Shown one piece after another: positions 1 to 64,000 of a stretch of 64,000 nt of DNA. The notes beneath the pieces are model-generated. The model worked only from the letters and a program-made list of their open reading frames with translations, had not been told where the DNA came from and searched no databases. The DNA is taken from assembly GCF_013344685.1 (NCBI RefSeq), contig NZ_CP050137.1, forward strand, positions 1,120,001 to 1,184,000, read 5' to 3'. The DNA is from Sphingomonas sp. CL5.1 (GTDB lineage Bacteria; Pseudomonadota; Alphaproteobacteria; Sphingomonadales; Sphingomonadaceae). Made by a program: the position numbers and the translations under genes. Position 1 is the stretch's first letter. Every line of letters begins with the position of its first letter.

Positions 1-579
1 AACCCCTATGTCATCGTCGGGCTGCTGCTGGGGGCGCTGCTCCCCTATCTGTTCGGCGCGTTCGGCATGACGGCGGTGGGCCGCGCGGCCGGCGCGGTCG
101 TCGAGGAGGTGCGCGGCCAGTTCCGCGACAATCCCGGTATCATGGAAGGCACCAGCCGCCCGAACTACGGCCGCACCGTCGATCTCGTCACCCGCGCCGC
201 GATCCGCGAGATGATCGTGCCCTCGCTGCTGCCGGTGCTGTCGCCGATCGTGCTCTATTTCGTCGTCAGCGGCGTGGAGGATCAGGCGGCCGGCTTCGCG
301 GCGCTGGGCGCGATGCTGCTCGGTGTGATCGTCTCCGGCCTGTTCGTCGCGCTGTCGATGACCAGCGGCGGCGGCGCGTGGGACAATGCCAAGAAATATA
401 TCGAGGACGGCCATTACGGCGGCAAGGGATCGGAAGCGCACAAGGCCGCCGTCACCGGCGACACGGTGGGCGATCCCTATAAGGACACCGCCGGCCCGGC
501 GGTGAACCCGATGATCAAGATCACCAACATCGTGGCGCTGCTACTGCTCGCCGCGCTGGCCGGGCACGTCGCGGGCTGA
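1..579 (+). CDS. hppA: Membrane-bound proton-translocating pyrophosphatase, C-terminal part (truncated by window start)
   Basis: Frame 1 is open from the first base and gives 192 residues up to the stop. The protein hydrolyses pyrophosphate and pumps H+ across the inner membrane. Visible are three hydrophobic segments (about residues 1-23, 72-90 and 98-120) and the conserved C-terminal family motif [12 protein letters not shown] followed by [15 protein letters not shown] and a last membrane helix. The N-terminal catalytic part lies outside the window. A strong hairpin terminator follows. Identification is confident; whether it is the K+-dependent or independent subtype cannot be decided from this fragment. 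Confidence 0.95.
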
Positions 580-601
580 CACGCCGCGTCGATTATACTA
601 T

Positions 602-630
602 CCCGCCCGGATCGGTTCCGGGCGGGCTTT
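602..630 (+). terminator. Rho-independent terminator after hppA
   Basis: A perfect 10-bp stem, CCCGCCCGGA (602-611) paired with TCCGGGCGGG (617-626), has a 5-nt loop and is followed by CTTTT. It lies 22 bases after the hppA stop codon and ends that transcript before infA. Confidence 0.85.
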
Positions 631-704
631 TCTGTCCAATGCTTCCCAAGGCAGCCGCTTTCCGCTAAGGGCGCGCGCGCCCTCCAATCCCGAAAGACAG
701 TTGT

Positions 705-950
705 TTGGCGAAAGAAGAACTCCTCGAAATGCGCGGCCAGGTGGTCGAGCTGCTGCCCAATGCGATGTTCCGTGTCCGTCTTGAGAACGACCACGAGATC
801 CTCGGCCATACCGCCGGCAAGATGCGCAAGAACCGCATCCGCGTGCTGGTCGGGGACGAGGTGCTGGTCGAGCTGACCCCCTATGACCTGACCAAGGGGC
901 GGATCACCTACCGCTTCATGCCCGGCCGCGGCGGCCCCGGCCCGCAATAA
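705..950 (+). CDS. infA: Translation initiation factor IF-1
   Basis: 81 residues. IF-1 binds the 30S ribosomal A site during initiation. The sequence is the near-invariant S1/OB-fold protein: [20 protein letters not shown], then [20 protein letters not shown] and [11 protein letters not shown]. The start is TTG at 705, chosen because it puts AKEE directly after the initiator as in other IF-1 proteins. The C-terminus is about 9 residues longer than the E. coli protein and rich in Gly and Pro (GRGGPGPQ), which is common in alphaproteobacteria. maf follows after 15 bases, probably in the same transcript. Confidence 0.97.
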
Positions 951-965
951 CGCGCGGACGGGCCT

Positions 966-1556
966 GTGCCCTCCGTTCCTCCGGCTCCGGCCCTCGTCCT
1001 CGCCTCCGCCTCGCCTCGGCGGCGCGATCTGCTGGCGCGCATCGGCGTGATCCCGGCGCGCATCGTCGCGCCCGATATCGACGAGACGCCGCGCAAGGGC
1101 GAACGCCCGCGCGATTACGTCCGTCGCGTCGCCGCCGCCAAGGCCAATGCGGTGGAGCGCGCGCCCGGCGAGGTGATCCTGAGCGCCGACACGACGATCG
1201 CGCTCGGTCGCCGCATCCTCGGCAAGCCGGCGGACGAAGCGGAATTGCGCGCCATGCTCGCGCTGCTCTCCGGCCGCCGCCACCATTGCCTGTCCGCCGT
1301 CGCGGTGATCGACGCCGCCGGCCGGTTGCGCGAGCGGCTGTCCGATACGGTCGTGGTGTTCAAGCCGCTCTCGGCGGCTGAGATCGATGCCTATGTCGCG
1401 AGCGGCGAGGGCATGGGCAAGGCGGGCGGCTATGCCATCCAGGGTTGCGCCGAAACCTGGGTGCGGCGGCTCGACGGATCGCATTCGGGCGTGGTCGGCC
1501 TGCCGCTCTACGAGACCGCCGCGTTGCTGCGCGCGGCGGGCATCGACCTTGGCTGA
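966..1556 (+). CDS. maf: Maf family nucleoside triphosphate pyrophosphatase
   Basis: 196 residues with a GTG start at 966. Maf proteins hydrolyse non-canonical or UTP/dTTP nucleotides to monophosphates and are linked to septum control. The N-terminal signature LASASPRRRDLLARIG and the central SADTTIALGRRILGKP (catalytic Asp region) are both present, and the length is normal. The last bases overlap the TTG start of the RNase E/G gene (1549), so translation is probably coupled. The infA-maf-RNase-yacG order is typical of sphingomonads. Which Maf subgroup (YhdE or YceF) applies was not determined. Confidence 0.93.
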   Translation: MPSVPPAPALVLASASPRRRDLLARIGVIPARIVAPDIDETPRKGERPRDYVRRVAAAKANAVERAPGEVILSADTTIALGRRILGKPADEAELRAMLALLSGRRHHCLSAVAVIDAAGRLRERLSDTVVVFKPLSAAEIDAYVASGEGMGKAGGYAIQGCAETWVRRLDGSHSGVVGLPLYETAALLRAAGIDLG

Positions 1557-2466
1557 ATGGCTGTTCGAGGACGGGATCGGCGAGGCGCGCGCCGCGCTGG
1601 TCGCGGAAGGGCGCATCCTTCGCGCGCGAATCGTGCCCGATGGCGCAGGCCCTGCGCTGGGCGCGATATATGCTGCGCAACTGATCGAGCCGGGGGTCGT
1701 GCGGTTGCCGGATGGGAGCCCGGCGACGCTGCTGCGCCCGCCCGCCGGCCTGACGCTCGGCGCGCGGCTGAACGTCGAGGTGGTGCGCGAGGCATTGCCC
1801 GAAACCGGCCGGCGCAAGCCGCCGCGCGTGATCGCCACCGATGCCGCGCCGCGCGCCGCGCCTTCCCTGCGCGATACGCTCGATGGCCCGGTGCGGGTGC
1901 TGCGCGCGCATGAGGCCGACGCGCTGGAGGAAGCGGGCTGGTCCGAGGTGATCGAGGAGGCGCTGACCGGCGATATCGTTTTCCCCGGCGGAGCGTTGCG
2001 CATGACGCCGACTCCGGCGATGACCCTGTTCGACGTTGATGGTGACGGTCCGCTCGATGCGCTCGCCGAACGCGCGGCGGCGGCGGTCGCGGCGGCGATC
2101 GTGCGGCATGACGTCGGCGGCTCGATCGGCGTCGATTTCCCCACCATCCAGGGCAAGGAAGCGCGGCAGCGCGTCGCGGCGGCGCTCGATGCGGAATTGC
2201 CGCAGCCGTTCGAGCGCACCGCGATGAACGGCTTCGGCTTCCTTCAGATCGTCCGCCCGCGCCCACGTGCCTCGCTGCCGGAGCTGCTGCGCGCCGATCC
2301 CGTTGGCGCCGCCGCCCGCGCCGCGTTGCGCCAGATCGAGCGTACGCCTCCCGGCGCGCCCGGCGGGCATCGCCTCGCCCCCGCCGTGCGCGCGCGGATC
2401 GAGGCGCGCGCGGACTGGCTCGCGGAACTGGTGCGGCGCACCGGCCGCACCCCCATATTGCAATGA
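1549..2466 (+). CDS. Ribonuclease E/G family protein (short form)
   Basis: 305 residues from the TTG at 1549 (MAEWLFEDGIGEARAALVAEG). This start overlaps the maf stop and removes an upstream in-frame stretch that is only the maf shadow. The family cuts single-stranded AU-rich RNA. The recognisable part is the central RNase E/G core, with an LFDVDGDG stretch, then DVGGSIGVDFPTIQGKEAR near residues 188-207 and NGFGFLQIVRPR. It is far shorter than RNase G or E and has neither an S1 domain up front nor a visible zinc-link Cys pair, so it may be a monomeric or accessory member. The stop overlaps yacG. Confidence 0.85.
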   Translation: MAEWLFEDGIGEARAALVAEGRILRARIVPDGAGPALGAIYAAQLIEPGVVRLPDGSPATLLRPPAGLTLGARLNVEVVREALPETGRRKPPRVIATDAAPRAAPSLRDTLDGPVRVLRAHEADALEEAGWSEVIEEALTGDIVFPGGALRMTPTPAMTLFDVDGDGPLDALAERAAAAVAAAIVRHDVGGSIGVDFPTIQGKEARQRVAAALDAELPQPFERTAMNGFGFLQIVRPRPRASLPELLRADPVGAAARAALRQIERTPPGAPGGHRLAPAVRARIEARADWLAELVRRTGRTPILQ

Positions 2467-2639
2467 TGACGACGTCCACCTGTCCGATCTGCCGCCGTCC
2501 GTCGGCGCCCGAACACGCGCCCTTTTGCAGCCGTGGCTGCAAGGATCGCGACCTGCTGCAATGGCTGGGCGAAGGATATCGCCTGCCCGGCCCGCCGGTC
2601 GATCCAAACGGGCTGGACAGCGGCAAAGACCCCGACTAG
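2463..2639 (+). CDS. yacG: DNA gyrase inhibitor / zinc-binding protein YacG
   Basis: 58 residues, first ATG at 2463 (a second ATG at 2466 is also possible), overlapping the end of the RNase gene. YacG is a small zinc protein that binds GyrB and inhibits gyrase. The four zinc Cys are visible as CPIC (7, 10) and CSRGC (22, 26), followed by the family signature DLLQWLGEGYRLPG. Length and position at the end of the infA cluster fit. The last 15 residues are acidic and unstructured. Confidence 0.92.
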   Translation: MMTTSTCPICRRPSAPEHAPFCSRGCKDRDLLQWLGEGYRLPGPPVDPNGLDSGKDPD

Positions 2640-2667
2640 AGAGCGCGGCTCCGGCGTCCGTCGGTGT

Positions 2668-2743
2668 GCCCAGGTAGCTCAGTTGGTAGAGCATGCGACT
2701 GAAAATCGCAGTGTCGGTGGTTCGATCCCGCCCCTGGGCACCA
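2668..2743 (+). tRNA. tRNA-Phe (anticodon GAA)
   Basis: 76 nt with encoded CCA. The acceptor stem is GCCCAGG paired with CCTGGGC, with D arm GCTC...GAGC, anticodon stem TGCGA/TCGCA around a CTGAAAA loop (anticodon GAA), and T arm with GGTTCGATCC. The 3' end serves as the attachment site of island 1, and the integrase gene lies just downstream. The tRNA is intact after integration. Confidence 0.97.
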
Positions 2744-2745
2744 TT
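2728..2745 (+). other. attL core: tRNA-Phe 3' end used by island 1
   Basis: The 18-nt sequence CCGCCCCTGGGCACCATT at the tRNA 3' end recurs at 15207-15223 with one G missing. The preceding GAT(c/g) also matches. Use of a tRNA 3' end is typical for P4-type integrases. The boundary is inferred from the sequence match only. Confidence 0.8.
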
Positions 2746-2844
2746 TACCCATTCGCCGACATCCGCTTGCGTCTAGAAATTGGCGGTTTTCTGCGGTATT
2801 TACTCCTTACAGCGTTCGCGAGCGTTCACTTGCGTTTGCGGGCA

Positions 2845-2915
2845 TACCCCCAATTCAGGGGGTAGCTTTGGGGGCATATCGCTGGGGGTATCCTCCAAAT
2901 GGGCATTATACCCCC
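2845..2915. promoter_or_regulatory. Cluster of TGGGGGTAT-type sites (candidate integrase arm sites or operator)
   Basis: Between tRNA-Phe and the integrase start the motif GGGGGTA occurs several times in both orientations. TACCCCC and GGGGGTA form a perfect 7-bp inverted repeat at 2845-2864, GGGGGCATA follows near 2870, GGGGGTATC at 2884, and TATACCCCC near 2906. A related site, TTGGGGGTATCGTTCAAAT, lies near the other end at 15135-15153 and resembles 2882-2900. Arm-type binding sites for the integrase or its directionality factor are the likeliest reading; autoregulation is possible. Confidence 0.45.
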
Positions 2916-2934
2916 AGTGACGCGGGGTATGGGC

Positions 2935-4200
2935 ATGGCCCTTTCCGATATAGCAATTCGCAACGCCAAGCCGGGGATGCACCCGGAAAAGCCCGAACTG
3001 AACGGGAGGCCCTACAAGCTGTTTGACGGCGGCGGTCTTCACCTTGTGATCATGCCTACCGGGGGCAAGCTGTGGCGGCTCAAATACCGCGTGGCGGGTA
3101 AAGAGAAGCTGCTATCGCTTGGGGCCTATCCAGCACTGTCTTTGGCGGCCGCCCGCAAGGCCGCCGGCAAAGCGCGGGAAGCATTGGCTGGAGGTAGCGA
3201 TCCGGCGCTGGAGAAGCGGCGCGCCAAAGCGAAGGCCAAGGCTGGCGCAGGCGACACGTTCGCCGCCATCGCAAAGGAATATATCGCCAAAAAGAAGCGG
3301 GAGGGCGCGGCGGCGGCAACGCTGTTGAAGCTGGAATACCATGTTGCGAACCTGACCGACATTGGAACCATCCCTGTTGGCCAGCTCACCGCGACGGATA
3401 TTCTTGTTCCGTTGCGCAAGGTGGAGCGGCGCGGCAATCTGCACGCAGCCGGGCGGGCGCTGCAATTCACCGGGCAGGTGCTTCGCTATGCCGTCGCCAC
3501 CGCTCGCCTCAGCAGCGATCCCAGCCGGGATTTGCGCGGCGCGCTCGAAGCTCCCAAGGTGAAGCACCGGGCCGCGATAACGGACCCGGTGAAGCTGGGC
3601 GGATTGCTTCGCGCCATCGATGGCTACGAAGGCAAGGGCAGTCTCACCGGCATGGCCATGCAACTCGCCGCCTATCTGGCGCAACGCCCGGGCGAGATAC
3701 GGCAAATGCGGTGGGAGGAATTGGACCTATCCGGGGCTGTCTGGAATATTCCGGCGACTCGGACGAAAATGCGCAAGGTCCATGCGGTGCCGCTATCCGG
3801 GCAGGTGCTTGCCATCCTCACCGCATTGCAGGGCCTCACCGGCGGCGGCGAAGGCTATCGGGGCTATGTGTTCCCCTCTGTGCGCAGCCGCGCCCGGCCA
3901 ATGTCGGAAAACACCCTCAACGCGGCTCTGAGGCGGCTGGGCTATTCCAAGGAGGAAGCGACCACGCACGGCTGGCGCGCCACCGCCAAAACCCTGTTGC
4001 TGGAAAGCGGGAAGTGGAGCCGCGACATAATCGATCGCTGGCAATCGCGCGGCCCCAATGACGCGCTGGGCAGCGCCTATGACCGCACAGAATACTGGGC
4101 GGAACGGGTAGCGATGGCGCAATGGTGGAGCGACTATCTGGATATGCTCCGCAAGGGCGCGGACATTGTGCCGATCAAGACGAGGGGCGCGGGCAAATGA
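2935..4200 (+). CDS. int: P4-type tyrosine recombinase (integrase) of island 1
   Basis: 421 residues from ATG 2935 (MALSDIAIRNAKPG), chosen because this is where the family's DUF4102 N-terminal domain begins; in-frame ATGs at 2899 and 2929 are less likely. It carries out site-specific recombination between tRNA-Phe and the element. The N-terminal arm-binding domain contains LSLGAYPALSLAAARKAA and the catalytic domain has R251 (in QRPGEIRQ), K278 and HGWR (H345, R348); the nucleophile should be Y382 in AYDR. At the usual second-His position (family LAH) the protein reads QSR, with Arg372 instead of His or Trp, which may reduce activity. An integrase fragment follows. Confidence 0.93.
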   Translation: MALSDIAIRNAKPGMHPEKPELNGRPYKLFDGGGLHLVIMPTGGKLWRLKYRVAGKEKLLSLGAYPALSLAAARKAAGKAREALAGGSDPALEKRRAKAKAKAGAGDTFAAIAKEYIAKKKREGAAAATLLKLEYHVANLTDIGTIPVGQLTATDILVPLRKVERRGNLHAAGRALQFTGQVLRYAVATARLSSDPSRDLRGALEAPKVKHRAAITDPVKLGGLLRAIDGYEGKGSLTGMAMQLAAYLAQRPGEIRQMRWEELDLSGAVWNIPATRTKMRKVHAVPLSGQVLAILTALQGLTGGGEGYRGYVFPSVRSRARPMSENTLNAALRRLGYSKEEATTHGWRATAKTLLLESGKWSRDIIDRWQSRGPNDALGSAYDRTEYWAERVAMAQWWSDYLDMLRKGADIVPIKTRGAGK

Positions 4201-4221
4201 GCGGATTGGACCTCTCCCCAT

Positions 4222-4527
4222 ATGAGCAAGCCCTTGAAAACCAAATCGCCCGATGCGCCGATCTTTGCCGGCCCGCGTGGCGGGCCGTTGTCCGGGATGG
4301 CGATGGCTATGCTGCTGCGCCGTATAGATCGTCTTGATATCACCGTGCACGGCTTCCGATCCGCATTCCGCGATTGGGCCGCCGAGATAACGACATTCCC
4401 ACATGAGGTCTGCGAGATGGCGTTGGCCCACGTCATCGCCAACAGGGCTGAGGCCGCTTACAGGCGAGGTGACCTGATCACCAAGCGCCGCGAACTCATG
4501 GATGCATGGGCCGCTTACTTCGCCTAG
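4222..4527 (+). pseudogene. C-terminal fragment of a second P4-type integrase
   Basis: About 101 residues that match only the catalytic C-terminus of a tyrosine recombinase: an IFAGPRGGPLS stretch, HGFRSAFRDWAAE (HxxR), MALAHVIANRAEAAYRRGD (second His and Tyr nucleophile) and RRELMDAWAAYFA. The N-terminal and middle parts and the first Arg are absent. It lies 21 bases after the complete integrase. It is a remnant of an earlier or recombined integrase and is not expected to be active alone. An ATG at 4222 and an intact frame mean a small protein could still be made. Confidence 0.8.
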
Positions 4528-4592
4528 GACGAATCTCTAAAATAACCCCCGCGCACCTTTTCGCCATGATCCGTTCCGGGTAGCCGTCTGGC

Positions 4593-5369
4593 ATGAGTGA
4601 ATATGAAAACCGCTGGCTACCCGCTGGTACAGTGCTGAGCATCGTGTCCACCCACTTTGCCGCAAGCCTTAATCTTAATCGGGATGCAGCATCCTCGCGG
4701 GCTAGAGAAGAGATACTCGAATTACTAGTCGCTGGGACATTACTCGCCAGCCCTAAGGGCTTCCTGCTGCCATTTGCTGACCAGAACACCGAAATAGAGC
4801 GATGGTTTTGGTTTCACCGCTCAGAATCCGACGGTAGGAAAACCGAAGATTATCCCGAGAGCCGTCTTGGACAAAATGTGGTGACTATACCGAGTGATTT
4901 TTGGTTGCCGTTCCGAGATTACTGTGGTGGTGCTTACGCAGATTGGAATTTAGGCAATTTTCATATCACGAAGTTTGTCGATACCAATGGAGGAGAGTTG
5001 TCTGGCAGCGCTAGAAATGTGCTTTTTGACTCGATTGATCTTCCAGCCGCTTGGGTCATGTCGTCAAAGACAACGGTGCAAGCGACGGAAACAGCATCAT
5101 CCGAATCCTCCAAGAAACGTGGAGGAGGTCGTCACAGGACATGGGATTGGGATGGAGCTCTTTTGCATCTCGCAGCTGTAGCGCATCTAAACCCAGATGG
5201 CCTTCTTCGTAACAATGGAAATGAGCCCAACCAATCCGACATCGGAAAAATCTTAGGAGACTGGTTTTTTGCGCAACACGACAATTCTCCCCATGACAGC
5301 CAACTTCGCGCCTATGGTCAGAAATTTCAGGAGGCCGTAGACAAAATAAAAGCAGAAAAATCAAAATGA
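4593..5369 (+). CDS. Hypothetical protein
   Basis: 258 residues from ATG 4593. I do not recognise a family. The base composition is visibly AT-richer than the backbone, which suggests transfer. The chain has many aromatic residues in the first half (WFWFHR, DFWLPFRDYCGGAYADWNLG), a Ser/Thr/Lys-rich linker near residues 165-178, then a predicted helical C-terminus with the stretch LGDWFFAQHDNSPHDSQLRAYG. No signal peptide or membrane segment is seen. It lies alone between the integrase remnant and the AlpA-like regulator, so it could be element cargo or a regulator. Confidence 0.6.
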   Translation: MSEYENRWLPAGTVLSIVSTHFAASLNLNRDAASSRAREEILELLVAGTLLASPKGFLLPFADQNTEIERWFWFHRSESDGRKTEDYPESRLGQNVVTIPSDFWLPFRDYCGGAYADWNLGNFHITKFVDTNGGELSGSARNVLFDSIDLPAAWVMSSKTTVQATETASSESSKKRGGGRHRTWDWDGALLHLAAVAHLNPDGLLRNNGNEPNQSDIGKILGDWFFAQHDNSPHDSQLRAYGQKFQEAVDKIKAEKSK

Positions 5370-5397
5370 TGACCGATTAGGCTTTTTGCTACGTCGA

Positions 5398-5427
5398 ATT
5401 TTCCGCAATTTTCGGCAATTCTCCGCA
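5398..5427 (+). repeat. Three tandem 10-bp repeats upstream of the AlpA-like gene
   Basis: ATTTTCCGCA, ATTTTCGGCA and ATTCTCCGCA follow each other without spacing (5398-5407, 5408-5417, 5418-5427). The 10-bp period places each copy on the same DNA face. They lie 58 bases before the AlpA-like start codon. They could be binding sites for that regulator, or iterons for element replication given the primase genes downstream. Confidence 0.75.
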
Positions 5428-5484
5428 GTCAGTCCTGTAGCGATCATCGAGAATGCACGTCGTTCAACAGCGAACGAACGGAGC

Positions 5485-5667
5485 ATGATAATGAACGCTT
5501 TTCCACCCATCGCCTATAGCGTGCGCGATGCCTGCCGCGTGTCTTCCATCGGGCGCACCCGGCTCTATTCGCTCATCAAAGCTAAGAAGCTGGATGCCTG
5601 CAAGGTCGGCAAGCGCACGCTGATTCCGGCGGCGAGCTTGCAGCGCCTTATCGATGAGGGCTGCTGA
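5485..5667 (+). CDS. AlpA/excisionase-like helix-turn-helix DNA-binding protein
   Basis: 60 residues from ATG 5485, which has an AACGGAG ribosome site; a second ATG is at 5491. The fold is a MerR/excisionase-type winged HTH: an AYSVRDACRVSSIGRTRLYS helix pair, LIKAKKLDACKVGKRTLIP wing and SLQRLIDEG helix. Such proteins in P4-like satellites activate the integrase or act as excision factor. It lies directly upstream of the primase genes and behind a three-copy tandem repeat that is a plausible target. Confidence 0.85.
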   Translation: MIMNAFPPIAYSVRDACRVSSIGRTRLYSLIKAKKLDACKVGKRTLIPAASLQRLIDEGC

Positions 5668-5668
5668 T

Positions 5669-5869
5669 ATGAGTATGCCTTCACCCTGCGCGCGCAATCA
5701 CGCACAAGAGGGCGCGCATCAATCCCTCCCAAATTCCCCCGCAAACCGCCCCGTGAACGCGATGACGCGGTCGCCCCGTTCGATCATCAATGCGCGAAAT
5801 CAGGCGGGAAAATTGACGTCCCTTGGTGGGGTGAGTGCCTTCCTCCCTGCAATGGGAGGCGGAGCGTGA
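5669..5869 (+). CDS. Small hypothetical protein, coupled to the primase gene
   Basis: 66 codons from ATG 5669, one base after the AlpA-like stop codon, ending in a GTGA overlap with the primase start at 5866. The product has no recognisable domain and is Ser/Asn/Pro-rich with a glycine-rich end. The close junctions at both ends support translation, but the residue composition is not convincing. It may be only a spacer that carries the ribosome into the primase gene. Confidence 0.4.
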   Translation: MSMPSPCARNHAQEGAHQSLPNSPANRPVNAMTRSPRSIINARNQAGKLTSLGGVSAFLPAMGGGA

Positions 5870-6723
5870 CCGACCATAACTTTCTCACGGCAGACACCCT
5901 TATACGGGCCGGGGTGATGGTGTTTCCCTGTCAGGAGGGAGGCGCGTCCGCCAAAGCGCCATACACGCGACGGGGGTTCAAGGACGCCACAACCGACCAG
6001 CTTACGGCGGACCTCTGGTCCCTGAAATATCCGGGAGCCATATGGGGGCTGCCGTGCGCACGGAATGGCGTGTTGGTGCTGGATGCCGATCGCCATGGAA
6101 AAGGTGATGGTGTCAGCAACATAATGACTCTTTTTGAACGTCACCAATTCGATTGGTACACGGTGCCGGTCGTCGCGACCCCGAACGGCGGCTACCACTT
6201 CTACTTTAGCCGCCCTGTCGCGATGGGGCAGACCAGAGCGACTCTCTGCGAAGCCGTGGACGTTCGGGACAACGCCTTTGTGATCGGTCCCGACTGCCGG
6301 ATGCTCAACGGACGCAGATACTCGCTGGTCGAAGGAACCTTGCACCAGTTTGCGGAGGCCATCGCTACTCATAGCCTGCCTGAGCCGCCCGCATGGATGA
6401 TGCCGATGCTCGTTCATCCGCCCGCGCCGAAATGGGCTGGCACCCCACAGCCCGTTGCCGTTGATGACGAGGCCCTTAGAAATCAGGTCAAAGGTCTCAT
6501 CCTCGCCGTTCTGCGCGCCGAAGACGGCAACCGCAACAAACTGCTTTTCTGGGCCGCCTGCCGGTTAGCCGAGATGGTGCGGGGCGACCTGCTCGATCTC
6601 GAAGTCGCGAAAATGCTGCTCGACGAGGCAGGGGCGCGGATCGGTCTCGATCCACAGGAAACACGCCGAACTACCATCAGCGGTCTTCGCACGATATTGG
6701 GGGGCGACCGCAATGCCCGCTAA
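5866..6723 (+). CDS. Bifunctional DNA primase/polymerase (AEP superfamily, prim-pol)
   Basis: 285 residues with a GTG start at 5866. The protein is expected to prime and extend DNA during replication of the element. The prim-pol core is visible in order: PYTRRGFKDAT near residue 32, the metal-binding VLDADRHG (D73, D75), TPNGGYHFYF (H111) and VDVRDNAFVIGP (D132-D135 region). The C-terminal 90 residues are helical and may be a primase-C-like or linker domain. The helicase function is probably supplied by the next gene or the host. It overlaps the DUF3987 gene by 11 bases. Confidence 0.88.
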   Translation: MTDHNFLTADTLIRAGVMVFPCQEGGASAKAPYTRRGFKDATTDQLTADLWSLKYPGAIWGLPCARNGVLVLDADRHGKGDGVSNIMTLFERHQFDWYTVPVVATPNGGYHFYFSRPVAMGQTRATLCEAVDVRDNAFVIGPDCRMLNGRRYSLVEGTLHQFAEAIATHSLPEPPAWMMPMLVHPPAPKWAGTPQPVAVDDEALRNQVKGLILAVLRAEDGNRNKLLFWAACRLAEMVRGDLLDLEVAKMLLDEAGARIGLDPQETRRTTISGLRTILGGDRNAR

Positions 6724-8227
6724 TCGCGCGAATCCTGCTAATTTGTCCGGGGCCGATGCCAAGGCGTTGATGATCGAGGCTGTGGCGGAGCAGGCACAAA
6801 TCCCCGAGAAACGGCCCTTGTTCCGTGAGTTGCCACCTCCATCCCAATTCCCGGTCGATGCTCTCGGCCCGCTCAAGGATGCTGCGCTTGCCATTCAGTC
6901 CAGAACACAAGCGCCGATCGAGATTTGTGCGCAATCCGTGCTCGCCGTGGCGACCCTCGCGGTTCAAGCGCATATCGACGTTGATCTGCCGGGCGGCGGC
7001 ACCAAGCCTGTCGTAAACATGTTCGTTTCCATCGCCGAGAGCGGCGAGCGAAAAACCAGCGTGGATAAGATCGCGCTCGCCTCCGTGCGGGACGTGGAAT
7101 CGCAATGGAATAGGGACCATAAGCTCGCGACGGCAGATTACGAGAACCGTCTTGTCGCGTGGAAAACGGCCCGGGCAGGCGTCAAGAAGGGCGCCGTGCC
7201 CGATATGGTGGCCGCGCTCGGCCAGATCGGGCTGGAGCCGGAGGCTCCGCCGCATCCCATGCTAATATGCTCGGACGTGACCCCGGAAGCATTGGCCCTG
7301 CATCTTGAGAAAGGCAGGCCGATAGCAGGGCTGTTTACCGCCGAAGGCGGCATCCTTGTCGGCGGCGCTGCATTCAACGACGAGAGCCGGATGCGCACGG
7401 CGGCGTTGCTCAATAGCCTTTGGGACGGCGAACCTATCAGGCGACAGCGCGTAGGGACGGGGACGACGTTCTTGCCCGGTTGCCGCTGCTGCGCACATAT
7501 TATGATGCAGCAGGTCGTCGCGGACAGGCTGCTTGGCGATTCCATGTTGGACGGCATGGGGATGCTTGCGCGGATGCTGATCGTCGCGCCTGAAAGCACG
7601 GCGGGTAGTCGGCTGTTCAAGCGCGATGTGCCCGAGAATGCCGCGATCCTTCAAGCCTACAATAATCAGATCGCGATGTTGCTGCGGATGGAGCCTGCCA
7701 CCAACAACAGTCGGGAACTCGCTCCAAGAGTGCTGCCGCTGGATACCGATGCAAGCGCGGCGTGGATCATCTTTCACGATCAATGCGAGACTGCGATCCG
7801 AAAGAACGGCGAGCTCGTCACGATCAAGCCTTTCGCCGCCAAACTCGCCGAACACGCCGGGCGGCTCGCCGCCGTGCTGACCGCCTATGACGATCCACAG
7901 GCACAGGTTGTCCCTCTTTGGGCGATGGAATCGGGCATTCAACTGGCGGAGCACTATGCGATGGAGATGCTACGGCTGCATGGCGGGGCGGTTATCCCGT
8001 TGGAACTGCGCCGCGCGCAACGGCTGCTGGACTGGTGGCAACGGCGCGAGGAATCGACGCTGCATCTGGCCAACATTTACCAGAAAGGCCCTCCCGAACT
8101 GCGAGACGCCAAACCAGCCAGAGCCGCTGTGAAGGTATTGATCGAGCACGGTTGGGTCGAGCGCCTTGAGCCGGGAACGGAGGTCGAGGGCAAGCCGAGG
8201 AAGGACGTCTTTCGGTTGGTTGCGTGA
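6713..8227 (+). CDS. DUF3987 (YfjI-like) protein, probable replication-associated ATPase
   Basis: 504 residues from ATG 6713, overlapping the primase gene. DUF3987 proteins accompany prim-pol proteins in satellites and integrative elements and are thought to act in their replication. The family start FPVDALGPLKDAALAI and the P-loop-like SIAESGERKTSVDK near residue 105 are present, followed by TPEALALHLEKG and AEGGILVGG. The C-terminal 100 residues resemble a winged helix (RAAVKVLIEHGWVERLEPG). The composition is closer to the backbone than the cargo genes that follow. Confidence 0.85.
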   Translation: MPANRANPANLSGADAKALMIEAVAEQAQIPEKRPLFRELPPPSQFPVDALGPLKDAALAIQSRTQAPIEICAQSVLAVATLAVQAHIDVDLPGGGTKPVVNMFVSIAESGERKTSVDKIALASVRDVESQWNRDHKLATADYENRLVAWKTARAGVKKGAVPDMVAALGQIGLEPEAPPHPMLICSDVTPEALALHLEKGRPIAGLFTAEGGILVGGAAFNDESRMRTAALLNSLWDGEPIRRQRVGTGTTFLPGCRCCAHIMMQQVVADRLLGDSMLDGMGMLARMLIVAPESTAGSRLFKRDVPENAAILQAYNNQIAMLLRMEPATNNSRELAPRVLPLDTDASAAWIIFHDQCETAIRKNGELVTIKPFAAKLAEHAGRLAAVLTAYDDPQAQVVPLWAMESGIQLAEHYAMEMLRLHGGAVIPLELRRAQRLLDWWQRREESTLHLANIYQKGPPELRDAKPARAAVKVLIEHGWVERLEPGTEVEGKPRKDVFRLVA

Positions 8228-8358
8228 ACACCCTCGGCTGCACGCAGGCAAAGCGATCATTGATCGAAGCGAGCACGCTGATAGAAACGCCTCGAAGTCC
8301 GTTGACCCCAAGACGACGCGCCCATATATGTTCGCATAATGTTCCATAAGGTTGGTTG

Positions 8359-8772
8359 ATGTCAAACGATCAGACGCGAACGCGGTTTGGCCTAGTTAAG
8401 GGGATAGGCATAGTCTTTCTGTGCCTTGTGTCAGGTGTGATCGGGGGCGGACTCACCCGACATTTTGGAACGAGCAGCTATACGCTTTCCTACGCTGATT
8501 TTATCTCCATCATGCTGACAGCCGTGTCATTGCTAATGACCGTGCTGGCCATCTTTTTGGCCGTGTTGGGCTTTGTGGGTTGGACAACCATCGAACAAAA
8601 AGTTCACAATCTAACAGATGATTTTCTCAAAAGGGGTTTTGAAAAGGGTGGACCATTGCACCAGATTCTCACGGAAATGAATAACCGTATGTACTCTGGG
8701 ATTCAGGGAATAGATGAGACCACATTGAATGGTGACGATGTAATCAATGATAGTGACGGTGACACTGCATGA
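8359..8772 (+). CDS. Two-TM membrane protein of the ImmA/IrrE-Beta trio
   Basis: 137 residues from ATG 8359 (a TTG one codon earlier is possible). Two membrane segments are seen, residues about 11-31 and 45-72, with a soluble C-terminal tail of about 65 residues that ends acidic (DDVINDSDGDTA). No family recognised. The stop codon overlaps the start of the ImmA/IrrE peptidase gene (ATGA at 8769), so the two are translated together. The AT-rich composition is foreign to the backbone. A membrane anchor or effector role in a defence-like operon is inference from context only. Confidence 0.7.
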   Translation: MSNDQTRTRFGLVKGIGIVFLCLVSGVIGGGLTRHFGTSSYTLSYADFISIMLTAVSLLMTVLAIFLAVLGFVGWTTIEQKVHNLTDDFLKRGFEKGGPLHQILTEMNNRMYSGIQGIDETTLNGDDVINDSDGDTA

Positions 8773-9269
8773 GCCTTCTTTCTGACAATAGGGTCAGAGA
8801 AGACGATGCCGATGTTGTTCGGCGTTTTACCGCCGAATTTCCGGTGAAAGTGGGTGAGCTTGCGAGTGAGCTTGGCCTAAAGGTGACGCGCGCGCCTCTT
8901 CTCCCCAAGATTTCCGGTCTTATCCAGCCTTCGTCAGACGCTCGCTCTGGTTTTGAAATCCGTGTGAATAAGTACGAGATACCTGAACGCCAGCGATTTA
9001 CCGTTGCTCATGAGATTTCCCACTATCTGCTGCATCGGGACGATATTGGCTCCGGGGTCGTGGACAGCATCATGTATCGGTCTAATCTGACTTCACGAAA
9101 GGAAACCGAGGCTAACCGGCTTGCCGCAGACATTGTGATGCCTGCCCGAGCGGTAAGCCGAGAGTTGGAGAGGCTAGGCGGACGACGGACCGACGATGTT
9201 GTGGAAAAGCTGGCCGCTATGTTTCGGGTTTCGGTTCCTGCTATGAAAGTTCGGCTGGGGGTAGCCTAG
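8769..9269 (+). CDS. ImmA/IrrE family metallo-endopeptidase
   Basis: 166 residues. ImmA-type peptidases are cytoplasmic zinc proteases that cut a partner, usually a repressor, after DNA damage or infection; IrrE cleaves DdrO. The zinc motif HEISH is at residues 81-85 with the third ligand region ETEANRLAADIVMP near 113-126, then a helical end with VSVPAMKVRLG. No XRE repressor gene lies next to it, which is unusual; the neighbours are a membrane protein upstream and a Beta-family protein 9 bases downstream. The natural substrate may be one of these two. Confidence 0.9.
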   Translation: MSLLSDNRVREDDADVVRRFTAEFPVKVGELASELGLKVTRAPLLPKISGLIQPSSDARSGFEIRVNKYEIPERQRFTVAHEISHYLLHRDDIGSGVVDSIMYRSNLTSRKETEANRLAADIVMPARAVSRELERLGGRRTDDVVEKLAAMFRVSVPAMKVRLGVA

Positions 9270-9278
9270 AAGGCATAG

Positions 9279-10355
9279 ATGCTGGAAAACTTTCCTTATT
9301 GCCCCACCCTCTACGCAAGGGTGGCCGAGATCAAAGCGCTGGCTCAGTTGCCAGCAGCAACAAAGGATCGCATTTTTCCCCTGATAATCGGTCGCCCTTG
9401 GCCAAATGCCAAATACCTCACCCGGACTTGGGAAAAAATCCACGAAGCGCTTGGAAACCGCAGATTTGCGCTGGATTTGGATGAGACCAAGCGGAATTCA
9501 GGCGGTAGTCGCCCAGCAGCAGCAGAATTCGACAGCCTGTTTTCGAGCCGCAGCGGCTTCGAAAATTACTATCAAGCCGTCTTTGATATTGCTGAAGCTA
9601 TTCCAGTCCTACGAATAAGTGGAGGCGATGCAGCACAATTTGATTCCCAAGCGGAACATATCGAAAGGCTCGACCGAGGGCTTGTTGTTCGTATTGAGCA
9701 TGGGAAAGTCAGCAACCCGCTTGGACTGGTCGATCAAGTGTTGGGTCGCTTTGTTGACTTATCCATATTTGTAGATGCTGGGTGGTCGCGCGACATTCTG
9801 AGCAAAGAGGTTTGGGTGTCTTCGATCATTGAACGGATTTCCCGAGATCATCCGGAAATCGAAGTTGTCGTGTCCGGCAGCAGTTTCCCAGACTCTTTTA
9901 CGGGCATTGGGGAGCGCGGCGCGATCCCCGTTGAGGAACGCCACCTCTTTAACAACCTGGTTCGACGGCACAACGCCGCCACGCTGATCTATGGAGATTG
10001 GGGAAGCACACGCCCGCCCCCGCCCTCAGCCGATCAAGTGCCGATGCGGAACGTGCCTAGGATTGATTTGCCCATGTCCAGTCAGTGGATCTCGTTCCGG
10101 CGGGATCGAGATTTGCAGGACGATGAAGATTACACCGATATTGCCCAACGTGTGGTAGGAGACCCAGACTGGCCCGCCGATCTGAACATATGGGGCACTT
10201 ATACGATCGGTTGGACAGCCAACGGCGAACCCGGTGCGATACGCAGTCCAGCAACTGCGGCAGCGGCGCGGATAAATATCCATCTTCACCGGCAAGCCTT
10301 CTTCGGTGCTAACGATACCATTGTTGATGGGGATGAGCCGTTCACGGACGATTGA
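9279..10355 (+). CDS. Beta family protein (PF14350-like)
   Basis: 358 residues from ATG 9279. The start YCPTLYARVAEIKALAQLPA, KDRIFPLIIGRPW and the repeated SGGDAAQFD/IVRIEHG pattern are those of the Beta protein family found in phages and mobile elements. The biochemical function is unknown. A barrel-like alternation of strands and helices is suggested, with FVDAGW and VVVSGSSFPDS stretches and a conserved end containing WGTYTIGWTANG. It is the last gene of the AT-rich three-gene operon with a membrane protein and an ImmA/IrrE peptidase. Family assignment is from memory of the pattern. Confidence 0.75.
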   Translation: MLENFPYCPTLYARVAEIKALAQLPAATKDRIFPLIIGRPWPNAKYLTRTWEKIHEALGNRRFALDLDETKRNSGGSRPAAAEFDSLFSSRSGFENYYQAVFDIAEAIPVLRISGGDAAQFDSQAEHIERLDRGLVVRIEHGKVSNPLGLVDQVLGRFVDLSIFVDAGWSRDILSKEVWVSSIIERISRDHPEIEVVVSGSSFPDSFTGIGERGAIPVEERHLFNNLVRRHNAATLIYGDWGSTRPPPPSADQVPMRNVPRIDLPMSSQWISFRRDRDLQDDEDYTDIAQRVVGDPDWPADLNIWGTYTIGWTANGEPGAIRSPATAAAARINIHLHRQAFFGANDTIVDGDEPFTDD

Positions 10356-10826
10356 ACGGGGAACTAGGTGCAAGAGGCCAATTAGCGGATTCGCACGATT
10401 AGCAGGCACGTCGCTGTCGCACATTTATGAGCGGGTGACCGCCTAATACCCTAAAACCCGAATACCCCCTTCGTTAAACACGAAATGTGCGCCCTTGCCC
10501 GCCCTGCGGGGCGCTGCACGCGCGGGGGCACCTCCTACGGACGCCCATGCGCATATCGACGTTGTGCGGCGGGTTTGGGCGGGAAACCCCACTCGTTGCG
10601 GGTGACCTCATGCGAGGCGATGGCGGGTAAGTTTGGAACTGTCGACCAATATAAGCATTCCAGCCCGGTGAATACCGCATGGGGCTGCTAGGCGGCCAGC
10701 CATCGTCCAGCAAGGTAGAATAGAGTTCAAGAACGCATCGCCCGGAACCCGCGCAAAGGTCACAACTGGTTCCGAATCAGGGCGAGCTGTTAGCTATACC
10801 TATCAACCTATTAGCGGCGGACGAGT
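10356..10826. other. 471-bp stretch without a recognised gene
   Basis: This lies between the convergent Beta-family gene and the minus-strand membrane protein gene. Short open frames on both strands have arginine- and proline-rich translations without family features. No tRNA, strong terminator or long repeat was found. It could hide a small RNA or an antitoxin, but nothing in it supports that directly. Confidence 0.5.
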
Positions 10827-11480
10827 CTAGTGCTCGCATTTGACGGGACGGCGAGGTGACACTGGCCGAAATTTATAACCCGTCAGGCGATATGATCTTG
10901 CTGAACAGTTGTCACCTACACCGTCACTAGGAGAATACGTCACTGTCACAATGTCGCTATCTGCTGTTGATTTTACATCATCGAGAGATTCGCCATCTTG
11001 GGATTCGTCTGGTGATCCCAAAACAACTCCGGTTTTTCTGTCGTAAAACCAAATACTGGTACAACCAGTGCCGCAACTCACAGCTGACTGCACATATGTT
11101 CTGTTAAACGACGGGATGCGATCAGCAGCTTCCACGATCTCGCGCGGAACTGCATAATTACTGCCATCCACGAAATGCGGAGTTGGCGGCGGGCGCTGGG
11201 CGGTTGTTGCGTCGACTACTTCGTTTGCGTCGTTTCTTGTCACGTCGGGCGCCCTTGCTACGTCGTCACGCGCGCTCGATGCGGGGACGGGCGTTTGCAC
11301 GTTCGCGGGCGTGTCGTTCGTCACGGCGCTTTTGAGCGTGGTGCTAATTGTCGAAGCGTCGCGCTGAGAGCCAATTCGTGCACTTCCACTTTGGTCGATC
11401 ACGAAAATTGCGATGCCTATCCCGGTGCACACCGCGATAAAAATAATGCCTTGAACCACATGAGATCGTTTGTTGGCCAT
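10827..11480 (-). CDS. Hypothetical membrane-anchored protein
   Basis: 217 residues, start ATG at 11480. A single N-terminal membrane segment (GIIFIAVCTGIGIAIFVI, residues 11-28) follows a basic MANKRSH end, so the rest should be periplasmic. A Ser/Thr/Ala-rich linker (30-100) leads to a C-terminal domain with several Cys (CGTGC near 135, and C near 187 and 215) and an IWFYDRKTG stretch that could form disulfides. No family recognised. It is preceded by another small membrane protein gene 9 bases upstream, suggesting an operon. Possible role: cell-surface or lysogenic-conversion factor. Confidence 0.65.
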   Translation of the reverse strand: MANKRSHVVQGIIFIAVCTGIGIAIFVIDQSGSARIGSQRDASTISTTLKSAVTNDTPANVQTPVPASSARDDVARAPDVTRNDANEVVDATTAQRPPPTPHFVDGSNYAVPREIVEAADRIPSFNRTYVQSAVSCGTGCTSIWFYDRKTGVVLGSPDESQDGESLDDVKSTADSDIVTVTYSPSDGVGDNCSARSYRLTGYKFRPVSPRRPVKCEH

Positions 11481-11489
11481 GCCTGCCTC

Positions 11490-11759
11490 TCACGAATGCG
11501 CGCCCGCGCGCCAATCCCGAATTTCTTCGACAAGTTCACAGTGGCGATCATGGATTGATATAAAGGTCGCGGTGAGACCGAGCATCATGATCAATCCCAC
11601 GAACAGCGATATCGCGCCGAGGCCGTATAGCATCATGAGGGGAGCTATTTCCGTCGGAAGCTGACTCAATTTGAGTAATCCGTAAACGGCTCCAACGATC
11701 ATAACGGCGAGTATCGCGAATATAAGATAGCGATATAGGTCGACGATAAAGCGCATCAC
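11490..11759 (-). CDS. Small two-TM membrane protein
   Basis: 89 residues from ATG 11759 (MMRFIVDLYRYLIFAIL). Two long hydrophobic helices, about residues 10-31 and 39-66, are followed by a short charged tail (IHDRHCELVEEIRDW). No family recognised. The gene is 9 bases upstream of the anchored protein gene at 10827-11480 and shares its strand and AT-rich composition. A perfect palindrome in the AT-rich leader may control both. Confidence 0.65.
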   Translation of the reverse strand: MMRFIVDLYRYLIFAILAVMIVGAVYGLLKLSQLPTEIAPLMMLYGLGAISLFVGLIMMLGLTATFISIHDRHCELVEEIRDWRAGAHS

Positions 11760-11793
11760 ATTCCCCTATTGGCAAGAACGATCAGTAAATTAT

Positions 11794-11807
11794 AAGATAT
11801 ATATCTT
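11794..11807. promoter_or_regulatory. 14-bp perfect palindrome in an AT-rich leader
   Basis: AAGATATATATCTT is fully palindromic and lies 35 bases upstream of the start codon at 11759, inside the most AT-rich stretch of the island. It is a plausible operator or part of the promoter of the two membrane-protein genes. Simple alternating AT content makes chance occurrence possible. Confidence 0.35.
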
Positions 11808-11952
11808 GATGATATTTCTTAAGGACTACTATATGACTTCATTATTTTCAACGTAAGTTTGTCATATGACATATCGTTCGTGCCGACTAATAGATCAATG
11901 CCAGATCAATGCATTTCTTTTCCAGGGGCGAGGCGAACATTCGCCGGTTTCG

Positions 11953-12717
11953 TCAGCCGGAGATACGGGGAGCTACTGGCAACGCATCGGGTGCGGCGGG
12001 CTTCGCCTGACGGCCGGGCGCGGCAGTGCCCACGAGGCCGTGGAACTTGCGCCAATGCGCGTAGAGGCTTGCGGTCATCGCCATGTTGAAGCCCTCGACT
12101 TCGCCTCGTTCGAGGATTTCCTTGCGCGTGGCCGGCGCGCCCTTGTCGCGTGTGATCTCGTCTATGATCGCCCACAAGCGACCTGTGATAGTGCCTTCCG
12201 CTGGCTTGGTTACGCCGTTCCGCTTCTCGCGTTCGATCTTGGACGCCTCGGCATTTTCGATCACAGGTTCGGCGGCAAGCCGATCCCAAGCCTCTTTGAA
12301 TTTGGGGTCGTCGTATGACTTGGGAATGAGCCAGTGGTTTCCATCGCCATCCCGCGTCGCTAACTGTCTCACTTCTTCAAGGCGCATGATGTAGCAAGTC
12401 GGGGTGTTAGAATTTGCATGAACAGTAATAATCCACCACTCTGATCGCAAATTTTCGAGCTTCATTCCCAATGGAACAGAGTTACGGCTACTAAGGGCCT
12501 TGGATTGTACGCCAAATTTTAGATTCTCACCCTCATCCGTTACAAACATATCTGAACCACGGGCATTGCGTATCGTCGGCGTCACATGCCATGTGCGCCG
12601 CGATAATTGCCATGCAACATAGCTGAGGCCGGCATTGCCGGTAAAATGAGGGCGGTTCTTGAAGGCGTCCAAGGCCATGGCACTCGCTCCAAATCTTGTT
12701 TTGGAGCGACCGGCCAA
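11953..12717 (-). CDS. PD-(D/E)XK nuclease-like protein (putative)
   Basis: 254 residues, start ATG 12717. The first 120 residues show the layout of a restriction-endonuclease fold: GNAGLSYVAWQLSRRTWHV (helix with conserved Gly), then RNARGSDMFV with Asp at the catalytic position, and FGVQSKAL giving the QxK variant of the (D/E)xK motif. The C-terminal part (ITGRLWAIIDEITRDKG, TRKEILERGEVEGFNMAM) looks like a winged helix. A DNA-cutting or DNA-binding function is inferred; the Q in place of the acidic residue is known in some nuclease subfamilies. It may belong with the two downstream membrane proteins. Confidence 0.55.
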   Translation of the reverse strand: MAGRSKTRFGASAMALDAFKNRPHFTGNAGLSYVAWQLSRRTWHVTPTIRNARGSDMFVTDEGENLKFGVQSKALSSRNSVPLGMKLENLRSEWWIITVHANSNTPTCYIMRLEEVRQLATRDGDGNHWLIPKSYDDPKFKEAWDRLAAEPVIENAEASKIEREKRNGVTKPAEGTITGRLWAIIDEITRDKGAPATRKEILERGEVEGFNMAMTASLYAHWRKFHGLVGTAAPGRQAKPAAPDALPVAPRISG

Positions 12718-13054
12718 AGCCGGGTGTTGGAATCCCCGTGCGTAGCCCGAGGCACCGCCATTTTAGGCAAAGCCCTGGACATACGGCGGTCACCCGGCCG
12801 AGAAACTCGACCGAGCTACGCATCAAAGGGGATTCCACGCCCCACGGGCGGAATGTGCCGCGCCGCAGGTCGCTTCTGCCACTGGGAGGTTAACGGCGCA
12901 ATAATGCGGGTTACGGCGGAACGTCGTCGGGGATTGTTAGTCCATGCGCAGTTGCCCCGTCCCCAACGATGCAGGAGGGCGCAATCAATTCACTTGTGCG
13001 GACTTGCCGCAACAGCCTGCCGTTTTATTACTAAAGTTGCAATTTTATCGAGAT
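12718..13054. other. 337-bp intergenic region
   Basis: This divergent region separates the minus-strand nuclease-like gene from the plus-strand phage-like gene. The right 80 bases are strongly AT-rich and probably contain the promoter for the gene at 13055. Short frames here are not convincing and no RNA gene was recognised. Confidence 0.5.
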
Positions 13055-13402
13055 ATGTTATTATTGATTGATGATAAATTTGATCAAATACGGATAGATG
13101 TTTTGAGTAATTACGATAAAAATCCGTCGGACGATGCGAATATTTTAGGGAATAATAGGGGTAATGCCGGCAAAGGTCGTCCGAAAGGCTCGCTCAACAA
13201 GGTCAATGCCAGCCTGAAGGAGATGATCCTTGGGGCGTTGAAGGACGCGGGCGGACGGAATTGGCTCGCGACACAGGCTCAGGAGAATCCGGCGGCGTTC
13301 ATGGCGCTGCTCGCCAAGCTACTCCCCCTCGAACTTAAGCAGGAAGCGACTCAACCCGAGCCGCTCACGATCCGGGTGATCGGCGGCCTTCCTGACAATT
13401 GA
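13055..13402 (+). CDS. Small phage-type protein (DUF5681/terminase-small-subunit-like)
   Basis: 115 residues from ATG 13055. The conserved block runs GNAGKGRPKGSLNKVNASLK, then MILGALKDAGGRNWL and ENPAAFMALLAKLLPLEL, a pattern seen in short phage and prophage proteins near terminase genes. The N-terminal 40 residues are acidic and AT-rich coding and may not be part of the original protein. No terminase large subunit follows, so in this element it is isolated. Function here is unknown; a DNA-binding role is inferred from the basic KGRPKGS motif. Confidence 0.6.
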   Translation: MLLLIDDKFDQIRIDVLSNYDKNPSDDANILGNNRGNAGKGRPKGSLNKVNASLKEMILGALKDAGGRNWLATQAQENPAAFMALLAKLLPLELKQEATQPEPLTIRVIGGLPDN

Positions 13403-13488
13403 GTTGTGGAGAAGCGCGCTCCGCAGGCGACGGAGCCATCTTGGTGCGTTGCCAAGGGGGGTAGTGCATCCGCATATTCGTTTGCCCC

Positions 13489-15022
13489 ATGACAGACCAG
13501 CTTCTCGATTCGGCCATGAGCCACTTGCGCGCCGTTGCCGCGCATTCGCAGGATTGCACTGATTCCGAAGACGACGGCGGATTGCTGGCCCACGCAGCTT
13601 CCCGCTTACTCTCATCCACGAGGGCGCGGGGGCACGCGGTCGAAATCCTCCGCTTCGCAAAAACCGCGCTGGCCGTGCCCATTGACAGCATGGTCAAGGA
13701 TATCGAAAAACCAACCGCCCATGAAATCGAGTCCGTAGTGAAGCTGCTCGCTTCACGGGAATTCCGGGCCACACCACTGCAACATCGGCTGGCCTGTCTG
13801 TGCGATATTCTGGGACTAGATGGAGCGGACCTCGCGATACTGGTCGCCGTTGCCCATTACTACCGCGACGAGCATTTGCGCTCGCTCATAAACGATACCT
13901 GTGGTTACGGCTGGAGATGCTTGCGCTCGCACGCTGTTGCCCAGATTTCCGGAATCGGCGAGGGGGAGGTGCAAGAACACCTTTCTAAACACGGGCGACT
14001 GGTCGGTATGGGGCTGGTCAGCATCGACGACAGGGACGGCGAATACCAGCAAGGCACATTGTTGAGCGACATCGCGAGTCTTCAAGGGACGCAGCGCGAT
14101 GACGTGGAACGCTTCCTTGCTCCGGACGACGAAGGCACTGGCCTTGACTGGGAGGATTTCGCCCATCTTGGTTCGTTGCGTGATCTGGCCGAGCAGGTTT
14201 TGCGCTCGGGCAAGCCGGTCAGCATTCTCCTTCACGGTGAACCCGGCACCGGCAAGAGCGAATTTGCGCGTACCCTGGCGCGTCGCGTTGGGCGTGGCGC
14301 AACCTTCGCTGGTCTCGTTGGCAAGGGGGGAAACGAGGAGTCGAAACGGGATCAGCGCCTTTGGCATCTCGCCATGCTGCGCCGCATTTGCGCAAACCGG
14401 GACGACCGTATCGTGGTGGTGGATGAGGAGCCTGTTGCTTTCCGGGCCATCGGGAACGGGCAAGAGCGCCTTCGCCCGACACCTTGCCGAGCGTCTCGGG
14501 ATCGAGGTCGAGGCGAAACGCGCGTCGGATCTCGTCAGTCCCTTCGTGGGCGAAACCGAGGCCAACATCGCCCGCGCCTTTGCGGCGGCGGCGCGGCGTG
14601 GGGCGATGCTGTTAATCGACGAGGCGGACAGCTTTCTCTACCGGCGTGATAACAGCCTCCGCAATTGGGAGGTGTCGCAGGTCAACGAAATGCTCTGCCA
14701 GACGGAGCGGCTGGAATCGCCGTTTGTCGCCACCACCAACCTCGCCAACCACCTCGATCCGGCAAGCCAGTGCCGCTTCACCCTTCGGGTGGCGTTTCGC
14801 ACGATGACCGCTGCGCAGGTGGAACGCCTTTTCGCCGCGCGCTTCGGCATGGGGTGGCCGGCTGGCGAACCTCTGCCCGTCGATCAGACGCCGGGAGATT
14901 TCGCGGTCGTCGCCTCGCGCGCCGATCTGCTTGGTGAAGGGAATCCCGACCAGCTCGTCCGTTGGCTCCGGGATGAGGCGGAAGCACGCGATGGCGGTGC
15001 GCGCGGCCCTATTGGGTTCTAG
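13489..15022 (+). pseudogene. Frameshifted AAA-family ATPase (two P-loops, middle deleted)
   Basis: The frame from ATG 13489 encodes about 315 residues including a first Walker A, HGEPGTGKSEFARTLA, and runs into a Walker-B-like VVVDE near 14425. At about 14425-14440 the coding potential moves to another frame, which starts at once with a second Walker A, LSGPSGTGKSAFARHLAERL, then SPFVGETEANIARAFAAA, LIDEADSFLYRRD and TTNLANHLDP to the stop at 15022. Intact relatives have two separate AAA units; here the end of the first and the joint are missing, so an internal deletion with frameshift is inferred. It lies at the right end of island 1. Confidence 0.78.
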
Positions 15023-15134
15023 ATAGGATTCCTCTCGGGCTCGCAAACCGCCGATTGGGACGTTAACTTGGGGTGTTGCGCTCCGCGATTGCACGCCTGC
15101 GTTCGCTCACAGTCAGCAATTTTTAGGGGTACTA

Positions 15135-15153
15135 TTGGGGGTATCGTTCAAAT
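15135..15153. promoter_or_regulatory. Candidate integrase arm site near the right end
   Basis: TTGGGGGTATCGTTCAAAT resembles CTGGGGGTATCCTCCAAAT at 2882-2900 beside the left end. The paired positions inside the two ends of the element are as expected for arm-type binding sites. Confidence 0.4.
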
Positions 15154-15206
15154 TCGGATTTGAAAATATAAATAATGTTCATATGGATAACCAGATATAT
15201 ATGATG

Positions 15207-15223
15207 CCGCCCCTGGCACCATT
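15207..15223 (+). other. attR core of island 1
   Basis: CCGCCCCTGGCACCATT repeats the tRNA-Phe 3' end (2728-2745) with one G lost. It defines the right boundary, giving an element of about 12.5 kb. The rest of 15023-15324 holds no gene that I can support. Confidence 0.75.
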
Positions 15224-15324
15224 CCCCCCGCAAATGACCGAAATCGCCTCCGCCGCCATGGCCGTTGTCGAGGCTGCCGATCCATTATAAGCTCCGCCGT
15301 CCGATGCGGACGAAGGAGAAGCAT

Positions 15325-15510
15325 ATGTTGAAGGCTGCGTTCATTGCCGCGTCACTGGCTTCATTGGCGGCCGTTCCCGCCTATGCGGCCCCGTGCAAGG
15401 ATGCGAAGGGCAAGTTCGTGAAATGCCCGCCCGCCAAGCCGGTCAAATGCAAGCTCGCCAACGGCAAGTTCGCCAAATGCGGCACGCCAGGCGCGAAACC
15501 GATCAAGTAA
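15325..15510 (+). CDS. Small secreted Lys/Cys-rich protein
   Basis: 61 residues from ATG 15325, preceded by GGAGAAG. A signal peptide (residues 1 to about 22, AAVPAYA before the cut) is followed by two or three short repeats of the form CKDAKGKFVKC and CKLANGKFAKC, with four Cys and many Lys. The mature protein of about 40 residues should be periplasmic or secreted. The repeat recalls periplasmic CK-repeat proteins such as PsiF, but I cannot assign it. It is the first backbone gene after the island 1 boundary and has its own ribosome site. Confidence 0.7.
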   Translation: MLKAAFIAASLASLAAVPAYAAPCKDAKGKFVKCPPAKPVKCKLANGKFAKCGTPGAKPIK

Positions 15511-15519
15511 GACCAGCGA

Positions 15520-15541
15520 CCCGCCCACCGGGAGGGGCGGG
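15520..15541. terminator. Possible hairpin between convergent genes
   Basis: CCCGCCC (15520-15526) pairs with GGGCGGG (15535-15541) around an 8-nt loop, between the stop at 15510 and the convergent stop at 15550. There is no T-run, so termination would be weak or Rho-assisted. Confidence 0.4.
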
Positions 15542-15549
15542 ACCTGTCG

Positions 15550-16278
15550 TTATCGCCGTTTCGCCTTCGCCCCGGCCAGCGCCGAGAGCACCCCGCGCAG
15601 CGTGCGCACTTCCTGGCTCGACCAGCCGGGCTTGGTAAGCAGGGTGCGCAAGGTGCGCCTGGTCGCGGGGGTGCGATCGGGCGGGAAGAAGAAGTTCGCC
15701 TCCTCCAGCATCCGGTCGAGCTGGCCGATCATCCCCTCCAGCTCATCCTGCGGCGCGGGCGGGGCGAGGTCGGTTTCCGGCGGGCTGGCGAGCATCTCGC
15801 CCTTCGACCATTCATAGGCGACGAGGATCACCGCCTGCGCGAGGTTGAGACTGCCGAATTCCGGGTTGATCGGCACCGTCAGGATCTTCCGCGCCAGCGC
15901 CACGTCGTCGGTTTCCAGCCCGGAACGCTCCGGGCCGAACAGGATCGCGGCGCGCTCGCGTACGCCACGTATCTCGCGCGCGGCGGCCTCGGGGGTGACG
16001 ACCGGCTTGGTCACGCCGCGCTTGCGCACCGTCGTCGCATAGACGTGCGCGCAATCCGCCACCGCGTCGGCGACGTTGTCGAACAGCTTCGCGCCCTCCA
16101 GCACCATGTCGGCGCCCGAGGCGGCGGGGCCGGCGAGCGGGTTGGGCCAGCCGTCACGCGGGGAGACGAGCCGCATCTCGGTGAGGCCGAAGTTGAGCAT
16201 CGCGCGTGCCGCCTTGCCGATATTCTGGGCGAGCTGCGGGCGGACGAGGACGATGACGGGCGGCGGGACGACGCTCAT
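15550..16278 (-). CDS. TrmJ-type tRNA/rRNA 2'-O-methyltransferase (SPOUT, TrmH family)
   Basis: 242 residues from ATG 16278, overlapping the nrdR stop by four bases. SPOUT enzymes methylate a ribose 2'-OH with SAM; TrmJ acts on position 32 of tRNAs. The N-terminal [20 protein letters not shown], the [17 protein letters not shown] loop and the knot motif [19 protein letters not shown] are all visible. The C-terminal 70 residues form the extension typical of TrmJ ([19 protein letters not shown]). Last gene of the rpiB-glyA-nrdR run. Confidence 0.88.
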
Positions 16279-16736
16279 CCGCGTCCGGCTTCCTCGACCG
16301 TACCGGCGAATTCCTCGAAATCCTTCGCCTCGTTGAAGTCGCGATAGACCGAGGCGAAGCGGATATAGGCGACCGAATCGAGGCCCTTCAGCCCCTCCAT
16401 CACCATCTCGCCGATCCGCTGGGAGGTGACCTCGCCGTCGCCGCTGGTCTCGAGCTGGCGCTGGATGCCGGAGACGAGCCGCTCGATCGCCACGCCGTCC
16501 ACCGGCCGCTTGCGCGCGGCCACGCCGATCGAGCGCACCAGCTTCTCGCGCTCGAATGGCTCGCGGCGGTCCTGGCTCTTGATGACGATCAGCTCGCGGA
16601 GCTGGATGCGCTCGAAGGTGGTGAAGCGCGCGGCGCAGCCCTCGCACTGGCGGCGGCGGCGGATCGCCGCGCCGTCGTCGGTCGGGCGGCTGTCCTTCAC
16701 CTGGCTCGCGTCGTGGCCGCAGAACGGGCAGCGCAT
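16275..16736 (-). CDS. nrdR: Transcriptional repressor NrdR
   Basis: 153 residues. NrdR represses ribonucleotide reductase genes in response to nucleotide levels. The zinc ribbon is intact (C3, C6, C31, C34; [11 protein letters not shown] and [14 protein letters not shown]), followed by the ATP-cone domain (about 49-139) with [14 protein letters not shown] and [13 protein letters not shown]. Length is standard. It lies between the small membrane protein and the methyltransferase in a minus-strand cluster downstream of glyA, a frequent alphaproteobacterial order. Confidence 0.96.
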
Positions 16737-16770
16737 CTGGCTTTCATTCCCTCAAGCACGAAGCGGGACC

Positions 16771-16834
16771 GCCCGCTCCCCCGCCGGCCTCTCCCACAGC
16801 TTGCGCGCGATGGGAAGGGCGGACGAGAAAGCGG
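16771..16834. repeat. Diverged copy of the rpiB palindromic repeat
   Basis: GCTCCCCCGCCGGCCTCTCCCA, then a 14-nt loop beginning CAGC, then TGGGAAGGGCGGACGAGAAAGC. The arms pair imperfectly, but the left-arm text and loop start match the perfect copy at 18373-18456. It lies between nrdR and the upstream small gene. Confidence 0.5.
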
Positions 16835-16858
16835 ACGGTGCGCGTCGTTCGAAAAGGA

Positions 16859-17035
16859 TCAGGCCTTGTCGCGCCTCGCATAGGCGACGCCGGCGCCGAC
16901 GATCGCGCCGAGCACCGGGCCGACGAAGGGCAGCGGGATCGCCAGCACCGCGCCGATCGCGCCATATTTGGCCATCTTCTTGCCGAGGCCCGGCGTGTTC
17001 TTCACATTGTCCTGCACTTCGTCGATCTTCGACAT
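16859..17035 (-). CDS. Small membrane protein
   Basis: 58 residues from ATG 17035 (MSKIDEVQDNVKNTPG), 8 bases after the glyA stop. A short amphipathic start is followed by one or two hydrophobic segments (YGAIGAVLAIPLPFVGPVLG, residues about 26-45, and IVGAGVAYA) and a basic end RRDKA. The glycine-rich helix pair resembles small stress-related membrane proteins, but no family is assigned. Co-transcription with glyA is likely. Confidence 0.7.
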   Translation of the reverse strand: MSKIDEVQDNVKNTPGLGKKMAKYGAIGAVLAIPLPFVGPVLGAIVGAGVAYARRDKA

Positions 17036-17043
17036 GTCATCCC

Positions 17044-18351
17044 TCACTGGTAGATCGGGAAACGAGCGCACAAGGCGCGAACTCGTTCCCTGACATGCGC
17101 CTCGACCTGCGCGTCGCCGGCTTCGCCGTTCTTGGCGAGGCCATCGAGCACGTCCGCCACCATGTTGCCGATCTCGCGGAATTCGGCGGTGCCGAAGCCG
17201 CGCGTCGTGCCGGCGGGCGAGCCGACGCGGATCCCGCTGGTCTTGACCGGGGGCAGCGGATCGTTGGGGATGCCGTTCTTGTTGCAGGTGATGCCGGCGC
17301 GCTCCAGCGCCTCGTCGGCGTCCTTGCCGGTGACGCCGAGCGGGGTGAGGTCGATCAGCGCGAGATGCGTGTCGGTGCCGCCCGAGACGACGCGCGCGCC
17401 GCGCTCCGCCAGCGTGGCGGCCAGCACCTTGGCGTTCGCGATGATCGCGGCGGCGTAGGTCTTGAAGTCCGGCCGCAGCGCCTCGCCGAACGCTACCGCC
17501 TTCGCCGCGACGACATGCATCAGCGGGCCGCCCTGGAGGCCGGGGAACACCGCCGAGTTGATCTTCTTCGCTACGCCCTCGTCATCGGTGAACACCGCGC
17601 CGCCGCGCGGGCCGCGCAGCGTCTTGTGCGTGGTGGTGGTGACGACATGGGCGTGGCCGAACGGCGTGGGATGGACGCCGCCCGCGACCAGCCCGGCGAA
17701 ATGCGCCATGTCGACCATGAAGAACGCGCCCACCTCATCGGCGATCTTGCGGAAGCGGGCGAAATCGATGTGGCGCGGATAGGCCGAGCCGCCGGTGATG
17801 ATGAGCTTCGGCTGATGCTCGCGCGCAAGGCGCTCGACCTGATCGTAATCGATCAGGTGCGTGTCCGGCGTCACGCCATATTGCACGGCGTTGAACCACT
17901 TGCCCGACATCGCCGCCTTCGCGCCGTGCGTCAGGTGGCCGCCCGAATCGAGGCTGAGGCCCATGATCGTGTCGCCCGGCCTGGTCAGCGCCAGCATCAC
18001 CGCGCCGTTCGCCTGCGCGCCCGAATGCGGCTGGACGTTGGCGAAGCCGCAGCCGAACAGCTCCTTGGCGCGGTCGATCGCGAGCTGCTCCACCTCGTCG
18101 GAGGGGTGGCAGCCCTGATAGTAACGCTTGCCGGGATAGCCTTCGGCATATTTGTTGGTAAAGACGCTGCCCTGCGCTTCCAGCACGGCCTTGGAGACGA
18201 TGTTCTCGGAGGCGATCAGCTCGATCTGCGTCTGCTCGCGCTCCAGCTCATGCTCGACGCCCTTGAACACAGCGGGGTCGGCGTCGGCGAGGCAGCGCGT
18301 GAAGAAGCCGTCCGGCTGCACGTCGTTGAGATTGGCGGGGTTCGTGCTCAT
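17044..18351 (-). CDS. glyA: Serine hydroxymethyltransferase
   Basis: 435 residues, start ATG 18351. This PLP enzyme interconverts serine and glycine with tetrahydrofolate and feeds one-carbon metabolism. Characteristic stretches are [63 protein letters not shown] and the Schiff-base region [15 protein letters not shown]. Full length and intact. It lies downstream of rpiB, with the perfect palindrome in the 3' end of that gene just before it. Confidence 0.98.
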
Positions 18352-18366
18352 GCTGGCTCCTTTGGA

Positions 18367-18882
18367 TCAAGAGGCGGCGCCGGCTCGCTCCCCCACCCCG
18401 CCTCCCACAGCGTATCCTGATTGGGAGGCGGGGTGGGGGAGCGAGCCGGCGCCGCCAGCAGACAGTTTATCGACGCGGTGCTGATGGCGGCCGCCCTCGA
18501 AGTCGGTCGAGAGGAAGGCGGCGAGGCAGGCCTTGGCCATCTCCGGCCCGATCAGCCGCGCGCCCATCGCGATGGCGTTGGCATCGTTGTGAGTGCGCGC
18601 CAGCGCGGCGGAGAGCGGCTCGCTGACCAATGCGCAGCGGCAGGCCGGATTGCGGTTGGCCGCGATCGCGATGCCGATGCCGGAGCCGCACAGCGCCACG
18701 CCGCGTTCGGCGCGGCCGTCCGCCAGCGCGGCGGCGACGGCGTGGCCGTAATCGGGATAATCGACGCTCGCGCCGCCGTTGGTGCCGAGGTCGAGCACGT
18801 CATGGCCGCCCTCGCGCAGCCATTCGGCGAGCATGGTCTTCAGCTCGACGGCGGCGTGGTCGGACGCAATGGCGATGCGCAT
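18367..18882 (-). CDS. rpiB: Ribose 5-phosphate isomerase B, with C-terminal extension from a palindrome
   Basis: 171 residues from ATG 18882. RpiB interconverts ribose 5-phosphate and ribulose 5-phosphate in the pentose pathway. MRIAIASDHAAVELK, DLGTNGGASVDYPDYG and the catalytic-Cys loop ALCGSGIGIAIAANR, then CALVSEP and NDANAIAMGARLIG are all present. RpiB proteins usually end near residue 145-150; here the last 30 residues (after about 141) are translated from both arms of the 35-bp inverted repeat (AGSLPHPASQSGYAVGGG). The extension is unlikely to be functional but should be tolerated. Confidence 0.94.
   Translation of the reverse strand: MRIAIASDHAAVELKTMLAEWLREGGHDVLDLGTNGGASVDYPDYGHAVAAALADGRAERGVALCGSGIGIAIAANRNPACRCALVSEPLSAALARTHNDANAIAMGARLIGPEMAKACLAAFLSTDFEGGRHQHRVDKLSAGGAGSLPHPASQSGYAVGGGVGERAGAAS
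18373..18456. repeat. Perfect inverted repeat, 35-bp arms and 14-nt loop
   Basis: The left arm 18373-18407 begins GGCGGCGCCGGCTCGCTCCC and the right arm 18422-18456 is its exact reverse complement; the loop is CAGCGTATCCTGAT. It lies within the 3' end of rpiB and just before glyA. A transcript would form a very stable hairpin that could protect or attenuate the rpiB-glyA mRNA. Diverged relatives lie at 30861-30942 and 16771-16834. Confidence 0.9.
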
Positions 18883-19013
18883 CGGCGGCGCTTTCCTGAA
18901 AGGCGGTGAACGGATGCCCGCGCCTTTAGCGGCGCCGGCACGCGAATGCCACCGTTGAAGCGCGCGAACAGCGCTTCTTGTCGCCTTGCCTCGCTCCGGT
19001 CGGGTCTGGGGCG

Positions 19014-20519
19014 CTACGCCCGTCGCCAGACCTTCATGTCGCCCGCCGCGACCACCTCGCCTTTCGTCCCGACCGGCTCGGTCGCGCCGTCGGTGAGGAA
19101 AGCGATCGTCGCCGCATCCTCGCCCGGCACCTGCGCCAGCGTGCGGTTGCCGTCCGGCAGCCGCGCGACCACCACGCCGGACTTCGGCTTGCCGTCGCGG
19201 GCGTAGAACACCGTATAGGTCTCGATCTGCGCCGGCCCGGCATAATCCTTCACCAGTTCCGGCACGCGCCCGCGCGCGGCATCGGCTTCGGCCTGGCAGT
19301 CGAACGCATGCGCCTCGCCCGCGCCGGGCAGCGGCTCCATGCCGAGCACGATCGCGTGGTTGTGCGTGGCATAGCCGCCGTTGGCGAACAGCAGGCCCTT
19401 CTTCCCCGCCCCGGCGCGGAGCGCGTCGACCATCTCCGCGACGGCGTGGCTCATGTAATTGCCGATCGGGCCGCCGCCGAAGGTGAGGCCGCCGAACACC
19501 GTCGCCGGCTTGTCGAGCGGCCAGCCGATCACGCGCCGCGCCATCTTCGGCACGCAGGGGAAGCAGGAATAGAGCTCGGCGAGGTCGAGGTCGTCGGCCG
19601 TCAACTCGTTCCATTCCAGCGTGCGCCTGAGGCACACTTCCATGCTCGGCGATTTGTCGTAGCGGTCGCGCGCCATGAAATCGTCCGCCTCGTGCGCGCT
19701 CGCGCCGCGCCCGACATAGACGATCCGCGCTTCCGGCACCCCGCGCCGCCGCGCCTCGGCGAGGCTGGTGACGATGAAGCCCGCGCCCTGGTTGACACTG
19801 GAATTGGCGACCATCAGCTTGGTGTAGGGGAAAGCGATCGGGCGATTGTCGGCGGTCGGCTCGATCACCTCGGCCGGCGTCTTCGGCGCGTGGATCCATG
19901 CCGCCGGCGTCTCGTTCGCGACGCGGCTGAAGCGCGACCAGATCTCGCCCGATTCGCGCTGCCCTTCGGCGAGCGTCTGGCCGTAGGCGGCGCGGCCGGC
20001 ATTCTCGTAGAGCGGATAGACATCGACCGGCGCGGTGAGGCCATGGACCTGCCGGTATCCCGGCGGGCGGCCCTTCGCGAGGTTGCGGATCGGGTTCTGG
20101 TCCGCCACCGCCGTCCTGGCTGCGAGCGCGGCGCGCTGGCTGGCGGTGCGCAGCGCCTCGCCGCCGGTCACCGCCGCGACCCTGATCTCGCCGCGCGCGA
20201 TGCGGTTGGCGGCCTCGTTCAATAGCAGGATCGGGCTGTCGCCGTTCGGGCCGGCCGATTCATAGACGATGCGTGCCTGTGAGCCGATCCCGTCCGCCAC
20301 TTTCTGCGCCAGCGGATTTTCCTGCCGGAAGCTGATCTGCTGCACCACCGCGACGGATTCGACGTCACGCAGCCAGCCGCCGCCGGCATCGCGGTCCGCC
20401 TCCTCCAGCGCCGCGACCATCAGGCCGAGCGAGTCGAGTCCCTGCATCGGATCGGCGGGCCGGTCGTTGACCTGCCCCACGCCGACGATGACGGCGATGC
20501 GTTCGGGATCGGCCGCCAT
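19014..20519 (-). CDS. Thiolase-like protein (type 1 with C-terminal OB-like domain), annotated acetyl-CoA acetyltransferase family
   Basis: 501 residues from ATG 20519. The thiolase fold is recognisable (AVIVGVGQVNDRPADPMQG, then VTGGEALRTASQ, NSSVNQGAGFIVTSLAEA, GGLTFGGGPIGNYMSHAVAE and GYATHNHAIVLG), with an additional C-terminal domain of about 90 residues (IETYTVFYARDGKPKSGVV). Where active thiolases have CxSG the sequence reads SAGPNGDSP, so the usual nucleophilic Cys is missing, as in thiolase-like type 1 proteins. It may transfer or hydrolyse acyl-CoA differently. Last gene of the 19014-26876 operon, 2 bases after the hydratase. Confidence 0.85.
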   Translation of the reverse strand: MAADPERIAVIVGVGQVNDRPADPMQGLDSLGLMVAALEEADRDAGGGWLRDVESVAVVQQISFRQENPLAQKVADGIGSQARIVYESAGPNGDSPILLLNEAANRIARGEIRVAAVTGGEALRTASQRAALAARTAVADQNPIRNLAKGRPPGYRQVHGLTAPVDVYPLYENAGRAAYGQTLAEGQRESGEIWSRFSRVANETPAAWIHAPKTPAEVIEPTADNRPIAFPYTKLMVANSSVNQGAGFIVTSLAEARRRGVPEARIVYVGRGASAHEADDFMARDRYDKSPSMEVCLRRTLEWNELTADDLDLAELYSCFPCVPKMARRVIGWPLDKPATVFGGLTFGGGPIGNYMSHAVAEMVDALRAGAGKKGLLFANGGYATHNHAIVLGMEPLPGAGEAHAFDCQAEADAARGRVPELVKDYAGPAQIETYTVFYARDGKPKSGVVVARLPDGNRTLAQVPGEDAATIAFLTDGATEPVGTKGEVVAAGDMKVWRRA

Positions 20520-20521
20520 GC

Positions 20522-21325
20522 TCAGCGCGCCTTCCACACCGGCGCGCGCTTCTCGGCGAAGGCCTTCGGCCCCTCGCGCGAATCCTCGCTGGTGAAGACG
20601 ATCTTCGCCTCGGCGCGGTTCTGCGCCCATGCCGCCTCGTCGCGCGCCACCTTGCCGTCGACGATTCCCAGCGCCATCCGCTTCGACGCCTGCACCGAAA
20701 GCGGGGCGTTGACCGTGATCCGCGCCGCCAGCGCGAAGGCGGTGTCGAGCAGCGCCTCGCGCGGGGCGATCGCGTTGACGAGGCCGAGTTCCAGCGCGCG
20801 CTGAGCGGTAATCGGGTCGCCCGTCAGGATCATCTCCATCGCGATCTTCTTCGGCAATTGCTCGGGCAGGCGGAACACGCCGCCGGCCGCCGCGAACAGC
20901 CCGCGCTTCGGTTCGGGCAGGCCGAATTGCGCGCTGTCCACCGCCACCGCCAGGTCGCAGGCGAGCGTGATCTCCAGCCCGCCGCCCAGCGCCGTGCCGT
21001 TGACGCAGGTGATCACCGGCTTGGAGATGGCGTGGCTGACGATGCCGGCGAAACCCCACGCCTGCTTGGCCTTGTCGTCCGGCGTCAGGCTCTCACCGCG
21101 CGACAGCGCCACGAGGTCCGCCCCGGCGCAGAACGACTTGTCGCCCGCGCCGGTGACGATGACGCAGCGGATCTCGGGGTCCGCGTCCGCCGCCTCCAGC
21201 GCGTCGCCGACGCCTTCGTGGACGAAGCGGTTGACCGCGTTGCGCGCCTCCGGGCGGTTGATCGTGACCAGCATCACGTTGCCGCGCGTCTCGACCGTCA
21301 CCGCGTCATTACCAAGTTGAGTCAT
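20522..21325 (-). CDS. Enoyl-CoA hydratase/isomerase (crotonase family)
   Basis: 267 residues from ATG 21325. It is expected to hydrate trans-2-enoyl-CoA or a related acyl-CoA. Crotonase signatures are seen: VTINRPEARNAVNR, the oxyanion-hole GAGDKSFCAGADLVALS, NGTALGGGLEITLACDLAVA and LPEPKRGLFAAAGGVFRL. The specific substrate cannot be read from the sequence. It lies 11 bases after the CoA-transferase gene and 2 bases before the thiolase-like gene, so all three are one translation unit. Confidence 0.93.
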   Translation of the reverse strand: MTQLGNDAVTVETRGNVMLVTINRPEARNAVNRFVHEGVGDALEAADADPEIRCVIVTGAGDKSFCAGADLVALSRGESLTPDDKAKQAWGFAGIVSHAISKPVITCVNGTALGGGLEITLACDLAVAVDSAQFGLPEPKRGLFAAAGGVFRLPEQLPKKIAMEMILTGDPITAQRALELGLVNAIAPREALLDTAFALAARITVNAPLSVQASKRMALGIVDGKVARDEAAWAQNRAEAKIVFTSEDSREGPKAFAEKRAPVWKAR

Positions 21326-21336
21326 GATCCGTTCCT

Positions 21337-23616
21337 TCAAGCTGCCTGTTCGATGATCCTGTCGGCGAGGAGCGCGGCGACGGCCGCCGGGTCCAGCCCC
21401 AGCCAGTCCGCGACGACCGCCGCACTGTCCTCGCCGATGCGCGGTGCCGGGCGTTGGTCCGGGTCCGGCAGGCGCTCCGAGCGCGTCGCGCGTCCCTCGA
21501 CGATGAAAGGCGCGGCGATCAGCGGATGCGTCGCCGCGCGGAAGGTGCCGAGCGCGTGATATTGCGGACTGTCCGGCATGTCGGTGACACGCATCATCAT
21601 CCCCGCCGGCACGCCCGCCGCCTGGAGCAGCGCCATCGCTTCCTCCGGCGAGTGGCGCGCCGCCCATTGCTCCGCCGCCGCGCGTCCCTCCCCGGCGATT
21701 CCGGCCAGCGCGGCGCGATCGGCGGCGTCGCGGATCGTCACGACGCAATATTCGTCGTCGCCGGCGCAGGGCAGCAGCCAGTCCTCGGCCGCCTCCCCCG
21801 GCTCCGGCGCCAGCCCCGCCGCTTCGGCGCCGAGCGCGGCGATCTCCGCGCCCTTCTGCGCCAGCATCACCTCGGCCTGGCTGACGCTGGCGCCGCCGCC
21901 GCGCCCGGTGCGCATCCGGCGGATCAGCAGCGCGGCGGCCGCGCACGCCCCGATCCGCGCCGCGACGTGATCGGGATAGACCGTGATCGCGTCCGAGAAG
22001 CTCTCCGGCTCGCCGGGAGAGACCCATTGCTTCGTCAGCCCCGCCGAGCAGCGCACCAGCGGGCCATAGCCGAGCCGGTCGGACCACGGCCCGGTCGGGC
22101 CGAAGGCGGAACTGTCCACCGTCACGAGGCGCGGATTGGCCGCCGCCAGCGTATCCGCGTCGAAGCCGAGCGACGCCAGCGTCCCCGGCTTGAAGTTCGA
22201 GCACAGCACGTCCGCCCGCCGCACCAGATCGAGGAACAGCGCCTTGCCGCGTTCGCTCCTCAGGTCGATCGCCAGCCCGCGCTTGTTGCGATGCCCGGCG
22301 GCAAAGGTGAGCGACACCGGCGCATTGTCGCGCGACTGGCGCTGGCCGTCGGGGAAGGCGCCGTTCTCGACCTTCACCACCTCCGCGCCGAGGTCCGCGA
22401 ACAGCCGACCGGTGTCGCCGCCGACGACGATGACGCCCATGTCGAGTACCTTCAGCCCCGCGAACGGCATGGCGGCGGGCGGCGGCGCGTCGAATGCCGG
22501 GCGCGCGCTTTCGAAATGCGCGTCGCCGCCCGGCGCGGGGGCGGGGCCGCGGATGCCGGCGCGGGCGCCGTCGATCTCCACCACGCCGTTGGGGAAGGGC
22601 AGGCTGACGCCGGGCGAAACCTCGACCGGCGCGAAGGCCCGGCGCGCGGCCATCTGCGGCGTCGCGATCGCCTCGCCCACGTCGAGCAGGCCGGCGGCGG
22701 GCACGCCATGCGCCACCGCGCCCGCCTCGATCTCCGCGCGGGTCATCGGCGCGAGGAAGCGGGCGAACGCCTCCAGCAGCGCGGTGGAGCGATAGCGCGT
22801 CGGCAGCTTCTCCCATTCCGGCCCGGCGAACTCGGGCGGCTCGCCCATCCAGCGGAACATGCCGCGCCACTGCCGCGGCGCGAGGACGCACAGGCGCGCG
22901 AAGCCGTCGGCGCAGCGGAAGATCGGATAGCGGTGGCGCTCGTCGGTGCGGCCGCGCGCCAACTTCCACAGCGGCACGCCCGATTGCGCGCTGCCCGACA
23001 GGCCGTAGCCAGGATCGAGCGCCTGCATCGCCGCCTCCAGCAATGCCACCTCGAGCCGGTCGCCCGTGCCGGTGCGCAGCCGCGCGGTGAAGGCGGCGAG
23101 CGCGAGCCAGGCGATCTGCGGCGCGGCGGTCTGGAAGGTCAGCTCGCCCGGCGGGAGCAGCGGGGGCCGGCCCGGCAGGCCGGAGCGGGAGAGGCCGCCG
23201 GTCAGCGCGTGGAGCACCGCGTCGCTGGCGCGCCAGTTCCGCCACGGCCCCTGTTCGCCGAAGTCGCTGATCGAGACGACCACCAGCGCGGGATTGGCCG
23301 TGCGGACGGCGTCGAGATCCAGCCCCGGCAGCCGCGCCTCCAGCAATATGTCGGCTTCCCGCGCCAGCGCAGCGAAACGCGCCGCGTCGGCGGGCAGGTC
23401 TATCGTCGCCGCGCGCTTGCCGAGGCTGGCGGCGGCGAAGGCCAGCCCGACGCCATCGAGCGTCACGCCGGCCGTGCGGTCCGCGCCGCCGCCGCGCGGC
23501 TCGACGCGGATCACCTCCGCGCCCAGCTCGCCGAGGAAACGCCCGATCGCGCCGAGCGGCCCCGGCACCGCGTCCAGCACGCGCACTCCGGCGAGCGGCA
23601 GGTCGGTTGACGTCAT
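21337..23616 (-). CDS. CaiB/BaiF family CoA-transferase, two fused domains
   Basis: 759 residues from ATG 23616, which overlaps the stop of the kinase-like gene (ATGA). Family III enzymes move CoA between carboxylic acids. Two copies of the domain lie in tandem: residues about 5-330 (AGVRVLDAVPGPLGAIGRFL, DRLEVALLEAAMQALDPG) and about 345-750 (AGLKVLDMGVIVVGGDTGRL, AAGHRNKRGLAIDLRSERGK). The catalytic Asp is kept in the first copy (D132 in RASDAVLHALTGG) but is Gly518 in the second (LGYGPLVRCSAG). The fusion corresponds to the two interlocked chains of separate enzymes. Confidence 0.92.
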   Translation of the reverse strand: MTSTDLPLAGVRVLDAVPGPLGAIGRFLGELGAEVIRVEPRGGGADRTAGVTLDGVGLAFAAASLGKRAATIDLPADAARFAALAREADILLEARLPGLDLDAVRTANPALVVVSISDFGEQGPWRNWRASDAVLHALTGGLSRSGLPGRPPLLPPGELTFQTAAPQIAWLALAAFTARLRTGTGDRLEVALLEAAMQALDPGYGLSGSAQSGVPLWKLARGRTDERHRYPIFRCADGFARLCVLAPRQWRGMFRWMGEPPEFAGPEWEKLPTRYRSTALLEAFARFLAPMTRAEIEAGAVAHGVPAAGLLDVGEAIATPQMAARRAFAPVEVSPGVSLPFPNGVVEIDGARAGIRGPAPAPGGDAHFESARPAFDAPPPAAMPFAGLKVLDMGVIVVGGDTGRLFADLGAEVVKVENGAFPDGQRQSRDNAPVSLTFAAGHRNKRGLAIDLRSERGKALFLDLVRRADVLCSNFKPGTLASLGFDADTLAAANPRLVTVDSSAFGPTGPWSDRLGYGPLVRCSAGLTKQWVSPGEPESFSDAITVYPDHVAARIGACAAAALLIRRMRTGRGGGASVSQAEVMLAQKGAEIAALGAEAAGLAPEPGEAAEDWLLPCAGDDEYCVVTIRDAADRAALAGIAGEGRAAAEQWAARHSPEEAMALLQAAGVPAGMMMRVTDMPDSPQYHALGTFRAATHPLIAAPFIVEGRATRSERLPDPDQRPAPRIGEDSAAVVADWLGLDPAAVAALLADRIIEQAA

Positions 23617-25013
23617 GCCGGCCACGCCAGCTCCCGCCGCGAGGCGCCGCGCAGGTAGAAGTCGAGGAACGCGCTGTCGTCCGCCCCCCGCGCCGCGACG
23701 CGATCATGCTCGGCGATTAGCGCGCGGGACAGCACCGCCCAGCGCGCGTCGAGCGCCGGGAGCGTCATCGCCATATCTTCCTCCATCGTATCGCCGAGCA
23801 GCACCCGCATCTCCGCGATGTCGAGGAGCCGCCACGCCGCCGCTTTCTCCGCCTCCTGCGCGGCGAGCAGCGCGAGCAGCCCGGCGCCACCCAGCGTCGC
23901 GCCGCCGAACGCATCGGTGACGCCCGCCGCCTGCCCCGCGCTAGCGGCGATGATCCCCGCGCCGGTCAGGACATGGCCGAGTTGGCTCTGCGTCTCGGCG
24001 GGCGGCTCTGGCGTGGTCGGGCGGCCGGCGAGCATCGTCGCGATCACCGCATCCTGCCGCCGCCCGACATACCAGCCGGACAGGCCGAGCACCGGATCGG
24101 TCCGCCCGCCGTCGACGAACTCGCGGAAGGCGGAAATCCAGATCGCCGCGCCTTTCACCGCGTTGAACAGCAGCCACCAGTCGAGCGCCGCGCGGTCGAC
24201 CGTCAGCCCGCTCGCCTCGCGCCAGACCGCCAACGCGCGCTCGTGCGACGTCATGCCGCAGGCGCGGCCGGGCTGGAAATGGTCCCACACCGGATTGAGC
24301 GCCCAGCCGAGGTCCTCCAGCGGATCGCCGAGGTGCGCCATCTCCCAGTCGAACATCGCGAGCATCCGCCCGGCGCCGTCGTGCATCATGTTGCCGGAGC
24401 GATAGTCGCCGTGGACGATGGCGATGCGCTGCGCGGGCGGCGGCGGGGCGGCGCGCAGCCGGCGGATCGCCGCGCGGATGATCGGCTGAGGCAGGAACGA
24501 ATCCGCTTCGATCACGCCTTCCCAATAATCGAGCGCGATGCGCCAGCAATCCTCCGGTGCCGGCGCGGGGAGGTGCGCCGCCAGCGGCGAGCCGGCGGGA
24601 TCGTGTGCCGCGAGCCGGCCGAGGCTGGCGAAGAACTGCTCGCCCAACGCCTCGGCATGATCGCCGAAACCGGCGCGGTCGAACGGGCTGACCACTTGCC
24701 CGTCGTCGATCCGCTCCATTACGAAGAACGGCCGCTCCAGTTCCGCGCCCTCGCGCTCCAGCGCCACGGCGGCGGGCACGGGAACCACGCCGGCGGCGCT
24801 CTGATAGGCGCGGAACTCTGTCTCGCTCTCGGTGTCGATCAGGCCGGTCGCCGGCTCGCGGCGCAGGATGAGGCGCCGTCGCTCGCCATCGACGAAAGCG
24901 TCGAAGCGATAGGTCTCGCGGCTCGCCCCGCCGGGGATGCGCGCGAGATCGCGGATCACCACCGGCGTATTCCACAGGCGTGAAAGATAGGCCTCGATCC
25001 GTGGACCGATCAT
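23613..25013 (-). CDS. Phosphotransferase of the APH/choline-kinase fold (acyl-CoA pathway type)
   Basis: 466 residues from ATG 25013, overlapping the upstream gene by four bases. The kinase core spans about residues 20-310: ARIPGGASRETYRFDA (phosphate loop), VHGDYRSGNMMHD (catalytic HGD...N) and AMFDWEMAHLGDP (metal Asp). Relatives (ACAD10/ACAD11 N-terminal type) phosphorylate hydroxyacyl-CoA or act in degradation of 4-hydroxy acids. The C-terminal 130 residues form a separate helical domain, possibly fused from a short protein. Antibiotic resistance is unlikely given the operon. Confidence 0.87.
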   Translation of the reverse strand: MIGPRIEAYLSRLWNTPVVIRDLARIPGGASRETYRFDAFVDGERRRLILRREPATGLIDTESETEFRAYQSAAGVVPVPAAVALEREGAELERPFFVMERIDDGQVVSPFDRAGFGDHAEALGEQFFASLGRLAAHDPAGSPLAAHLPAPAPEDCWRIALDYWEGVIEADSFLPQPIIRAAIRRLRAAPPPPAQRIAIVHGDYRSGNMMHDGAGRMLAMFDWEMAHLGDPLEDLGWALNPVWDHFQPGRACGMTSHERALAVWREASGLTVDRAALDWWLLFNAVKGAAIWISAFREFVDGGRTDPVLGLSGWYVGRRQDAVIATMLAGRPTTPEPPAETQSQLGHVLTGAGIIAASAGQAAGVTDAFGGATLGGAGLLALLAAQEAEKAAAWRLLDIAEMRVLLGDTMEEDMAMTLPALDARWAVLSRALIAEHDRVAARGADDSAFLDFYLRGASRRELAWPA

Positions 25014-26125
25014 CGCGCCGGGTCCAGCACGTCGCGGAAGCCGGATGGCGCGTGCGGTCCCATCACCAGTTGCTCCAGCACACCGCGCCCGCGACGCACC
25101 GATCCGTCCGGCGCGGTCATCGTCACCCCGACCAGGGCCTGGATGTGGAGATGGTGCGGCAGCATCGGATCGAGTTCGGCGGGCACGAAATCCTCGCGCT
25201 CCACTGTCGGCGCCTCGCCGTGGTGGCGACCGTGCGCCCATTTCGGATGGCCGTAGCCGAGACCGAGCATCTGGAAGGTCGGGCCGATATCGAACGTGAT
25301 TCGCGTCTCCCCGTCGCCGTCACGCAGCGACAGCGCGGCGTGCTCGGCGTGGCGCGTGCCCTTGCGCCAGTCGATCGCATAATCCACCGTTTCGTAATGC
25401 CGCTCGTCGGCGATGCCGCCGCCCTCCGGCCGCCATGTCGCGCGGCGGTTCCAGAAGCGGCCGTGCGCGTCGTCATTGGTGTGGCAGTAAAGCTCCCCGC
25501 CTTCCATCACGCAGGGGCTCCATAGCCAGAAGAATTGCGGCGCCAGCGGCGGGCTGGCCGGCTGCGCGTCGGGCGCGCCGATCGGGCGCACGCCCCACGA
25601 GCGGTCACGCGTGCCGACCCAGCCGCTCACCTCGACGCGCTCGCCGTCCAGCTCGATCCAGCCGGAATAGCGCCCGTTCTGCGTCAGCCGCGTCACGTCC
25701 ATCAGCACGCGCGGGCCGTTGCGGCGGGTGAAGCGCGGCTCCTCCAGCGGGAAGGCGCGGCCGGTGAAGGTGATGTCGGCGCGGATCTTCTCGCCGGGCG
25801 CGTCCACGGTGAGACGGAGCACCCTCAGCGGCTCGACGACCTCGATCGCGATCGGCCCGACCCGCGTATCCATCCGCTCCATGCCGAGCCCGCGACTCGC
25901 GTGGAGGTTCACCTGCCGCCCGCCGATCAGCACGCAGAAGGCCGCGTCGATCACGTTGAGATGCGGATAGACCCCCAGCGCGGCGGCGAAGAAGCCGTCC
26001 GTGCCCGCGTCGGCCGGGTAGCCGTTGAAGAAATAGCGGTCGTAGAAATTGCGGTCCGTTCCCGCATAGGCGACCGGCTCCGCCGTCTGGTGGATCGGAT
26101 AATCGTCGCCCTTCGTCAGCACCAT
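25010..26125 (-). CDS. CrtC-like/DUF7064-type lipocalin-fold protein
   Basis: 371 residues from ATG 26125, overlapping the kinase start. The pattern resembles the two-lipocalin-domain proteins related to hydroxyneurosporene synthase and DUF7064/7065: DRYFFNGYPADAGTDGFFAAA, SGWIELDGERVEVSGWVGTRDRSWGVRP written in pieces as GWIELDG, GTRDRSWGVRPIG, then FFWLWSPCVMEGGELYCHTN and GHPKWAHGRHHGE. Such proteins are common in sphingomonad catabolic clusters; reaction unknown, possibly hydration of a hydrophobic substrate. No signal peptide seen. Confidence 0.65.
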   Translation of the reverse strand: MVLTKGDDYPIHQTAEPVAYAGTDRNFYDRYFFNGYPADAGTDGFFAAALGVYPHLNVIDAAFCVLIGGRQVNLHASRGLGMERMDTRVGPIAIEVVEPLRVLRLTVDAPGEKIRADITFTGRAFPLEEPRFTRRNGPRVLMDVTRLTQNGRYSGWIELDGERVEVSGWVGTRDRSWGVRPIGAPDAQPASPPLAPQFFWLWSPCVMEGGELYCHTNDDAHGRFWNRRATWRPEGGGIADERHYETVDYAIDWRKGTRHAEHAALSLRDGDGETRITFDIGPTFQMLGLGYGHPKWAHGRHHGEAPTVEREDFVPAELDPMLPHHLHIQALVGVTMTAPDGSVRRGRGVLEQLVMGPHAPSGFRDVLDPAR

Positions 26126-26276
26126 GCCCGCTCTCCTTCGGGTCGCATTCTGCCGTCGCGTCGTCCCCGGTTGGACCAGCGGCAAGGGCCGTGTCAATCA
26201 AACAATAACAGAAGTTATGCCGAGGGGCTTCAGCGGCGAATGCGCCGCAACGCCTGCCGGGCCGGAGGGTTTGCGC

Positions 26277-26876
26277 TCAGTCCTGTGTCAGCGGAGCGAA
26301 GCGGGCGACCTGCCGCCCGATCAGCCGAAGCTGCTCGACGACCGCCGGGTCGCTCGCGCCGCCGATGTCGTCGAACTTGGTGACCTGGCTGTTGATCGCG
26401 GCGGCGAATGGCGTCGGCCAGCCGCGCAGCGCGTGGACGATCGAGCGCAGCGCGGCGATCGTCGATCCGGTCGCCTGCCAGCCGTAGGCGGTGGCGATCA
26501 GCCCCACCGGCATGTCGGCCAGATACGGCCGCGCCTCGTCGCGCGCGGTTTCCTCGAGCAGATCGAGCGCATTCTTGACGAGACCGGAGATGCTGCCGTG
26601 ATAGCCGGGGCTGGCGATGATCACCGCCGACGCCTGCCGCACGGTCTCGACGAACTCGCGCTCCTCCGCCGTGCGCTCCGGCGCGCGCGGGTCGTAGAGC
26701 GGCAGCTTCGCCATGTCCGCGCCGCCGAACATCCGCGTGCGGAAGCCGGCGTCGCACGCGGCCTCCAGCGCGATGCGCAAGGCGCGCTCCGTCGAGGACA
26801 CGCCGCCGGTCGTGCCGCCGATACCCACCACCAGCGGCCGATCGTCGCCGCTTCCCGCTTTCGCTTCCGTCGTCAT
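26277..26876 (-). CDS. NADPH-dependent FMN reductase family protein
   Basis: 199 residues from ATG 26876 (MTTEAKAGSGDD); this start is preferred because family homology begins at LVVGIGGTTGG. The flavodoxin-like fold binds FMN and reduces flavin, quinone or azo compounds with NADPH. LVVGIGGTTGGVSSTERAL gives the phosphate loop and SPGYHGSISGLVKNALDLL is the family signature. It is the first gene of the minus-strand acyl-CoA operon but is separated from the next by 151 bases, which may contain a second promoter. It is divergent from PBP1A. Confidence 0.88.
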   Translation of the reverse strand: MTTEAKAGSGDDRPLVVGIGGTTGGVSSTERALRIALEAACDAGFRTRMFGGADMAKLPLYDPRAPERTAEEREFVETVRQASAVIIASPGYHGSISGLVKNALDLLEETARDEARPYLADMPVGLIATAYGWQATGSTIAALRSIVHALRGWPTPFAAAINSQVTKFDDIGGASDPAVVEQLRLIGRQVARFAPLTQD

Positions 26877-26939
26877 CGGGCTAAGCCCATTGCATGGCCC
26901 GGCCCCTTGCGGCAACTGTCTTATTGAAGTAATACGCTA

Positions 26940-29093
26940 ATGGCCGACCGCCAAGACGACGACATGCACCCCGATTCACACGATATTGGCCGCCTGCGCT
27001 ACAATCACGCGCCAGCCGAGCCGCGCAGCCCGCTGCCCGTTTTCGATGCGTGGCATGAGGGGGCGGGCGATCCGCCACCCGAATCGCCTCGCCGCACCCT
27101 CGCCGAACGCGCGCGGCGAATCTGGCGCTGGGCGGTGCGCGGCATGGCGGCGCTGATCGTCCTGCTCATCGTCGCTATCGCGTGGCTCGCGGTCACCGCG
27201 CCGCTGTCGCGCTCGCTGAAGCCGCCGACGCCGCCGTCGATCACGCTCACCGCGTCGGATGGCACGCCGATCGCGCGGCGCGGGGCGATCATCGGCGCGC
27301 CGGTCGACGCCGCGAAGCTGCCGCCGCACGTCCGTGAGGCGTTCATCGCGATCGAGGACCGGCGCTTCTATTCGCACTGGGGCATCGACCCGCGCGGCAT
27401 CCTGCGCGCGGCCTGGGCCAATATCGGCCACGGCGGGGTGCGGCAGGGCGGCAGCACGATCACGCAGCAGCTCGCCAAGAACGCCTTCCTCGACGCCGAC
27501 CGCACCGCCGGGCGCAAGCTGCGCGAGGTGCTGATCGCCTTCTGGCTGGAGGCGTGGCTGTCGAAGGACGAGATCCTCTCGCGCTATCTGTCGAACGTCT
27601 ATTTCGGCGACAACGTCTATGGTCTGACGGCGGCGGCGAAACATTATTTCGGGCGCGCGCCGGACAAGCTCAACGTCGGGCAGGCGGCGATGCTCGCCGG
27701 GCTGGTCAAGGCGCCGTCGCGGCTCGCGCCGACAAGCAACCTGGCGGGCGCGCAGGCGCGCGAGATGGTGGTGGTCGGCGCGATGCAGGATGCCGGCTTC
27801 CTGACCAAGGGGGAGGCCGCGCGCGTCGAGCCGCAGCGCGTGCTGGCGAAACAGCCCGAGCAGCTTCCCAGTGGTACGTATTTCGCGGACTGGGTGCTGC
27901 CCGAGGCGCGCGATCAGGCGGGCGAGATCCGCAACGAGGCGGTGGTGCGCACCACGCTCGACCGCAATCTCCAGCGCACCGCCGAGCGCGTGATCCGGCA
28001 GGCCGGGCTGCGACAGGCGCAGGCCGCGCTGGTGGCGATGACGCGCGAGGGCGAGGTCGTCGCAATGGTCGGCGGGCGCGATTATGCGAAAAGCCCGTTC
28101 AATCGCGCGACGCAGGCGCGCCGCCAGCCGGGATCGACCTTCAAGCTGTTCGTCTATCTCGCCGCGATGCGCGCGGGGATGACGCCCGAGACGATCTTCG
28201 ACGACGCGCCGGTGGAGATCGCCGGGTGGAAGCCGAAGAACGACGACAACAGCTATATCGGCAAGATCCCGCTGCGCCGTGCCTTCCAGCGTTCGTCGAA
28301 CGTCATCGCCGCCCGCGTCACCGAGGAGGTGGGCGTCAAGAACGTGATCCGCGCCGCCCGCGATCTCGGCATTTCCACGCCGATCGCCAACGAGGCGACG
28401 ATCTCGCTCGGCACGTCGGAGGTGTCGCTGCTGGAGCTGACCGCCGCCTTCGCCGGGGTGGCGGAAGGGCGCTATCCCGTGCAGGCGCGGGGGCTGAGGG
28501 ACAATGGCGACAAGCCCTGGTATGCCGCGCTGACCGGCGGGCAGACGACGATGCCCGGCAAGATCCATGACGAGATGCTGGAGCTGCTCGCCGCCTCGAT
28601 GCGCGGCACCGGGCGCGCGGCCGCGCTCTCCATCCCCGCTTACGGCAAGACAGGCACCTCGCAGAGCGGGCGCGACGCGTGGTTCATCGGCTTCGCGGGC
28701 GATCTCGTGGTCGGGGTATGGGTCGGCAATGACGACAACACGCCCAATCCGGGGTTGCACGGCGGCGGCATCCCAGCGCAGATCTGGCGCAATTTCATGG
28801 TCTCCGCGCTCGATCTCCAGCCGGTCGTCAAGGCGCCCGCACCGGAGGAGGTCGATCCCGAGGCGGCGATCGACGACGTGGCCGACAATGTGCTCGCGCC
28901 GGTCGCGGGCCAGATCAAGGACCAGCTCCAGGGGCAGTTGCAGGACCAGCTCAAGGGCATGGGGATCGACCTGAAGGTTGGACAGGACGGCTCGGTCTCG
29001 GTCAACAACCGTCCGCCTCCGCCGCCGTCCGGCCCGCCGCCGCGCCGCGACGATCGCGCGCCGCCGCCGGACGGTTCCCCGCCGCGCGATTGA
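26940..29093 (+). CDS. Penicillin-binding protein 1A (bifunctional transglycosylase/transpeptidase)
   Basis: 717 residues from ATG 26940. Class A PBPs polymerise and cross-link peptidoglycan outside the inner membrane. One membrane anchor (about residues 65-88) follows a 60-residue cytoplasmic end. The glycosyltransferase domain has EDRRFYSHWGIDPRG and GGSTITQQLAKN; the transpeptidase has the serine in QPGSTFKLFVYL, SSN in QRSSNVIAA and KTGTSQ. The C-terminal 70 residues are Gln- and Pro-rich (DQLQGQLQD, PPPPPSGPPPRRDD) and likely disordered. Divergent from the FMN reductase operon. Confidence 0.94.
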   Translation: MADRQDDDMHPDSHDIGRLRYNHAPAEPRSPLPVFDAWHEGAGDPPPESPRRTLAERARRIWRWAVRGMAALIVLLIVAIAWLAVTAPLSRSLKPPTPPSITLTASDGTPIARRGAIIGAPVDAAKLPPHVREAFIAIEDRRFYSHWGIDPRGILRAAWANIGHGGVRQGGSTITQQLAKNAFLDADRTAGRKLREVLIAFWLEAWLSKDEILSRYLSNVYFGDNVYGLTAAAKHYFGRAPDKLNVGQAAMLAGLVKAPSRLAPTSNLAGAQAREMVVVGAMQDAGFLTKGEAARVEPQRVLAKQPEQLPSGTYFADWVLPEARDQAGEIRNEAVVRTTLDRNLQRTAERVIRQAGLRQAQAALVAMTREGEVVAMVGGRDYAKSPFNRATQARRQPGSTFKLFVYLAAMRAGMTPETIFDDAPVEIAGWKPKNDDNSYIGKIPLRRAFQRSSNVIAARVTEEVGVKNVIRAARDLGISTPIANEATISLGTSEVSLLELTAAFAGVAEGRYPVQARGLRDNGDKPWYAALTGGQTTMPGKIHDEMLELLAASMRGTGRAAALSIPAYGKTGTSQSGRDAWFIGFAGDLVVGVWVGNDDNTPNPGLHGGGIPAQIWRNFMVSALDLQPVVKAPAPEEVDPEAAIDDVADNVLAPVAGQIKDQLQGQLQDQLKGMGIDLKVGQDGSVSVNNRPPPPPSGPPPRRDDRAPPPDGSPPRD

Positions 29094-29187
29094 TCAGCGG
29101 GGCTTGTGACCGGCGCGGGAGATTTGGGTCGACAGCGCCGCGCGGGTGGGTAGAGCGGGCCGCGAACACGCGCCAACGGGGCACAGG

Positions 29188-30105
29188 ATGATCGACACGA
29201 CCCGCCCCAATTCCACCCGCGCCGCGATCCTGGTGCCGTTCGCGATCGTCACGCTGAACTGGGGCTCCACTTGGCTCGTCATCCGCGACCAGCTCAGCGT
29301 CGTGCCGGCGAGCTGGTCGGTCAGCTATCGCTTCCTCACCGCCGGCATCGCCATGCTCGCCTGGGCGCTCGTGAGACGCGAGCGGTTCGATTTCGACGCG
29401 CGCGGCTGGGGCTTCGCGGCGGCGCTGGGCGCGGCGCAGTTCGTGTTCAACTTCAACTTCGTCTATCGCGCGGAGCAGCATATCACCTCCGGGCTGGTCG
29501 CGGTGGTGTTCGCGCTGCTGCTGGTGCCCAATGCGCTGTTCGGGCGCATCTTCCTCGGCCAGAAGCTCGGGCGGCAGCTCATCGCCGGATCGACGGTGGC
29601 GATGGCCGGCGTCGTGCTGCTGTTCATCAACGAGGCGCGCAGCGACCCGCACGGCTCCGCCTCCGCGTTCATCGGCATCGCGCTCACCTGCTGCGCGATC
29701 CTCTCCGCCTCCAGCGCCAATGTGATGCAGGCGACGCAGATGGCGCGGCGCTATCCGATGAACGCCACGCTGGCGGTGGCGATGCTGATCGGCGCGACGC
29801 TGGATGCGATCTGGGCGTTGTCGACGACGGGGCCGCCCGTGTTCGAATGGCGCGCCGGCTATGTCGCGGGCATCCTCTATCTCGGGCTGGCGGCGTCGGC
29901 GCTGTGCTTCCCGCTCTATTTCAACGTGATCCGCGTGATCGGCCCGGCCAAGGCGGCCTATTCCAGCGTGATCGTGCCGGTGATCGCGATGTTCCTGTCG
30001 ACGCTGTTCGAGGGCTATCGCTGGTCGCCGCTGGCGATCGGCGGCGCGGCGCTGGCGGGCGTGGGGCTGGTGATCGCGCTCACCGCGCGCAGGCCGGCGC
30101 GATAA
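29188..30105 (+). CDS. EamA/DMT family transporter
   Basis: 305 residues from ATG 29188 (MIDTTRPNSTRAAI), chosen because the first membrane helix begins at once and an upstream GTG/ATG adds only a polar Arg-rich tail. Ten hydrophobic segments form two EamA repeats; FAIVTLNWGSTWLVIRDQL and YSSVIVPVIAMFLSTLFEGY mark the two halves. Export of a metabolite or amino acid is likely; substrate unknown. Its 3' end overlaps the convergent epimerase gene by 91 bases. Confidence 0.9.
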   Translation: MIDTTRPNSTRAAILVPFAIVTLNWGSTWLVIRDQLSVVPASWSVSYRFLTAGIAMLAWALVRRERFDFDARGWGFAAALGAAQFVFNFNFVYRAEQHITSGLVAVVFALLLVPNALFGRIFLGQKLGRQLIAGSTVAMAGVVLLFINEARSDPHGSASAFIGIALTCCAILSASSANVMQATQMARRYPMNATLAVAMLIGATLDAIWALSTTGPPVFEWRAGYVAGILYLGLAASALCFPLYFNVIRVIGPAKAAYSSVIVPVIAMFLSTLFEGYRWSPLAIGGAALAGVGLVIALTARRPAR

Positions 30106-30842
30106 TCGGGATAAAGCGGCGTCCAGCCGAGCACGCGCTTCGCCTTGCCATTGGCGACGCGCCGGTTCTCCGCATAGAAGCCACGTGCCGCCGGGGAGAG
30201 TGCATCGAGCGCGACCAGCGGCGGCGGAGCCAGCCCTAGCAGCGCGACGGCATGGTCGATCACCTCATTCTGGCCCGCCGGCAGGTCGTCGGCGAGATTA
30301 TACGCCCCCGCCGGCGCGTCGAACCCGGCGACCACCCCGCGCGCGATATCGGCGACGTGGATGCGGCTGAACACCTGCCCCGCCACGTCGACGCGGTGCG
30401 CCGTCCCCGCGCGCAGCCGGTCGAGCGGGGAGCGCCCCGGCCCGTAGATTCCGGGCAGGCGGAACACCCGCGCCCCGCGTGCCAGCCACGCCGCATCCGC
30501 CGCCGCCCGCGCGCCGCGCCGTCCGCCGCCGATGGGCGCGCTCTCGTCCACCCACGCCCCGCCGGTGTCACCATAGACGCCGGTCGATGAAAGGTAGCCG
30601 AGCCAGCGGCCGTCGAGGTGAGGGCCGTAGCGCGCGAGCACCGGGTCCGCGCCGACGGCGTCGGGCGGCACGCTCGACAGCACATGCGTCGCCGCCGCCA
30701 GCCCGGCGCGCACGGCTTCCTCGTCATCGAAGGCGATCGTGCCGTCGCGTCCGTCGCGCGTCGTCCCCAGCACCGGCCAGCCGCTCGCGTCGACGATCGC
30801 GCACGCGGCGTAGCCGAGACCGAAGACGAACAGCCGGCTCAT
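30015..30842 (-). CDS. NAD(P)-binding SDR/epimerase-like protein
   Basis: 275 residues from ATG 30842. It resembles atypical short-chain dehydrogenases: MSRLFVFGLGYAACAIVD (a degenerate nucleotide loop, GLGYAA), YLSSTGVYGDTGGAWVDE, FRLPGIYGPGRSPLDRLR and FSRIHVADIARGV. The catalytic Tyr-x-x-x-Lys is not obvious, as in YeeZ-type members. Function unknown, possibly sugar or lipid metabolism. It converges on and overlaps the transporter gene; a diverged palindromic repeat lies directly upstream. Confidence 0.85.
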   Translation of the reverse strand: MSRLFVFGLGYAACAIVDASGWPVLGTTRDGRDGTIAFDDEEAVRAGLAAATHVLSSVPPDAVGADPVLARYGPHLDGRWLGYLSSTGVYGDTGGAWVDESAPIGGGRRGARAAADAAWLARGARVFRLPGIYGPGRSPLDRLRAGTAHRVDVAGQVFSRIHVADIARGVVAGFDAPAGAYNLADDLPAGQNEVIDHAVALLGLAPPPLVALDALSPAARGFYAENRRVANGKAKRVLGWTPLYPDYRAGLRAVSAITSPTPASAAPPIASGDQR

Positions 30843-30860
30843 CGCAGGATTCCTTTTTTA

Positions 30861-30942
30861 CGGCGCGGGTCCGCTCTCCGACCCGGCCGCCAATCAAGGA
30901 TACACTGAATGGGACGCCGGGTGGGAGAGCGGGCCGGCGCCG
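30861..30942. repeat. Diverged copy of the rpiB palindromic repeat, opposite orientation
   Basis: The arms CGGCGCGGGTCCGCTCTCCG and GGGAGAGCGGGCCGGCGCCG pair imperfectly. The loop CAATCAAGGATACACTGAAT is the reverse complement, with small changes, of the loop region CAGCGTATCCTGATTG of the perfect copy. It lies between two minus-strand genes, as the perfect copy does. Confidence 0.75.
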
Positions 30943-30951
30943 CGCACAATC

Positions 30952-32589
30952 TCATCGCGCCATCGGGCCGTTGAACAGCGTGCCGAAATAATCGCCCTTG
31001 TTCCACACCGGCCGCGCATCGGCATCGGCGATCTCGCGCGCGATGCGATAGTTCGCGTCGACGAAGCGCACCGCCTGATCCCACATGATCGGCTGGCGCA
31101 GGTCGTCCGACGGGCGGTGATAATGTTTTGCCATGAACGTCTCGATCGCCGCCTTGCCCGGCCCCTTCTCGCCCGGCCACAGGAAGACGGAGGGGATGCC
31201 GCGCTGCACGAAGTTGAAATGGTCCGATCGGACGAAGATCGCCTCGTCCGGCATCGGATCGGGCGACATGGTGACGCCGATCGTCCCCGCCGCCCGCGCG
31301 ATCACCGGGCCGAGCGTCGAGCGATCGCCGCCGAACGCCACCATATCCTCGAAGCGATAGGTAAGGATCGGCATGTCGAGGTTCACGTCGGCGACGATCG
31401 TGTCGATCGGCCCGGTGGGATGCGCGGTGAACCACGCGCTGCCGATCAGCCCCTTCTCCTCGGCGGTGAAGGCGACGAACAGGATCGTGCGGCGCGGCGG
31501 CTGCTTCTCGAAGCGCTTCGCCTCCTCGATCAGGCTGGCGATGCCGATCGCGTCGTCGAGCGCGCCGTTGTTGATCGTGTCGCCGCTCGCATCGGGCGCG
31601 GTGATGCCGATATGGTCGAGGTGCGCGGAGAGCACCACCACCTGCTTGCCCAGCACCGGATCGCTGCCCGGCAACATGCCAACCACATTGGCCGAGCGCG
31701 CCTTGTCGAACGCGCTCGCCGTCTCGATCGCGAGCGTGCCGGGGAGCGGTTCGGCGGCGTAGCGCGGCGTCTTGCGCTGCGCCTCCTTCACCAGCGCGGC
31801 CCAGTTGGTACGCGCGCCGGCGAACAGCTTCGCCGCGCCCGCCTCGCTGAACGTGGCGACCACCGGGATCGGCGACGAGGCGTGGCCCGATCCGTCCGGC
31901 TCGGCCCAGGTCATGCGCGGCCTCGCGACACGCTCGACGGTGCGCGCGAAGGGCGGCCTGGCCTCGCCGCCCGGCGCGGCAAGCTGGATCATCCCGATCG
32001 CGCCGCGCGCGGCGGCGGCCGCCGCCTTGGTGTCGATCCCGCCGAGATAGGCGCGCTCCTCCGCGTTCATGTCGCGCGGGGAGCCGGGCAGCACCGCGAC
32101 GATCCTGCCCTTGAGGTCCAGCCCCGCGAAATCGTCGCGCCCGTCGCTGCCGCCGGCGATGCCGAACCCGGCGAACACCACCGGCGCGTCGAGCGACACC
32201 TTCGCGCGCGCCGGATCGGCCAGCGCGACATAGTCGGTGCCCGCGACCAGCGCCTCCGCCTTGCCCGCCACCGAGCGCACCACGCGCCCGTCACCGTCCG
32301 GGCGATAGCTGACCAGCGGCACCTGTTGCAGATAGTCCCCGCCGTCGCCGCCGGGCCGCAGCCCCGCCGCCTCGAATCGCGACGCGACATATTGCGCGGC
32401 GATGTCATATTCGCCGCTCCCCGCCTCGCGCCCCTTCATCGCGTCGGAGGCGAGGAACATCACATGCGCCTTGATCGCCGCCTGAGCGGGCGGCAGCGGC
32501 GCCGGCGGCGTGTCCTGCGCGGCGAGCATGGCGGAAAGCGGGAGAAGGGCGGCGAGGCCCGCGCGGGCCAGCAGGGAAATGGCTTTCAT
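30952..32589 (-). CDS. M28 family zinc metallopeptidase, secreted
   Basis: 545 residues from ATG 32589. A signal peptide (residues 1 to about 24) directs it to the periplasm or outside. The central insertion is a PA domain (about 140-270). The zinc site is complete: SAHLDHIG (His), NNGALDDAIG (bridging Asp), FVAFTAEEKGLIGS (catalytic Glu and ligand), NLDMPI (Asp) and KHYHRPSDDL (His). It should act as aminopeptidase or carboxypeptidase. It is divergent from pepN, another peptidase, 80 bases away. Confidence 0.92.
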   Translation of the reverse strand: MKAISLLARAGLAALLPLSAMLAAQDTPPAPLPPAQAAIKAHVMFLASDAMKGREAGSGEYDIAAQYVASRFEAAGLRPGGDGGDYLQQVPLVSYRPDGDGRVVRSVAGKAEALVAGTDYVALADPARAKVSLDAPVVFAGFGIAGGSDGRDDFAGLDLKGRIVAVLPGSPRDMNAEERAYLGGIDTKAAAAAARGAIGMIQLAAPGGEARPPFARTVERVARPRMTWAEPDGSGHASSPIPVVATFSEAGAAKLFAGARTNWAALVKEAQRKTPRYAAEPLPGTLAIETASAFDKARSANVVGMLPGSDPVLGKQVVVLSAHLDHIGITAPDASGDTINNGALDDAIGIASLIEEAKRFEKQPPRRTILFVAFTAEEKGLIGSAWFTAHPTGPIDTIVADVNLDMPILTYRFEDMVAFGGDRSTLGPVIARAAGTIGVTMSPDPMPDEAIFVRSDHFNFVQRGIPSVFLWPGEKGPGKAAIETFMAKHYHRPSDDLRQPIMWDQAVRFVDANYRIAREIADADARPVWNKGDYFGTLFNGPMAR

Positions 32590-32669
32590 ATCTGCCCCGC
32601 GCCTAACACGCCGCCGCCCGCGTGCAAGGTTTCGATGGAACCACCGGGCGCGCCGGCTATATCTCCCTC

Positions 32670-35261
32670 ATGATCGACGCCCAGACCGCCATTGCCGCGC
32701 CCGCCGTCACCCGGCGCGAGGATTATCGTCCGCCCGAATGGCTGGTGCCGGAAGTGGTGCTCGATTTCGATCTCGATCCCGCGCGGACCGTGGTGAAGGC
32801 GCGCTTCCGCGTCACGCGCAACGGCGATCATGCGGCGTCGCTCAAGCTCAACGGCGCGGGGCAGGCGCCACTCGCCGTGCTGGTCGACGGCGTGGCGGTG
32901 AACGGCTGGCGGCAGGAGGGCGACGATCTCCTCATCCCGCTCGACGGCGCCGCGCATGTGATCGAGACGGAGGTGGCGATCGCCCCCGATAGCAACACGC
33001 AGCTCATGGGGCTGTATGCGTCGGGCGGCATCCTATGCACGCAATGCGAGGCGGAAGGCTTCCGCCGCATCACTTATTTCCCCGACCGGCCCGACGTGCT
33101 CGCCACATGGCACGTGAAGATGACGGCGGACAAGGCGCGCTTCCCGGTGCTGCTGGCGAACGGCGACCCGATCGCGGCGGGCGATCTCGCGGACGGGCGG
33201 CACTGGGCGGAATGGCACGATCCGTTCCCCAAGCCCACCTATCTGTTCGCGCTGGTGGCGGGTGATCTCGCGGTCAATCGCGGCACGTTCGTCACGCAAT
33301 CGGGGCGCGAGGTGGCGCTGGGCATCTGGGTGCGCGCCGCCGACCTGCCGCGCACCGACCACGCGCTCGACGCATTGAAAACGGCGATGGCGTGGGACGA
33401 GCGCGTCTATGGCCGCGAATACGACCTCGACGTGTTCAACATCGTCGCGGTGGACGATTTCAACTTCGGCGCGATGGAGAACAAGGGGCTGAACATCTTC
33501 AACAGCCGCTATATCCTCGCCGATCCCGACACCGCGACCGATTACGATTACGACGCGATCGCCGCCGTGGTGGCGCATGAATATTTCCACAACTGGTCCG
33601 GCAATCGCGTCACTTGCCGCGACTGGTTCCAGCTCTCGCTTAAGGAAGGCTTCACCGTCTATCGCGACCAGAGCTTCTCCGCCGACCAGGGATCGGCGGC
33701 GGTGAAGCGGATCGAGGACGTGCGCGGCCTGCGCGCCAGCCAGTTCCCGGAGGATGCCGGGCCGCTGGCGCATCCGGTGCGCCCGGAAAGCTATATCGAG
33801 ATATCGAACTTCTACACCGCGACCATCTACAACAAGGGCGCGGAGCTGATCCGCATGATGGCGACGATCCTCGGCCCGGCGAGGTTCCGCGCCGCGACCG
33901 ACCTTTATTTCGCGCGCTTCGACGGCACGGCGGCGACATGCGAGGATTTCGTGTCGTGCATGGAGGAGGCGGGCGGCGTCGATCTCTCGCGCTTCCGTCT
34001 GTGGTATGCGCAGGCCGGCACGCCGCGCGTCTCGGCCGGCATCTCGCACGACGGCGGGCGCGCCACGCTGCGGCTCGCCCAGCATGTGCCGCCGACGCCG
34101 GGCCAGCCGGACAAGCAGCCGATGGTGCTGCCGCTCAAGTTGCGCCTGTTCGGCGCGGAGACGGGGAAACCGCTCACCGACGAGCAACTCGTGCTGCTCG
34201 ACACCGCCGCCGAGACGATCGTGTTCGACGATGTGGTCGAGCGCCCCGTGCTGTCGATCAATCGCGGCTTCTCCGCCCCGGTCATCATCGAGAGCGACCG
34301 CACCGCCGCCGATCTCGCCTTCCTCTCGGCGCATGACGACGATCCCTTCGCCCGCTACGAGGCGATGCAGCAGCTCATGCTCGACACGCTCGTCGCGGCG
34401 ACGGTCGAGGGGCGGGCGGACCATCAGGCGGTGATCCGCGCGGTGGCCGGGACGCTGGCCAATCCCGCGCTCGACCGCGCGTTCGTGGCGGAGGCGGTGC
34501 TGCTGCCGTCGGAGAGCTTCATCGGCGACCAGCTCGCGACGGCCGATCCCGACGCGATCTTCGACGCGCGCGAGGCATTGCGCCGCGATCTCGGCGTCGC
34601 GCTGGCGGCGGCGTGGCGCGCCGCTTATGACGCGGCGGGGAACGAGCCTTATGCCTACAACCCGCACGCCAAGGGGCTGCGGCGGCTGCGCAATGTCGCG
34701 CTCGGCTATATCGCGGCGAGCGGCGCGGCGGATGCGGCGCGGCTCGCCTTCCGCCAGTTCGAGGCGGCGGACAACATGACCGACCGGCAGGCGGCGCTCA
34801 CCACGCTCGCCAACAGCGAATGGGACGAGCGCGAGGCGGCGCTCGATATCTTCCATTATCGCTATGCGGACAATCCGCTGGTGCTCGACAAATGGTTCCA
34901 GACGCAGGCGCTGTCGACGCGCGGCGATACGCCGGCGGTGGTCGCGCAGCTTGCCGAGCATCCCGATTTCACGCTCGCCAACCCCAATCGCGCGCGCAGC
35001 CTGGTCGGCGCGTTCAGCGTCAACCAGCGCGCCTTCCACGTCATCGACGGGAGCGGCTATCGCTTCGTCGCCGATCAGATCGTCGCGCTCGACCGGATCA
35101 ACCCGCAGACCGCCGCCAGACTTCTCCCCCCGCTCGGCCGCTGGCGGCGCTTCGACGAGGACCGCGCGGCGCTGATGAAGGCGGAGCTGGAGCGGATCGT
35201 CGCGACGGCGGGGCTGTCGAAGGATACGTTCGAGCAGGCGTCGAAGAGCCTGGAGGGATAA
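32670..35261 (+). CDS. pepN: Aminopeptidase N (M1 family)
   Basis: 863 residues from ATG 32670 (MIDAQTAIAAP). It removes N-terminal residues from peptides in the cytoplasm. The M1 signatures are seen: FNFGAMENKGLNIF (GAMEN), VVAHEYFHNWSGNRVTC (HExxH) and LKEGFTVYRDQSFS with the third zinc ligand. The C-terminal helical domain (DUF3458) continues to the normal end, so length is standard for the E. coli-type enzyme. A palindromic element lies just after its stop codon. Confidence 0.96.
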   Translation: MIDAQTAIAAPAVTRREDYRPPEWLVPEVVLDFDLDPARTVVKARFRVTRNGDHAASLKLNGAGQAPLAVLVDGVAVNGWRQEGDDLLIPLDGAAHVIETEVAIAPDSNTQLMGLYASGGILCTQCEAEGFRRITYFPDRPDVLATWHVKMTADKARFPVLLANGDPIAAGDLADGRHWAEWHDPFPKPTYLFALVAGDLAVNRGTFVTQSGREVALGIWVRAADLPRTDHALDALKTAMAWDERVYGREYDLDVFNIVAVDDFNFGAMENKGLNIFNSRYILADPDTATDYDYDAIAAVVAHEYFHNWSGNRVTCRDWFQLSLKEGFTVYRDQSFSADQGSAAVKRIEDVRGLRASQFPEDAGPLAHPVRPESYIEISNFYTATIYNKGAELIRMMATILGPARFRAATDLYFARFDGTAATCEDFVSCMEEAGGVDLSRFRLWYAQAGTPRVSAGISHDGGRATLRLAQHVPPTPGQPDKQPMVLPLKLRLFGAETGKPLTDEQLVLLDTAAETIVFDDVVERPVLSINRGFSAPVIIESDRTAADLAFLSAHDDDPFARYEAMQQLMLDTLVAATVEGRADHQAVIRAVAGTLANPALDRAFVAEAVLLPSESFIGDQLATADPDAIFDAREALRRDLGVALAAAWRAAYDAAGNEPYAYNPHAKGLRRLRNVALGYIAASGAADAARLAFRQFEAADNMTDRQAALTTLANSEWDEREAALDIFHYRYADNPLVLDKWFQTQALSTRGDTPAVVAQLAEHPDFTLANPNRARSLVGAFSVNQRAFHVIDGSGYRFVADQIVALDRINPQTAARLLPPLGRWRRFDEDRAALMKAELERIVATAGLSKDTFEQASKSLEG

Positions 35262-35267
35262 TCCCAT

Positions 35268-35327
35268 CGTCATGCCGGCGAAAGCGGGCGTCTCATGCGG
35301 TACGCGACCCGGCCTGCGCCGGTGACG
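35268..35327. repeat. 60-bp palindromic interspersed element
   Basis: The ends CGTCATGCCGGCG and CGCCGGTGACG are inverted relative to each other, around GAAAGCGGGCGTCTCATGCG. The start CGTCATGCCGGCGAAAGC is the type of dispersed repeat known from many sphingomonad and rhizobial genomes (recalled, not searched). It lies between the convergent pepN and CsaA-like genes and may act as a bidirectional terminator. Confidence 0.7.
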
Positions 35328-35335
35328 CTATCCGG

Positions 35336-35707
35336 TCAGAACAACCTTCCCCCGTCCGGCACCCGCTCGCTCGGGCCGATCAGCACGACCCTGCCGTCCG
35401 CGTCGGGGAAGCCGAGCGTCAGCACCTCGCTCATCATCGGCCCGATCTGGCGCGGCGGGAAGTTGACCACCGCCGCCACCTGCCGCCCCACCAGAGTCTC
35501 GGGCGCATAATGTTCGGTGATCTGTGCGGAGGAGCGCTTCACGCCGATCGTCGGGCCGAAATCGATCGTCAGCCTGAACGCCGGCTTGCGCGCCTCCGGG
35601 AAGGGATCGGCCGCGACGATCGTGCCGACGCGGATATCGACCTTCAGGAAATCGTCGAAGCCGATCCGGTCCGCCGCCGGCGCGGCGGAATCGTGATTCA
35701 CGTGCAT
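35336..35707 (-). CDS. csaA: CsaA-like tRNA-binding domain protein
   Basis: 123 residues from ATG 35707; its start overlaps the GST stop by one base (TGATG). The EMAP/OB fold is recognised by FDDFLKVDIRVGTIVAADPF, ITEHYAPETLVGRQVAAVVN, FPPRQIGPMMSEVLTLGF and VVLIGPSERVPDGGRL. CsaA binds tRNA as a dimer and has been linked to protein export in Bacillus. The upstream longer open frame is only the GST shadow. Expression is coupled to the GST gene. Confidence 0.92.
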   Translation of the reverse strand: MHVNHDSAAPAADRIGFDDFLKVDIRVGTIVAADPFPEARKPAFRLTIDFGPTIGVKRSSAQITEHYAPETLVGRQVAAVVNFPPRQIGPMMSEVLTLGFPDADGRVVLIGPSERVPDGGRLF

Positions 35708-36378
35708 CAGAAGTCCGGGTTCTCGTAATAGGACGGCGGCTCGATCCCGCGCATCCGCTCGGCGAGCAGCGGGCGGAAGCTGCGCCGGCTCTTGAACGCC
35801 GAATACCATGCCTTGGCATGGGTGTGCCCGCTCCAGTCGATCCCGCCGAGATAGTCGGCGACCGAGATCTGCGCGGCGGCGGCGAGATCGGCGAGGCTGA
35901 TCGTCGCGCCGCCCATCCATTTGCGGTGATCGAGCAGGAAATCGATGTAATCGAGATGCCCGATCGCCGACTTCATCGCCTCGCGCAGCCGCGACGCGTC
36001 TGGCGAGGCGCGGTGGACGATGCGCTTCACCATCCGTTCGTGCAGCAGCGGCCCGGTGACGTCGCGGAAGAATTGCGTGTCGAACCACGTCACCAGCCGG
36101 CGGATCTCCGCGCGGTTGGCGGCGGTGCCGTTGATCATCTGCGCCTTGTCGACCGTCTCCTCGAAATATTCGCAGATCGCCATCGAATCGATCAGCAGGA
36201 TATTGCGGGTCGGATCGGCCATCACCGGGGTCTGCCCGGTGGGGTTCATGTCCACGAACTCGTCGCGCCGCGCCCACGGCTCCTCGGGCACCAGCTCGTA
36301 GCCGACGTCCTTCTCGTTGAGCAGCGCGCGCACCTTGCGCGTGAACGGACACAAGGTGAATTGGTAGAGCTGCCACAT
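35707..36378 (-). CDS. Glutathione S-transferase family protein
   Basis: 223 residues from ATG 36378, preceded by GGTGGGGGC; another ATG four codons earlier (36390) has no ribosome site. The thioredoxin-like N-domain has LYQFTLCPFTRKVRALLNE with a Cys at the catalytic position and MNPTGQTPVM with the cis-Pro region, then DSMAICEYFEE. The C-terminal domain is helical (GATISLADLAAAAQISVADY). Function is probably glutathione-dependent detoxification or disulfide handling. Followed at once by the CsaA-like gene. Confidence 0.9.
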   Translation of the reverse strand: MWQLYQFTLCPFTRKVRALLNEKDVGYELVPEEPWARRDEFVDMNPTGQTPVMADPTRNILLIDSMAICEYFEETVDKAQMINGTAANRAEIRRLVTWFDTQFFRDVTGPLLHERMVKRIVHRASPDASRLREAMKSAIGHLDYIDFLLDHRKWMGGATISLADLAAAAQISVADYLGGIDWSGHTHAKAWYSAFKSRRSFRPLLAERMRGIEPPSYYENPDF

Positions 36379-36467
36379 GCCCCCACCCATAAGCCGGGTG
36401 GAGGCGATGCGGCAACGCGGATTGCGATCATCTTGTCTCACCGCTCCCCGGAAGAGGAGGGGCGCCG

Positions 36468-39400
36468 CTACTCCGCCGCTTCCAGCACCTCGCTGTCGTC
36501 GAGCGGATGCGCGAGTCGGGTGAGCATCTCCTTCGGCACGACCTGCCAGAAATGTCCGGCCTCGCGCTCCCAATCCTCGAGGATGCCGCGCGACCATTTG
36601 CTGTCGGTCACCTCGGCATGCTCGCGGATCAGGTTCCTGAGCACGCTTTCCCAGTGGAGCGAGGAGAGCCGCTGCCACACGATGCTCTCCGGGTTGGCGC
36701 GCCGGGCGAAGGTGCCCTTGGGATCATGGACGAAGGCCATGCCCCCGGTCATGCCCGCGCCGAAGTTCGCGCCGACCTCGCCCAGCACCACCGCGATGCC
36801 GCCGGTCATGTACTCGCAGCCGTTCGCCCCGCAGCCCTCGACCACCACGGTCGCGCCCGAGTTGCGCACCGCGAAGCGTTCGCCCGCCTGCCCGGCCGCG
36901 AACAGCCGCCCGGCGGTCGCGCCGTAGAGCACGGTGTTGCCAATGATCGTATTGTCCTGGCTGGCGAGCGGCGAGGATACCGCCGGCCGCACCACGATCA
37001 CGCCGCCGGACAGGCCCTTGCCGACATAATCGTTCGCGTCGCCGAACACTTCCAGCTTCACGCCCTTGACGAGGAACGCGCCGAGGCTCTGCCCGGCCGA
37101 GCCGCGCAGGCGGATCGTGACGTGATCGTCGTTGAGCTTGTCCATGCCGAAGCGCGCGGTGATCTCGCTCGACAGCCGCGTGCCCACCGCGCGATGCGTG
37201 TTGCGCACCGAATAGGTGAGCTGCATCTTCTCGCCGCGCGAGAAGACCGCCGCCGCATCCTTGATGATCTGCGCGTCGAGGCTGTCGGGCACCTCGTTGC
37301 GGAAGGTCGGCAGGCTGAAGCGCCGCTCGTCGTCCGCCGCGTCGACCTTGGCGAGGATCGGGTTGAGATCGAGATCGTCGAGATGCTCCGCGCCGCGATT
37401 GACCTGACGCAGCAGCTCGGTGCGGCCGATCACCTCGTCGAGGCTGCGCACGCCGAGCCGCGCGAGGATGTCGCGCACCTCCTCGGCGATGAAGGTCATC
37501 AGGTTGATGACCTTCTCCGGCGTGCCGACGAACTTCGCGCGCAGCTTCTCGTCCTGCGTGCAGACGCCGACCGGGCAGGTGTTCGAATGGCACTGACGCA
37601 CCATGATGCAGCCCATCGCCACCAGCGACAGCGTGCCGATGCCGAACTCCTCCGCGCCGAGGATCGCGGCGATCACGATGTCACGCCCGGTCTTGAGGCC
37701 GCCGTCGGTGCGCAGCTTGATCCGCCCGCGCAGGCCGTTGAGCGTCAGCACCTGGTTGACCTCGCTCAGCCCCATTTCCCACGGCGTCCCGGCATATTTG
37801 ATGCTGGTCTGCGGGGAAGCGCCCGTGCCGCCGACATGGCCGGAAACGAGGATTACGTCGGCATGGGCCTTCGCCACGCCGGCCGCCACCGTGCCGATGC
37901 CCGCAGAGGAGACGAGCTTCACGCACACCCGCGCGCGCGGGTTGATCTGCTTCAGGTCGTAGATGAGCTGGGCGAGGTCTTCGATCGAATAGATGTCGTG
38001 GTGCGGCGGCGGGGAGATCAGCGTCACCCCCGGAGTCGCGTGGCGCAACTTCGCGATGAACTCGGTCACCTTGAAGCCGGGAAGCTGCCCGCCCTCGCCG
38101 GGCTTGGCGCCCTGCGCGACCTTGATCTCGATCTCCTCGCAGGCGTTGAGATATTCGGCCGTCACGCCGAACCGCCCGCTGGCGATCTGCTTGATCGTCG
38201 AATTGGCGTTGTCGCCGTTGGCATAGGGCTTGTAGCGCACCTTGTCCTCGCCGCCCTCGCCCGACACCGCCTTGGCGCCGATGCGGTTCATCGCGATCGC
38301 CAGCGTCTCGTGCGCTTCCGGGCTAAGCGCGCCGAGCGACATGCCCGGCGTCACGAAACGCTTGCGGATCTCGGTGATCGGCTCGACCTGATCGACCGGC
38401 AGCCCCTCCGCCGGGAAGTTGAACTGCAACAGGTCGCGCAGGTAGATCGGCGGCAGGTCCGCCACCCCGCGCGAGAATTGCAGGTAGGTCGAATAGCTGT
38501 CGGTCGACACCGATGTCTGCAACAGGTGCATGAGCTGCGCCGAATAGGCATGCGCCTCGCCGGTGTTGCGCTGGCGGTAGAAGCCGCCGATCGGCAGGTT
38601 GACGACGGCGGTGTCGAACGCCGCCTCGTGCCGTTCCACGGCATTGATGTGGAGCGAGGCATAGCCTTCGCCCGAGATCTTCGCCGGCATGCCGGGGAAC
38701 AGGTCGTTCACCAGAGCGCGGGAAAGCCCGACCGCCTCGAAATTATAGCCGCCGCGATAGCTGGAGATCACCGCGATCCCCATCTTCGACATGATCTTGA
38801 GCAACCCCTCCTCGATCGCGGTGCGGTGGCGTTCGAGGCATTGCTCCATCGACAGGTCGCCGAACAGGCCGCGCGCATGGCGGTCGGCGATCGCCGCCTC
38901 CGCCAGATAGGCATTCACCGTCGTCGCGCCGACGCCGATCAGCACCGCGTAATAATGCGTGTCGAGGCATTCGGCGGTGCGGATGTTGACCGAGGCATAG
39001 GAGCGCAGGCCGCGCCGCACGAGATGCGTGTGCACCGCCGCCGCCGCCAGCACGCCGGGGATGGCGATCCGGTCCGGCCCGATATGCTCGTCGGTGAGGA
39101 ATATCTCGCTGCGCCCCTCGCGCACCGCCTGCTCGGCCTGGTTGCGGATGCGCTGGATCGCGGCGCGCAGCCGCTCCGCCCCGCCATCCGCCTCGAACGT
39201 GCAGTCGATCTCGGCGGCGGCGTTGCCGAACCATGCCTTGAGCCGGCCCCACATCGCGGAGGTGAGCACCGGCGAATCCATCACCAGCACGCGCTCGCGC
39301 CGGTCCTCGGTGTCGAGGATGTTGGCGAGGTTGCCGAAGCGCGTCTTGAGCGACATCACATAGCGCTCGCGCAGGCTGTCGATCGGCGGGTTCGTCACCT

Positions 39401-40994
39401 GCGAGAAATTCTGCCGGAAGAACTGGCTGATGAGGCGCGGCTTGTCCGAGATGACGGCGAGCGGCGTGTCGTCGCCCATCGAGCCGATCGCCTCCTTGCC
39501 CGTCTCGACCATCGGCGCGAGGATCAGCTCCATGTCCTCCAGCGTCTGCCCGGCGGCGACCTGGCGGCGCGTCAGGTCGGCGCGGTCGAAGCGCGGCACG
39601 CTGTCGGCGGGGGCGGGCGGCAGATCGGCGAGCGTCGCGAAATTGCCGATCATCGCGGCATAGTCCTGCTCGCCCGCGATCCGGTCCTTGATCGCGCGAT
39701 CGTGGTAGATGCGACCCTCCGCCAGATCGACCGCGATCATCTGCCCCGGCCCGAGCCGGCCCTTGGCGACCACGGTGGATTCTGGGACGACGACCATGCC
39801 GCTCTCCGAGCCGACGATCAGCAGCCCGTCCGCTGTCTCGGTATAGCGCAGCGGGCGCAGCGCGTTGCGGTCCATGCCCGCCACCGCCCAGCGCCCGTCG
39901 GTCATGGCGAGCGCGGCGGGGCCGTCCCACGGCTCCATCACGCTGGCGAGATATTGGTACATCGCGGCGTGCGCGGGCGGCAGGTCCTCCTCGCCGCCGC
40001 GCCATGCCTCCGGCACCAGCATCAGCTTGGCGGTCGGCGCGTCGCGGCCCGAGCGGCAGATCGCCTCGAACGTCGCGTCGAGCGCGGCGGTGTCGCTCGC
40101 GCCGGCCGGGATCACCGGCTTGATGTCCTCCGAATGCTCGCCGAACGCGATCGAGGCCATGCGGATCTCGTGGCTGAGCATCCAGTTCTTGTTGCCGCGG
40201 ATCGTGTTGATCTCGCCATTGTGCGCGAGGCAGCGGAAAGGCTGCGCCAGCCACCATTGCGGGAAGGTGTTGGTGGAATAGCGCTGGTGGAAGATCGCGA
40301 CGCGGCTCTCGAAACGCTTGTCGACCAGATCGGGGTAGAAGACCGACAGGCTCTCGGCGAGGAACAGCCCCTTGTAGATGATCGAGCGGCAGGAGAGCGA
40401 GCAGATGTAGAAGCCCTGGATCTGCGCCGCGATCACGCGCTTCTCGATCCGGCGACGGATCAGGTAGAGGTTCTTCTCGAACTCCGCCGCGTCCACCTCG
40501 TCCGGCATCGGGCCGGCGATCATGATCTGCTCGATCTCGGGGCGCGTCTCCTGCGCCTTGCGGCCGATCACCGAAACGTCCACCGGCACCTGCCGCCAGC
40601 CGTAGATCGTGTAGCCCGCCTCGATGATCGCGCTTTCGACGATCGTGCGACACGTCTCCTGCGCGCCGAGATCGGTGCGCGGCAGGAAGATCATGCCCAC
40701 CGCCAGCCGGTTCGGCAGCACCTTGTGGCCGCCCACCGCGATCGCATCGTCGAAGAAGCGGATCGGCAGGTCGACGTGGATGCCGGCGCCGTCGCCGGTC
40801 TTGCCGTCGGCATCGACCGCGCCGCGATGCCACACCGCCTTCAGCGCGTCGATCGCCGACTGGACGACGCGGCGCGACGGCCGTCCGTCAGTCGCGGCGA
40901 CGAGGCCGACGCCGCAGGCATCGGATTCCAGCTCGGGGCGGTACATGCCATGGGTGGCGAGATAGTCGCGCTGTTCGGCGAGGGTATCGGTCAT
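36468..40994 (-). CDS. gltB: Glutamate synthase (NADPH) large subunit
   Basis: 1508 residues from ATG 40994. With GltD it makes two glutamates from glutamine and 2-oxoglutarate. A 26-residue propeptide precedes the amidotransferase nucleophile C27 (SDACGVGLVAATDG). FMN-binding and 2-oxoglutarate sites lie in the middle (SGEGGEDKVRYKPYANGDN, ISPPPHHDIYSIEDL), the 3Fe-4S cluster in MVRQCHSNTCPVGVCTQD, and the beta-helix domain at the end (GANDYVGKGLSGG-type text). Its start overlaps the stop of the small ORF at 40991-41131, so it depends on upstream translation. Confidence 0.98.
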   Translation of the reverse strand: MTDTLAEQRDYLATHGMYRPELESDACGVGLVAATDGRPSRRVVQSAIDALKAVWHRGAVDADGKTGDGAGIHVDLPIRFFDDAIAVGGHKVLPNRLAVGMIFLPRTDLGAQETCRTIVESAIIEAGYTIYGWRQVPVDVSVIGRKAQETRPEIEQIMIAGPMPDEVDAAEFEKNLYLIRRRIEKRVIAAQIQGFYICSLSCRSIIYKGLFLAESLSVFYPDLVDKRFESRVAIFHQRYSTNTFPQWWLAQPFRCLAHNGEINTIRGNKNWMLSHEIRMASIAFGEHSEDIKPVIPAGASDTAALDATFEAICRSGRDAPTAKLMLVPEAWRGGEEDLPPAHAAMYQYLASVMEPWDGPAALAMTDGRWAVAGMDRNALRPLRYTETADGLLIVGSESGMVVVPESTVVAKGRLGPGQMIAVDLAEGRIYHDRAIKDRIAGEQDYAAMIGNFATLADLPPAPADSVPRFDRADLTRRQVAAGQTLEDMELILAPMVETGKEAIGSMGDDTPLAVISDKPRLISQFFRQNFSQVTNPPIDSLRERYVMSLKTRFGNLANILDTEDRRERVLVMDSPVLTSAMWGRLKAWFGNAAAEIDCTFEADGGAERLRAAIQRIRNQAEQAVREGRSEIFLTDEHIGPDRIAIPGVLAAAAVHTHLVRRGLRSYASVNIRTAECLDTHYYAVLIGVGATTVNAYLAEAAIADRHARGLFGDLSMEQCLERHRTAIEEGLLKIMSKMGIAVISSYRGGYNFEAVGLSRALVNDLFPGMPAKISGEGYASLHINAVERHEAAFDTAVVNLPIGGFYRQRNTGEAHAYSAQLMHLLQTSVSTDSYSTYLQFSRGVADLPPIYLRDLLQFNFPAEGLPVDQVEPITEIRKRFVTPGMSLGALSPEAHETLAIAMNRIGAKAVSGEGGEDKVRYKPYANGDNANSTIKQIASGRFGVTAEYLNACEEIEIKVAQGAKPGEGGQLPGFKVTEFIAKLRHATPGVTLISPPPHHDIYSIEDLAQLIYDLKQINPRARVCVKLVSSAGIGTVAAGVAKAHADVILVSGHVGGTGASPQTSIKYAGTPWEMGLSEVNQVLTLNGLRGRIKLRTDGGLKTGRDIVIAAILGAEEFGIGTLSLVAMGCIMVRQCHSNTCPVGVCTQDEKLRAKFVGTPEKVINLMTFIAEEVRDILARLGVRSLDEVIGRTELLRQVNRGAEHLDDLDLNPILAKVDAADDERRFSLPTFRNEVPDSLDAQIIKDAAAVFSRGEKMQLTYSVRNTHRAVGTRLSSEITARFGMDKLNDDHVTIRLRGSAGQSLGAFLVKGVKLEVFGDANDYVGKGLSGGVIVVRPAVSSPLASQDNTIIGNTVLYGATAGRLFAAGQAGERFAVRNSGATVVVEGCGANGCEYMTGGIAVVLGEVGANFGAGMTGGMAFVHDPKGTFARRANPESIVWQRLSSLHWESVLRNLIREHAEVTDSKWSRGILEDWEREAGHFWQVVPKEMLTRLAHPLDDSEVLEAAE

Positions 40995-41131
40995 GATTTC
41001 CTGCTCCCGTTCTCGGGCAACATTTCCTGTGTGATGCGCTCGAAGGCGCGGGCGCCTGTTTCCCTGCCGGCCACGCTGCCAAGTTCCCGGCCGTCAGCGC
41101 TCATCTTCGCCTGAAGCGCGCGCCGCATCAT
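40991..41131 (-). CDS. Small coupled ORF between gltD and gltB
   Basis: 46 codons (45 from the second ATG at 41128). Its ATGATG overlaps the gltD stop and its TGA overlaps the gltB ATG at 40992-40994, so a ribosome can pass from gltD through it into gltB. The product (MMRRALQAKMSADGRELGSV, then GARAFERITQEMLPENG) is charged and probably helical, with no known family. Both-end overlap argues against chance, but the role may be coupling rather than a functional peptide. Confidence 0.6.
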   Translation of the reverse strand: MMRRALQAKMSADGRELGSVAGRETGARAFERITQEMLPENGSRKS

Positions 41132-42573
41132 GCCGCTTCCTTCCGGCGCGTGACTTTCGCCTGCGCCTTCAGCCATGCGTGCATCTGCGCCGCCACGTCC
41201 TGCCCGTCACGGATCGCCCACACCACGAGGCTCGCGCCGCGCACGATGTCGCCGGCGGCGAACACGCCCTCTAGGTTGGTCATCAGCGTCTTGCCGTCGA
41301 CCAGCACCGTGCCCCAGCGCGTCACGCCCAGTTCCGGCGCGTTCCACAGCCGGGGCAGTTCCTCCGCGTCGAAGCCCAGCGCCTTGATGACGAGATCGGC
41401 GGGGAAGGAGACCTCGTTGCCCGGATCGATCTCCGGCGCACGGCGGCCGCTGGCGTCGGCCGCGCCGAGCCGCATCCGGCTGGCGCGGACGCTCGTCACC
41501 CTGTCGCCGTCGAACGCCAGCGGGGCGGAGAGCCAGACGAACTCGACACCTTCCTCCTCCGCATTGGCCACCTCGCGCTGGCTGCCCGGCATATTGGCGC
41601 GATCGCGGCGATAGAGGCATTTCACGCTCTTGGCGCCCTGCCGGATCGCGGTGCGCACGCAATCCATCGCGGTGTCGCCGCCGCCGACCACCACGACATG
41701 CTTGCCGGCCGCGTCGAGACTGCCGTCGTCGAACGCCGGCACCGCGTCGCCGAAGCCCTTGCGGTTCGAGGCGGTGAGATAGTCGAGCGCCTCGACCACG
41801 CCGGACGCGCCGTTGCCCGGCACGTCGATCGCGCGGGCGCGATAGACGCCGGTGGCGATCAGAACGGCGTCGTGCCGGCGGCGCAATTCCTCCAGCGTCG
41901 CGTCGCGCCCGACCTCGAAGCCCTCGTGGAAGACGATCCCGCCCTCGCGCAGCCGCTCGACCCGCCGCATCACCACCGGCTTCTCCAGCTTGAAGCCGGG
42001 GATGCCATAGGTCAGCAGCCCGCCCGCGCGGTCGTGCCGATCATAGACGTGCACCTCATAGCCGTCGCGGCGCAGATATTCCGCCGCCGCCAGCCCCGCC
42101 GGCCCCGCGCCGATCACGCCGACCGACTGGCCGCGCGCCGGACCGGGCCGGAGCGGTTCGACCCAGCCTTCCTCCCACGCGGTGTCTGTGATGAACTTCT
42201 CGACCGAGCCGATCGTCACCGCGCCGTGCCCGGAGAATTCGATCACGCAATTGCCCTCGCACAAACGGTCCTGCGGGCAGATACGACCGCAGATTTCCGG
42301 CATGGTCGAGGTGCTGTTGCTCAGTTCATAGGCCTCCTTGAGCCGGCCCTCGGCGGTCAGCCGCAGCCAGTCCGGGATATGGTTGTGGAGCGGGCAATGC
42401 ACCGAGCAATAGGGCACCCCGCATTGCGAGCAGCGCGACGCCTGATCCCGCGCCGCCGGCACCGCATAGCGATCCGCGATCTCGCGGAAGTCCGCCGCGC
42501 GCTCGGCGGCACCGCGCTTGCCCGGATAGGACTGCGCCTCCGCGACGAATCGAAGCATCTTCTCACCAGCCAT
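41128..42573 (-). CDS. gltD: Glutamate synthase small subunit
   Basis: 481 residues from ATG 42573 (MAGEKMLRFV). It passes electrons from NADPH through FAD and two 4Fe-4S clusters to GltB. The N-terminal Cys clusters are intact: CSQCGVPYCSVHCPLHNHIP and CGRICPQDRLCEGNC. The FAD site is VGVIGAGPAGLAAAEYLRRD, the NADPH site HVVVVGGGDTAMDCVRTA, and the FAD closing motif is VFAAGDIVRGASLVV. It is upstream of gltB, the reverse of the E. coli order. Confidence 0.97.
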   Translation of the reverse strand: MAGEKMLRFVAEAQSYPGKRGAAERAADFREIADRYAVPAARDQASRCSQCGVPYCSVHCPLHNHIPDWLRLTAEGRLKEAYELSNSTSTMPEICGRICPQDRLCEGNCVIEFSGHGAVTIGSVEKFITDTAWEEGWVEPLRPGPARGQSVGVIGAGPAGLAAAEYLRRDGYEVHVYDRHDRAGGLLTYGIPGFKLEKPVVMRRVERLREGGIVFHEGFEVGRDATLEELRRRHDAVLIATGVYRARAIDVPGNGASGVVEALDYLTASNRKGFGDAVPAFDDGSLDAAGKHVVVVGGGDTAMDCVRTAIRQGAKSVKCLYRRDRANMPGSQREVANAEEEGVEFVWLSAPLAFDGDRVTSVRASRMRLGAADASGRRAPEIDPGNEVSFPADLVIKALGFDAEELPRLWNAPELGVTRWGTVLVDGKTLMTNLEGVFAAGDIVRGASLVVWAIRDGQDVAAQMHAWLKAQAKVTRRKEAA

Positions 42574-42706
42574 AAGCCCTCCGCCGTCCCCGTTCTCACA
42601 GGCGCGGCGAGACAACAAGTCAGTAATGCTGTCCTATATGGGCGATTCCGCAGCCGGGCGTCTCGATGCGGTGCTCAGTCGTTCCTTTTTTGAGGCCGAT
42701 TCGGAC

Positions 42707-43516
42707 TTATCTCATCGCGATCGCCGCCAGCGCGACGATTCCCGCGATGATCCGATACCAGGCGAAGGGCTGGAAGCCGTGCCGCGTCACCACCCGCATG
42801 AACCAGCGCACCACCACCATCGCCACCACGAAGGAGATGACGAAGCCGATCGCGATCGAGTTGAGATGCGCCCCGCTCAACTCGTGCCGCGCCTTCCACA
42901 AGGTCAGCGCGGTGGCGCCGAGCATCGTCGGGATGGCGAGGAAGAAGCTGTATTCCGCCGCCGTCTCGCGGCTCACCCCCATCGAGCGGGCGCCCATGAT
43001 CGTCGCGCCCGAGCGGCTGACGCCGGGGATCATGGCGAGGCATTGCACCACGCCGATGCCCAGCGCGGTGCGCCATGTCATGCTCTCGACCGAATCGGTC
43101 CGCGCGGGTGGGGCGACGCGCTCGATGAACAGGATCGCGATGCCGCCGACGATCAGTGCGATCGCCACCACCAGCGGCGCGATCACCGGCGCCTCCAGCA
43201 CCGCCTTGATCGCCTTGTACGCGACCGCGCCGACCACCGCCGCCGGCAGGAAGCCGAGCAGTACGTTGCGGGTGAAGGCGATCGCGTCCGGATCACGCCG
43301 CAGCAGGCCGTGCGCGACCTTCACGAAGCGCCGCCAGAACAGCACCACCACGGCGAGGATCGCGCCGAGCTGGATCACGATGTCGAACACCGCGTCCGCC
43401 TCCGGCAATCCCAGCAGCGCGCCTGCGAGGATGAGGTGCCCGGTCGAGGAGACGGGCAGGAATTCGGTCACGCCTTCGACGATCCCGAGCAGGATCACGA
43501 TCAGCAGGTCGTTCAT
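42707..43516 (-). CDS. uppP: Undecaprenyl-diphosphatase UppP/BacA
   Basis: 269 residues from ATG 43516. This inner-membrane enzyme removes a phosphate from undecaprenyl diphosphate to recycle the cell-wall carrier. Both signatures are seen: EGVTEFLPVSSTGHLILAG near the start and MIPGVSRSGATIMGARSMG near residue 165, with seven to eight membrane helices. Length is standard. It lies 38 bases after the NDUFA9-like gene on the same strand and probably shares its transcript. Confidence 0.96.
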   Translation of the reverse strand: MNDLLIVILLGIVEGVTEFLPVSSTGHLILAGALLGLPEADAVFDIVIQLGAILAVVVLFWRRFVKVAHGLLRRDPDAIAFTRNVLLGFLPAAVVGAVAYKAIKAVLEAPVIAPLVVAIALIVGGIAILFIERVAPPARTDSVESMTWRTALGIGVVQCLAMIPGVSRSGATIMGARSMGVSRETAAEYSFFLAIPTMLGATALTLWKARHELSGAHLNSIAIGFVISFVVAMVVVRWFMRVVTRHGFQPFAWYRIIAGIVALAAIAMR

Positions 43517-43554
43517 GGATGGTCCTCGGTCGGCGCCCGGGGGCGCGCGGGGGA

Positions 43555-44493
43555 TCAGGCTTGCGCGGTCGTCATCGCGAAGCGGCCGGCGCGGCGATAG
43601 CGCACCAGCCAGCCCGGCGCGACCGCCGCAAGCGGCGTCGGCGTCACGCCCAGCGCGGCCAGCCCCTCGGCGCCGGGCGCGACGACGGTGTCGCGCTGGA
43701 GCAGCTTCCACTGGTCGGCGGTGATCGGCGCGCCCGGCAGGAAGCCGAACGCGGCGATCACCCGTCCGGCGACGTCGGGCAGCGCCGGCAATGCCGGGTC
43801 ACGCCCGATCGCGCGTGCGATCCAGCGGTGCAGCTCCAGCAAGGTCAGGACGTCCGGCCCGCCGAGTTCATAGACATGGTCGCCGAAGCGATCCGGCATC
43901 GCGAGCGCCGCGACCGCGGCAGCCGCGACATCGCCGACGAACACCGGCTGGAAGCGGGTCGCCGCGCGCAGCACCGGGACGACCGGCGACATCGCGATCA
44001 TGCCGGCGAAGCGGTTGATGAACCGGTCCTCGCGGCCGAACACGGTCGCCGGGCGCAAGATCGTGGCATTGGGGAAGGCGGCGCGCACCGCCGCCTCACC
44101 TTCGCTTTTGGTGCTGGCATAGCGCGACGGCGAATCGGCATCCGCCCCGATCGCGGAGAAGTGGACGAGCGATTCCGCGCCGCTCGCCCGCGCCGATTCC
44201 GCCACCGCGCGCGCGCCGTCGACATGGATGCGCCTGAGGTCGCCGGAGAAGCTGCCGGCGAGGTTCACGACATGCCGCGCACCCTCTACGGCGCGTGCGA
44301 TCGTGTCGGGTTTCGTCACGTCGGCGGCGACGAACTGCGTCTGCCCGAGTCCGCCGAGCGGCTTCAGGAACCATGCCTCGCGCGGATCGGGCTGCGCGAC
44401 CCGCACCCGAGCGCCCGCCGCGAGCAGCGCCTGCGCCACGTAGCGGCCGATAAAGCCTCCTCCGCCGACGAGCGTGACCAACCTGTCCTTCAT
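43555..44493 (-). CDS. NDUFA9-like NAD(P)-binding protein (complex I associated family)
   Basis: 312 residues from ATG 44493 (MKDRLVTLVGGGGFIGRYV). An atypical extended SDR with an intact nucleotide loop GGGGFIGRYVAQALL, VVNLAGSFSGDLRRIHVDGA, SRYASTKSEGEAAVR and ILRPATVFGREDRFINRFA. Alphaproteobacterial relatives are named for mitochondrial NDUFA9 and may help complex I or quinone metabolism. Active-site Tyr and Lys are in YASTK. First gene of a pair with uppP and next to tRNA-Leu. Confidence 0.9.
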   Translation of the reverse strand: MKDRLVTLVGGGGFIGRYVAQALLAAGARVRVAQPDPREAWFLKPLGGLGQTQFVAADVTKPDTIARAVEGARHVVNLAGSFSGDLRRIHVDGARAVAESARASGAESLVHFSAIGADADSPSRYASTKSEGEAAVRAAFPNATILRPATVFGREDRFINRFAGMIAMSPVVPVLRAATRFQPVFVGDVAAAAVAALAMPDRFGDHVYELGGPDVLTLLELHRWIARAIGRDPALPALPDVAGRVIAAFGFLPGAPITADQWKLLQRDTVVAPGAEGLAALGVTPTPLAAVAPGWLVRYRRAGRFAMTTAQA

Positions 44494-44597
44494 GCGCGAG
44501 CTGTCCAAATGCGATTTTCGATGTGCCGCGCCTACCCCTGTCGCCGCCCGGTTGACAAGGCCACGCCGCGTCCACTAGAGGCGCCGGCCTACCCCGT

Positions 44598-44684
44598 GCC
44601 CAGATGGCGGAATTGGTAGACGCACCAGCTTCAGGTGCTGGCGCTCGCAAGGGCGTGGAGGTTCGAGTCCTCTTCTGGGCACCA
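44598..44684 (+). tRNA. tRNA-Leu (anticodon CAG)
   Basis: 87 nt with encoded CCA and a long variable arm. The acceptor is GCCCAGA with TCTGGGC, the anticodon stem CCAGC/GCTGG around TTCAGGT (anticodon CAG), and the T arm GGTTCGAGTCC. Its 3' half is the insertion site of island 2, and the recombinase gene reads into it from the opposite strand (to 44631). Confidence 0.97.
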
Positions 44685-46271
44685 TTCCCGGTCAAAACTG
44701 GGCACCAGCTGCCCGTCAGCAGATATTCTGCTGACGGCGCGGGCGAGAGCCTGTTTTGGTCCGGTGATTCGTATCTCCTGCGGGGCCAGGACGACCTGAG
44801 ATACGAACAGCCTGACATATCCGCGGCGCAAGGCGGGTTCGTTGCCGCGCAGCTTCTCGCGCACAAGCGCCCCGAACCGATCGACGACCTCGGGCGTGAT
44901 CTTGCGATGGCCGCTCCGGAGTTGCGCTTCGAGGATGTCGATCGTCGCGGTTAGCGATGCTATGCGGGACCGTGTATCGGCCAGCATATTGGCGAACGTC
45001 CGATCCTTGAGCGACGCATGACCATCGGCGGCGAGATCATAGAGGTTGCGAAGCCGTGTCTCGGCCTGAGTGCGGGCGGAGCGCGCCTGCGTCAACTCTC
45101 GGGATCGACGCTCTTCGGCCTCGGATGACGCGTCAAGCATGTGCTGCAGCAGGTCGCGCAGGCGATCGGGCTGGAACAGCCGTTCCTCGAGCGCCGTCAG
45201 GACGATCCCATCGAGCGCCTCCTGCCGGATCGCCTTGCACGCGCATCGTTCGGCCGCCCCGTTCACCTTGGCGCCGCAGGCATAATAGCTGTAGCGGCCA
45301 CTCTTGCCGGTACGGATCGTCAGTCCTTCGCCGCAGAGACCGCAACGCGCGACCGAGGTCAGCAGGATCGGACTGGTGGTGATGCGCGGCGCCGTGACCT
45401 TCGGCGCCCGCGTTGCCCTGAACGCGGCTGCCGCCTCGAATTGCGCGCGATCGATGATCGCGGGACATACCACCTCAACCCACGCCTCTTCGGGCTCCGG
45501 CTTGCCGTCATCGCCTAGCCTGCGGTCTATATAGTGGCCGGTATAATGCTCGCGGCCCAGGATGCCCGAGACGTTGCTGTTGTTGAACGGACTGCCGCGC
45601 AACGTGAACCCGCGCTGCTGGAGCCATTGGGCGATCCCGCGTGCGCCAAGCGGACCGTTGCTGTCGCCGACCGTCGCCAGCCTGAACATCGTCCGCACGA
45701 CTTCGGCCTCGTCCTCGCGGACGAACAGCTTCTTCTTTTCCTTGTTGCCGCGACGCTCCACCGTACGGCTTTCATAGCCGAACGGCACCGGACCGCCGTT
45801 GAAGAACCCTTCCATGGCATTGGCGCGCATGGTCCGCTTGGTGTGCTTGGCCGCCTCCAGCGCGAAGTGCTCGTCGAACATGGCGAGCATGTTGCGCATG
45901 AGGTTGCCGCTCGGGTCGTCGCTGAACGACTGCGTCAGCGATACAAGCCGCACCCTGGCGCGCTTGAGACGTGCGAAGGTACGCACCTGAAGCTCGAGAT
46001 TACGCGCGAGCCGCGAGAGCGAGACGATCTTGATTTCAGCGATGCGGTTGACGGGATCCTCGACATAAGCGAGCATGCGATTGAACTCGGGCCGGGCCTC
46101 CTCACGGCCCGACACGCCCGGTTCGCTGAACACCGCGACAAGGTCCTGGCCCTTCGCCTCGGCATCGGCCCTGATCATCTCGATCTGGCTGTCGATGCTG
46201 GTGCGATGCTCGGCCTGATCCTCGGTCGACACCCGGACATAGCCGACGACCTGCTCCGGGGCCTTCTTCAT
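44631..46271 (-). CDS. Large serine recombinase of island 2
   Basis: 546 residues from ATG 46271. It integrates and excises the element by a serine mechanism. The resolvase domain has VGYVRVSTEDQAEHR with the catalytic S15, and SLSRLARNLELQ; the recombinase domain (about 170-280) and zinc ribbon (CGLCGEGLTIRTGKSGRYSY, CACKAI) follow, then a coiled coil (about 365-450). The last 17 residues (WCPEEDSNLHALASAST) are translated from the complement of tRNA-Leu, so integration supplied the C-terminus and stop codon. Full length otherwise. Confidence 0.94.
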   Translation of the reverse strand: MKKAPEQVVGYVRVSTEDQAEHRTSIDSQIEMIRADAEAKGQDLVAVFSEPGVSGREEARPEFNRMLAYVEDPVNRIAEIKIVSLSRLARNLELQVRTFARLKRARVRLVSLTQSFSDDPSGNLMRNMLAMFDEHFALEAAKHTKRTMRANAMEGFFNGGPVPFGYESRTVERRGNKEKKKLFVREDEAEVVRTMFRLATVGDSNGPLGARGIAQWLQQRGFTLRGSPFNNSNVSGILGREHYTGHYIDRRLGDDGKPEPEEAWVEVVCPAIIDRAQFEAAAAFRATRAPKVTAPRITTSPILLTSVARCGLCGEGLTIRTGKSGRYSYYACGAKVNGAAERCACKAIRQEALDGIVLTALEERLFQPDRLRDLLQHMLDASSEAEERRSRELTQARSARTQAETRLRNLYDLAADGHASLKDRTFANMLADTRSRIASLTATIDILEAQLRSGHRKITPEVVDRFGALVREKLRGNEPALRRGYVRLFVSQVVLAPQEIRITGPKQALARAVSRISADGQLVPSFDREWCPEEDSNLHALASAST

Positions 46272-46280
46272 GCATTCACC

Positions 46281-46472
46281 TCATTGTCGCCCGGGCATCG
46301 CACCCGGATTGTCGAAGAGCGCCGCAAACGCAGCACCGAGGGCCGCCAGCAGCATTTCCGGCTCACCGGTCGCGATGCAGAGATCATCTGGAAGGTTGCA
46401 GACCACGACACGCGCGGGTTCCGAAATATCGGCCCCGGCAGCATGGCATGTAAGTGTGGCATCCCGTTCCAT
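46281..46472 (-). CDS. Small hypothetical protein
   Basis: 63 residues from ATG 46472, ending 9 bases before the recombinase start. The composition is protein-like and acidic (MERDATLTCHAAGADISEP, then DDLCIATGEPEMLLAALGAA) with a predicted C-terminal helix and a Pro/Gly end. No family recognised. A competing frame, 46268-46534, overlaps both neighbours by ATGA junctions but has an Arg/Ser-rich translation that looks like shadow; if real it would replace this call. Confidence 0.45.
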   Translation of the reverse strand: MERDATLTCHAAGADISEPARVVVCNLPDDLCIATGEPEMLLAALGAAFAALFDNPGAMPGRQ

Positions 46473-46530
46473 GCCGGAAGAGATGGCCCGATTCGGACAG
46501 GCGAGCTGGGTAACCCGAAGCGCGCGGCTG

Positions 46531-47808
46531 TCATGGCTTGAACAGCCGGTTCGCGTCGATCGCGAAGGTCATGGCAACGGATCGGGCAACGACGGGATCG
46601 CGCAGCTTGGCGGTCAACGATACGAGCGGCCTACGACCGCCCTGATTGCCCGGATCGAGCCCGCCCTCCGCACCGCGCGTCCGACCGAGTTGGAGCGATT
46701 CCCGGTCGGACTTCCCTTCAGCGCGAAGGAGCGTTGCGGCGAATGTGATCTGGTTATCCGATAGCGTCTTTTCGGTCCGGACGGGTGTCCTGCCGTCGAG
46801 TGCCGCTTCGACCAGCGCATCGACCACGCCCAGCGCCTTCAACAGTTCGATCGCCACATAGGTGGCAAGCTCGCTCGGCTCGAGTCCGAACCACAGGCTG
46901 GTCATGCTCGATCGCGCAAGCCCCTCGTCGGCGACATCCTGGCTGGTAATCCGCGCTGCCCTTGCCAAGGGACCGGATGTTCTGTCGAGCGTCGCCTGGA
47001 CGTGCTCGGGCGGTACCTCCCGGTGCACCATGATTGCGTGCGCTTCGAGCGCGGCCTGGAACACGAATGCGCCAGCATTATTGTCGGGGAGCAGTTCTTT
47101 GCGAGCCGCGTCATGATCGCCGTTGAACGTGGTAGCGTGCCGATAGATCTGCTCGACCACCAAGGCCGGCTCGGCAACGGTCGCAAGCAGGACGTGTCCG
47201 GCAAATTTCCATTCGTTGAACCCGGAGAAATGCTGGCCGTAAGGACTGGTCGCCATCTGTTGCACATGGGCGATGCGATCATAGGCAGCGCCCACCAGCA
47301 GGAACCGGGCCTGGTCTGCGAGCAGGCTGGCCAGCCGTGACCGGTCGATATTCGTCCGCTTGCAGATCCGGATGGCTTTGTGGAGTGTTGGCGCGAATAG
47401 CGCCTTGTACAGGTCCGGGTGCGTAGAGCGGAGGTCGTCCAGCGCGTCGGCATGCGCGTCGAGCCGGTCCTGCAGCCAGTCGCTCACGACCCAGAGCAGT
47501 ACATCATCATTTCCTGTGGGCGATGCGAGCGCGAGCAGATAGTCGCGAATCGCCTGCGGATTACCATCGGGCATGCTGCCCGCGATGCCGGACAGCGGCT
47601 TGCCGATCGCCACGTTCCGGCGTTCCATCGCGGCATGGATCGTCGGCGGGAGTGCCCGCTTTCCATTGCCCGCGTCGTGGATCAGGTCGACGGCAAGGCG
47701 TGCGACCTTATGGATGCTGCCGAGCCCCTGAACATTTCGTGCAGCGGCATCACCAGCCTGTGCGCGGGTAAGGGTACGGCGAGTATAAGAGACGACAACT
47801 GAACGCAT
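46531..47808 (-). CDS. Hypothetical protein, ICE-associated
   Basis: 425 residues from ATG 47808. I do not recognise the family. The N-terminal 40 residues are basic (MRSVVVSYTRRTLTRAQAGD); the rest is mostly helical with alternating acidic and hydrophobic stretches (DALDDLRSTHPDLYKALFAP, HKAIRICKRTNIDRSRLASL, ALGVVDALVEAALDGRTP). No membrane segment, P-loop or metal motif is seen. A perfect hairpin lies just upstream of the start codon. It is the largest gene next to the recombinase and may be a regulator or cargo. Confidence 0.65.
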   Translation of the reverse strand: MRSVVVSYTRRTLTRAQAGDAAARNVQGLGSIHKVARLAVDLIHDAGNGKRALPPTIHAAMERRNVAIGKPLSGIAGSMPDGNPQAIRDYLLALASPTGNDDVLLWVVSDWLQDRLDAHADALDDLRSTHPDLYKALFAPTLHKAIRICKRTNIDRSRLASLLADQARFLLVGAAYDRIAHVQQMATSPYGQHFSGFNEWKFAGHVLLATVAEPALVVEQIYRHATTFNGDHDAARKELLPDNNAGAFVFQAALEAHAIMVHREVPPEHVQATLDRTSGPLARAARITSQDVADEGLARSSMTSLWFGLEPSELATYVAIELLKALGVVDALVEAALDGRTPVRTEKTLSDNQITFAATLLRAEGKSDRESLQLGRTRGAEGGLDPGNQGGRRPLVSLTAKLRDPVVARSVAMTFAIDANRLFKP

Positions 47809-48161
47809 GAGACCATAGCCTTTCGCTATGGACCGCGTCCTGATCGCGATCGATTTGGGCTGCTCGTTCTATGAGCCAGGCCACACTTCAGGAGGTGGCC
47901 TTCGACCGACTGGGGGTTGACGCGCCCCGCTGCTTCTTCCTTGCCGCCTCAGGCCGGCGACGCCCAAATCTTGCCGACCGCCCGCATCTTCAAAACGCCC
48001 GACACGCCGAGAATAGCACGGTAACTCAGTGCAATGAAGCGGAGATTACGCGAGCTTGCGCTGTCGCTCGCGACGCGAAGAACAGCATGAATGGGGAGAT
48101 GGGAGGTGTCGCCATGGGGCGAATGAAATGACGGCGATATGCCGTCGAAAAGGAATTGAAG
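47809..48161. other. 353-bp divergent intergenic region
   Basis: This region separates two divergent genes and should contain both promoters. Apart from the hairpin at 47813-47831 and an AGGA ribosome site at 48151, I see no clear feature; a short frame at 47871-48131 is not convincing. Confidence 0.5.
47813..47831 (-). promoter_or_regulatory. Hairpin over the ribosome site of the 46531-47808 gene
   Basis: CCATAGC and GCTATGG form a perfect 7-bp inverted repeat with a 5-nt loop, ending four bases before the start codon. On the coding strand the loop and its flank contain GAAAGG, the best ribosome-binding match, so the hairpin may gate translation or be an operator. Confidence 0.5.
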
Positions 48162-48707
48162 ATGACGCGCGCGCCCTGCATCGCAACCGCCCAACCGATC
48201 TATGGCTTCGTGCCCGTTCAGCGGGATGGTCTGTATCTGCTCCTACTCGTCGATACACAGATGCCTTTTTTACCGCCGCTCCATGTCATGGCGTTCGAGA
48301 CCTCGGCGCAATGGGATGTCGCGGCCAAGTGGCTCCTTGAGCGTAAGAATCACTGGCAGTCATGGGGAGCCCTGGCCCGGATCAGCCGCGCCGAACTCAG
48401 CGCGCAGGTCAAGGCACTGCTCGAAGCCGAGCCAATGGACCCGGCGGTGGAAGCGTGCGTGTTTGCCGAATCCCCCGATGGCCGCACGCTCACACTCAGC
48501 GAACTCGTGCGCGATCGTAAGGGGCGGCAAGGCAGACGGCAGGTCTGGTGCCGCACGTTCGGATCCAGGGCCAAATGCCGCCGGGCCAAGGCATGGATAC
48601 TTCGGCACTATCCGCAGCTCGACGAACTGGCGGTGCTTGTCCGCGAGGAAGGCAGCGACGCGGTCGATGCGCTGTTGGATCGGGGGGGAGCCGGCGCCGC
48701 AGCGTAA
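48162..48707 (+). CDS. Hypothetical protein
   Basis: 181 residues from ATG 48162, with AGGA seven bases upstream. No family recognised. A hydrophobic but not membrane-like start (YGFVPVQRDGLYLLLLVDTQ) is followed by a Trp-rich middle (WDVAAKWLLERKNHWQSWGA) and a basic stretch (DRKGRQGRRQVWCRTFGSRA, KCRRAKAW) that could bind nucleic acid. It ends with an acidic helix. Located between the large hypothetical gene and the methyltransferase; likely element-specific. Confidence 0.6.
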   Translation: MTRAPCIATAQPIYGFVPVQRDGLYLLLLVDTQMPFLPPLHVMAFETSAQWDVAAKWLLERKNHWQSWGALARISRAELSAQVKALLEAEPMDPAVEACVFAESPDGRTLTLSELVRDRKGRQGRRQVWCRTFGSRAKCRRAKAWILRHYPQLDELAVLVREEGSDAVDALLDRGGAGAAA

Positions 48708-48901
48708 GCACGCGTTGCACGGTCGCACCGAACGCTACCCTCTCAGCAGAATGTCTCTGCTGTGATCGACGCCCCGCGGGGCGATCCCGCCGCGTCCCGC
48801 GGTCCGGGTTACCCGGATGGCGATGTCGAAGCCGCCCATGAAGCCAGCGAGGTGACGCGCTGATCGTCGTCTCGGAACGGCCGCCGCATGGGGAGGACAT
48901 C

Positions 48902-49846
48902 ATGTATATACAGGGAGTACAAGAAGTTGCCGATGGGCAGGCAGAAGCGACAACCGCCGCGCCGGCCCAGGCTGAGGCTTTCTTTCCGCCGCAGAACGCG
49001 GTCACGCGAGCGGCGCTCAACGACAATCGCGCCTCGGATGTTCAGCTCGATCAATATTATACCAGACAGGATGTCGCCGCCCACTTTTACGGTATTTTCC
49101 GGGAGCATTTCGATCCGGCTATCTACCTGATGGTCGAACCGAGCGCCGGCACGGGATCGTTCTTCAGGCTGTTGCCCGCGGGCAGTGTCGCCTACGATGT
49201 CGAACCCAAATATCCCGGTATCCGGACGGCAGACTTTCTCACGATCAACATCGGGAGCGATCGGCCCGCAGCCATCATTGGCAATCCGCCCTTCGGAAAA
49301 AACGCCAGCATGGCCGTGCGCTTCTTCAACCATGCGGCTCGCCAGGCCGACGTCATCGCCTTGATCCTGCCGCGAACGTTTCGGAAGGGCTCGATCCACA
49401 ATCGCCTCGATCGCGCGTTCCACCTGGTTCGTGAGGAGATCGTGCCGGACGATGCGTTTCTGTTCCGGGGCAAACCGTACAATGTCCCGGCCATCTTCCA
49501 GATCTGGGAGCGCCGCCCAGAGCCGCGCGCGCTACGGCCCGTCGAAACGCGGCATCCGGATTTTGAATTCACGACGCCGGATCGCGCTGATTTCGTGATC
49601 CAGCGCGTCGGTGCGCGTGCAGGTCGCGTGCATCACGATTTCACTGCCAGTCCGTCGTCGCATTATTTCATCCGGGGCGATGTCGAAGCCGTTATGGCCC
49701 AACTCGACTTTGCCAGATTCGCAGGGAACGTCGCAGGCAACCCAAGTCTGTCAAAAGCGGAGATCGTTTCCCTGTACCGCGAGTGGGTCGAACTGGGAGC
49801 AGGGACAGGCGTCGACGCTGTCGCACGTTGTATTCTACGGCAATAA
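48902..49846 (+). CDS. SAM-dependent DNA methyltransferase (adenine-type, NPPF)
   Basis: 314 residues from ATG 48902. Motif I is VEPSAGTGSFFRLLP (SAM binding) and motif IV is IIGNPPFGKNASM, the NPP(F/Y) signature of N6-adenine or similar amino-methyltransferases. The order I then IV fits. FLFRGKPYNVPAIFQIWER follows and the C-terminus is short, without a target-recognition domain. No restriction enzyme is adjacent. It may protect the element from host restriction or act as an orphan regulator. The first 40 residues are Ala/Gln-rich and probably flexible. Confidence 0.82.
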   Translation: MYIQGVQEVADGQAEATTAAPAQAEAFFPPQNAVTRAALNDNRASDVQLDQYYTRQDVAAHFYGIFREHFDPAIYLMVEPSAGTGSFFRLLPAGSVAYDVEPKYPGIRTADFLTINIGSDRPAAIIGNPPFGKNASMAVRFFNHAARQADVIALILPRTFRKGSIHNRLDRAFHLVREEIVPDDAFLFRGKPYNVPAIFQIWERRPEPRALRPVETRHPDFEFTTPDRADFVIQRVGARAGRVHHDFTASPSSHYFIRGDVEAVMAQLDFARFAGNVAGNPSLSKAEIVSLYREWVELGAGTGVDAVARCILRQ

Positions 49847-49936
49847 AGCGCCCCTAAACGGTCGTTCACGATCCTCGGCGCCCACCGCAGAATCGGACAT
49901 CGATACAGCTGCCTGCACGATCGGCGACTATGACTG

Positions 49937-50722
49937 CTATGATTTGGCCGTCAGCTTTGCGGTCGCTTCAAGCCGAAACAGGTGGTTCAGAAGCAGCAGT
50001 TCGCTGAGCAGCGCGTCGCGGTGCGACTTCTCGTCGCGATGCGCGCGCACATGGCGATATGCGGTCAGCACGCCCATGAAGAGATTCATACGACCGGCAT
50101 GCTCCGACTTGGTGACACCCTCCCAACTCAAGCGCGGTGCGTTACCGCCGAACGCATAGCGGTACACGGCTGCTGGACCGTCCGTGGCCTCTTCCTTCGA
50201 CATGTCGGCCTTGAGCCGGACAGCCTGTTCGAGGGCGCGGTGGCCTTTCATAAGCACGGCGTCGGGGTCGTCCCAGAAACGGCGGACATGTGGCGCAAGA
50301 CGCTCATCGAGGAGCGCGAACGGGCTGATCGGTTCGCGATATTGCCAGGGATTTCCTTCAAGTTGCGGCCTGTCTTCCTGGTCGAAGACATAGTCCCAGT
50401 AGCGATGGGGCCGAACGGGCCTTGCCTCCCGAATATTCTCTAGGTCGGCAATGGTCAGGGCTGAAGCGTTCAGCCGCTCCATCAACGTGGCATCGATCTC
50501 GATCTCCGATAGCTCCACGCCGTGCCAGTCGAGCAGCCGCAAGGTGGCGGAGAAGCCCTTGGGACCGCTGCCGCCGTAGCCGGAGGCGAACCCGCCCTTG
50601 ATAATGATCTCGTCGCCGCGGCTGTCGGTCAGGAAAAGCGCATGACCCGAGGAATCTTTGCCGGGCTTGGTCAGGATTTTGGCCGTGCGCAGTTCACGTG
50701 TGCCTTGGATCAGTCGCTCCAC
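49937..50722 (-). CDS. Ymh/TIGR02391-like protein with HEPN-type motif
   Basis: 261 residues from ATG 50722. The C-terminal half (about 135-250) resembles the Ymh domain of abortive-infection-like proteins: ERLAPHVRRFWDDPDAVLM, GHRALEQAVRLK, SKEEATDGPAAVYRYAFGG and GRMNLFMGVLTAYRHVRAHR. The end gives R-x4-H (RHVRAH), the HEPN ribonuclease signature. The N-terminal half is a beta-rich domain (IIIKGGFASGYGGSGPKGFS) not recognised. Stands alone on the minus strand; a nuclease role in phage defence is inference. Confidence 0.6.
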   Translation of the reverse strand: MERLIQGTRELRTAKILTKPGKDSSGHALFLTDSRGDEIIIKGGFASGYGGSGPKGFSATLRLLDWHGVELSEIEIDATLMERLNASALTIADLENIREARPVRPHRYWDYVFDQEDRPQLEGNPWQYREPISPFALLDERLAPHVRRFWDDPDAVLMKGHRALEQAVRLKADMSKEEATDGPAAVYRYAFGGNAPRLSWEGVTKSEHAGRMNLFMGVLTAYRHVRAHRDEKSHRDALLSELLLLNHLFRLEATAKLTAKS

Positions 50723-50820
50723 CGCCTCGATACAGTCCTGCGTCCCTGACGCGCCGTGATACTCGACATATGTCTAGCAGCCGTCTGGATTCTCCTCGGG
50801 ATGATCTGCCGCCTGCGATG

Positions 50821-51624
50821 TCACAGCTTAAAGCTTCCTCGATCGGCATAGCCCAATGGCTCGACCTCGAGCTGCGCCAAGCGGTCGAGATGCGAATTCT
50901 TGCAGCGAAAGCTGTCCCGCAATCTGCTGTCGCGCAATACTTGGAGCCAGGCCCCGTCGCGTCGCTCGAGCCAGCCCATTGCGAACGCTTCTCCGGCGAG
51001 CTTGCCCGCGCCAACGGCCGGCACCCAATATTCCGCATCCTTGGTTGGCCAGAGGGCCACATGGACGCTGAGTTCGTCATAGCCTGCGTCATGGACCGAG
51101 CCCACCGCTGGCATTCCGTCGATCTCGAAGCGGAAGGTCGCCGCGATATTCTCGTCGAAGCGATCCTTGCGTGCGCCGGGCCAGCGATTGTCACCTGGCC
51201 GGACCGTGAAAAGTCGCTGCGCGATCCCGGCGTTGATCGCGTGGACCATCAGGTTGCGCCATGCCAGCCGGCGCTTGGAGCGATCGTACCGGACCTTGGT
51301 GAAGCCGACGGATCTAGTTCGGATGAGCTGGCCGTCATCGGCAATGCGCAGATTGTCGAAGATCAGCGCCCGGTCCGAGGATGTCAGCGGTCGGCGGGCA
51401 ACCGTCTGAAGGCGCTCGAGGAACCCAGCTTCATCGAGGAGTAGGATGTCGGGGTCGTCAACGTCGGTGCGCCGCACGGCGTCGACCAGCGACATGTTGG
51501 TGTTGAAGCGTAGCGCAGCGGCTAGCGCCTCGGAGAGATGCGACGATTTATCGCCTGGAAAACGGGCAATGAGGCCGCGTTTGAGCGTGCGAACAGCGGA
51601 TTCGGTAAGGGGAATAGCAGCCAT
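50821..51624 (-). CDS. Hypothetical protein, ICE-associated
   Basis: 267 residues from ATG 51624 (MAAIPLTESAVRTLKRGLIA). The N-terminal 60 residues form a helical unit (FPGDKSSHLSEALAAALRFN) of a kind I have seen in plasmid proteins but cannot name. The centre is basic (RTRSVGFTKVRYDRSKRRLA) and the end is strand-rich with Trp (ALWPTKDAEYWVPAVGAGKL). No catalytic motif visible. It diverges from the qat operon across 387 bases. Confidence 0.6.
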   Translation of the reverse strand: MAAIPLTESAVRTLKRGLIARFPGDKSSHLSEALAAALRFNTNMSLVDAVRRTDVDDPDILLLDEAGFLERLQTVARRPLTSSDRALIFDNLRIADDGQLIRTRSVGFTKVRYDRSKRRLAWRNLMVHAINAGIAQRLFTVRPGDNRWPGARKDRFDENIAATFRFEIDGMPAVGSVHDAGYDELSVHVALWPTKDAEYWVPAVGAGKLAGEAFAMGWLERRDGAWLQVLRDSRLRDSFRCKNSHLDRLAQLEVEPLGYADRGSFKL

Positions 51625-52011
51625 GATCGATCGTCCTTGCCTGAAGGTCGATGTCCACCGATTACCCATCGACCACGGGAAGGAGCCGATCAAAATCACG
51701 TCTAGATATGTCCGCTTTAACCCGGTGGCAGGTCTGGCGGGACGGCCGATCGTAGCATCATCTAGGAAGCTAGATCGGTCAAGCCGTCTGCTCTGTTCAT
51801 CTCAATCGTCGGTCCGCTAGACGACAGGGCCAAAAAATAACTGCGCGTTCTCGCCTCCCGAATGGAGAGACTTCGGTTTGACGCGCACGACGCGTGCACG
51901 GCGAGGCTCGCCACGCATAAGAGGCCTATCACTCTATTCTGGTTCTAATCCCGCCGCGCTGCGCTTGACTGCACCAAAGACCATGAACAAACATGGAACT
52001 GGGAGGGGTAG
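51625..52011. other. 387-bp divergent region upstream of qatA
   Basis: This should contain promoters for the minus-strand hypothetical gene and for qatABCD. A short inverted repeat ATCTAG/CTAGAT with a 4-nt loop lies at 51760-51775, and GGGAGGGG just before ATG 52012 is the qatA ribosome site. No RNA gene or other structure is supported. Confidence 0.5.
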
Positions 52012-53985
52012 ATGTTCCTATTCGATAACGAGACCAAGGTCGATCTGCTCAATAACGAGCCGATCGCAGCCTCAATCGTCGCACTTCTTCGTGACAACCC
52101 CTCGAAACCGATGACGATCGGCGTCCACGGTGATTGGGGCGCTGGTAAGTCGAGCATCCTCGAGATGATCGAGAACCAATTCGCGACCTATGAGGACACC
52201 GTCTGCCTGAAGTTCAATGGCTGGAGGTTTCAAGGATTCGAAGACGCCAAGATCGCGCTGATAGAGGGCATCGTCACCGCGCTCGTCGAAAAGCGCCCGG
52301 CTCTCACGAAGGCCGGGGACGCAGTAAAGGACATCTTCGGACGCATAGACTGGCTGAAACTTGCGAAGCACGCCGGTGGACTCGCCCTCACCGCGACCAA
52401 CGGGATTCCCTCGCCCGACATGGTCGGCGCGCTATTCGACAAACTCAAGGATCTCGCGGCCGATCCCGCGAAGCTGGCGACAAAGGAGAATCTCGACGCG
52501 GCAGCCGAAGGCGCGAAGGGTCTGATCAAGCCTTCCTCGAAACGGGTCCCTGAAGAAATCGAGGCATTCCGGAAGGAGTTTGACGAGCTCCTCAACAAAG
52601 CCGGAATCAAACAACTCGTGATTCTTATCGACGATCTCGACCGTTGCCTCCCCGATACCGCAATCGAGACGTTGGAAGCGGTCAGGCTGTTTCTGTTCAC
52701 GTCCAACACCGCCTTCGTCGTCGCGGCCGATGAGGCGATGATCGAATATTCGGTCCGTAAGCACTTCCCCGATCTGCCGGACAGCACCGGCCCCCGCGAT
52801 TATGCTCGCAACTACCTTGAGAAACTGATCCAGGTCCCGTTCCGGATCCCGGCGCTCGGCGACGTAGAGACCCGTTCTTACGTGACACTCCTTCTTGTCG
52901 GCGCCGAAATCGGAGAAGACCATCCCGGATTTCAGACGCTCATCGAGAAGGCTCGCGAAGCGCTAAGGGAGCCCTGGAAAGGCGGCGGCGTAGACGCCGC
53001 GCTACTGAACACCTCGCTCGGCGATCTCGGGGATAAGGGACCGGCCGTCGTCTCCGCGCTCACACTCAGCGACCAGATCGGTCCCTTGCTCGGTCGCGGT
53101 ACGTTCGGCAATCCGCGACAGATCAAGCGCTTCCTCAATGCACTGCTGCTACGCGAACATACCGCGCGTAACCGGAAATTCGGCGAGGATTTCAAGCGGA
53201 CGATACTTGCCAAGCTGATGTTAGCCGAACGCTTCATCCCGCGTCTATTCGAGCAGGTCGCCACCGATGCAGCCCGGGATGAAGGCGGTGTCTGCCGCCG
53301 GCTGGCGAAGCTCGAGGCCGGGCCGGATGTTCCGCCGACAGCGGCGGATGACACCGAGCCGAAGACGAGCAACGGGGCCGCGAGGCGAAGGGCGGGCGCC
53401 GAGGCCGCACCCGAGCCCCCCGCAGCTGCCGATCAGATCCTCGACGAATGGCGCGTCGATGAACGCGTCACGGAATGGGCGAAGCTGGAGCCGAAGCTCG
53501 CCGGTGTCGATCTGCGCCCCTACCTGTTCATCGCACGTGACAGGAAGGATTTCTTCGGTGCGGCTTCCACACTCGGCCACCTCGAAGGCGTGGTCGACAT
53601 GCTAATGCTTCCGCGAATCGCGATACAATCGACGAGGCTCAAAGAACTCGCGCCAGCCGAAGCCAGCAAGGTCTTCGAAGGCGTCCGGCAGAGGATCATG
53701 TCCAGTGACGACTTCAGGCAAAAGCCGAAGGGCGTCGAGGGCCTGGTGATACTAGTCACCGCGCAACCCGCCCTTCAACCGAACCTGTTGGACTTCATCG
53801 AGCAGCTGCCGGCCGACCGGTGCGGCCCATGGCTGGCAACAGGGTGGAACGCCGCCCTGACCTCGCAGCCGTCGAAGGACCGCCTCACCCAAATTCAAGA
53901 TGGCTGGGCGAAACAGGACGGAAATACAGCGCTCAAGGCGGCGGCAGGAGCCGGTATGACGATCAAGACCAAGGCGAAAAGCTAA
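52012..53985 (+). CDS. qatA: QatA: KAP-family P-loop ATPase of the Qat defence system
   Basis: 657 residues from ATG 52012, with GGGAGGGG eight bases upstream. KAP NTPases use ATP to drive conformational change, often at membranes; QatA is essential for Qat anti-phage activity. Walker A is GVHGDWGAGKSS (K46, S47), Walker B is LVILIDDLDRCLP (about 198-210), and a KAP-type sensor region AFVVAADEAMIEYSVRKHFP follows. Residues about 440-480 are a charged Ala/Pro linker. No clear membrane helix. Stop overlaps the qatB start by one base (TAATG). Confidence 0.9.
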   Translation: MFLFDNETKVDLLNNEPIAASIVALLRDNPSKPMTIGVHGDWGAGKSSILEMIENQFATYEDTVCLKFNGWRFQGFEDAKIALIEGIVTALVEKRPALTKAGDAVKDIFGRIDWLKLAKHAGGLALTATNGIPSPDMVGALFDKLKDLAADPAKLATKENLDAAAEGAKGLIKPSSKRVPEEIEAFRKEFDELLNKAGIKQLVILIDDLDRCLPDTAIETLEAVRLFLFTSNTAFVVAADEAMIEYSVRKHFPDLPDSTGPRDYARNYLEKLIQVPFRIPALGDVETRSYVTLLLVGAEIGEDHPGFQTLIEKAREALREPWKGGGVDAALLNTSLGDLGDKGPAVVSALTLSDQIGPLLGRGTFGNPRQIKRFLNALLLREHTARNRKFGEDFKRTILAKLMLAERFIPRLFEQVATDAARDEGGVCRRLAKLEAGPDVPPTAADDTEPKTSNGAARRRAGAEAAPEPPAAADQILDEWRVDERVTEWAKLEPKLAGVDLRPYLFIARDRKDFFGAASTLGHLEGVVDMLMLPRIAIQSTRLKELAPAEASKVFEGVRQRIMSSDDFRQKPKGVEGLVILVTAQPALQPNLLDFIEQLPADRCGPWLATGWNAALTSQPSKDRLTQIQDGWAKQDGNTALKAAAGAGMTIKTKAKS

Positions 53986-54845
53986 TGGGAACCTCCACGC
54001 CCTTCGGCGGACCCAATGGGAAGGATCCCCTAGTTCCCGACTTCGTTAACGATGGCGACGCCGCGCCACCGGCACCCGCCCCGCAAGATGGCGATGGCGC
54101 GGAGCCGGTCCCGCCGGCTCCACCCCCACGCCCGGCTCCGGCACCGTCCCCACCTCCCGATCGGTTTAGGAACGCCCGCCGGAACTTCACCAAATTCGCC
54201 AGCTCGGGCGGTGAGGACCGACGCGCACTCGGCCGCGCGGTCTCTCAATATGTGTCCCAAGCCTCCGGCGGATCCGGACCGGCGGCCCGCCGGATGGGGT
54301 CGTCACGCGGGGTGGCTGCCCGGATCGCCGGCTTCCTCGGCGACGTCAGCGTGCGTGGCCTCCAGGCAGCTCTTGTAACGTTCAACCTTGCCGGAATGGC
54401 CGGCAGTTCTCCGGTCGAGATATTCTCGGCGCTGGTCGAGCAGTTCTGCCCCGAAGGCGGATCGATCGACGAGGGCATCGCGCGCGACGCCTTCATGGAA
54501 ACCGTCGTCGACCTCGCGGATGCGGGGATCGCCGACATGTCGAGCCTGACGCCTGAGCAGATGCAGACGGTGCTCGAGCTCTACGTCGCGCACACCATCG
54601 AGGATCGAATATACAACGACATTGGTATCAGGGGCGTCGAGATTCCGGCGGATGCCGGCGCCGCGCAAACGGTCCAAGATCAATTGCACGAGTTCATTCT
54701 CGGCGGCGTATCCGACGCCTTCAGTGAAGCCGCGATCGACTTCGCCGCGATCGATCCGAATACGATCGGCCAGACCATGGAACGCATCTATGGGGCCGCC
54801 TTCGACATCCTCGAGGCGCTTGGCGAAGAGGAGGCCGCGAAGTGA
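53985..54845 (+). CDS. qatB: QatB, helical protein of the Qat defence system
   Basis: 286 residues from ATG 53985, which overlaps the qatA stop. The N-terminal 65 residues are a Pro/Ala-rich disordered segment (APPAPAPQDGDGAEPVPPAP), followed by a helical domain (RGLQAALVTFNLAGMAGSSP, MQTVLELYVAHTIEDRIYND, DQLHEFILGGVSDAFSEAAI). This matches the QatB position and type; its biochemical function is unknown, and the call rests mainly on gene order. The stop overlaps the qatC start by four bases. Confidence 0.85.
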   Translation: MGTSTPFGGPNGKDPLVPDFVNDGDAAPPAPAPQDGDGAEPVPPAPPPRPAPAPSPPPDRFRNARRNFTKFASSGGEDRRALGRAVSQYVSQASGGSGPAARRMGSSRGVAARIAGFLGDVSVRGLQAALVTFNLAGMAGSSPVEIFSALVEQFCPEGGSIDEGIARDAFMETVVDLADAGIADMSSLTPEQMQTVLELYVAHTIEDRIYNDIGIRGVEIPADAGAAQTVQDQLHEFILGGVSDAFSEAAIDFAAIDPNTIGQTMERIYGAAFDILEALGEEEAAK

Positions 54846-56191
54846 CCCGTCATCTCATTGTAGGTCGGCTCGGCGCTGGCGACAGGACCGCAATCCCAAA
54901 GGCCGCCGATGAACAGCTGACCCAGTTGAGGTTCGGCGCGCCCGACGGTCTGGCATTCGGGCTCGGCCATGCGCTCGACGATCTCCGAAAGCTTGGGCTC
55001 CATCCGAGCGAGATCGGAGCTGATCTGCTCGTGCTCGCCGCGCACGTTCATGCGGCCGACACCCGCATCTCGCGCGCGTCTGAATCGCAAGACGGCTGGA
55101 CGAGAGAGATACGTCTCGTCGTCCCCGTCAGCGACCCCGACCTCTGGCAGACGACGCGGCAGACACTCAAGCGGGCGCTTGACTTCCTCACCGGCGACCG
55201 CTGGCAGATCGGATTCCGAGCGCGGCCGCGCACCCATCATTCTCTGGTCGCCGCGCCCGACGAGCAGCTCGGGGGGATACCATATGACGGAATCAGCCTC
55301 TTCTCGGGCGGCCTGGACAGCCTGATCGGCGCGATAGACAAGCTCAACGCGGGCCACTCGCCCCTGTTCGTGAGCCATGCGGGCGAGAGCGCCGTCAGCA
55401 CGTCGCAGGAGACCTGCTTCGATGGGTTGCGGCAGCACTTCCAACGCAACGATCTCGATCGGCTGCGGGTCTGGATGACCTTCCCGAACGGTCTCGTCGA
55501 GGGAGTCGAGTCCGAAAGCACGACGCGCGGGAGGTCGTTCCTCTTCTTCGCACTCGCCGCAGCCGCGGGGACCGGGCTCGGACGCCGATTCGAGGTCCAG
55601 GTGCCGGAGAACGGACTCATCGCGCTCAACGTACCCCTCGATCCGCTGCGCTTGGGCGCACCGAGCACCCGCACCACACATCCATTCCACATCGCCCGAT
55701 GGAACGACCTGCTGGGGCTGCTCGGCGTGCGAGGAACGCTCGTGAATCCCTATTGGGACAAGACGAAGGGAGAGATGGCGACGGGATGCGCGGACCAGGC
55801 ATTGTTGATGGACCTTGCCGCCGGTTCGCTTTCTTGCTCGTCACCGGCAAAGGCGCGGTGGCAGGGGCTCCCGCAAGGTCATTGCGGTCATTGCCTTCCT
55901 TGCCTGATCCGACGCGCTTCACTGCTAGGCCGAGACCCGACGCCCTATATCCTTGCCGATCTGACAGCCGCGAAGCTCGACACGCGCAAGGCCGAGGGCA
56001 TACAGGTCAGAGCATTCCAACTCGCAATCGAACGGCTACGGCAGAACCCGGACCTCGCTGCAACGCTCGTGCATAAACCAGGAAGTCTCACCGACGTGCC
56101 TCACCAGACCGCAGCCCTCGCAGACGTCTATCGACGCGGACTCGTGGAAGTGGGCCTATTGCTCAGGGGTGTCAGGGCCGGCCCCGCGTGA
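54842..56191 (+). CDS. qatC: QatC: QueC-like protein of the Qat defence system
   Basis: 449 residues from ATG 54842. QueC enzymes make 7-cyano-7-deazaguanine using an ATP-PPase loop. The loop is LFSGGLDSLIGA (S155 to S160), and the zinc cysteines are in HCGHCLPC (C348, C351, C354) with another Cys upstream near 331. The N-terminal 150 residues and C-terminal 60 are extra to QueC. In Qat it is thought to modify a nucleotide or protein with a deazaguanine-type group. Full length, no defects seen; both ends overlap neighbours by four bases. Confidence 0.92.
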   Translation: MTRHLIVGRLGAGDRTAIPKAADEQLTQLRFGAPDGLAFGLGHALDDLRKLGLHPSEIGADLLVLAAHVHAADTRISRASESQDGWTREIRLVVPVSDPDLWQTTRQTLKRALDFLTGDRWQIGFRARPRTHHSLVAAPDEQLGGIPYDGISLFSGGLDSLIGAIDKLNAGHSPLFVSHAGESAVSTSQETCFDGLRQHFQRNDLDRLRVWMTFPNGLVEGVESESTTRGRSFLFFALAAAAGTGLGRRFEVQVPENGLIALNVPLDPLRLGAPSTRTTHPFHIARWNDLLGLLGVRGTLVNPYWDKTKGEMATGCADQALLMDLAAGSLSCSSPAKARWQGLPQGHCGHCLPCLIRRASLLGRDPTPYILADLTAAKLDTRKAEGIQVRAFQLAIERLRQNPDLAATLVHKPGSLTDVPHQTAALADVYRRGLVEVGLLLRGVRAGPA

Positions 56192-56952
56192 ACGAGCGCG
56201 ACAAGTTCGAGCGAGCCGCACTCGTCGATTTCCACTGCCACCTCGATCTCTACCCAGACCATCAGGCTGCGATCGCGCGATGTGAGCGGGAGGCGGTCTA
56301 CACGCTGGCCGTCACGACCACGCCGAAGGCCTGGGCAAGGAATCATGAGCTTGCCTCCCACACTAAGTTCGTGAGGGCGGCGCTTGGCCTTCACCCGCAG
56401 CTGGTCGAGTCCCGTGCGACCGAGCTGGCGCTCTGGAAAGAGCTGGTGGGTGAGACGCGATACGTGGGAGAAGTCGGCCTCGATTCGGGCCCGCGATATT
56501 ATCGCTCTCTGGACACGCAGAAGCAGGTGTTCGGGGAGATCCTGGACCGGTGTGGGGAACTCCGCGATCGCATATTGACGATCCATAGCGTGCGATCCGT
56601 CACGGCGGTCATAGACATGGTCGAAGCCAGATTACCAAGGTCGCACGGCAAGGTCGTCATGCATTGGTTTACCGGCTCCGCTCCGGAACTGCGGCGCGCG
56701 ATCGACCTCGGCTTTTACTTTTCGGTAAACCACATGATGCTCGACGGAGAGAAGCGTCGCGCTTTCGTCGCGGCTATACCGCTAGATCGCCTGCTTACCG
56801 AAACCGATGGGCCGTTCACGCAGATTTCGGGGAGGCCTTCCCAGCCCGCCGACGTCTCATTGGCGGTCGTCGAACTCGCCCGTCTGCATAAGATCGAGGC
56901 GCCAGCGATGGCACGGCGCATTACCGCTAACCTGAGATCCCTCATCGGCTAA
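56188..56952 (+). CDS. qatD: QatD: TatD-like DNase of the Qat defence system
   Basis: 254 residues with a GTG start at 56188 overlapping the qatC stop. TatD enzymes are metal-dependent DNases. The metal ligands are intact: LVDFHCHLD (H16, H18), VGEVGLDSGP (Glu), HSVRS and MHWFTGS (His), and LTETDGPF (Asp). Length is normal. Together with the three upstream genes this completes the qatABCD order; all junctions overlap, so the operon appears intact and functional. Confidence 0.93.
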   Translation: MNERDKFERAALVDFHCHLDLYPDHQAAIARCEREAVYTLAVTTTPKAWARNHELASHTKFVRAALGLHPQLVESRATELALWKELVGETRYVGEVGLDSGPRYYRSLDTQKQVFGEILDRCGELRDRILTIHSVRSVTAVIDMVEARLPRSHGKVVMHWFTGSAPELRRAIDLGFYFSVNHMMLDGEKRRAFVAAIPLDRLLTETDGPFTQISGRPSQPADVSLAVVELARLHKIEAPAMARRITANLRSLIG

Positions 56953-57198
56953 GCCCTGGAGATCCGCATCGCTCCACGATGCTGACGACGCTCGAATCCT
57001 GCTTTACCTATCCTCGGACGGGCCGCTGCAGAAGTGTTTTCTTCCCGCGATCAGCCGTCCGGAAGCGGCCTGTCTCCAACCGGCCCGAACTCCGGCACGT
57101 GCGCTGCCGAAAGGCATATGCTCGGGGAACGAATGGCGGCCATGGTGATCGGGGTACTATCCACCCCAGCCAAGGTCCAAGAATGAGAATTGAAGTCT

Positions 57199-57219
57199 CC
57201 GTTCGGTTGAACCGAATGG
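57199..57219. promoter_or_regulatory. 21-bp near-perfect palindrome upstream of 57232 gene
   Basis: CCGTTCGGTTGAACCGAATGG is symmetric about 57209 with one mismatched pair, ending 12 bases before ATG 57232 and just before GAGAGGAA. Its size and position fit an operator bound by a dimeric regulator; chance cannot be excluded. Confidence 0.5.
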
Positions 57220-57231
57220 AGAGGAAATTTC

Positions 57232-57780
57232 ATGAACATCGACGACACCGTGCGGTGGCTCGGGCCGTACGGCCAGTATGGCGGCTGGCGATACATCTCG
57301 CCGCCGGGAAGGGTGTGGGGCTTCGATAATTTCGGGCGATTCGATCGCTTCGGAGTTACGAAAGTAGGCAGCAGATCATGGTTCTTCGTCGCGCCCGACG
57401 GGAACACCTATGACGATATGCGCGACCTGTTCGCGCACTTCAGATTGAGGCTGTGTGAATGCAACCGCGCGACCGATCAGCTTGAATTGATGCGCAGCGC
57501 CTTGCGGCTCATCGACATGGAGATTCACCGCACCGACTTGGTCGATTTCATGGTCAGAGGCTTTGGCGGCAACCGCGCGTTCGGCGAGCATTACCTGCAC
57601 TTCCTGGAGTGCGAGAAGCTGGTCACCTGCACCACCAGCATCCTGGAGGATATCGCGCTGAGTGAAGAAGGTCACGCGACGCTTCGCATGCTCGATATGA
57701 CGGCCGCCGGCAGCAACGTCGACGCGACGCCAGCAGGCGCCCTGAAGCGTTTCGACAGACTGTATCCCGGGAAACGCTGA
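57232..57780 (+). CDS. Hypothetical protein
   Basis: 182 residues from ATG 57232 with a strong GAGAGGAA ribosome site. No family recognised. The N-terminal 55 residues are rich in aromatic and Gly residues (LGPYGQYGGWRYISPPGRVW, FDNFGRFDRFGV), suggesting a small beta domain, followed by a helical part (LFAHFRLRLCECNRATDQLE, LMRSALRLIDMEIHRTDL). Cys cluster near 106-108. Close after qatD but with its own promoter-like region, so probably separate cargo. Confidence 0.6.
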   Translation: MNIDDTVRWLGPYGQYGGWRYISPPGRVWGFDNFGRFDRFGVTKVGSRSWFFVAPDGNTYDDMRDLFAHFRLRLCECNRATDQLELMRSALRLIDMEIHRTDLVDFMVRGFGGNRAFGEHYLHFLECEKLVTCTTSILEDIALSEEGHATLRMLDMTAAGSNVDATPAGALKRFDRLYPGKR

Positions 57781-57807
57781 TCCCATGTCGGACCACCCCA
57801 CGAAATC

Positions 57808-58020
57808 GTGCCATGCGCTCCCCACCATCCGCTTCGTCAGCCAGCGAATCCGGATCGGCACCAATGGCGCCACGACTTCGTCGCAGTTGTGACGTGCGAT
57901 ATCGATCGGCTGGTGGCGATGCGCCGCGCCGGCCGCATTTCGGCTGATCGGTTCGAGCGCATCGTCGTCGATGCGATCGGCCCCGTCGAATACATGCGAT
58001 GGCTCGCGTCGTTCGAATAA
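57808..58020 (+). CDS. Small hypothetical protein
   Basis: 70 codons from ATG 57808, or 43 from the in-frame GTG at 57889, which seems better because only the part after it (CDIDRLVAMRRAGRISADRF, then ERIVVDAIGPVEYMRWL) has protein-like composition. The His/Pro/Arg-rich first 27 residues look non-coding. No family recognised; helical. It overlaps the next gene by 22 bases. Confidence 0.45.
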   Translation: MPCAPHHPLRQPANPDRHQWRHDFVAVVTCDIDRLVAMRRAGRISADRFERIVVDAIGPVEYMRWLASFE

Positions 58021-58382
58021 TCGGCGAGCTGGAGACCCCTTTGCAGCGCTACGATCCAATCCACATCCATTACGACGAGGCGACCGCTTTCCTGCGAATC
58101 CATGCCAACACGGCCCGGTATTATGCTTGTCTCGGTACCCGTGCTGGGTGCATCGACTGGGTCGCCATCAGCGAGGATGGCGAGGAGGCGAGCGAGAGTC
58201 TTTTGCGGGTGGACGACGTGGTCGAGGTTATCCGTCAGGCGCTATCGCTCGAGCCTGCGATGATCGACGCGGTCGTTGGTCATCTGGCCGCGACGACCAT
58301 GCGGCGCGGCGCCCAGGTCGGCCCGCTCTTCGAACCGATCGGGCTGCTGCGCTGGACCGCCAGCATCGCGGTGTCGGCATGA
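57999..58382 (+). CDS. Hypothetical protein
   Basis: 127 residues from ATG 57999. No family recognised. Compact alpha/beta appearance: VVRIIGELETPLQRYDPIHI, FLRIHANTARYYACLGTRAG, WVAISEDGEEASESLLRVDD, VVEVIRQALSLEPAMIDAVV. Three Cys near the middle are unremarkable. Overlaps both neighbours (22 bases before; ATGA at 58379), so it is the centre of a three-gene coupled set of small proteins. Confidence 0.6.
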   Translation: MARVVRIIGELETPLQRYDPIHIHYDEATAFLRIHANTARYYACLGTRAGCIDWVAISEDGEEASESLLRVDDVVEVIRQALSLEPAMIDAVVGHLAATTMRRGAQVGPLFEPIGLLRWTASIAVSA

Positions 58383-58591
58383 GGCATCGGATCGGCATAC
58401 CGAATGCCAACGGTAATTGGACCGACCTCGACACATGGCTGGCCGACAACGAGGAATGGGCCGCAAGCGCCAGGGATATCGGTGGAGCCCCCTATGCCTG
58501 GCGGGCGATCGAGACGGACGACGACGAACTGGCGCTTGTGGTGAAGATGCGGTTCGGTCGCATGTATGGCGTCGAACCCGGGGAGCGGTAG
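58379..58591 (+). CDS. Small hypothetical protein
   Basis: 70 residues from ATG 58379, coupled to the previous gene by an ATGA overlap. Acidic, Trp-rich (NWTDLDTWLADNEEWAASAR) with YAWRAIETDDDELALVVKM and a short basic end. No family recognised. The acidic character could fit an antitoxin-like or DNA-mimic protein, but there is no further support. Confidence 0.55.
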   Translation: MRHRIGIPNANGNWTDLDTWLADNEEWAASARDIGGAPYAWRAIETDDDELALVVKMRFGRMYGVEPGER

Positions 58592-58723
58592 CTGCTCCAT
58601 GCGTGCATCGCGCGCGTGGGACGAAAAAGCAGGTCCGCCAATCGTGCATCCGTGATGCACGGAGATTGCTGTGCTAAATTTCCCAGAGATGAATATCGCA
58701 ATCGCAATGAAGGTGTTCGTCCG

Positions 58724-58912
58724 ATGATCGCTCCGCCGCCCGTCCGCACCAGTGCCTGGAGGACGCCCGCCATGATGATGCTGATCGCTGCCGCGATCTA
58801 CGGTCAATGGTCCGCGACACCGGCTCGCAATGCCTCGGCGCATGCGCTGGATGCAGCTGCTTGGCGCATGATCGGCGGCGTCGTAAACCGCCTGGTCGGC
58901 ACGGATGCATAG
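58724..58912 (+). CDS. Small hydrophobic protein
   Basis: 62 residues from ATG 58724 (MIAPPPVRTSAWRTPAMMML); an upstream ATG at 58616 would add 36 residues of unlikely composition. One hydrophobic segment (PAMMMLIAAAIYGQWSA, about 16-32) could be a membrane anchor or uncleaved signal, with a short helical tail (AWRMIGGVVNRLVG). No family recognised. Confidence 0.5.
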   Translation: MIAPPPVRTSAWRTPAMMMLIAAAIYGQWSATPARNASAHALDAAAWRMIGGVVNRLVGTDA

Positions 58913-59007
58913 CACCGTGCCGACGTTAGTTCATGACGATTGTCGCCGGTTGCCAGTCGACCATACGCCACCATCGCGCGGGCATGCATCAAGCGCCGGT
59001 TTGACGA

Positions 59008-59559
59008 TCAACTGAGCCGCGGGCCGACCCAGATCGAGCGCTCGGCCAATACGCCGTCGGCACCGAACCGTGCGGTGAGCTGGATCGCTTCCCCGGGCAA
59101 CACCGCGACGAACGGAATGACACAGTCCACCGGCGTGCGGGGGTTGCGCCGCTGCCGCTCGGCATAGCTCAGCCGGGCGAGTTCGGGGTCGATGTCGGTG
59201 TGGATCCCATTGGTGTCCTCAACGTAAAGATCCCAGATCGCGAGCCGCCCGCCATCGGCGGCGGGCGCGACAAAATGCGGCTTATGATAGCGCGTGGTTA
59301 GAACCTCTACGCGCGTCACGCCGACGATCAGATCCAGCCGGTTGATGCTGTCGTCCAGATCAAGGTGGCCGAGCGGTACGCTGACGAAAATGTCGAGCCG
59401 CATCAGAGCCGCATGAATGACGGTTTGGATCGCGCCTGCATGGTACCCACACTCTTCGAGGCGCTCGGTCAGCTCCCCCAACGTCAGGCCGCCGAAATGA
59501 TCGAACCACTCGGCCAGATCGGCTTCGATCATGCTGTTATCGTTTGCTGCGTCGCGCAT
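59008..59559 (-). CDS. Hypothetical protein, paired with the upstream coiled-coil gene
   Basis: 183 residues from ATG 59559, two bases after the stop of the 59562-60479 gene. No family recognised. N-terminal helices (DLAEWFDHFGGLTLGELTER) precede a strand-rich part (DSINRLDLIVGVTRVEVLTT, AIWDLYVEDTNGIHTDIDPE) and an end typical of a beta-sandwich (AIQLTARFGADGVLAERSI). Acidic, cytosolic. Divergent from the relaxase gene, it may belong to the transfer region. Confidence 0.6.
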   Translation of the reverse strand: MRDAANDNSMIEADLAEWFDHFGGLTLGELTERLEECGYHAGAIQTVIHAALMRLDIFVSVPLGHLDLDDSINRLDLIVGVTRVEVLTTRYHKPHFVAPAADGGRLAIWDLYVEDTNGIHTDIDPELARLSYAERQRRNPRTPVDCVIPFVAVLPGEAIQLTARFGADGVLAERSIWVGPRLS

Positions 59560-59561
59560 GA

Positions 59562-60479
59562 TCAGTCCTCCCCTGCCGCATTTGCATCGGTGTGTTCGAG
59601 GTCGTGCCCGGCCAGTCCTGCCAGCACATCGCGGTAGTCGTGGCGCAGCCCTTCACGGCGCACGCTGGTGCGTCGCTGCTCGTAGTTCCGGATCGTCCGC
59701 TTGGCGGTCGCGGACAGCCGCGCGCCGGTCCGCTTTGCCTCCGCGATTTCCGCCTCGATACTGGCCTTGGCGTCGGTCAGCACCTTGTAGATGGCGCGAT
59801 GCAGCTTGATCTCGACCGCCACGTCACCGACAAAAAAATCGAGCAGTTCCTGGATGCGCCGCGACGTGTCCTCGCGGTTGGCGAGATGCTCGTCGAGCCA
59901 CGCCCGCCCCGTCGCATCGAGCGCTTCCTCGAACGCGGCGTCGCGGCGCTGATAGACGCTGATCGCGCGGCCAATGGTGAACAGCGGACCCATCGCGAAC
60001 ACACGCCCCAGCAGCTTCGCCGCATCGATCGCGAACCGATAGCAGACCACCGCGCGCAACTGCGCATCGGCGGCTTTGACCCCCTGCTCTGCCTGGTCGA
60101 ACAACTGCTCGGCATCGACCAATTTCTGTCGACACGTAGCGACCTCGCGCGCCAGCTTGTCGCGCAGATCCACAGCCGATTGCCAGGCGCCGCGCGCGGA
60201 CTTTTGCCGTCCCCGGTCGGGGTCGGTGAGCTTGGTTGCACCATCCGCAAACGTGCCGCCCTCGATCCAGTCGAGCCAGGCGCGCGTGTCGATCTCGGCA
60301 GGCAGGATATCGAGCATCGCGGCCATGAGCCGCTCGGCGCGGGGCGAGCCGTCGGCGAGGTCGGCGATACGCTCCGCCGCCAGCGGATCCTCCTTGCCCA
60401 GCAGGGTCAGTTCGGCCATCGTCCTGGCCGTGGCGGCGGCCACTTCGGGACGCATCTTCCCGGAATCCATCGCGGTCAT
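59562..60479 (-). CDS. Hypothetical coiled-coil protein next to the transfer region
   Basis: 305 residues from ATG 60479. Long charged helices dominate, with coiled-coil heptads around 105-150 (DLRDKLAREVATCRQKLVDA) and 195-250. A short hydrophobic region near residue 165 (LLGRVFAMGPLFTIGRAISV) might touch the membrane. No family recognised. Situated across the presumed oriT from the relaxase, it could be an accessory mobilisation protein; this is inference from position. Confidence 0.6.
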   Translation of the reverse strand: MTAMDSGKMRPEVAAATARTMAELTLLGKEDPLAAERIADLADGSPRAERLMAAMLDILPAEIDTRAWLDWIEGGTFADGATKLTDPDRGRQKSARGAWQSAVDLRDKLAREVATCRQKLVDAEQLFDQAEQGVKAADAQLRAVVCYRFAIDAAKLLGRVFAMGPLFTIGRAISVYQRRDAAFEEALDATGRAWLDEHLANREDTSRRIQELLDFFVGDVAVEIKLHRAIYKVLTDAKASIEAEIAEAKRTGARLSATAKRTIRNYEQRRTSVRREGLRHDYRDVLAGLAGHDLEHTDANAAGED

Positions 60480-60864
60480 TTATCTTCTCCGTCACAGCGC
60501 CCGGAAGTGGGCGCGGACAGGATGAGTAAGACCGATTCGGCACCCGGGCGGGGTAACCCAAACCGCAGATCCGGGCCTCGCACGCGCGGGGCGCGCTACG
60601 GGCGTGCACGGCGCGCGAGCTCGCATGTGCCGCGCGCGTCCGCATGCGCCGCGCGCCCGCGAGAGGAACCTCGCGACCCTGTTTTTTGCGCAATAAGGTA
60701 GTCGTGGACGACTACCTGCGGATGGGGGGCAACTGGCGCTTGCCTGCCCCAACGATCGCTGCCGTCCGAGTTTTCGTCCGACGAGCGTGGGCGCGATTTT
60801 CGATGAAATCGCGCGGGGTCCGCCGCTTCGCTCCGGAAGGCCAAAGTTTATTTGCCAAGGGGGT
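60480..60864. other. 385-bp region between divergent genes, probable oriT region
   Basis: No gene is supported. The region is unusually GC-rich in the left part (many GCGCGC runs) and contains the inverted repeat at 60696-60717. Its place between a divergent pair and directly before a relaxase reading frame is where origins of transfer usually lie. Confidence 0.5.
60684..60717 (-). other. Candidate origin of transfer (oriT) with 9-bp inverted repeat
   Basis: AGGTAGTCG (60696-60704) and CGACTACCT (60709-60717) pair perfectly around TGGA. Read on the minus strand the hairpin is followed directly by TATTGCGCAAAA, similar in layout to the RSF1010-type oriT where an inverted repeat is followed by GTAAGTGCGC and the nick. 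The relaxase reading frame starts 148 bases away. Confidence 0.5.
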
Positions 60865-63800
60865 ATGGCCGGTTTGGCGAAGTCGAGTCATCCTGATGCC
60901 GTGCAGCTGGTCGACCGCCTTTATTTTGCCACCGAGGCCATGCGCGCGATGATCGCGCGCATGGCGTTGGAGGAATTGGGTGGATCAGCCAAAGCGGGAA
61001 AGGTTCGAGCCGAGAAGAAGGATGAGCGCAAGCGCTCGGCAGCATGGTCGCCGCGCCGCAGCGCCATCGATCTCAGCTATCCCGCGCCACCGCGTGGACG
61101 TCCGACCAATGCCGATGGCGCGACCAGTTTTCACTTCGCCCTGTCCTCGGTCAGCAAGGTCCGGCCCGCGCCTGGGAGGAGCGCCGGCATCCGCTCCAAC
61201 CCGGCGCTGAATTTCGAACGTTATGTGACCGACCTCCAGGCGGATCAGTTCGATCGCGCAATGGGCGTCGAGCGCTACGTAACCGACGAGCCCAGTCACG
61301 AAGGCGCGGAATCGAGAACTGCCTTCGTGATCAGCAACATCTCGAGTATCGCCGCCGAGCGTGAAGCCTTCTGGGTTGCCGTCAACCAAGCCGCATCGAC
61401 GCCTTCACACCCCCGGCTCGAAATCCGTCCGCAGCGTTGCGGCGTGGCCGAGCTGCGCACGCTTGCCGATGAACACGACACACCCGAAACTATCTCGCGA
61501 GCGCTTCACGAGCTCGCGGACGGGCTGAGCCATGCGGGTGGTATCGCACCGCGCAAGGTGCATCGGATCGATCTCGACGACGCTGCCTTCGCCTGGGCGC
61601 AGACGCTCGATGGCGATCGTTTCGGATCACGGCGCGACGAGCGGCTGGTTCATCTCGTGCGCCCGCGCGGCGGCGTGCTGCAATGGCAGATCGAGTCCGA
61701 ATTTCCGGCCGAGCTAGACGATGACGACAACCGCGCCATCGCCGGGGAATTCGGGTCGATGCTCGGCAGGCTTGGCCTGAGATATACCATCGCCGTTCAT
61801 GACCCCACGCATCGCAATGATGTGAAAAATCGGCATCCACACGTCTTGATTTACCCCGGTGCCTGTTGCCGCCACGGCGATGACAGCTGGGATTTTTCGA
61901 AGGGGAAAATTCAGCCCGGGGAGATCGCGCTGCGTCTCGGCAAGGTCGATCGCGAAGCGCTGCCGAAACTGCGCTTCGAACAGCGCTCGGCGGCGGATGT
62001 GAACGCCCTGCGGCAGCACTTCGCCGACATTATCAACGAGAAGCTCGCCGAGCGTAATGTTCGCCGCCGCTACGACCCACGGTCGTATCGGGAGATGCGG
62101 ATCGACCAGGTGCCGTCCGAACATCTCGGCGGCGCGGCCGCAGCATTGGTCGCGGCCGGCCGGCCCGTCGAGATCGACCACCGCAACGCGGTGAAGGGTT
62201 GGGCCGGCCGACAGCGTCAGGCAGCCGATCAGATCGGCGCCGAGCGGGCGCGACACGCGAGCCTCGTTGCCCGGATCGATGCCACGGATCCTGACAACGA
62301 AGACCCCGCTCTGGCCACGCTGAAGGCCCGGTACATCGGACTCGCCGAACGCTTTGTTGCGATGCAGGCGACGCTCTCCACACATGATCTCCATGCGGCC
62401 ATGGCGCGGTCCGCCGCCGAGCGACTGGCCGGCAAGTCCGGGGACATGCTGGACGCGATCGAGGCGGGCAGGGCCAGCCCCGACGAAGCGCGCGCGATCG
62501 CTGCCTGGCGTGCCCGCAATGAGATCGCGCTAGCGCATCTCGACGCGATCGACGAGGCGCTTGAGCCGCACGCACAATGGGTCGAAGCCGCGCGCGACGA
62601 GGTCGCCGATGGGCGCGTGGAATTGCGCGCGATCGAACAACAGATTGGCGCCCGGATCAAGCTTCGGGACCAGGTTGCGTCCGCTGAACGCGACGCTGAA
62701 AAATGGGCGGCTGAGACTGTGTTGTCGCCCAAGCGGTATCCTGTTCGACTGGGGCCGCAGGAGCACTACGACGCGCTCCGCAAACAGCTTCTCGACCAGC
62801 GGACGCCTGACGCCGACGAGCCTGTAGACCGTTTCATCTACATTGTCCGAAAGGGCGATTGGTTCGAACCCGTCGGCTTGCGCGCGGCCGATCGCGCGAT
62901 CGTGGCGCGACAACCATATCGTCGACTTTTCGATGGCGTGCTGAGCAAGGCCGGCGAGATACAGGAGGTCGAGGTCGGTCGCGTGATCGCCTATATCGCC
63001 GCGCACGGCGAGGCGCCGTTGACGTTGAACGAAGCAACCGCCCCACGAACGCCGCGACGACACTATCGGCTGTATCAGCAGCACCCCACTTTCCGGCGCC
63101 TGCTGCCAGAGGCTCGGCGCAAGTTCGAGGCCATGCAGGGGCATGCCGGGGCGCGTGAACGGCCCGTCGCCGCGCTTCCTGTCGGTGCCTCGACCGCGGA
63201 CCTTGCGAGTGCATCTGCCACCACGACGGCGGTCTCGGCGCCCACGAAGAACCCGGGTGCGGCCGCATCGAGGTCGGCGTTCGAAGATACGTCGCCAGAA
63301 GGTGGCGAAGTGAGCCCCGCGCCCGCTGTCAACGAGACGCCGACAACCCGCTCGCCTGACGTCCCAGACGTCGCCTCGCCGGATCCGCGAAGTCGTTCAA
63401 TAGAAATAGGCATTGCCGAGTTCGACAGTGTCGGCGACAGACCCAGCCAGCGGGATGCCGATGCGCCGAAGCCTAATGTCATCGACCCGGTCAGAGCGCC
63501 GGAGCGAGCTCCGGCCGCAGCCGCCCCGCCTCGGTCGCCGCTGCCGGATGCCCCTGCCGAGCCCGAACGAGCGCGCACGACGCGAGCGCCCAAACCCATG
63601 TCGCAGGCGGTAGTCGAGAAGGGCAGCAGGTCATCGATCGAACAACTCCGCGAGGTCGTACGCGAGCGCACTGCCCACCGTCCCGCGCCGCGAGCGAGCA
63701 CCCCGTTGGACGGCGCGGATCAAAGTATACCGCTGCCTCCGGCAGTCGCCCACCCGGCCCCTCGGAGACCCGAGCCGACCCTGCTACAGAGGGTGAGTGG

Positions 63801-64000
63801 CCTTGTGAAAGGCTTCCGAGAAGGGTCGCTCTATGCGCGCCTTGCCGACGTAGAGCGGCGAGCGTTCGACGATCGCCTGCAGGAGCCGATGAACGACATC
63901 GTTGCCGGTCGCCTGGCGCTGCGAATCGGCGGCGGCACGCTCCAGGCCGCCACAACATCGGATGACGGGCTCACCGGTGTCCGAGCCCTCGCGAACAGCG
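60865..64000 (+). CDS. MobA/MobL-type relaxase, very large, continues beyond window
   Basis: The frame from ATG 60865 (after CAAGGGGGT) stays open to the last base, at least 1045 codons. Relaxases nick oriT and lead the strand into the recipient. The His motif of the MobQ/MobL group is visible at residues 309-328: AVHDP with H312, then NRHPHVLIYP with H324 and H326. The catalytic Tyr expected near the N-terminus is not certain. After about residue 420 a charged helical region follows, then from about 755 a long Pro/Ala/Ser-rich linker and a new helical segment at 970 on. The true start may be slightly different. Confidence 0.8.
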   Translation, partial: MAGLAKSSHPDAVQLVDRLYFATEAMRAMIARMALEELGGSAKAGKVRAEKKDERKRSAAWSPRRSAIDLSYPAPPRGRPTNADGATSFHFALSSVSKVRPAPGRSAGIRSNPALNFERYVTDLQADQFDRAMGVERYVTDEPSHEGAESRTAFVISNISSIAAEREAFWVAVNQAASTPSHPRLEIRPQRCGVAELRTLADEHDTPETISRALHELADGLSHAGGIAPRKVHRIDLDDAAFAWAQTLDGDRFGSRRDERLVHLVRPRGGVLQWQIESEFPAELDDDDNRAIAGEFGSMLGRLGLRYTIAVHDPTHRNDVKNRHPHVLIYPGACCRHGDDSWDFSKGKIQPGEIALRLGKVDREALPKLRFEQRSAADVNALRQHFADIINEKLAERNVRRRYDPRSYREMRIDQVPSEHLGGAAAALVAAGRPVEIDHRNAVKGWAGRQRQAADQIGAERARHASLVARIDATDPDNEDPALATLKARYIGLAERFVAMQATLSTHDLHAAMARSAAERLAGKSGDMLDAIEAGRASPDEARAIAAWRARNEIALAHLDAIDEALEPHAQWVEAARDEVADGRVELRAIEQQIGARIKLRDQVASAERDAEKWAAETVLSPKRYPVRLGPQEHYDALRKQLLDQRTPDADEPVDRFIYIVRKGDWFEPVGLRAADRAIVARQPYRRLFDGVLSKAGEIQEVEVGRVIAYIAAHGEAPLTLNEATAPRTPRRHYRLYQQHPTFRRLLPEARRKFEAMQGHAGARERPVAALPVGASTADLASASATTTAVSAPTKNPGAAASRSAFEDTSPEGGEVSPAPAVNETPTTRSPDVPDVASPDPRSRSIEIGIAEFDSVGDRPSQRDADAPKPNVIDPVRAPERAPAAAAPPRSPLPDAPAEPERARTTRAPKPMSQAVVEKGSRSSIEQLREVVRERTAHRPAPRASTPLDGADQSIPLPPAVAHPAPRRPEPTLLQRVSGLVKGFREGSLYARLADVERRAFDDRLQEPMNDIVAGRLALRIGGGTLQAATTSDDGLTGVRALANS

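Follow-up and report, generated by a model that had tools for sequence, protein, structure and literature searches.

A conserved gene trio of a membrane protein, an M78 peptidase and a Beta-family protein, with a predicted LexA box and kinship to gop-beta-cII and PD-lambda-2

Two published antiphage systems contain proteins of the Beta family. The gop-beta-cII system reportedly protects against lambda and P1, with Beta as the likely antitoxin family (PMC9122126), and gop is reported to be toxic without beta (Ghisotti 1990, cited in PMC9122126). In P4, gop and beta are adjacent, cII is convergent and there is no peptidase. PD-lambda-2 is reported to combine a HigB-like protein with an Xre-peptidase fusion and a third component akin to a P4 antitoxin; the fusion is toxic, the HigB-like protein neutralises it, and the third protein (C) is required for defence (PMC9519451). 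In a further relevant group, RosmerTA, an ImmA-type protease serves as antitoxin beside a variable toxin, and one validated toxin of this kind depolarises membranes (PMC10440598). Here we describe a gene trio, encoding a two-transmembrane (2-TM) protein, an M78 (ImmA/IrrE) peptidase and a Beta protein, which by sequence comparison is akin to gop-beta-cII and PD-lambda-2. Beyond these known kin, what appears new is a regulatory feature, the predicted LexA box, and a pattern of part-swaps. Among open-licence PMC papers, several of the queries being crude, no paper was found on the trio itself, nor on its LexA box or part-swap pattern.

The trio lies in a 64-kb window, the whole stretch of DNA that was analysed, which comes from a 4.57 Mb genome (G000, contig C1 1120001-1184000). 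Its three ORFs all lie on the plus strand (Table 1); the first two share an ATGA overlap (8769-8772) and the last two are separated by 9 bases (9270-9278). ORF coordinates and sequence thus agree with the original prediction, which had also named the first product a two-TM protein, the second an ImmA/IrrE peptidase and the third a Beta protein, and had placed the genes in an integrase-AlpA-primase element. Two scored hydrophobic segments, the Pfam matches and the element genes given in Table 1 bear out these assignments. The claim that the trio is AT-richer than its surroundings holds against the genes just upstream and against window positions 16000-64000 (52.5% GC versus 60.9% and 67.2%) but fails against the 3 kb downstream, which are about equally AT-rich (54.1% GC). 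The integrase of the carrier is 34% identical to the P4 integrase over 422 residues. No second copy of the tRNA-Phe 3' end, which would mark the right end of the element, was found within the window.

Table 1. Features of the trio and its carrier element in the window
Feature	Position	Strand	Basis
tRNA-Phe, likely attachment site of carrier element	2668-2743	+	tRNA found
Tyrosine integrase of carrier element	2899-4200	+	PF13356, PF22022, PF00589
HTH_17 (AlpA-like), Prim-Pol and DUF3987 genes of carrier	5386-8227	+	Pfam
Predicted promoter (-35 TTGACC 8302-8307, 17 bp, -10 TATATG 8325-8330)	8302-8330	+	Consensus match
Predicted LexA (SOS) box, GTTC-N7-GTTC	8330-8344	+	Exact match; starts at last base of -10
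Two-TM protein with acidic tail, predicted effector	8359-8772	+	137 aa; hydropathy, AlphaFold, slot comparison
Stand-alone ImmA/IrrE (M78) metallopeptidase	8769-9269	+	166 aa; PF06114 6e-17; HEISH
Beta-family protein, predicted (beta/alpha) barrel	9279-10355	+	358 aa; PF14350 3e-50

The window Beta is matched by the PADLOC beta model at 3.4e-48 and more weakly by PD-Lambda-2_C (6.4e-6), and it shares 29.5% identity with P4 Beta across 94% of its length. Its structural model (pLDDT 93, pTM 0.91) points to an apparent TIM barrel, that is, a predicted (beta/alpha) barrel: 50 VIA-align rows read as TIM barrels from their titles, and Foldseek gave one match at E<=0.001 (6n2f, 5.6e-5, TM 0.39); this likeness of fold is not taken as a sign of enzymatic function. 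The likeness to gop-beta-cII extends to gene layout, with Beta placed after a small membrane protein (directly so in P4) on the same strand of an integrative element, and to the first protein, since the 2-TM protein and Gop are alike in size and in their membrane-plus-tail layout. A second trio copy in the window's genome has a convergent cII; at the window locus itself, cII (sce7726) was not found among the ORFs of positions 1-20000. The trio differs from gop-beta-cII in the stand-alone M78 gene added between the membrane-protein and Beta genes, in a membrane protein that is not detectably related to Gop, and in its LexA box.

With PD-lambda-2 the trio shares a Beta-family protein directly preceded by an M78 domain, as well as a further gene in front, and the PD-lambda-2 B profile matches the M78 part of the window peptidase (3.6e-7). 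One of the Beta loci collected below, L082, matches the A and B models, the latter along the length of its long M78 protein, and has a PF14350 protein third. The window trio differs, however, in having no HigB-like first gene and no XRE on its peptidase, and in the Beta tree a branch with support 100/92 sets its Beta apart. Furthermore, the toxic XRE-M78 and neutralising HigB-like parts described in the available text on PD-lambda-2 (PMC9519451) are the reverse of the roles that we assign in the trio. The original prediction had placed the trio outside named systems. Because of its kinship to gop-beta-cII and PD-lambda-2, with which it has the Beta family in common, this is only partly so; what stands is that the trio lacks parts of the full definition of each.

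A survey of Beta loci provided the co-occurrence test that the original prediction had itself proposed. The loci came from genome contigs (38 loci), from viral contigs (6) and from PF14350 searches of 298 family genomes (16 positive) and 398 phylum genomes (13 positive), two sets that overlap and both include G000. We left out of the classification duplicates (L101, L106), partial or broken loci (L022, L040, L041, L088) and two that the Beta profile did not recover (L099, L104). Of the 69 classified Betas, 53 follow a TM protein and a short M78 with order and strand kept, and 12 of these 53 trio loci have a convergent cII. Eight other Betas are accompanied by a long M78, six, among them that of P4, come with cII but without M78, and two have other arrangements. 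The trio order recurs in at least six families (Sphingomonadaceae, Rhizobiaceae, Paracoccaceae, Caulobacteraceae, Acetobacteraceae and Halomonadaceae), and this recurrence exceeds chance. The set collected through PF14350 alone comprised 32 distinct places, or 30 after two contig-end fragments were dropped. It held 14 trios, with an M78 domain directly upstream of Beta in 25 of the 30, a long M78 in 10, no M78 in 5, cII in 19, and one place in which a short M78 follows a TM protein at a distance of 219 bases.

The three genes are also coupled in other respects. In 27 of the 53 trio loci there is an overlap between the longest ORFs for TM and M78, and distances computed pairwise for each of the three proteins are correlated (r = 0.81, 0.84 and 0.85; 53 trios, 0 of 2000 permutations each) at mean identities of 23% for the TM protein, 46% for M78 and 35% for Beta. 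The trio loci share descent, and the correlation therefore reflects co-inheritance, not contact. In reverse searches, all ten matches of the TM profile at E<1e-20 and all ten of the short-M78 profile at E<1e-50 among the 298 genomes were trio loci, as were all five TM-profile places at E<1e-15 among the 398 genomes (two being G000 again). Note that both profiles were built partly with members from the searched genomes, so that what these searches add is the lack of any match of equal strength away from Beta; weaker matches of both do occur there. First-look candidates were scored in part (e.g., 12 of 26 in G000), and one established trio, L089 in G675, escaped the TM profile.

A known activity of M78 peptidases is the cutting of XRE repressors, and CapP, which wakes on infection or DNA damage, likewise cleaves its XRE partner. 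ImmA also cleaves a repressor (PMC10440598). The trio peptidase belongs to the same family as those of CapH/CapP and ImmR/ImmA, but its partner gene encodes a membrane protein instead of an XRE repressor. PF06114 is its sole Pfam domain, with no XRE domain. Its HEISH motif occupies residues 81-85, with H81, E82 and H85 unchanged in all 55 aligned peptidases of the trio type and E112 kept in 90% or more. The best PADLOC match is capP (2e-27), and the nearest solved structures by sequence profile are CapP (7t5t, 3e-12) and IrrE (3dte, 4e-12).

The partner slot was sampled with short M78 genes lacking Beta. Nine such genes reach E<1e-25 among the 298 genomes, none of them in a PF14350-positive genome. 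The gene upstream encodes a membrane protein in four (G061, G031, G135, G084) and an XRE protein in five (G278, G260, G161, G009, G223; PF01381 in all five). G324 carries an additional TM-M78 pair. Of these membrane proteins, those of G061, G031 and G324 are hit by the TM profile, and that of G135, in which a single TM segment is scored, is not. In the M78 tree the XRE-paired peptidases are grouped (100/91), a topology under which either kind of partner may have come first.

That M78 simply cuts a repressor coded elsewhere, as in ordinary ImmR/ImmA-type regulation, with the trio an accidental neighbourhood, is very improbable. Such a reading would draw on the known cleavage of XRE repressors by this family and on the five related M78 genes of Sphingomonadaceae that sit in XRE-M78 pairs, but the order kept in most Beta loci and the covariation of the three proteins speak against it. 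In addition, no XRE family stood out in the flanking-ORF clusters of the 53 trio loci (blastp clusters, 25 of 27 listed), which also matches the absence of a repressor that had been claimed from the window alone.

A membrane protein in the slot otherwise held by XRE fits the 2-TM protein as partner of the peptidase. Since either kind of protein can hold this one position beside M78, it is plausible, and in our view rather likely, that M78 acts directly on the 2-TM protein. The Beta-less TM-M78 pairs look akin to RosmerTA, where a protease lies beside a variable toxin; the trio differs from RosmerTA in that its peptidase has no HTH and Beta is an extra part, and RmrA models match the peptidase over the M78 domain only (best 1.9e-10). 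Since ImmA-type proteases are the antitoxins of RosmerTA, the trio peptidase may restrain rather than activate its partner, and, given direct action, we lean slightly towards restraint.

The AlphaFold model of the 2-TM protein has helices at residues 6-35 and 45-93 (mean pLDDT 71, a modest confidence). By a simple hydropathy rule, two TM segments are scored in 48 of the 53 trios, one in 4 and three in 1. The window protein had no match at E<=0.1 among the PADLOC defence models, including the gop model, which recovers P4 Gop itself at 4.8e-70, and no HigB or HTH match in Pfam. Homology to Gop was considered and could not be shown, at an hhalign probability of 0.4%, a comparison in which divergence may exceed the method. 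Consequently, the likeness to Gop is one of position and layout only.

Other Beta loci show what can fill the first position. Where M78 is long, the first gene is DUF6932 in L081, L093, L099 and L104, and by sequence likeness DUF6932-like in L094 and L095; it is DUF4917 in L086 (105 bases before the M78 gene), GNAT in L087 and PD-Lambda-2_A/HigB-like in L082. An HTH was present in two of the three long M78 proteins scanned with Pfam. Because these loci place toxin-like or candidate effector genes there, the 2-TM protein would sit in an effector-like slot. Its toxicity is argued by analogy, there being no detectable Gop homology and no defence-model match, and on that footing the protein is probably toxic. 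A conserved tail motif, [IV]x[YF]xG, was tried as a cleavage site and rejected as such, its strict form occurring in 10 of the 53 TM sequences (shuffle mean 0.4); it stands as a lead.

The same observations can be read with the opposite polarity, M78 being a sensor that wakes on infection or DNA damage and then clips and activates the 2-TM protein, with Beta as brake or scaffold. Peptidase-driven activation was the model of the original prediction. This reading is helped by the four membrane proteins found in the XRE-partner slot of the nine Beta-less genes, by the invariant HExxH and by capP as best PADLOC match, yet we judge it unlikely. P4 has a membrane protein and Beta without a peptidase, and therefore activation there cannot need one; the trio offers no nameable cleavage site, the strict tail motif being confined to those ten sequences; and the ImmA-type protein of RosmerTA is described in the available text as an antitoxin (PMC10440598).

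The alphaproteobacterial LexA box is given as GTTC-N7-GTTC in the available parts of two papers (PMC3323433, PMC4211646). A repeated TGTTC was noticed in upstream alignments of the trio loci, and the window carries a perfect box (GTTCGCATAATGTTC) at its predicted promoter, a feature absent from the original prediction; similar hexamers and spacing precede the TM gene in L004, L005, L006 and L008. The 64-kb window contains two perfect boxes versus a shuffle mean of 1.45, so that a single box of this kind means little by itself; it is recurrence that carries weight. Perfect boxes, counted in both orientations, occur in 24 of the 53 trio promoters (shuffle mean 0.43, largest 3 in 500 shuffles). 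Among control starts, 17 of 644 have one (Fisher p 3e-19, without regard to relatedness), the controls being ORFs of at least 200 aa from these loci, whether genuine genes or not and including those of the trio. Box density in trio promoters (25 boxes in 15.9 kb) is 42 times the value for the rest of these loci (25 in 673 kb). Some boxes fall within the TM gene as extended to its longest ORF. A perfect box is lacking in 29 of the 53 trio promoters; where it is lacking, one-mismatch boxes are mildly commoner in cII-less trios (6 of 17) than in control starts (114 of 627).

The distribution of the box follows the clades. In the window's clade it occurs in 13 of 16 loci, always GTTC-oriented, and in the other cII-less clade in 11 of 25, ten of them GAAC-oriented, with one of these also carrying a GTTC box. 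This split in orientation suggests that the LexA box arose more than once. No box was found in the 12 cII-bearing trios, the 15 other Beta loci or the 5 XRE-M78 pairs, and one was found in the 5 TM-M78 pairs. In the window's genome a LexA box (GTTCCCCTCTTGTTC) precedes the recA ORF, and two precede the likely lexA start, a start that was chosen, the longest ORF beginning 60 bases further up. Judged by these predicted boxes, the trio is very probably under SOS control. The words LexA and SOS are absent from the available portion of the gop-beta-cII paper (PMC9122126).

A role of the trio against phages or other elements seems reasonably likely. Our preferred reading is more specific, and we hold it to be evenly balanced: the trio would be an SOS-linked, toxin-antitoxin-like membrane effector module, probably directed against phages or other elements. 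It would ride as cargo of an integrative element and work as an abortive module whose operon is repressed by LexA. The 2-TM protein would be the effector, damaging the membrane when free, and the M78 peptidase, as its cognate partner, would together with the barrel protein Beta hold it off, whether by binding or by trimming of its tail. Phage infection or DNA damage would lead to cleavage of LexA, expression would rise and the balance would be upset; the effector would then act and the infected cell would stop.

The trio also ties gop-beta-cII and PD-lambda-2 to ImmA-protease toxin-antitoxins through natural part-swaps: membrane protein with Beta, membrane protein with M78, all three, all three with cII, and other first genes with a long M78 and Beta. 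These combinations constitute a natural deletion series for the roles of Beta and the peptidase, and the LexA box suggests DNA damage as the trigger. More tentatively, the trio could be a DNA-damage-wired, protease-gated effector, an ImmA-type peptidase whose repressor was swapped for a membrane effector, with the TIM-barrel Beta sensing infection or acting as a lock and with an SOS control of repeated origin in lineages without cII. If this were true, Beta and M78 would form a general platform with swapped effectors (2-TM, HigB, DUF6932, DUF4917, GNAT), and gop-beta-cII, PD-lambda-2 and RosmerTA would join one family of systems.

The surroundings of the trios bear on what they serve. PADLOC was run on neighbour proteins from 51 of the 52 remaining trio loci, covering 134 of the 154 selected. 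Matches were scattered (GajA, AriA, MzaA, methylases, PDC-S04), and each of the 25 families listed was matched by one or two of the 134. Left out were cII copies, two trio genes of L038, a few others and all proteins from L107. The scanned proteins are long ORFs chosen without a gene caller, and the counts stand without a control set. Defence genes near trios are few and scattered. A carrier common to the trios was considered and rejected, the window's integrase, AlpA-like, Prim-Pol and DUF3987 genes having no tblastn match in the other trio loci (E<=1e-4, with loci extending at most about 7-8 kb each side).

An SOS-induced maintenance or division-control cassette, in which the 2-TM protein acts like SidA or DidA and serves the element or the damage response instead of defence, would agree with the LexA box, with the scarcity of defence neighbours and with the adjoining of uvrA to five trios. 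It has a counterpart in the small damage-induced TM division inhibitors of Caulobacter, SidA being induced via LexA (PMC4211646, available excerpts). We nevertheless regard it as rather improbable: no single element type goes with the trio, as the window's carrier genes are absent from the other trio loci within the flanks covered, and the kin systems are antiphage as far as the available parts of their descriptions go (PMC9122126, PMC9519451).

At least three trio loci are represented in each of 27 flanking-ORF clusters, many of which are shadow frames. A weakly HTH-like upstream protein occurs in six trio loci (HTH_28 at 4.5e-4 in L018, no match in L103), and serine recombinases flank six. 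The uvrA gene, an SOS-type DNA-repair gene, lies convergent and just downstream of Beta in L012, L013, L018, L100 and L107. In the window, the ORF at 4593-5369 has a GC content of 48.5% and is thus similarly AT-rich to the trio.

The gene uvrA is the convergent neighbour of five trios of two-TM protein, M78 peptidase and Beta-family protein (L012, L013, L018, L100 and L107), which lie just downstream at distances of -5 to 1249 bases, and the side of this DNA-repair gene is an insertion hotspot. Since the ThiC and LepA domains are each matched by three neighbour proteins in the flanks of trio loci, further insertion hotspots are hinted at. A second, distant trio copy (L105, C1 54000-72000) resides in the same genome as the window and is convergent with a cII gene. 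No perfect LexA box was found at the L105 trio. The window itself contains a second perfect GTTC-N7-GTTC match, and the number of such matches there is close to chance expectation.

The 101-aa frame that follows the integrase of the carrier element resembles the C-terminal part of a further tyrosine recombinase, and in L094 the match to this frame overlaps an integrase match. Two overlapping frames that match AAA ATPase models may lie close to where the element ends on the right; no att copy marking this end was found.

Beta genes also occur behind other first genes. Six loci (L081, L093-L095, L099 and L104) have the order DUF6932, long M78, Beta, four of them with a convergent cII; their DUF6932 proteins match the PADLOC candidate PDC-M63A, and the arrangement is a cousin of PD-lambda-2. 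In L086, an XRE-M78 gene and a Beta gene adjoin a DUF4917 gene. Two-gene membrane protein-M78 pairs without Beta, possible minimal forms, were found in L133/L144 (G061), L134 (G324), L145 (G084), L146 (G031) and L147 (G135).

Coordinates of features in the window and in two other loci
Feature	Locus	Coordinates	Strand	Remark
101-aa ORF	window	4222-4527		after integrase
Two overlapping frames	window	13489-15022	+	both match AAA ATPase models
First frame	window	13489-14649	+	weak AAA ATPase match
Second frame	window	14099-15022	+	PF00004, 5e-20
Second LexA-box match	window	51985-51999	-	perfect
TM gene	L105	7622-8101		trio copy 2
M78 gene	L105	8089-8577		trio copy 2
Beta gene	L105	8606-9721		trio copy 2
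cII (sce7726)	L105	9718-10788	-	
DUF4917 protein	L086	8477-9532		PADLOC candidate PDC-S21, 3e-119
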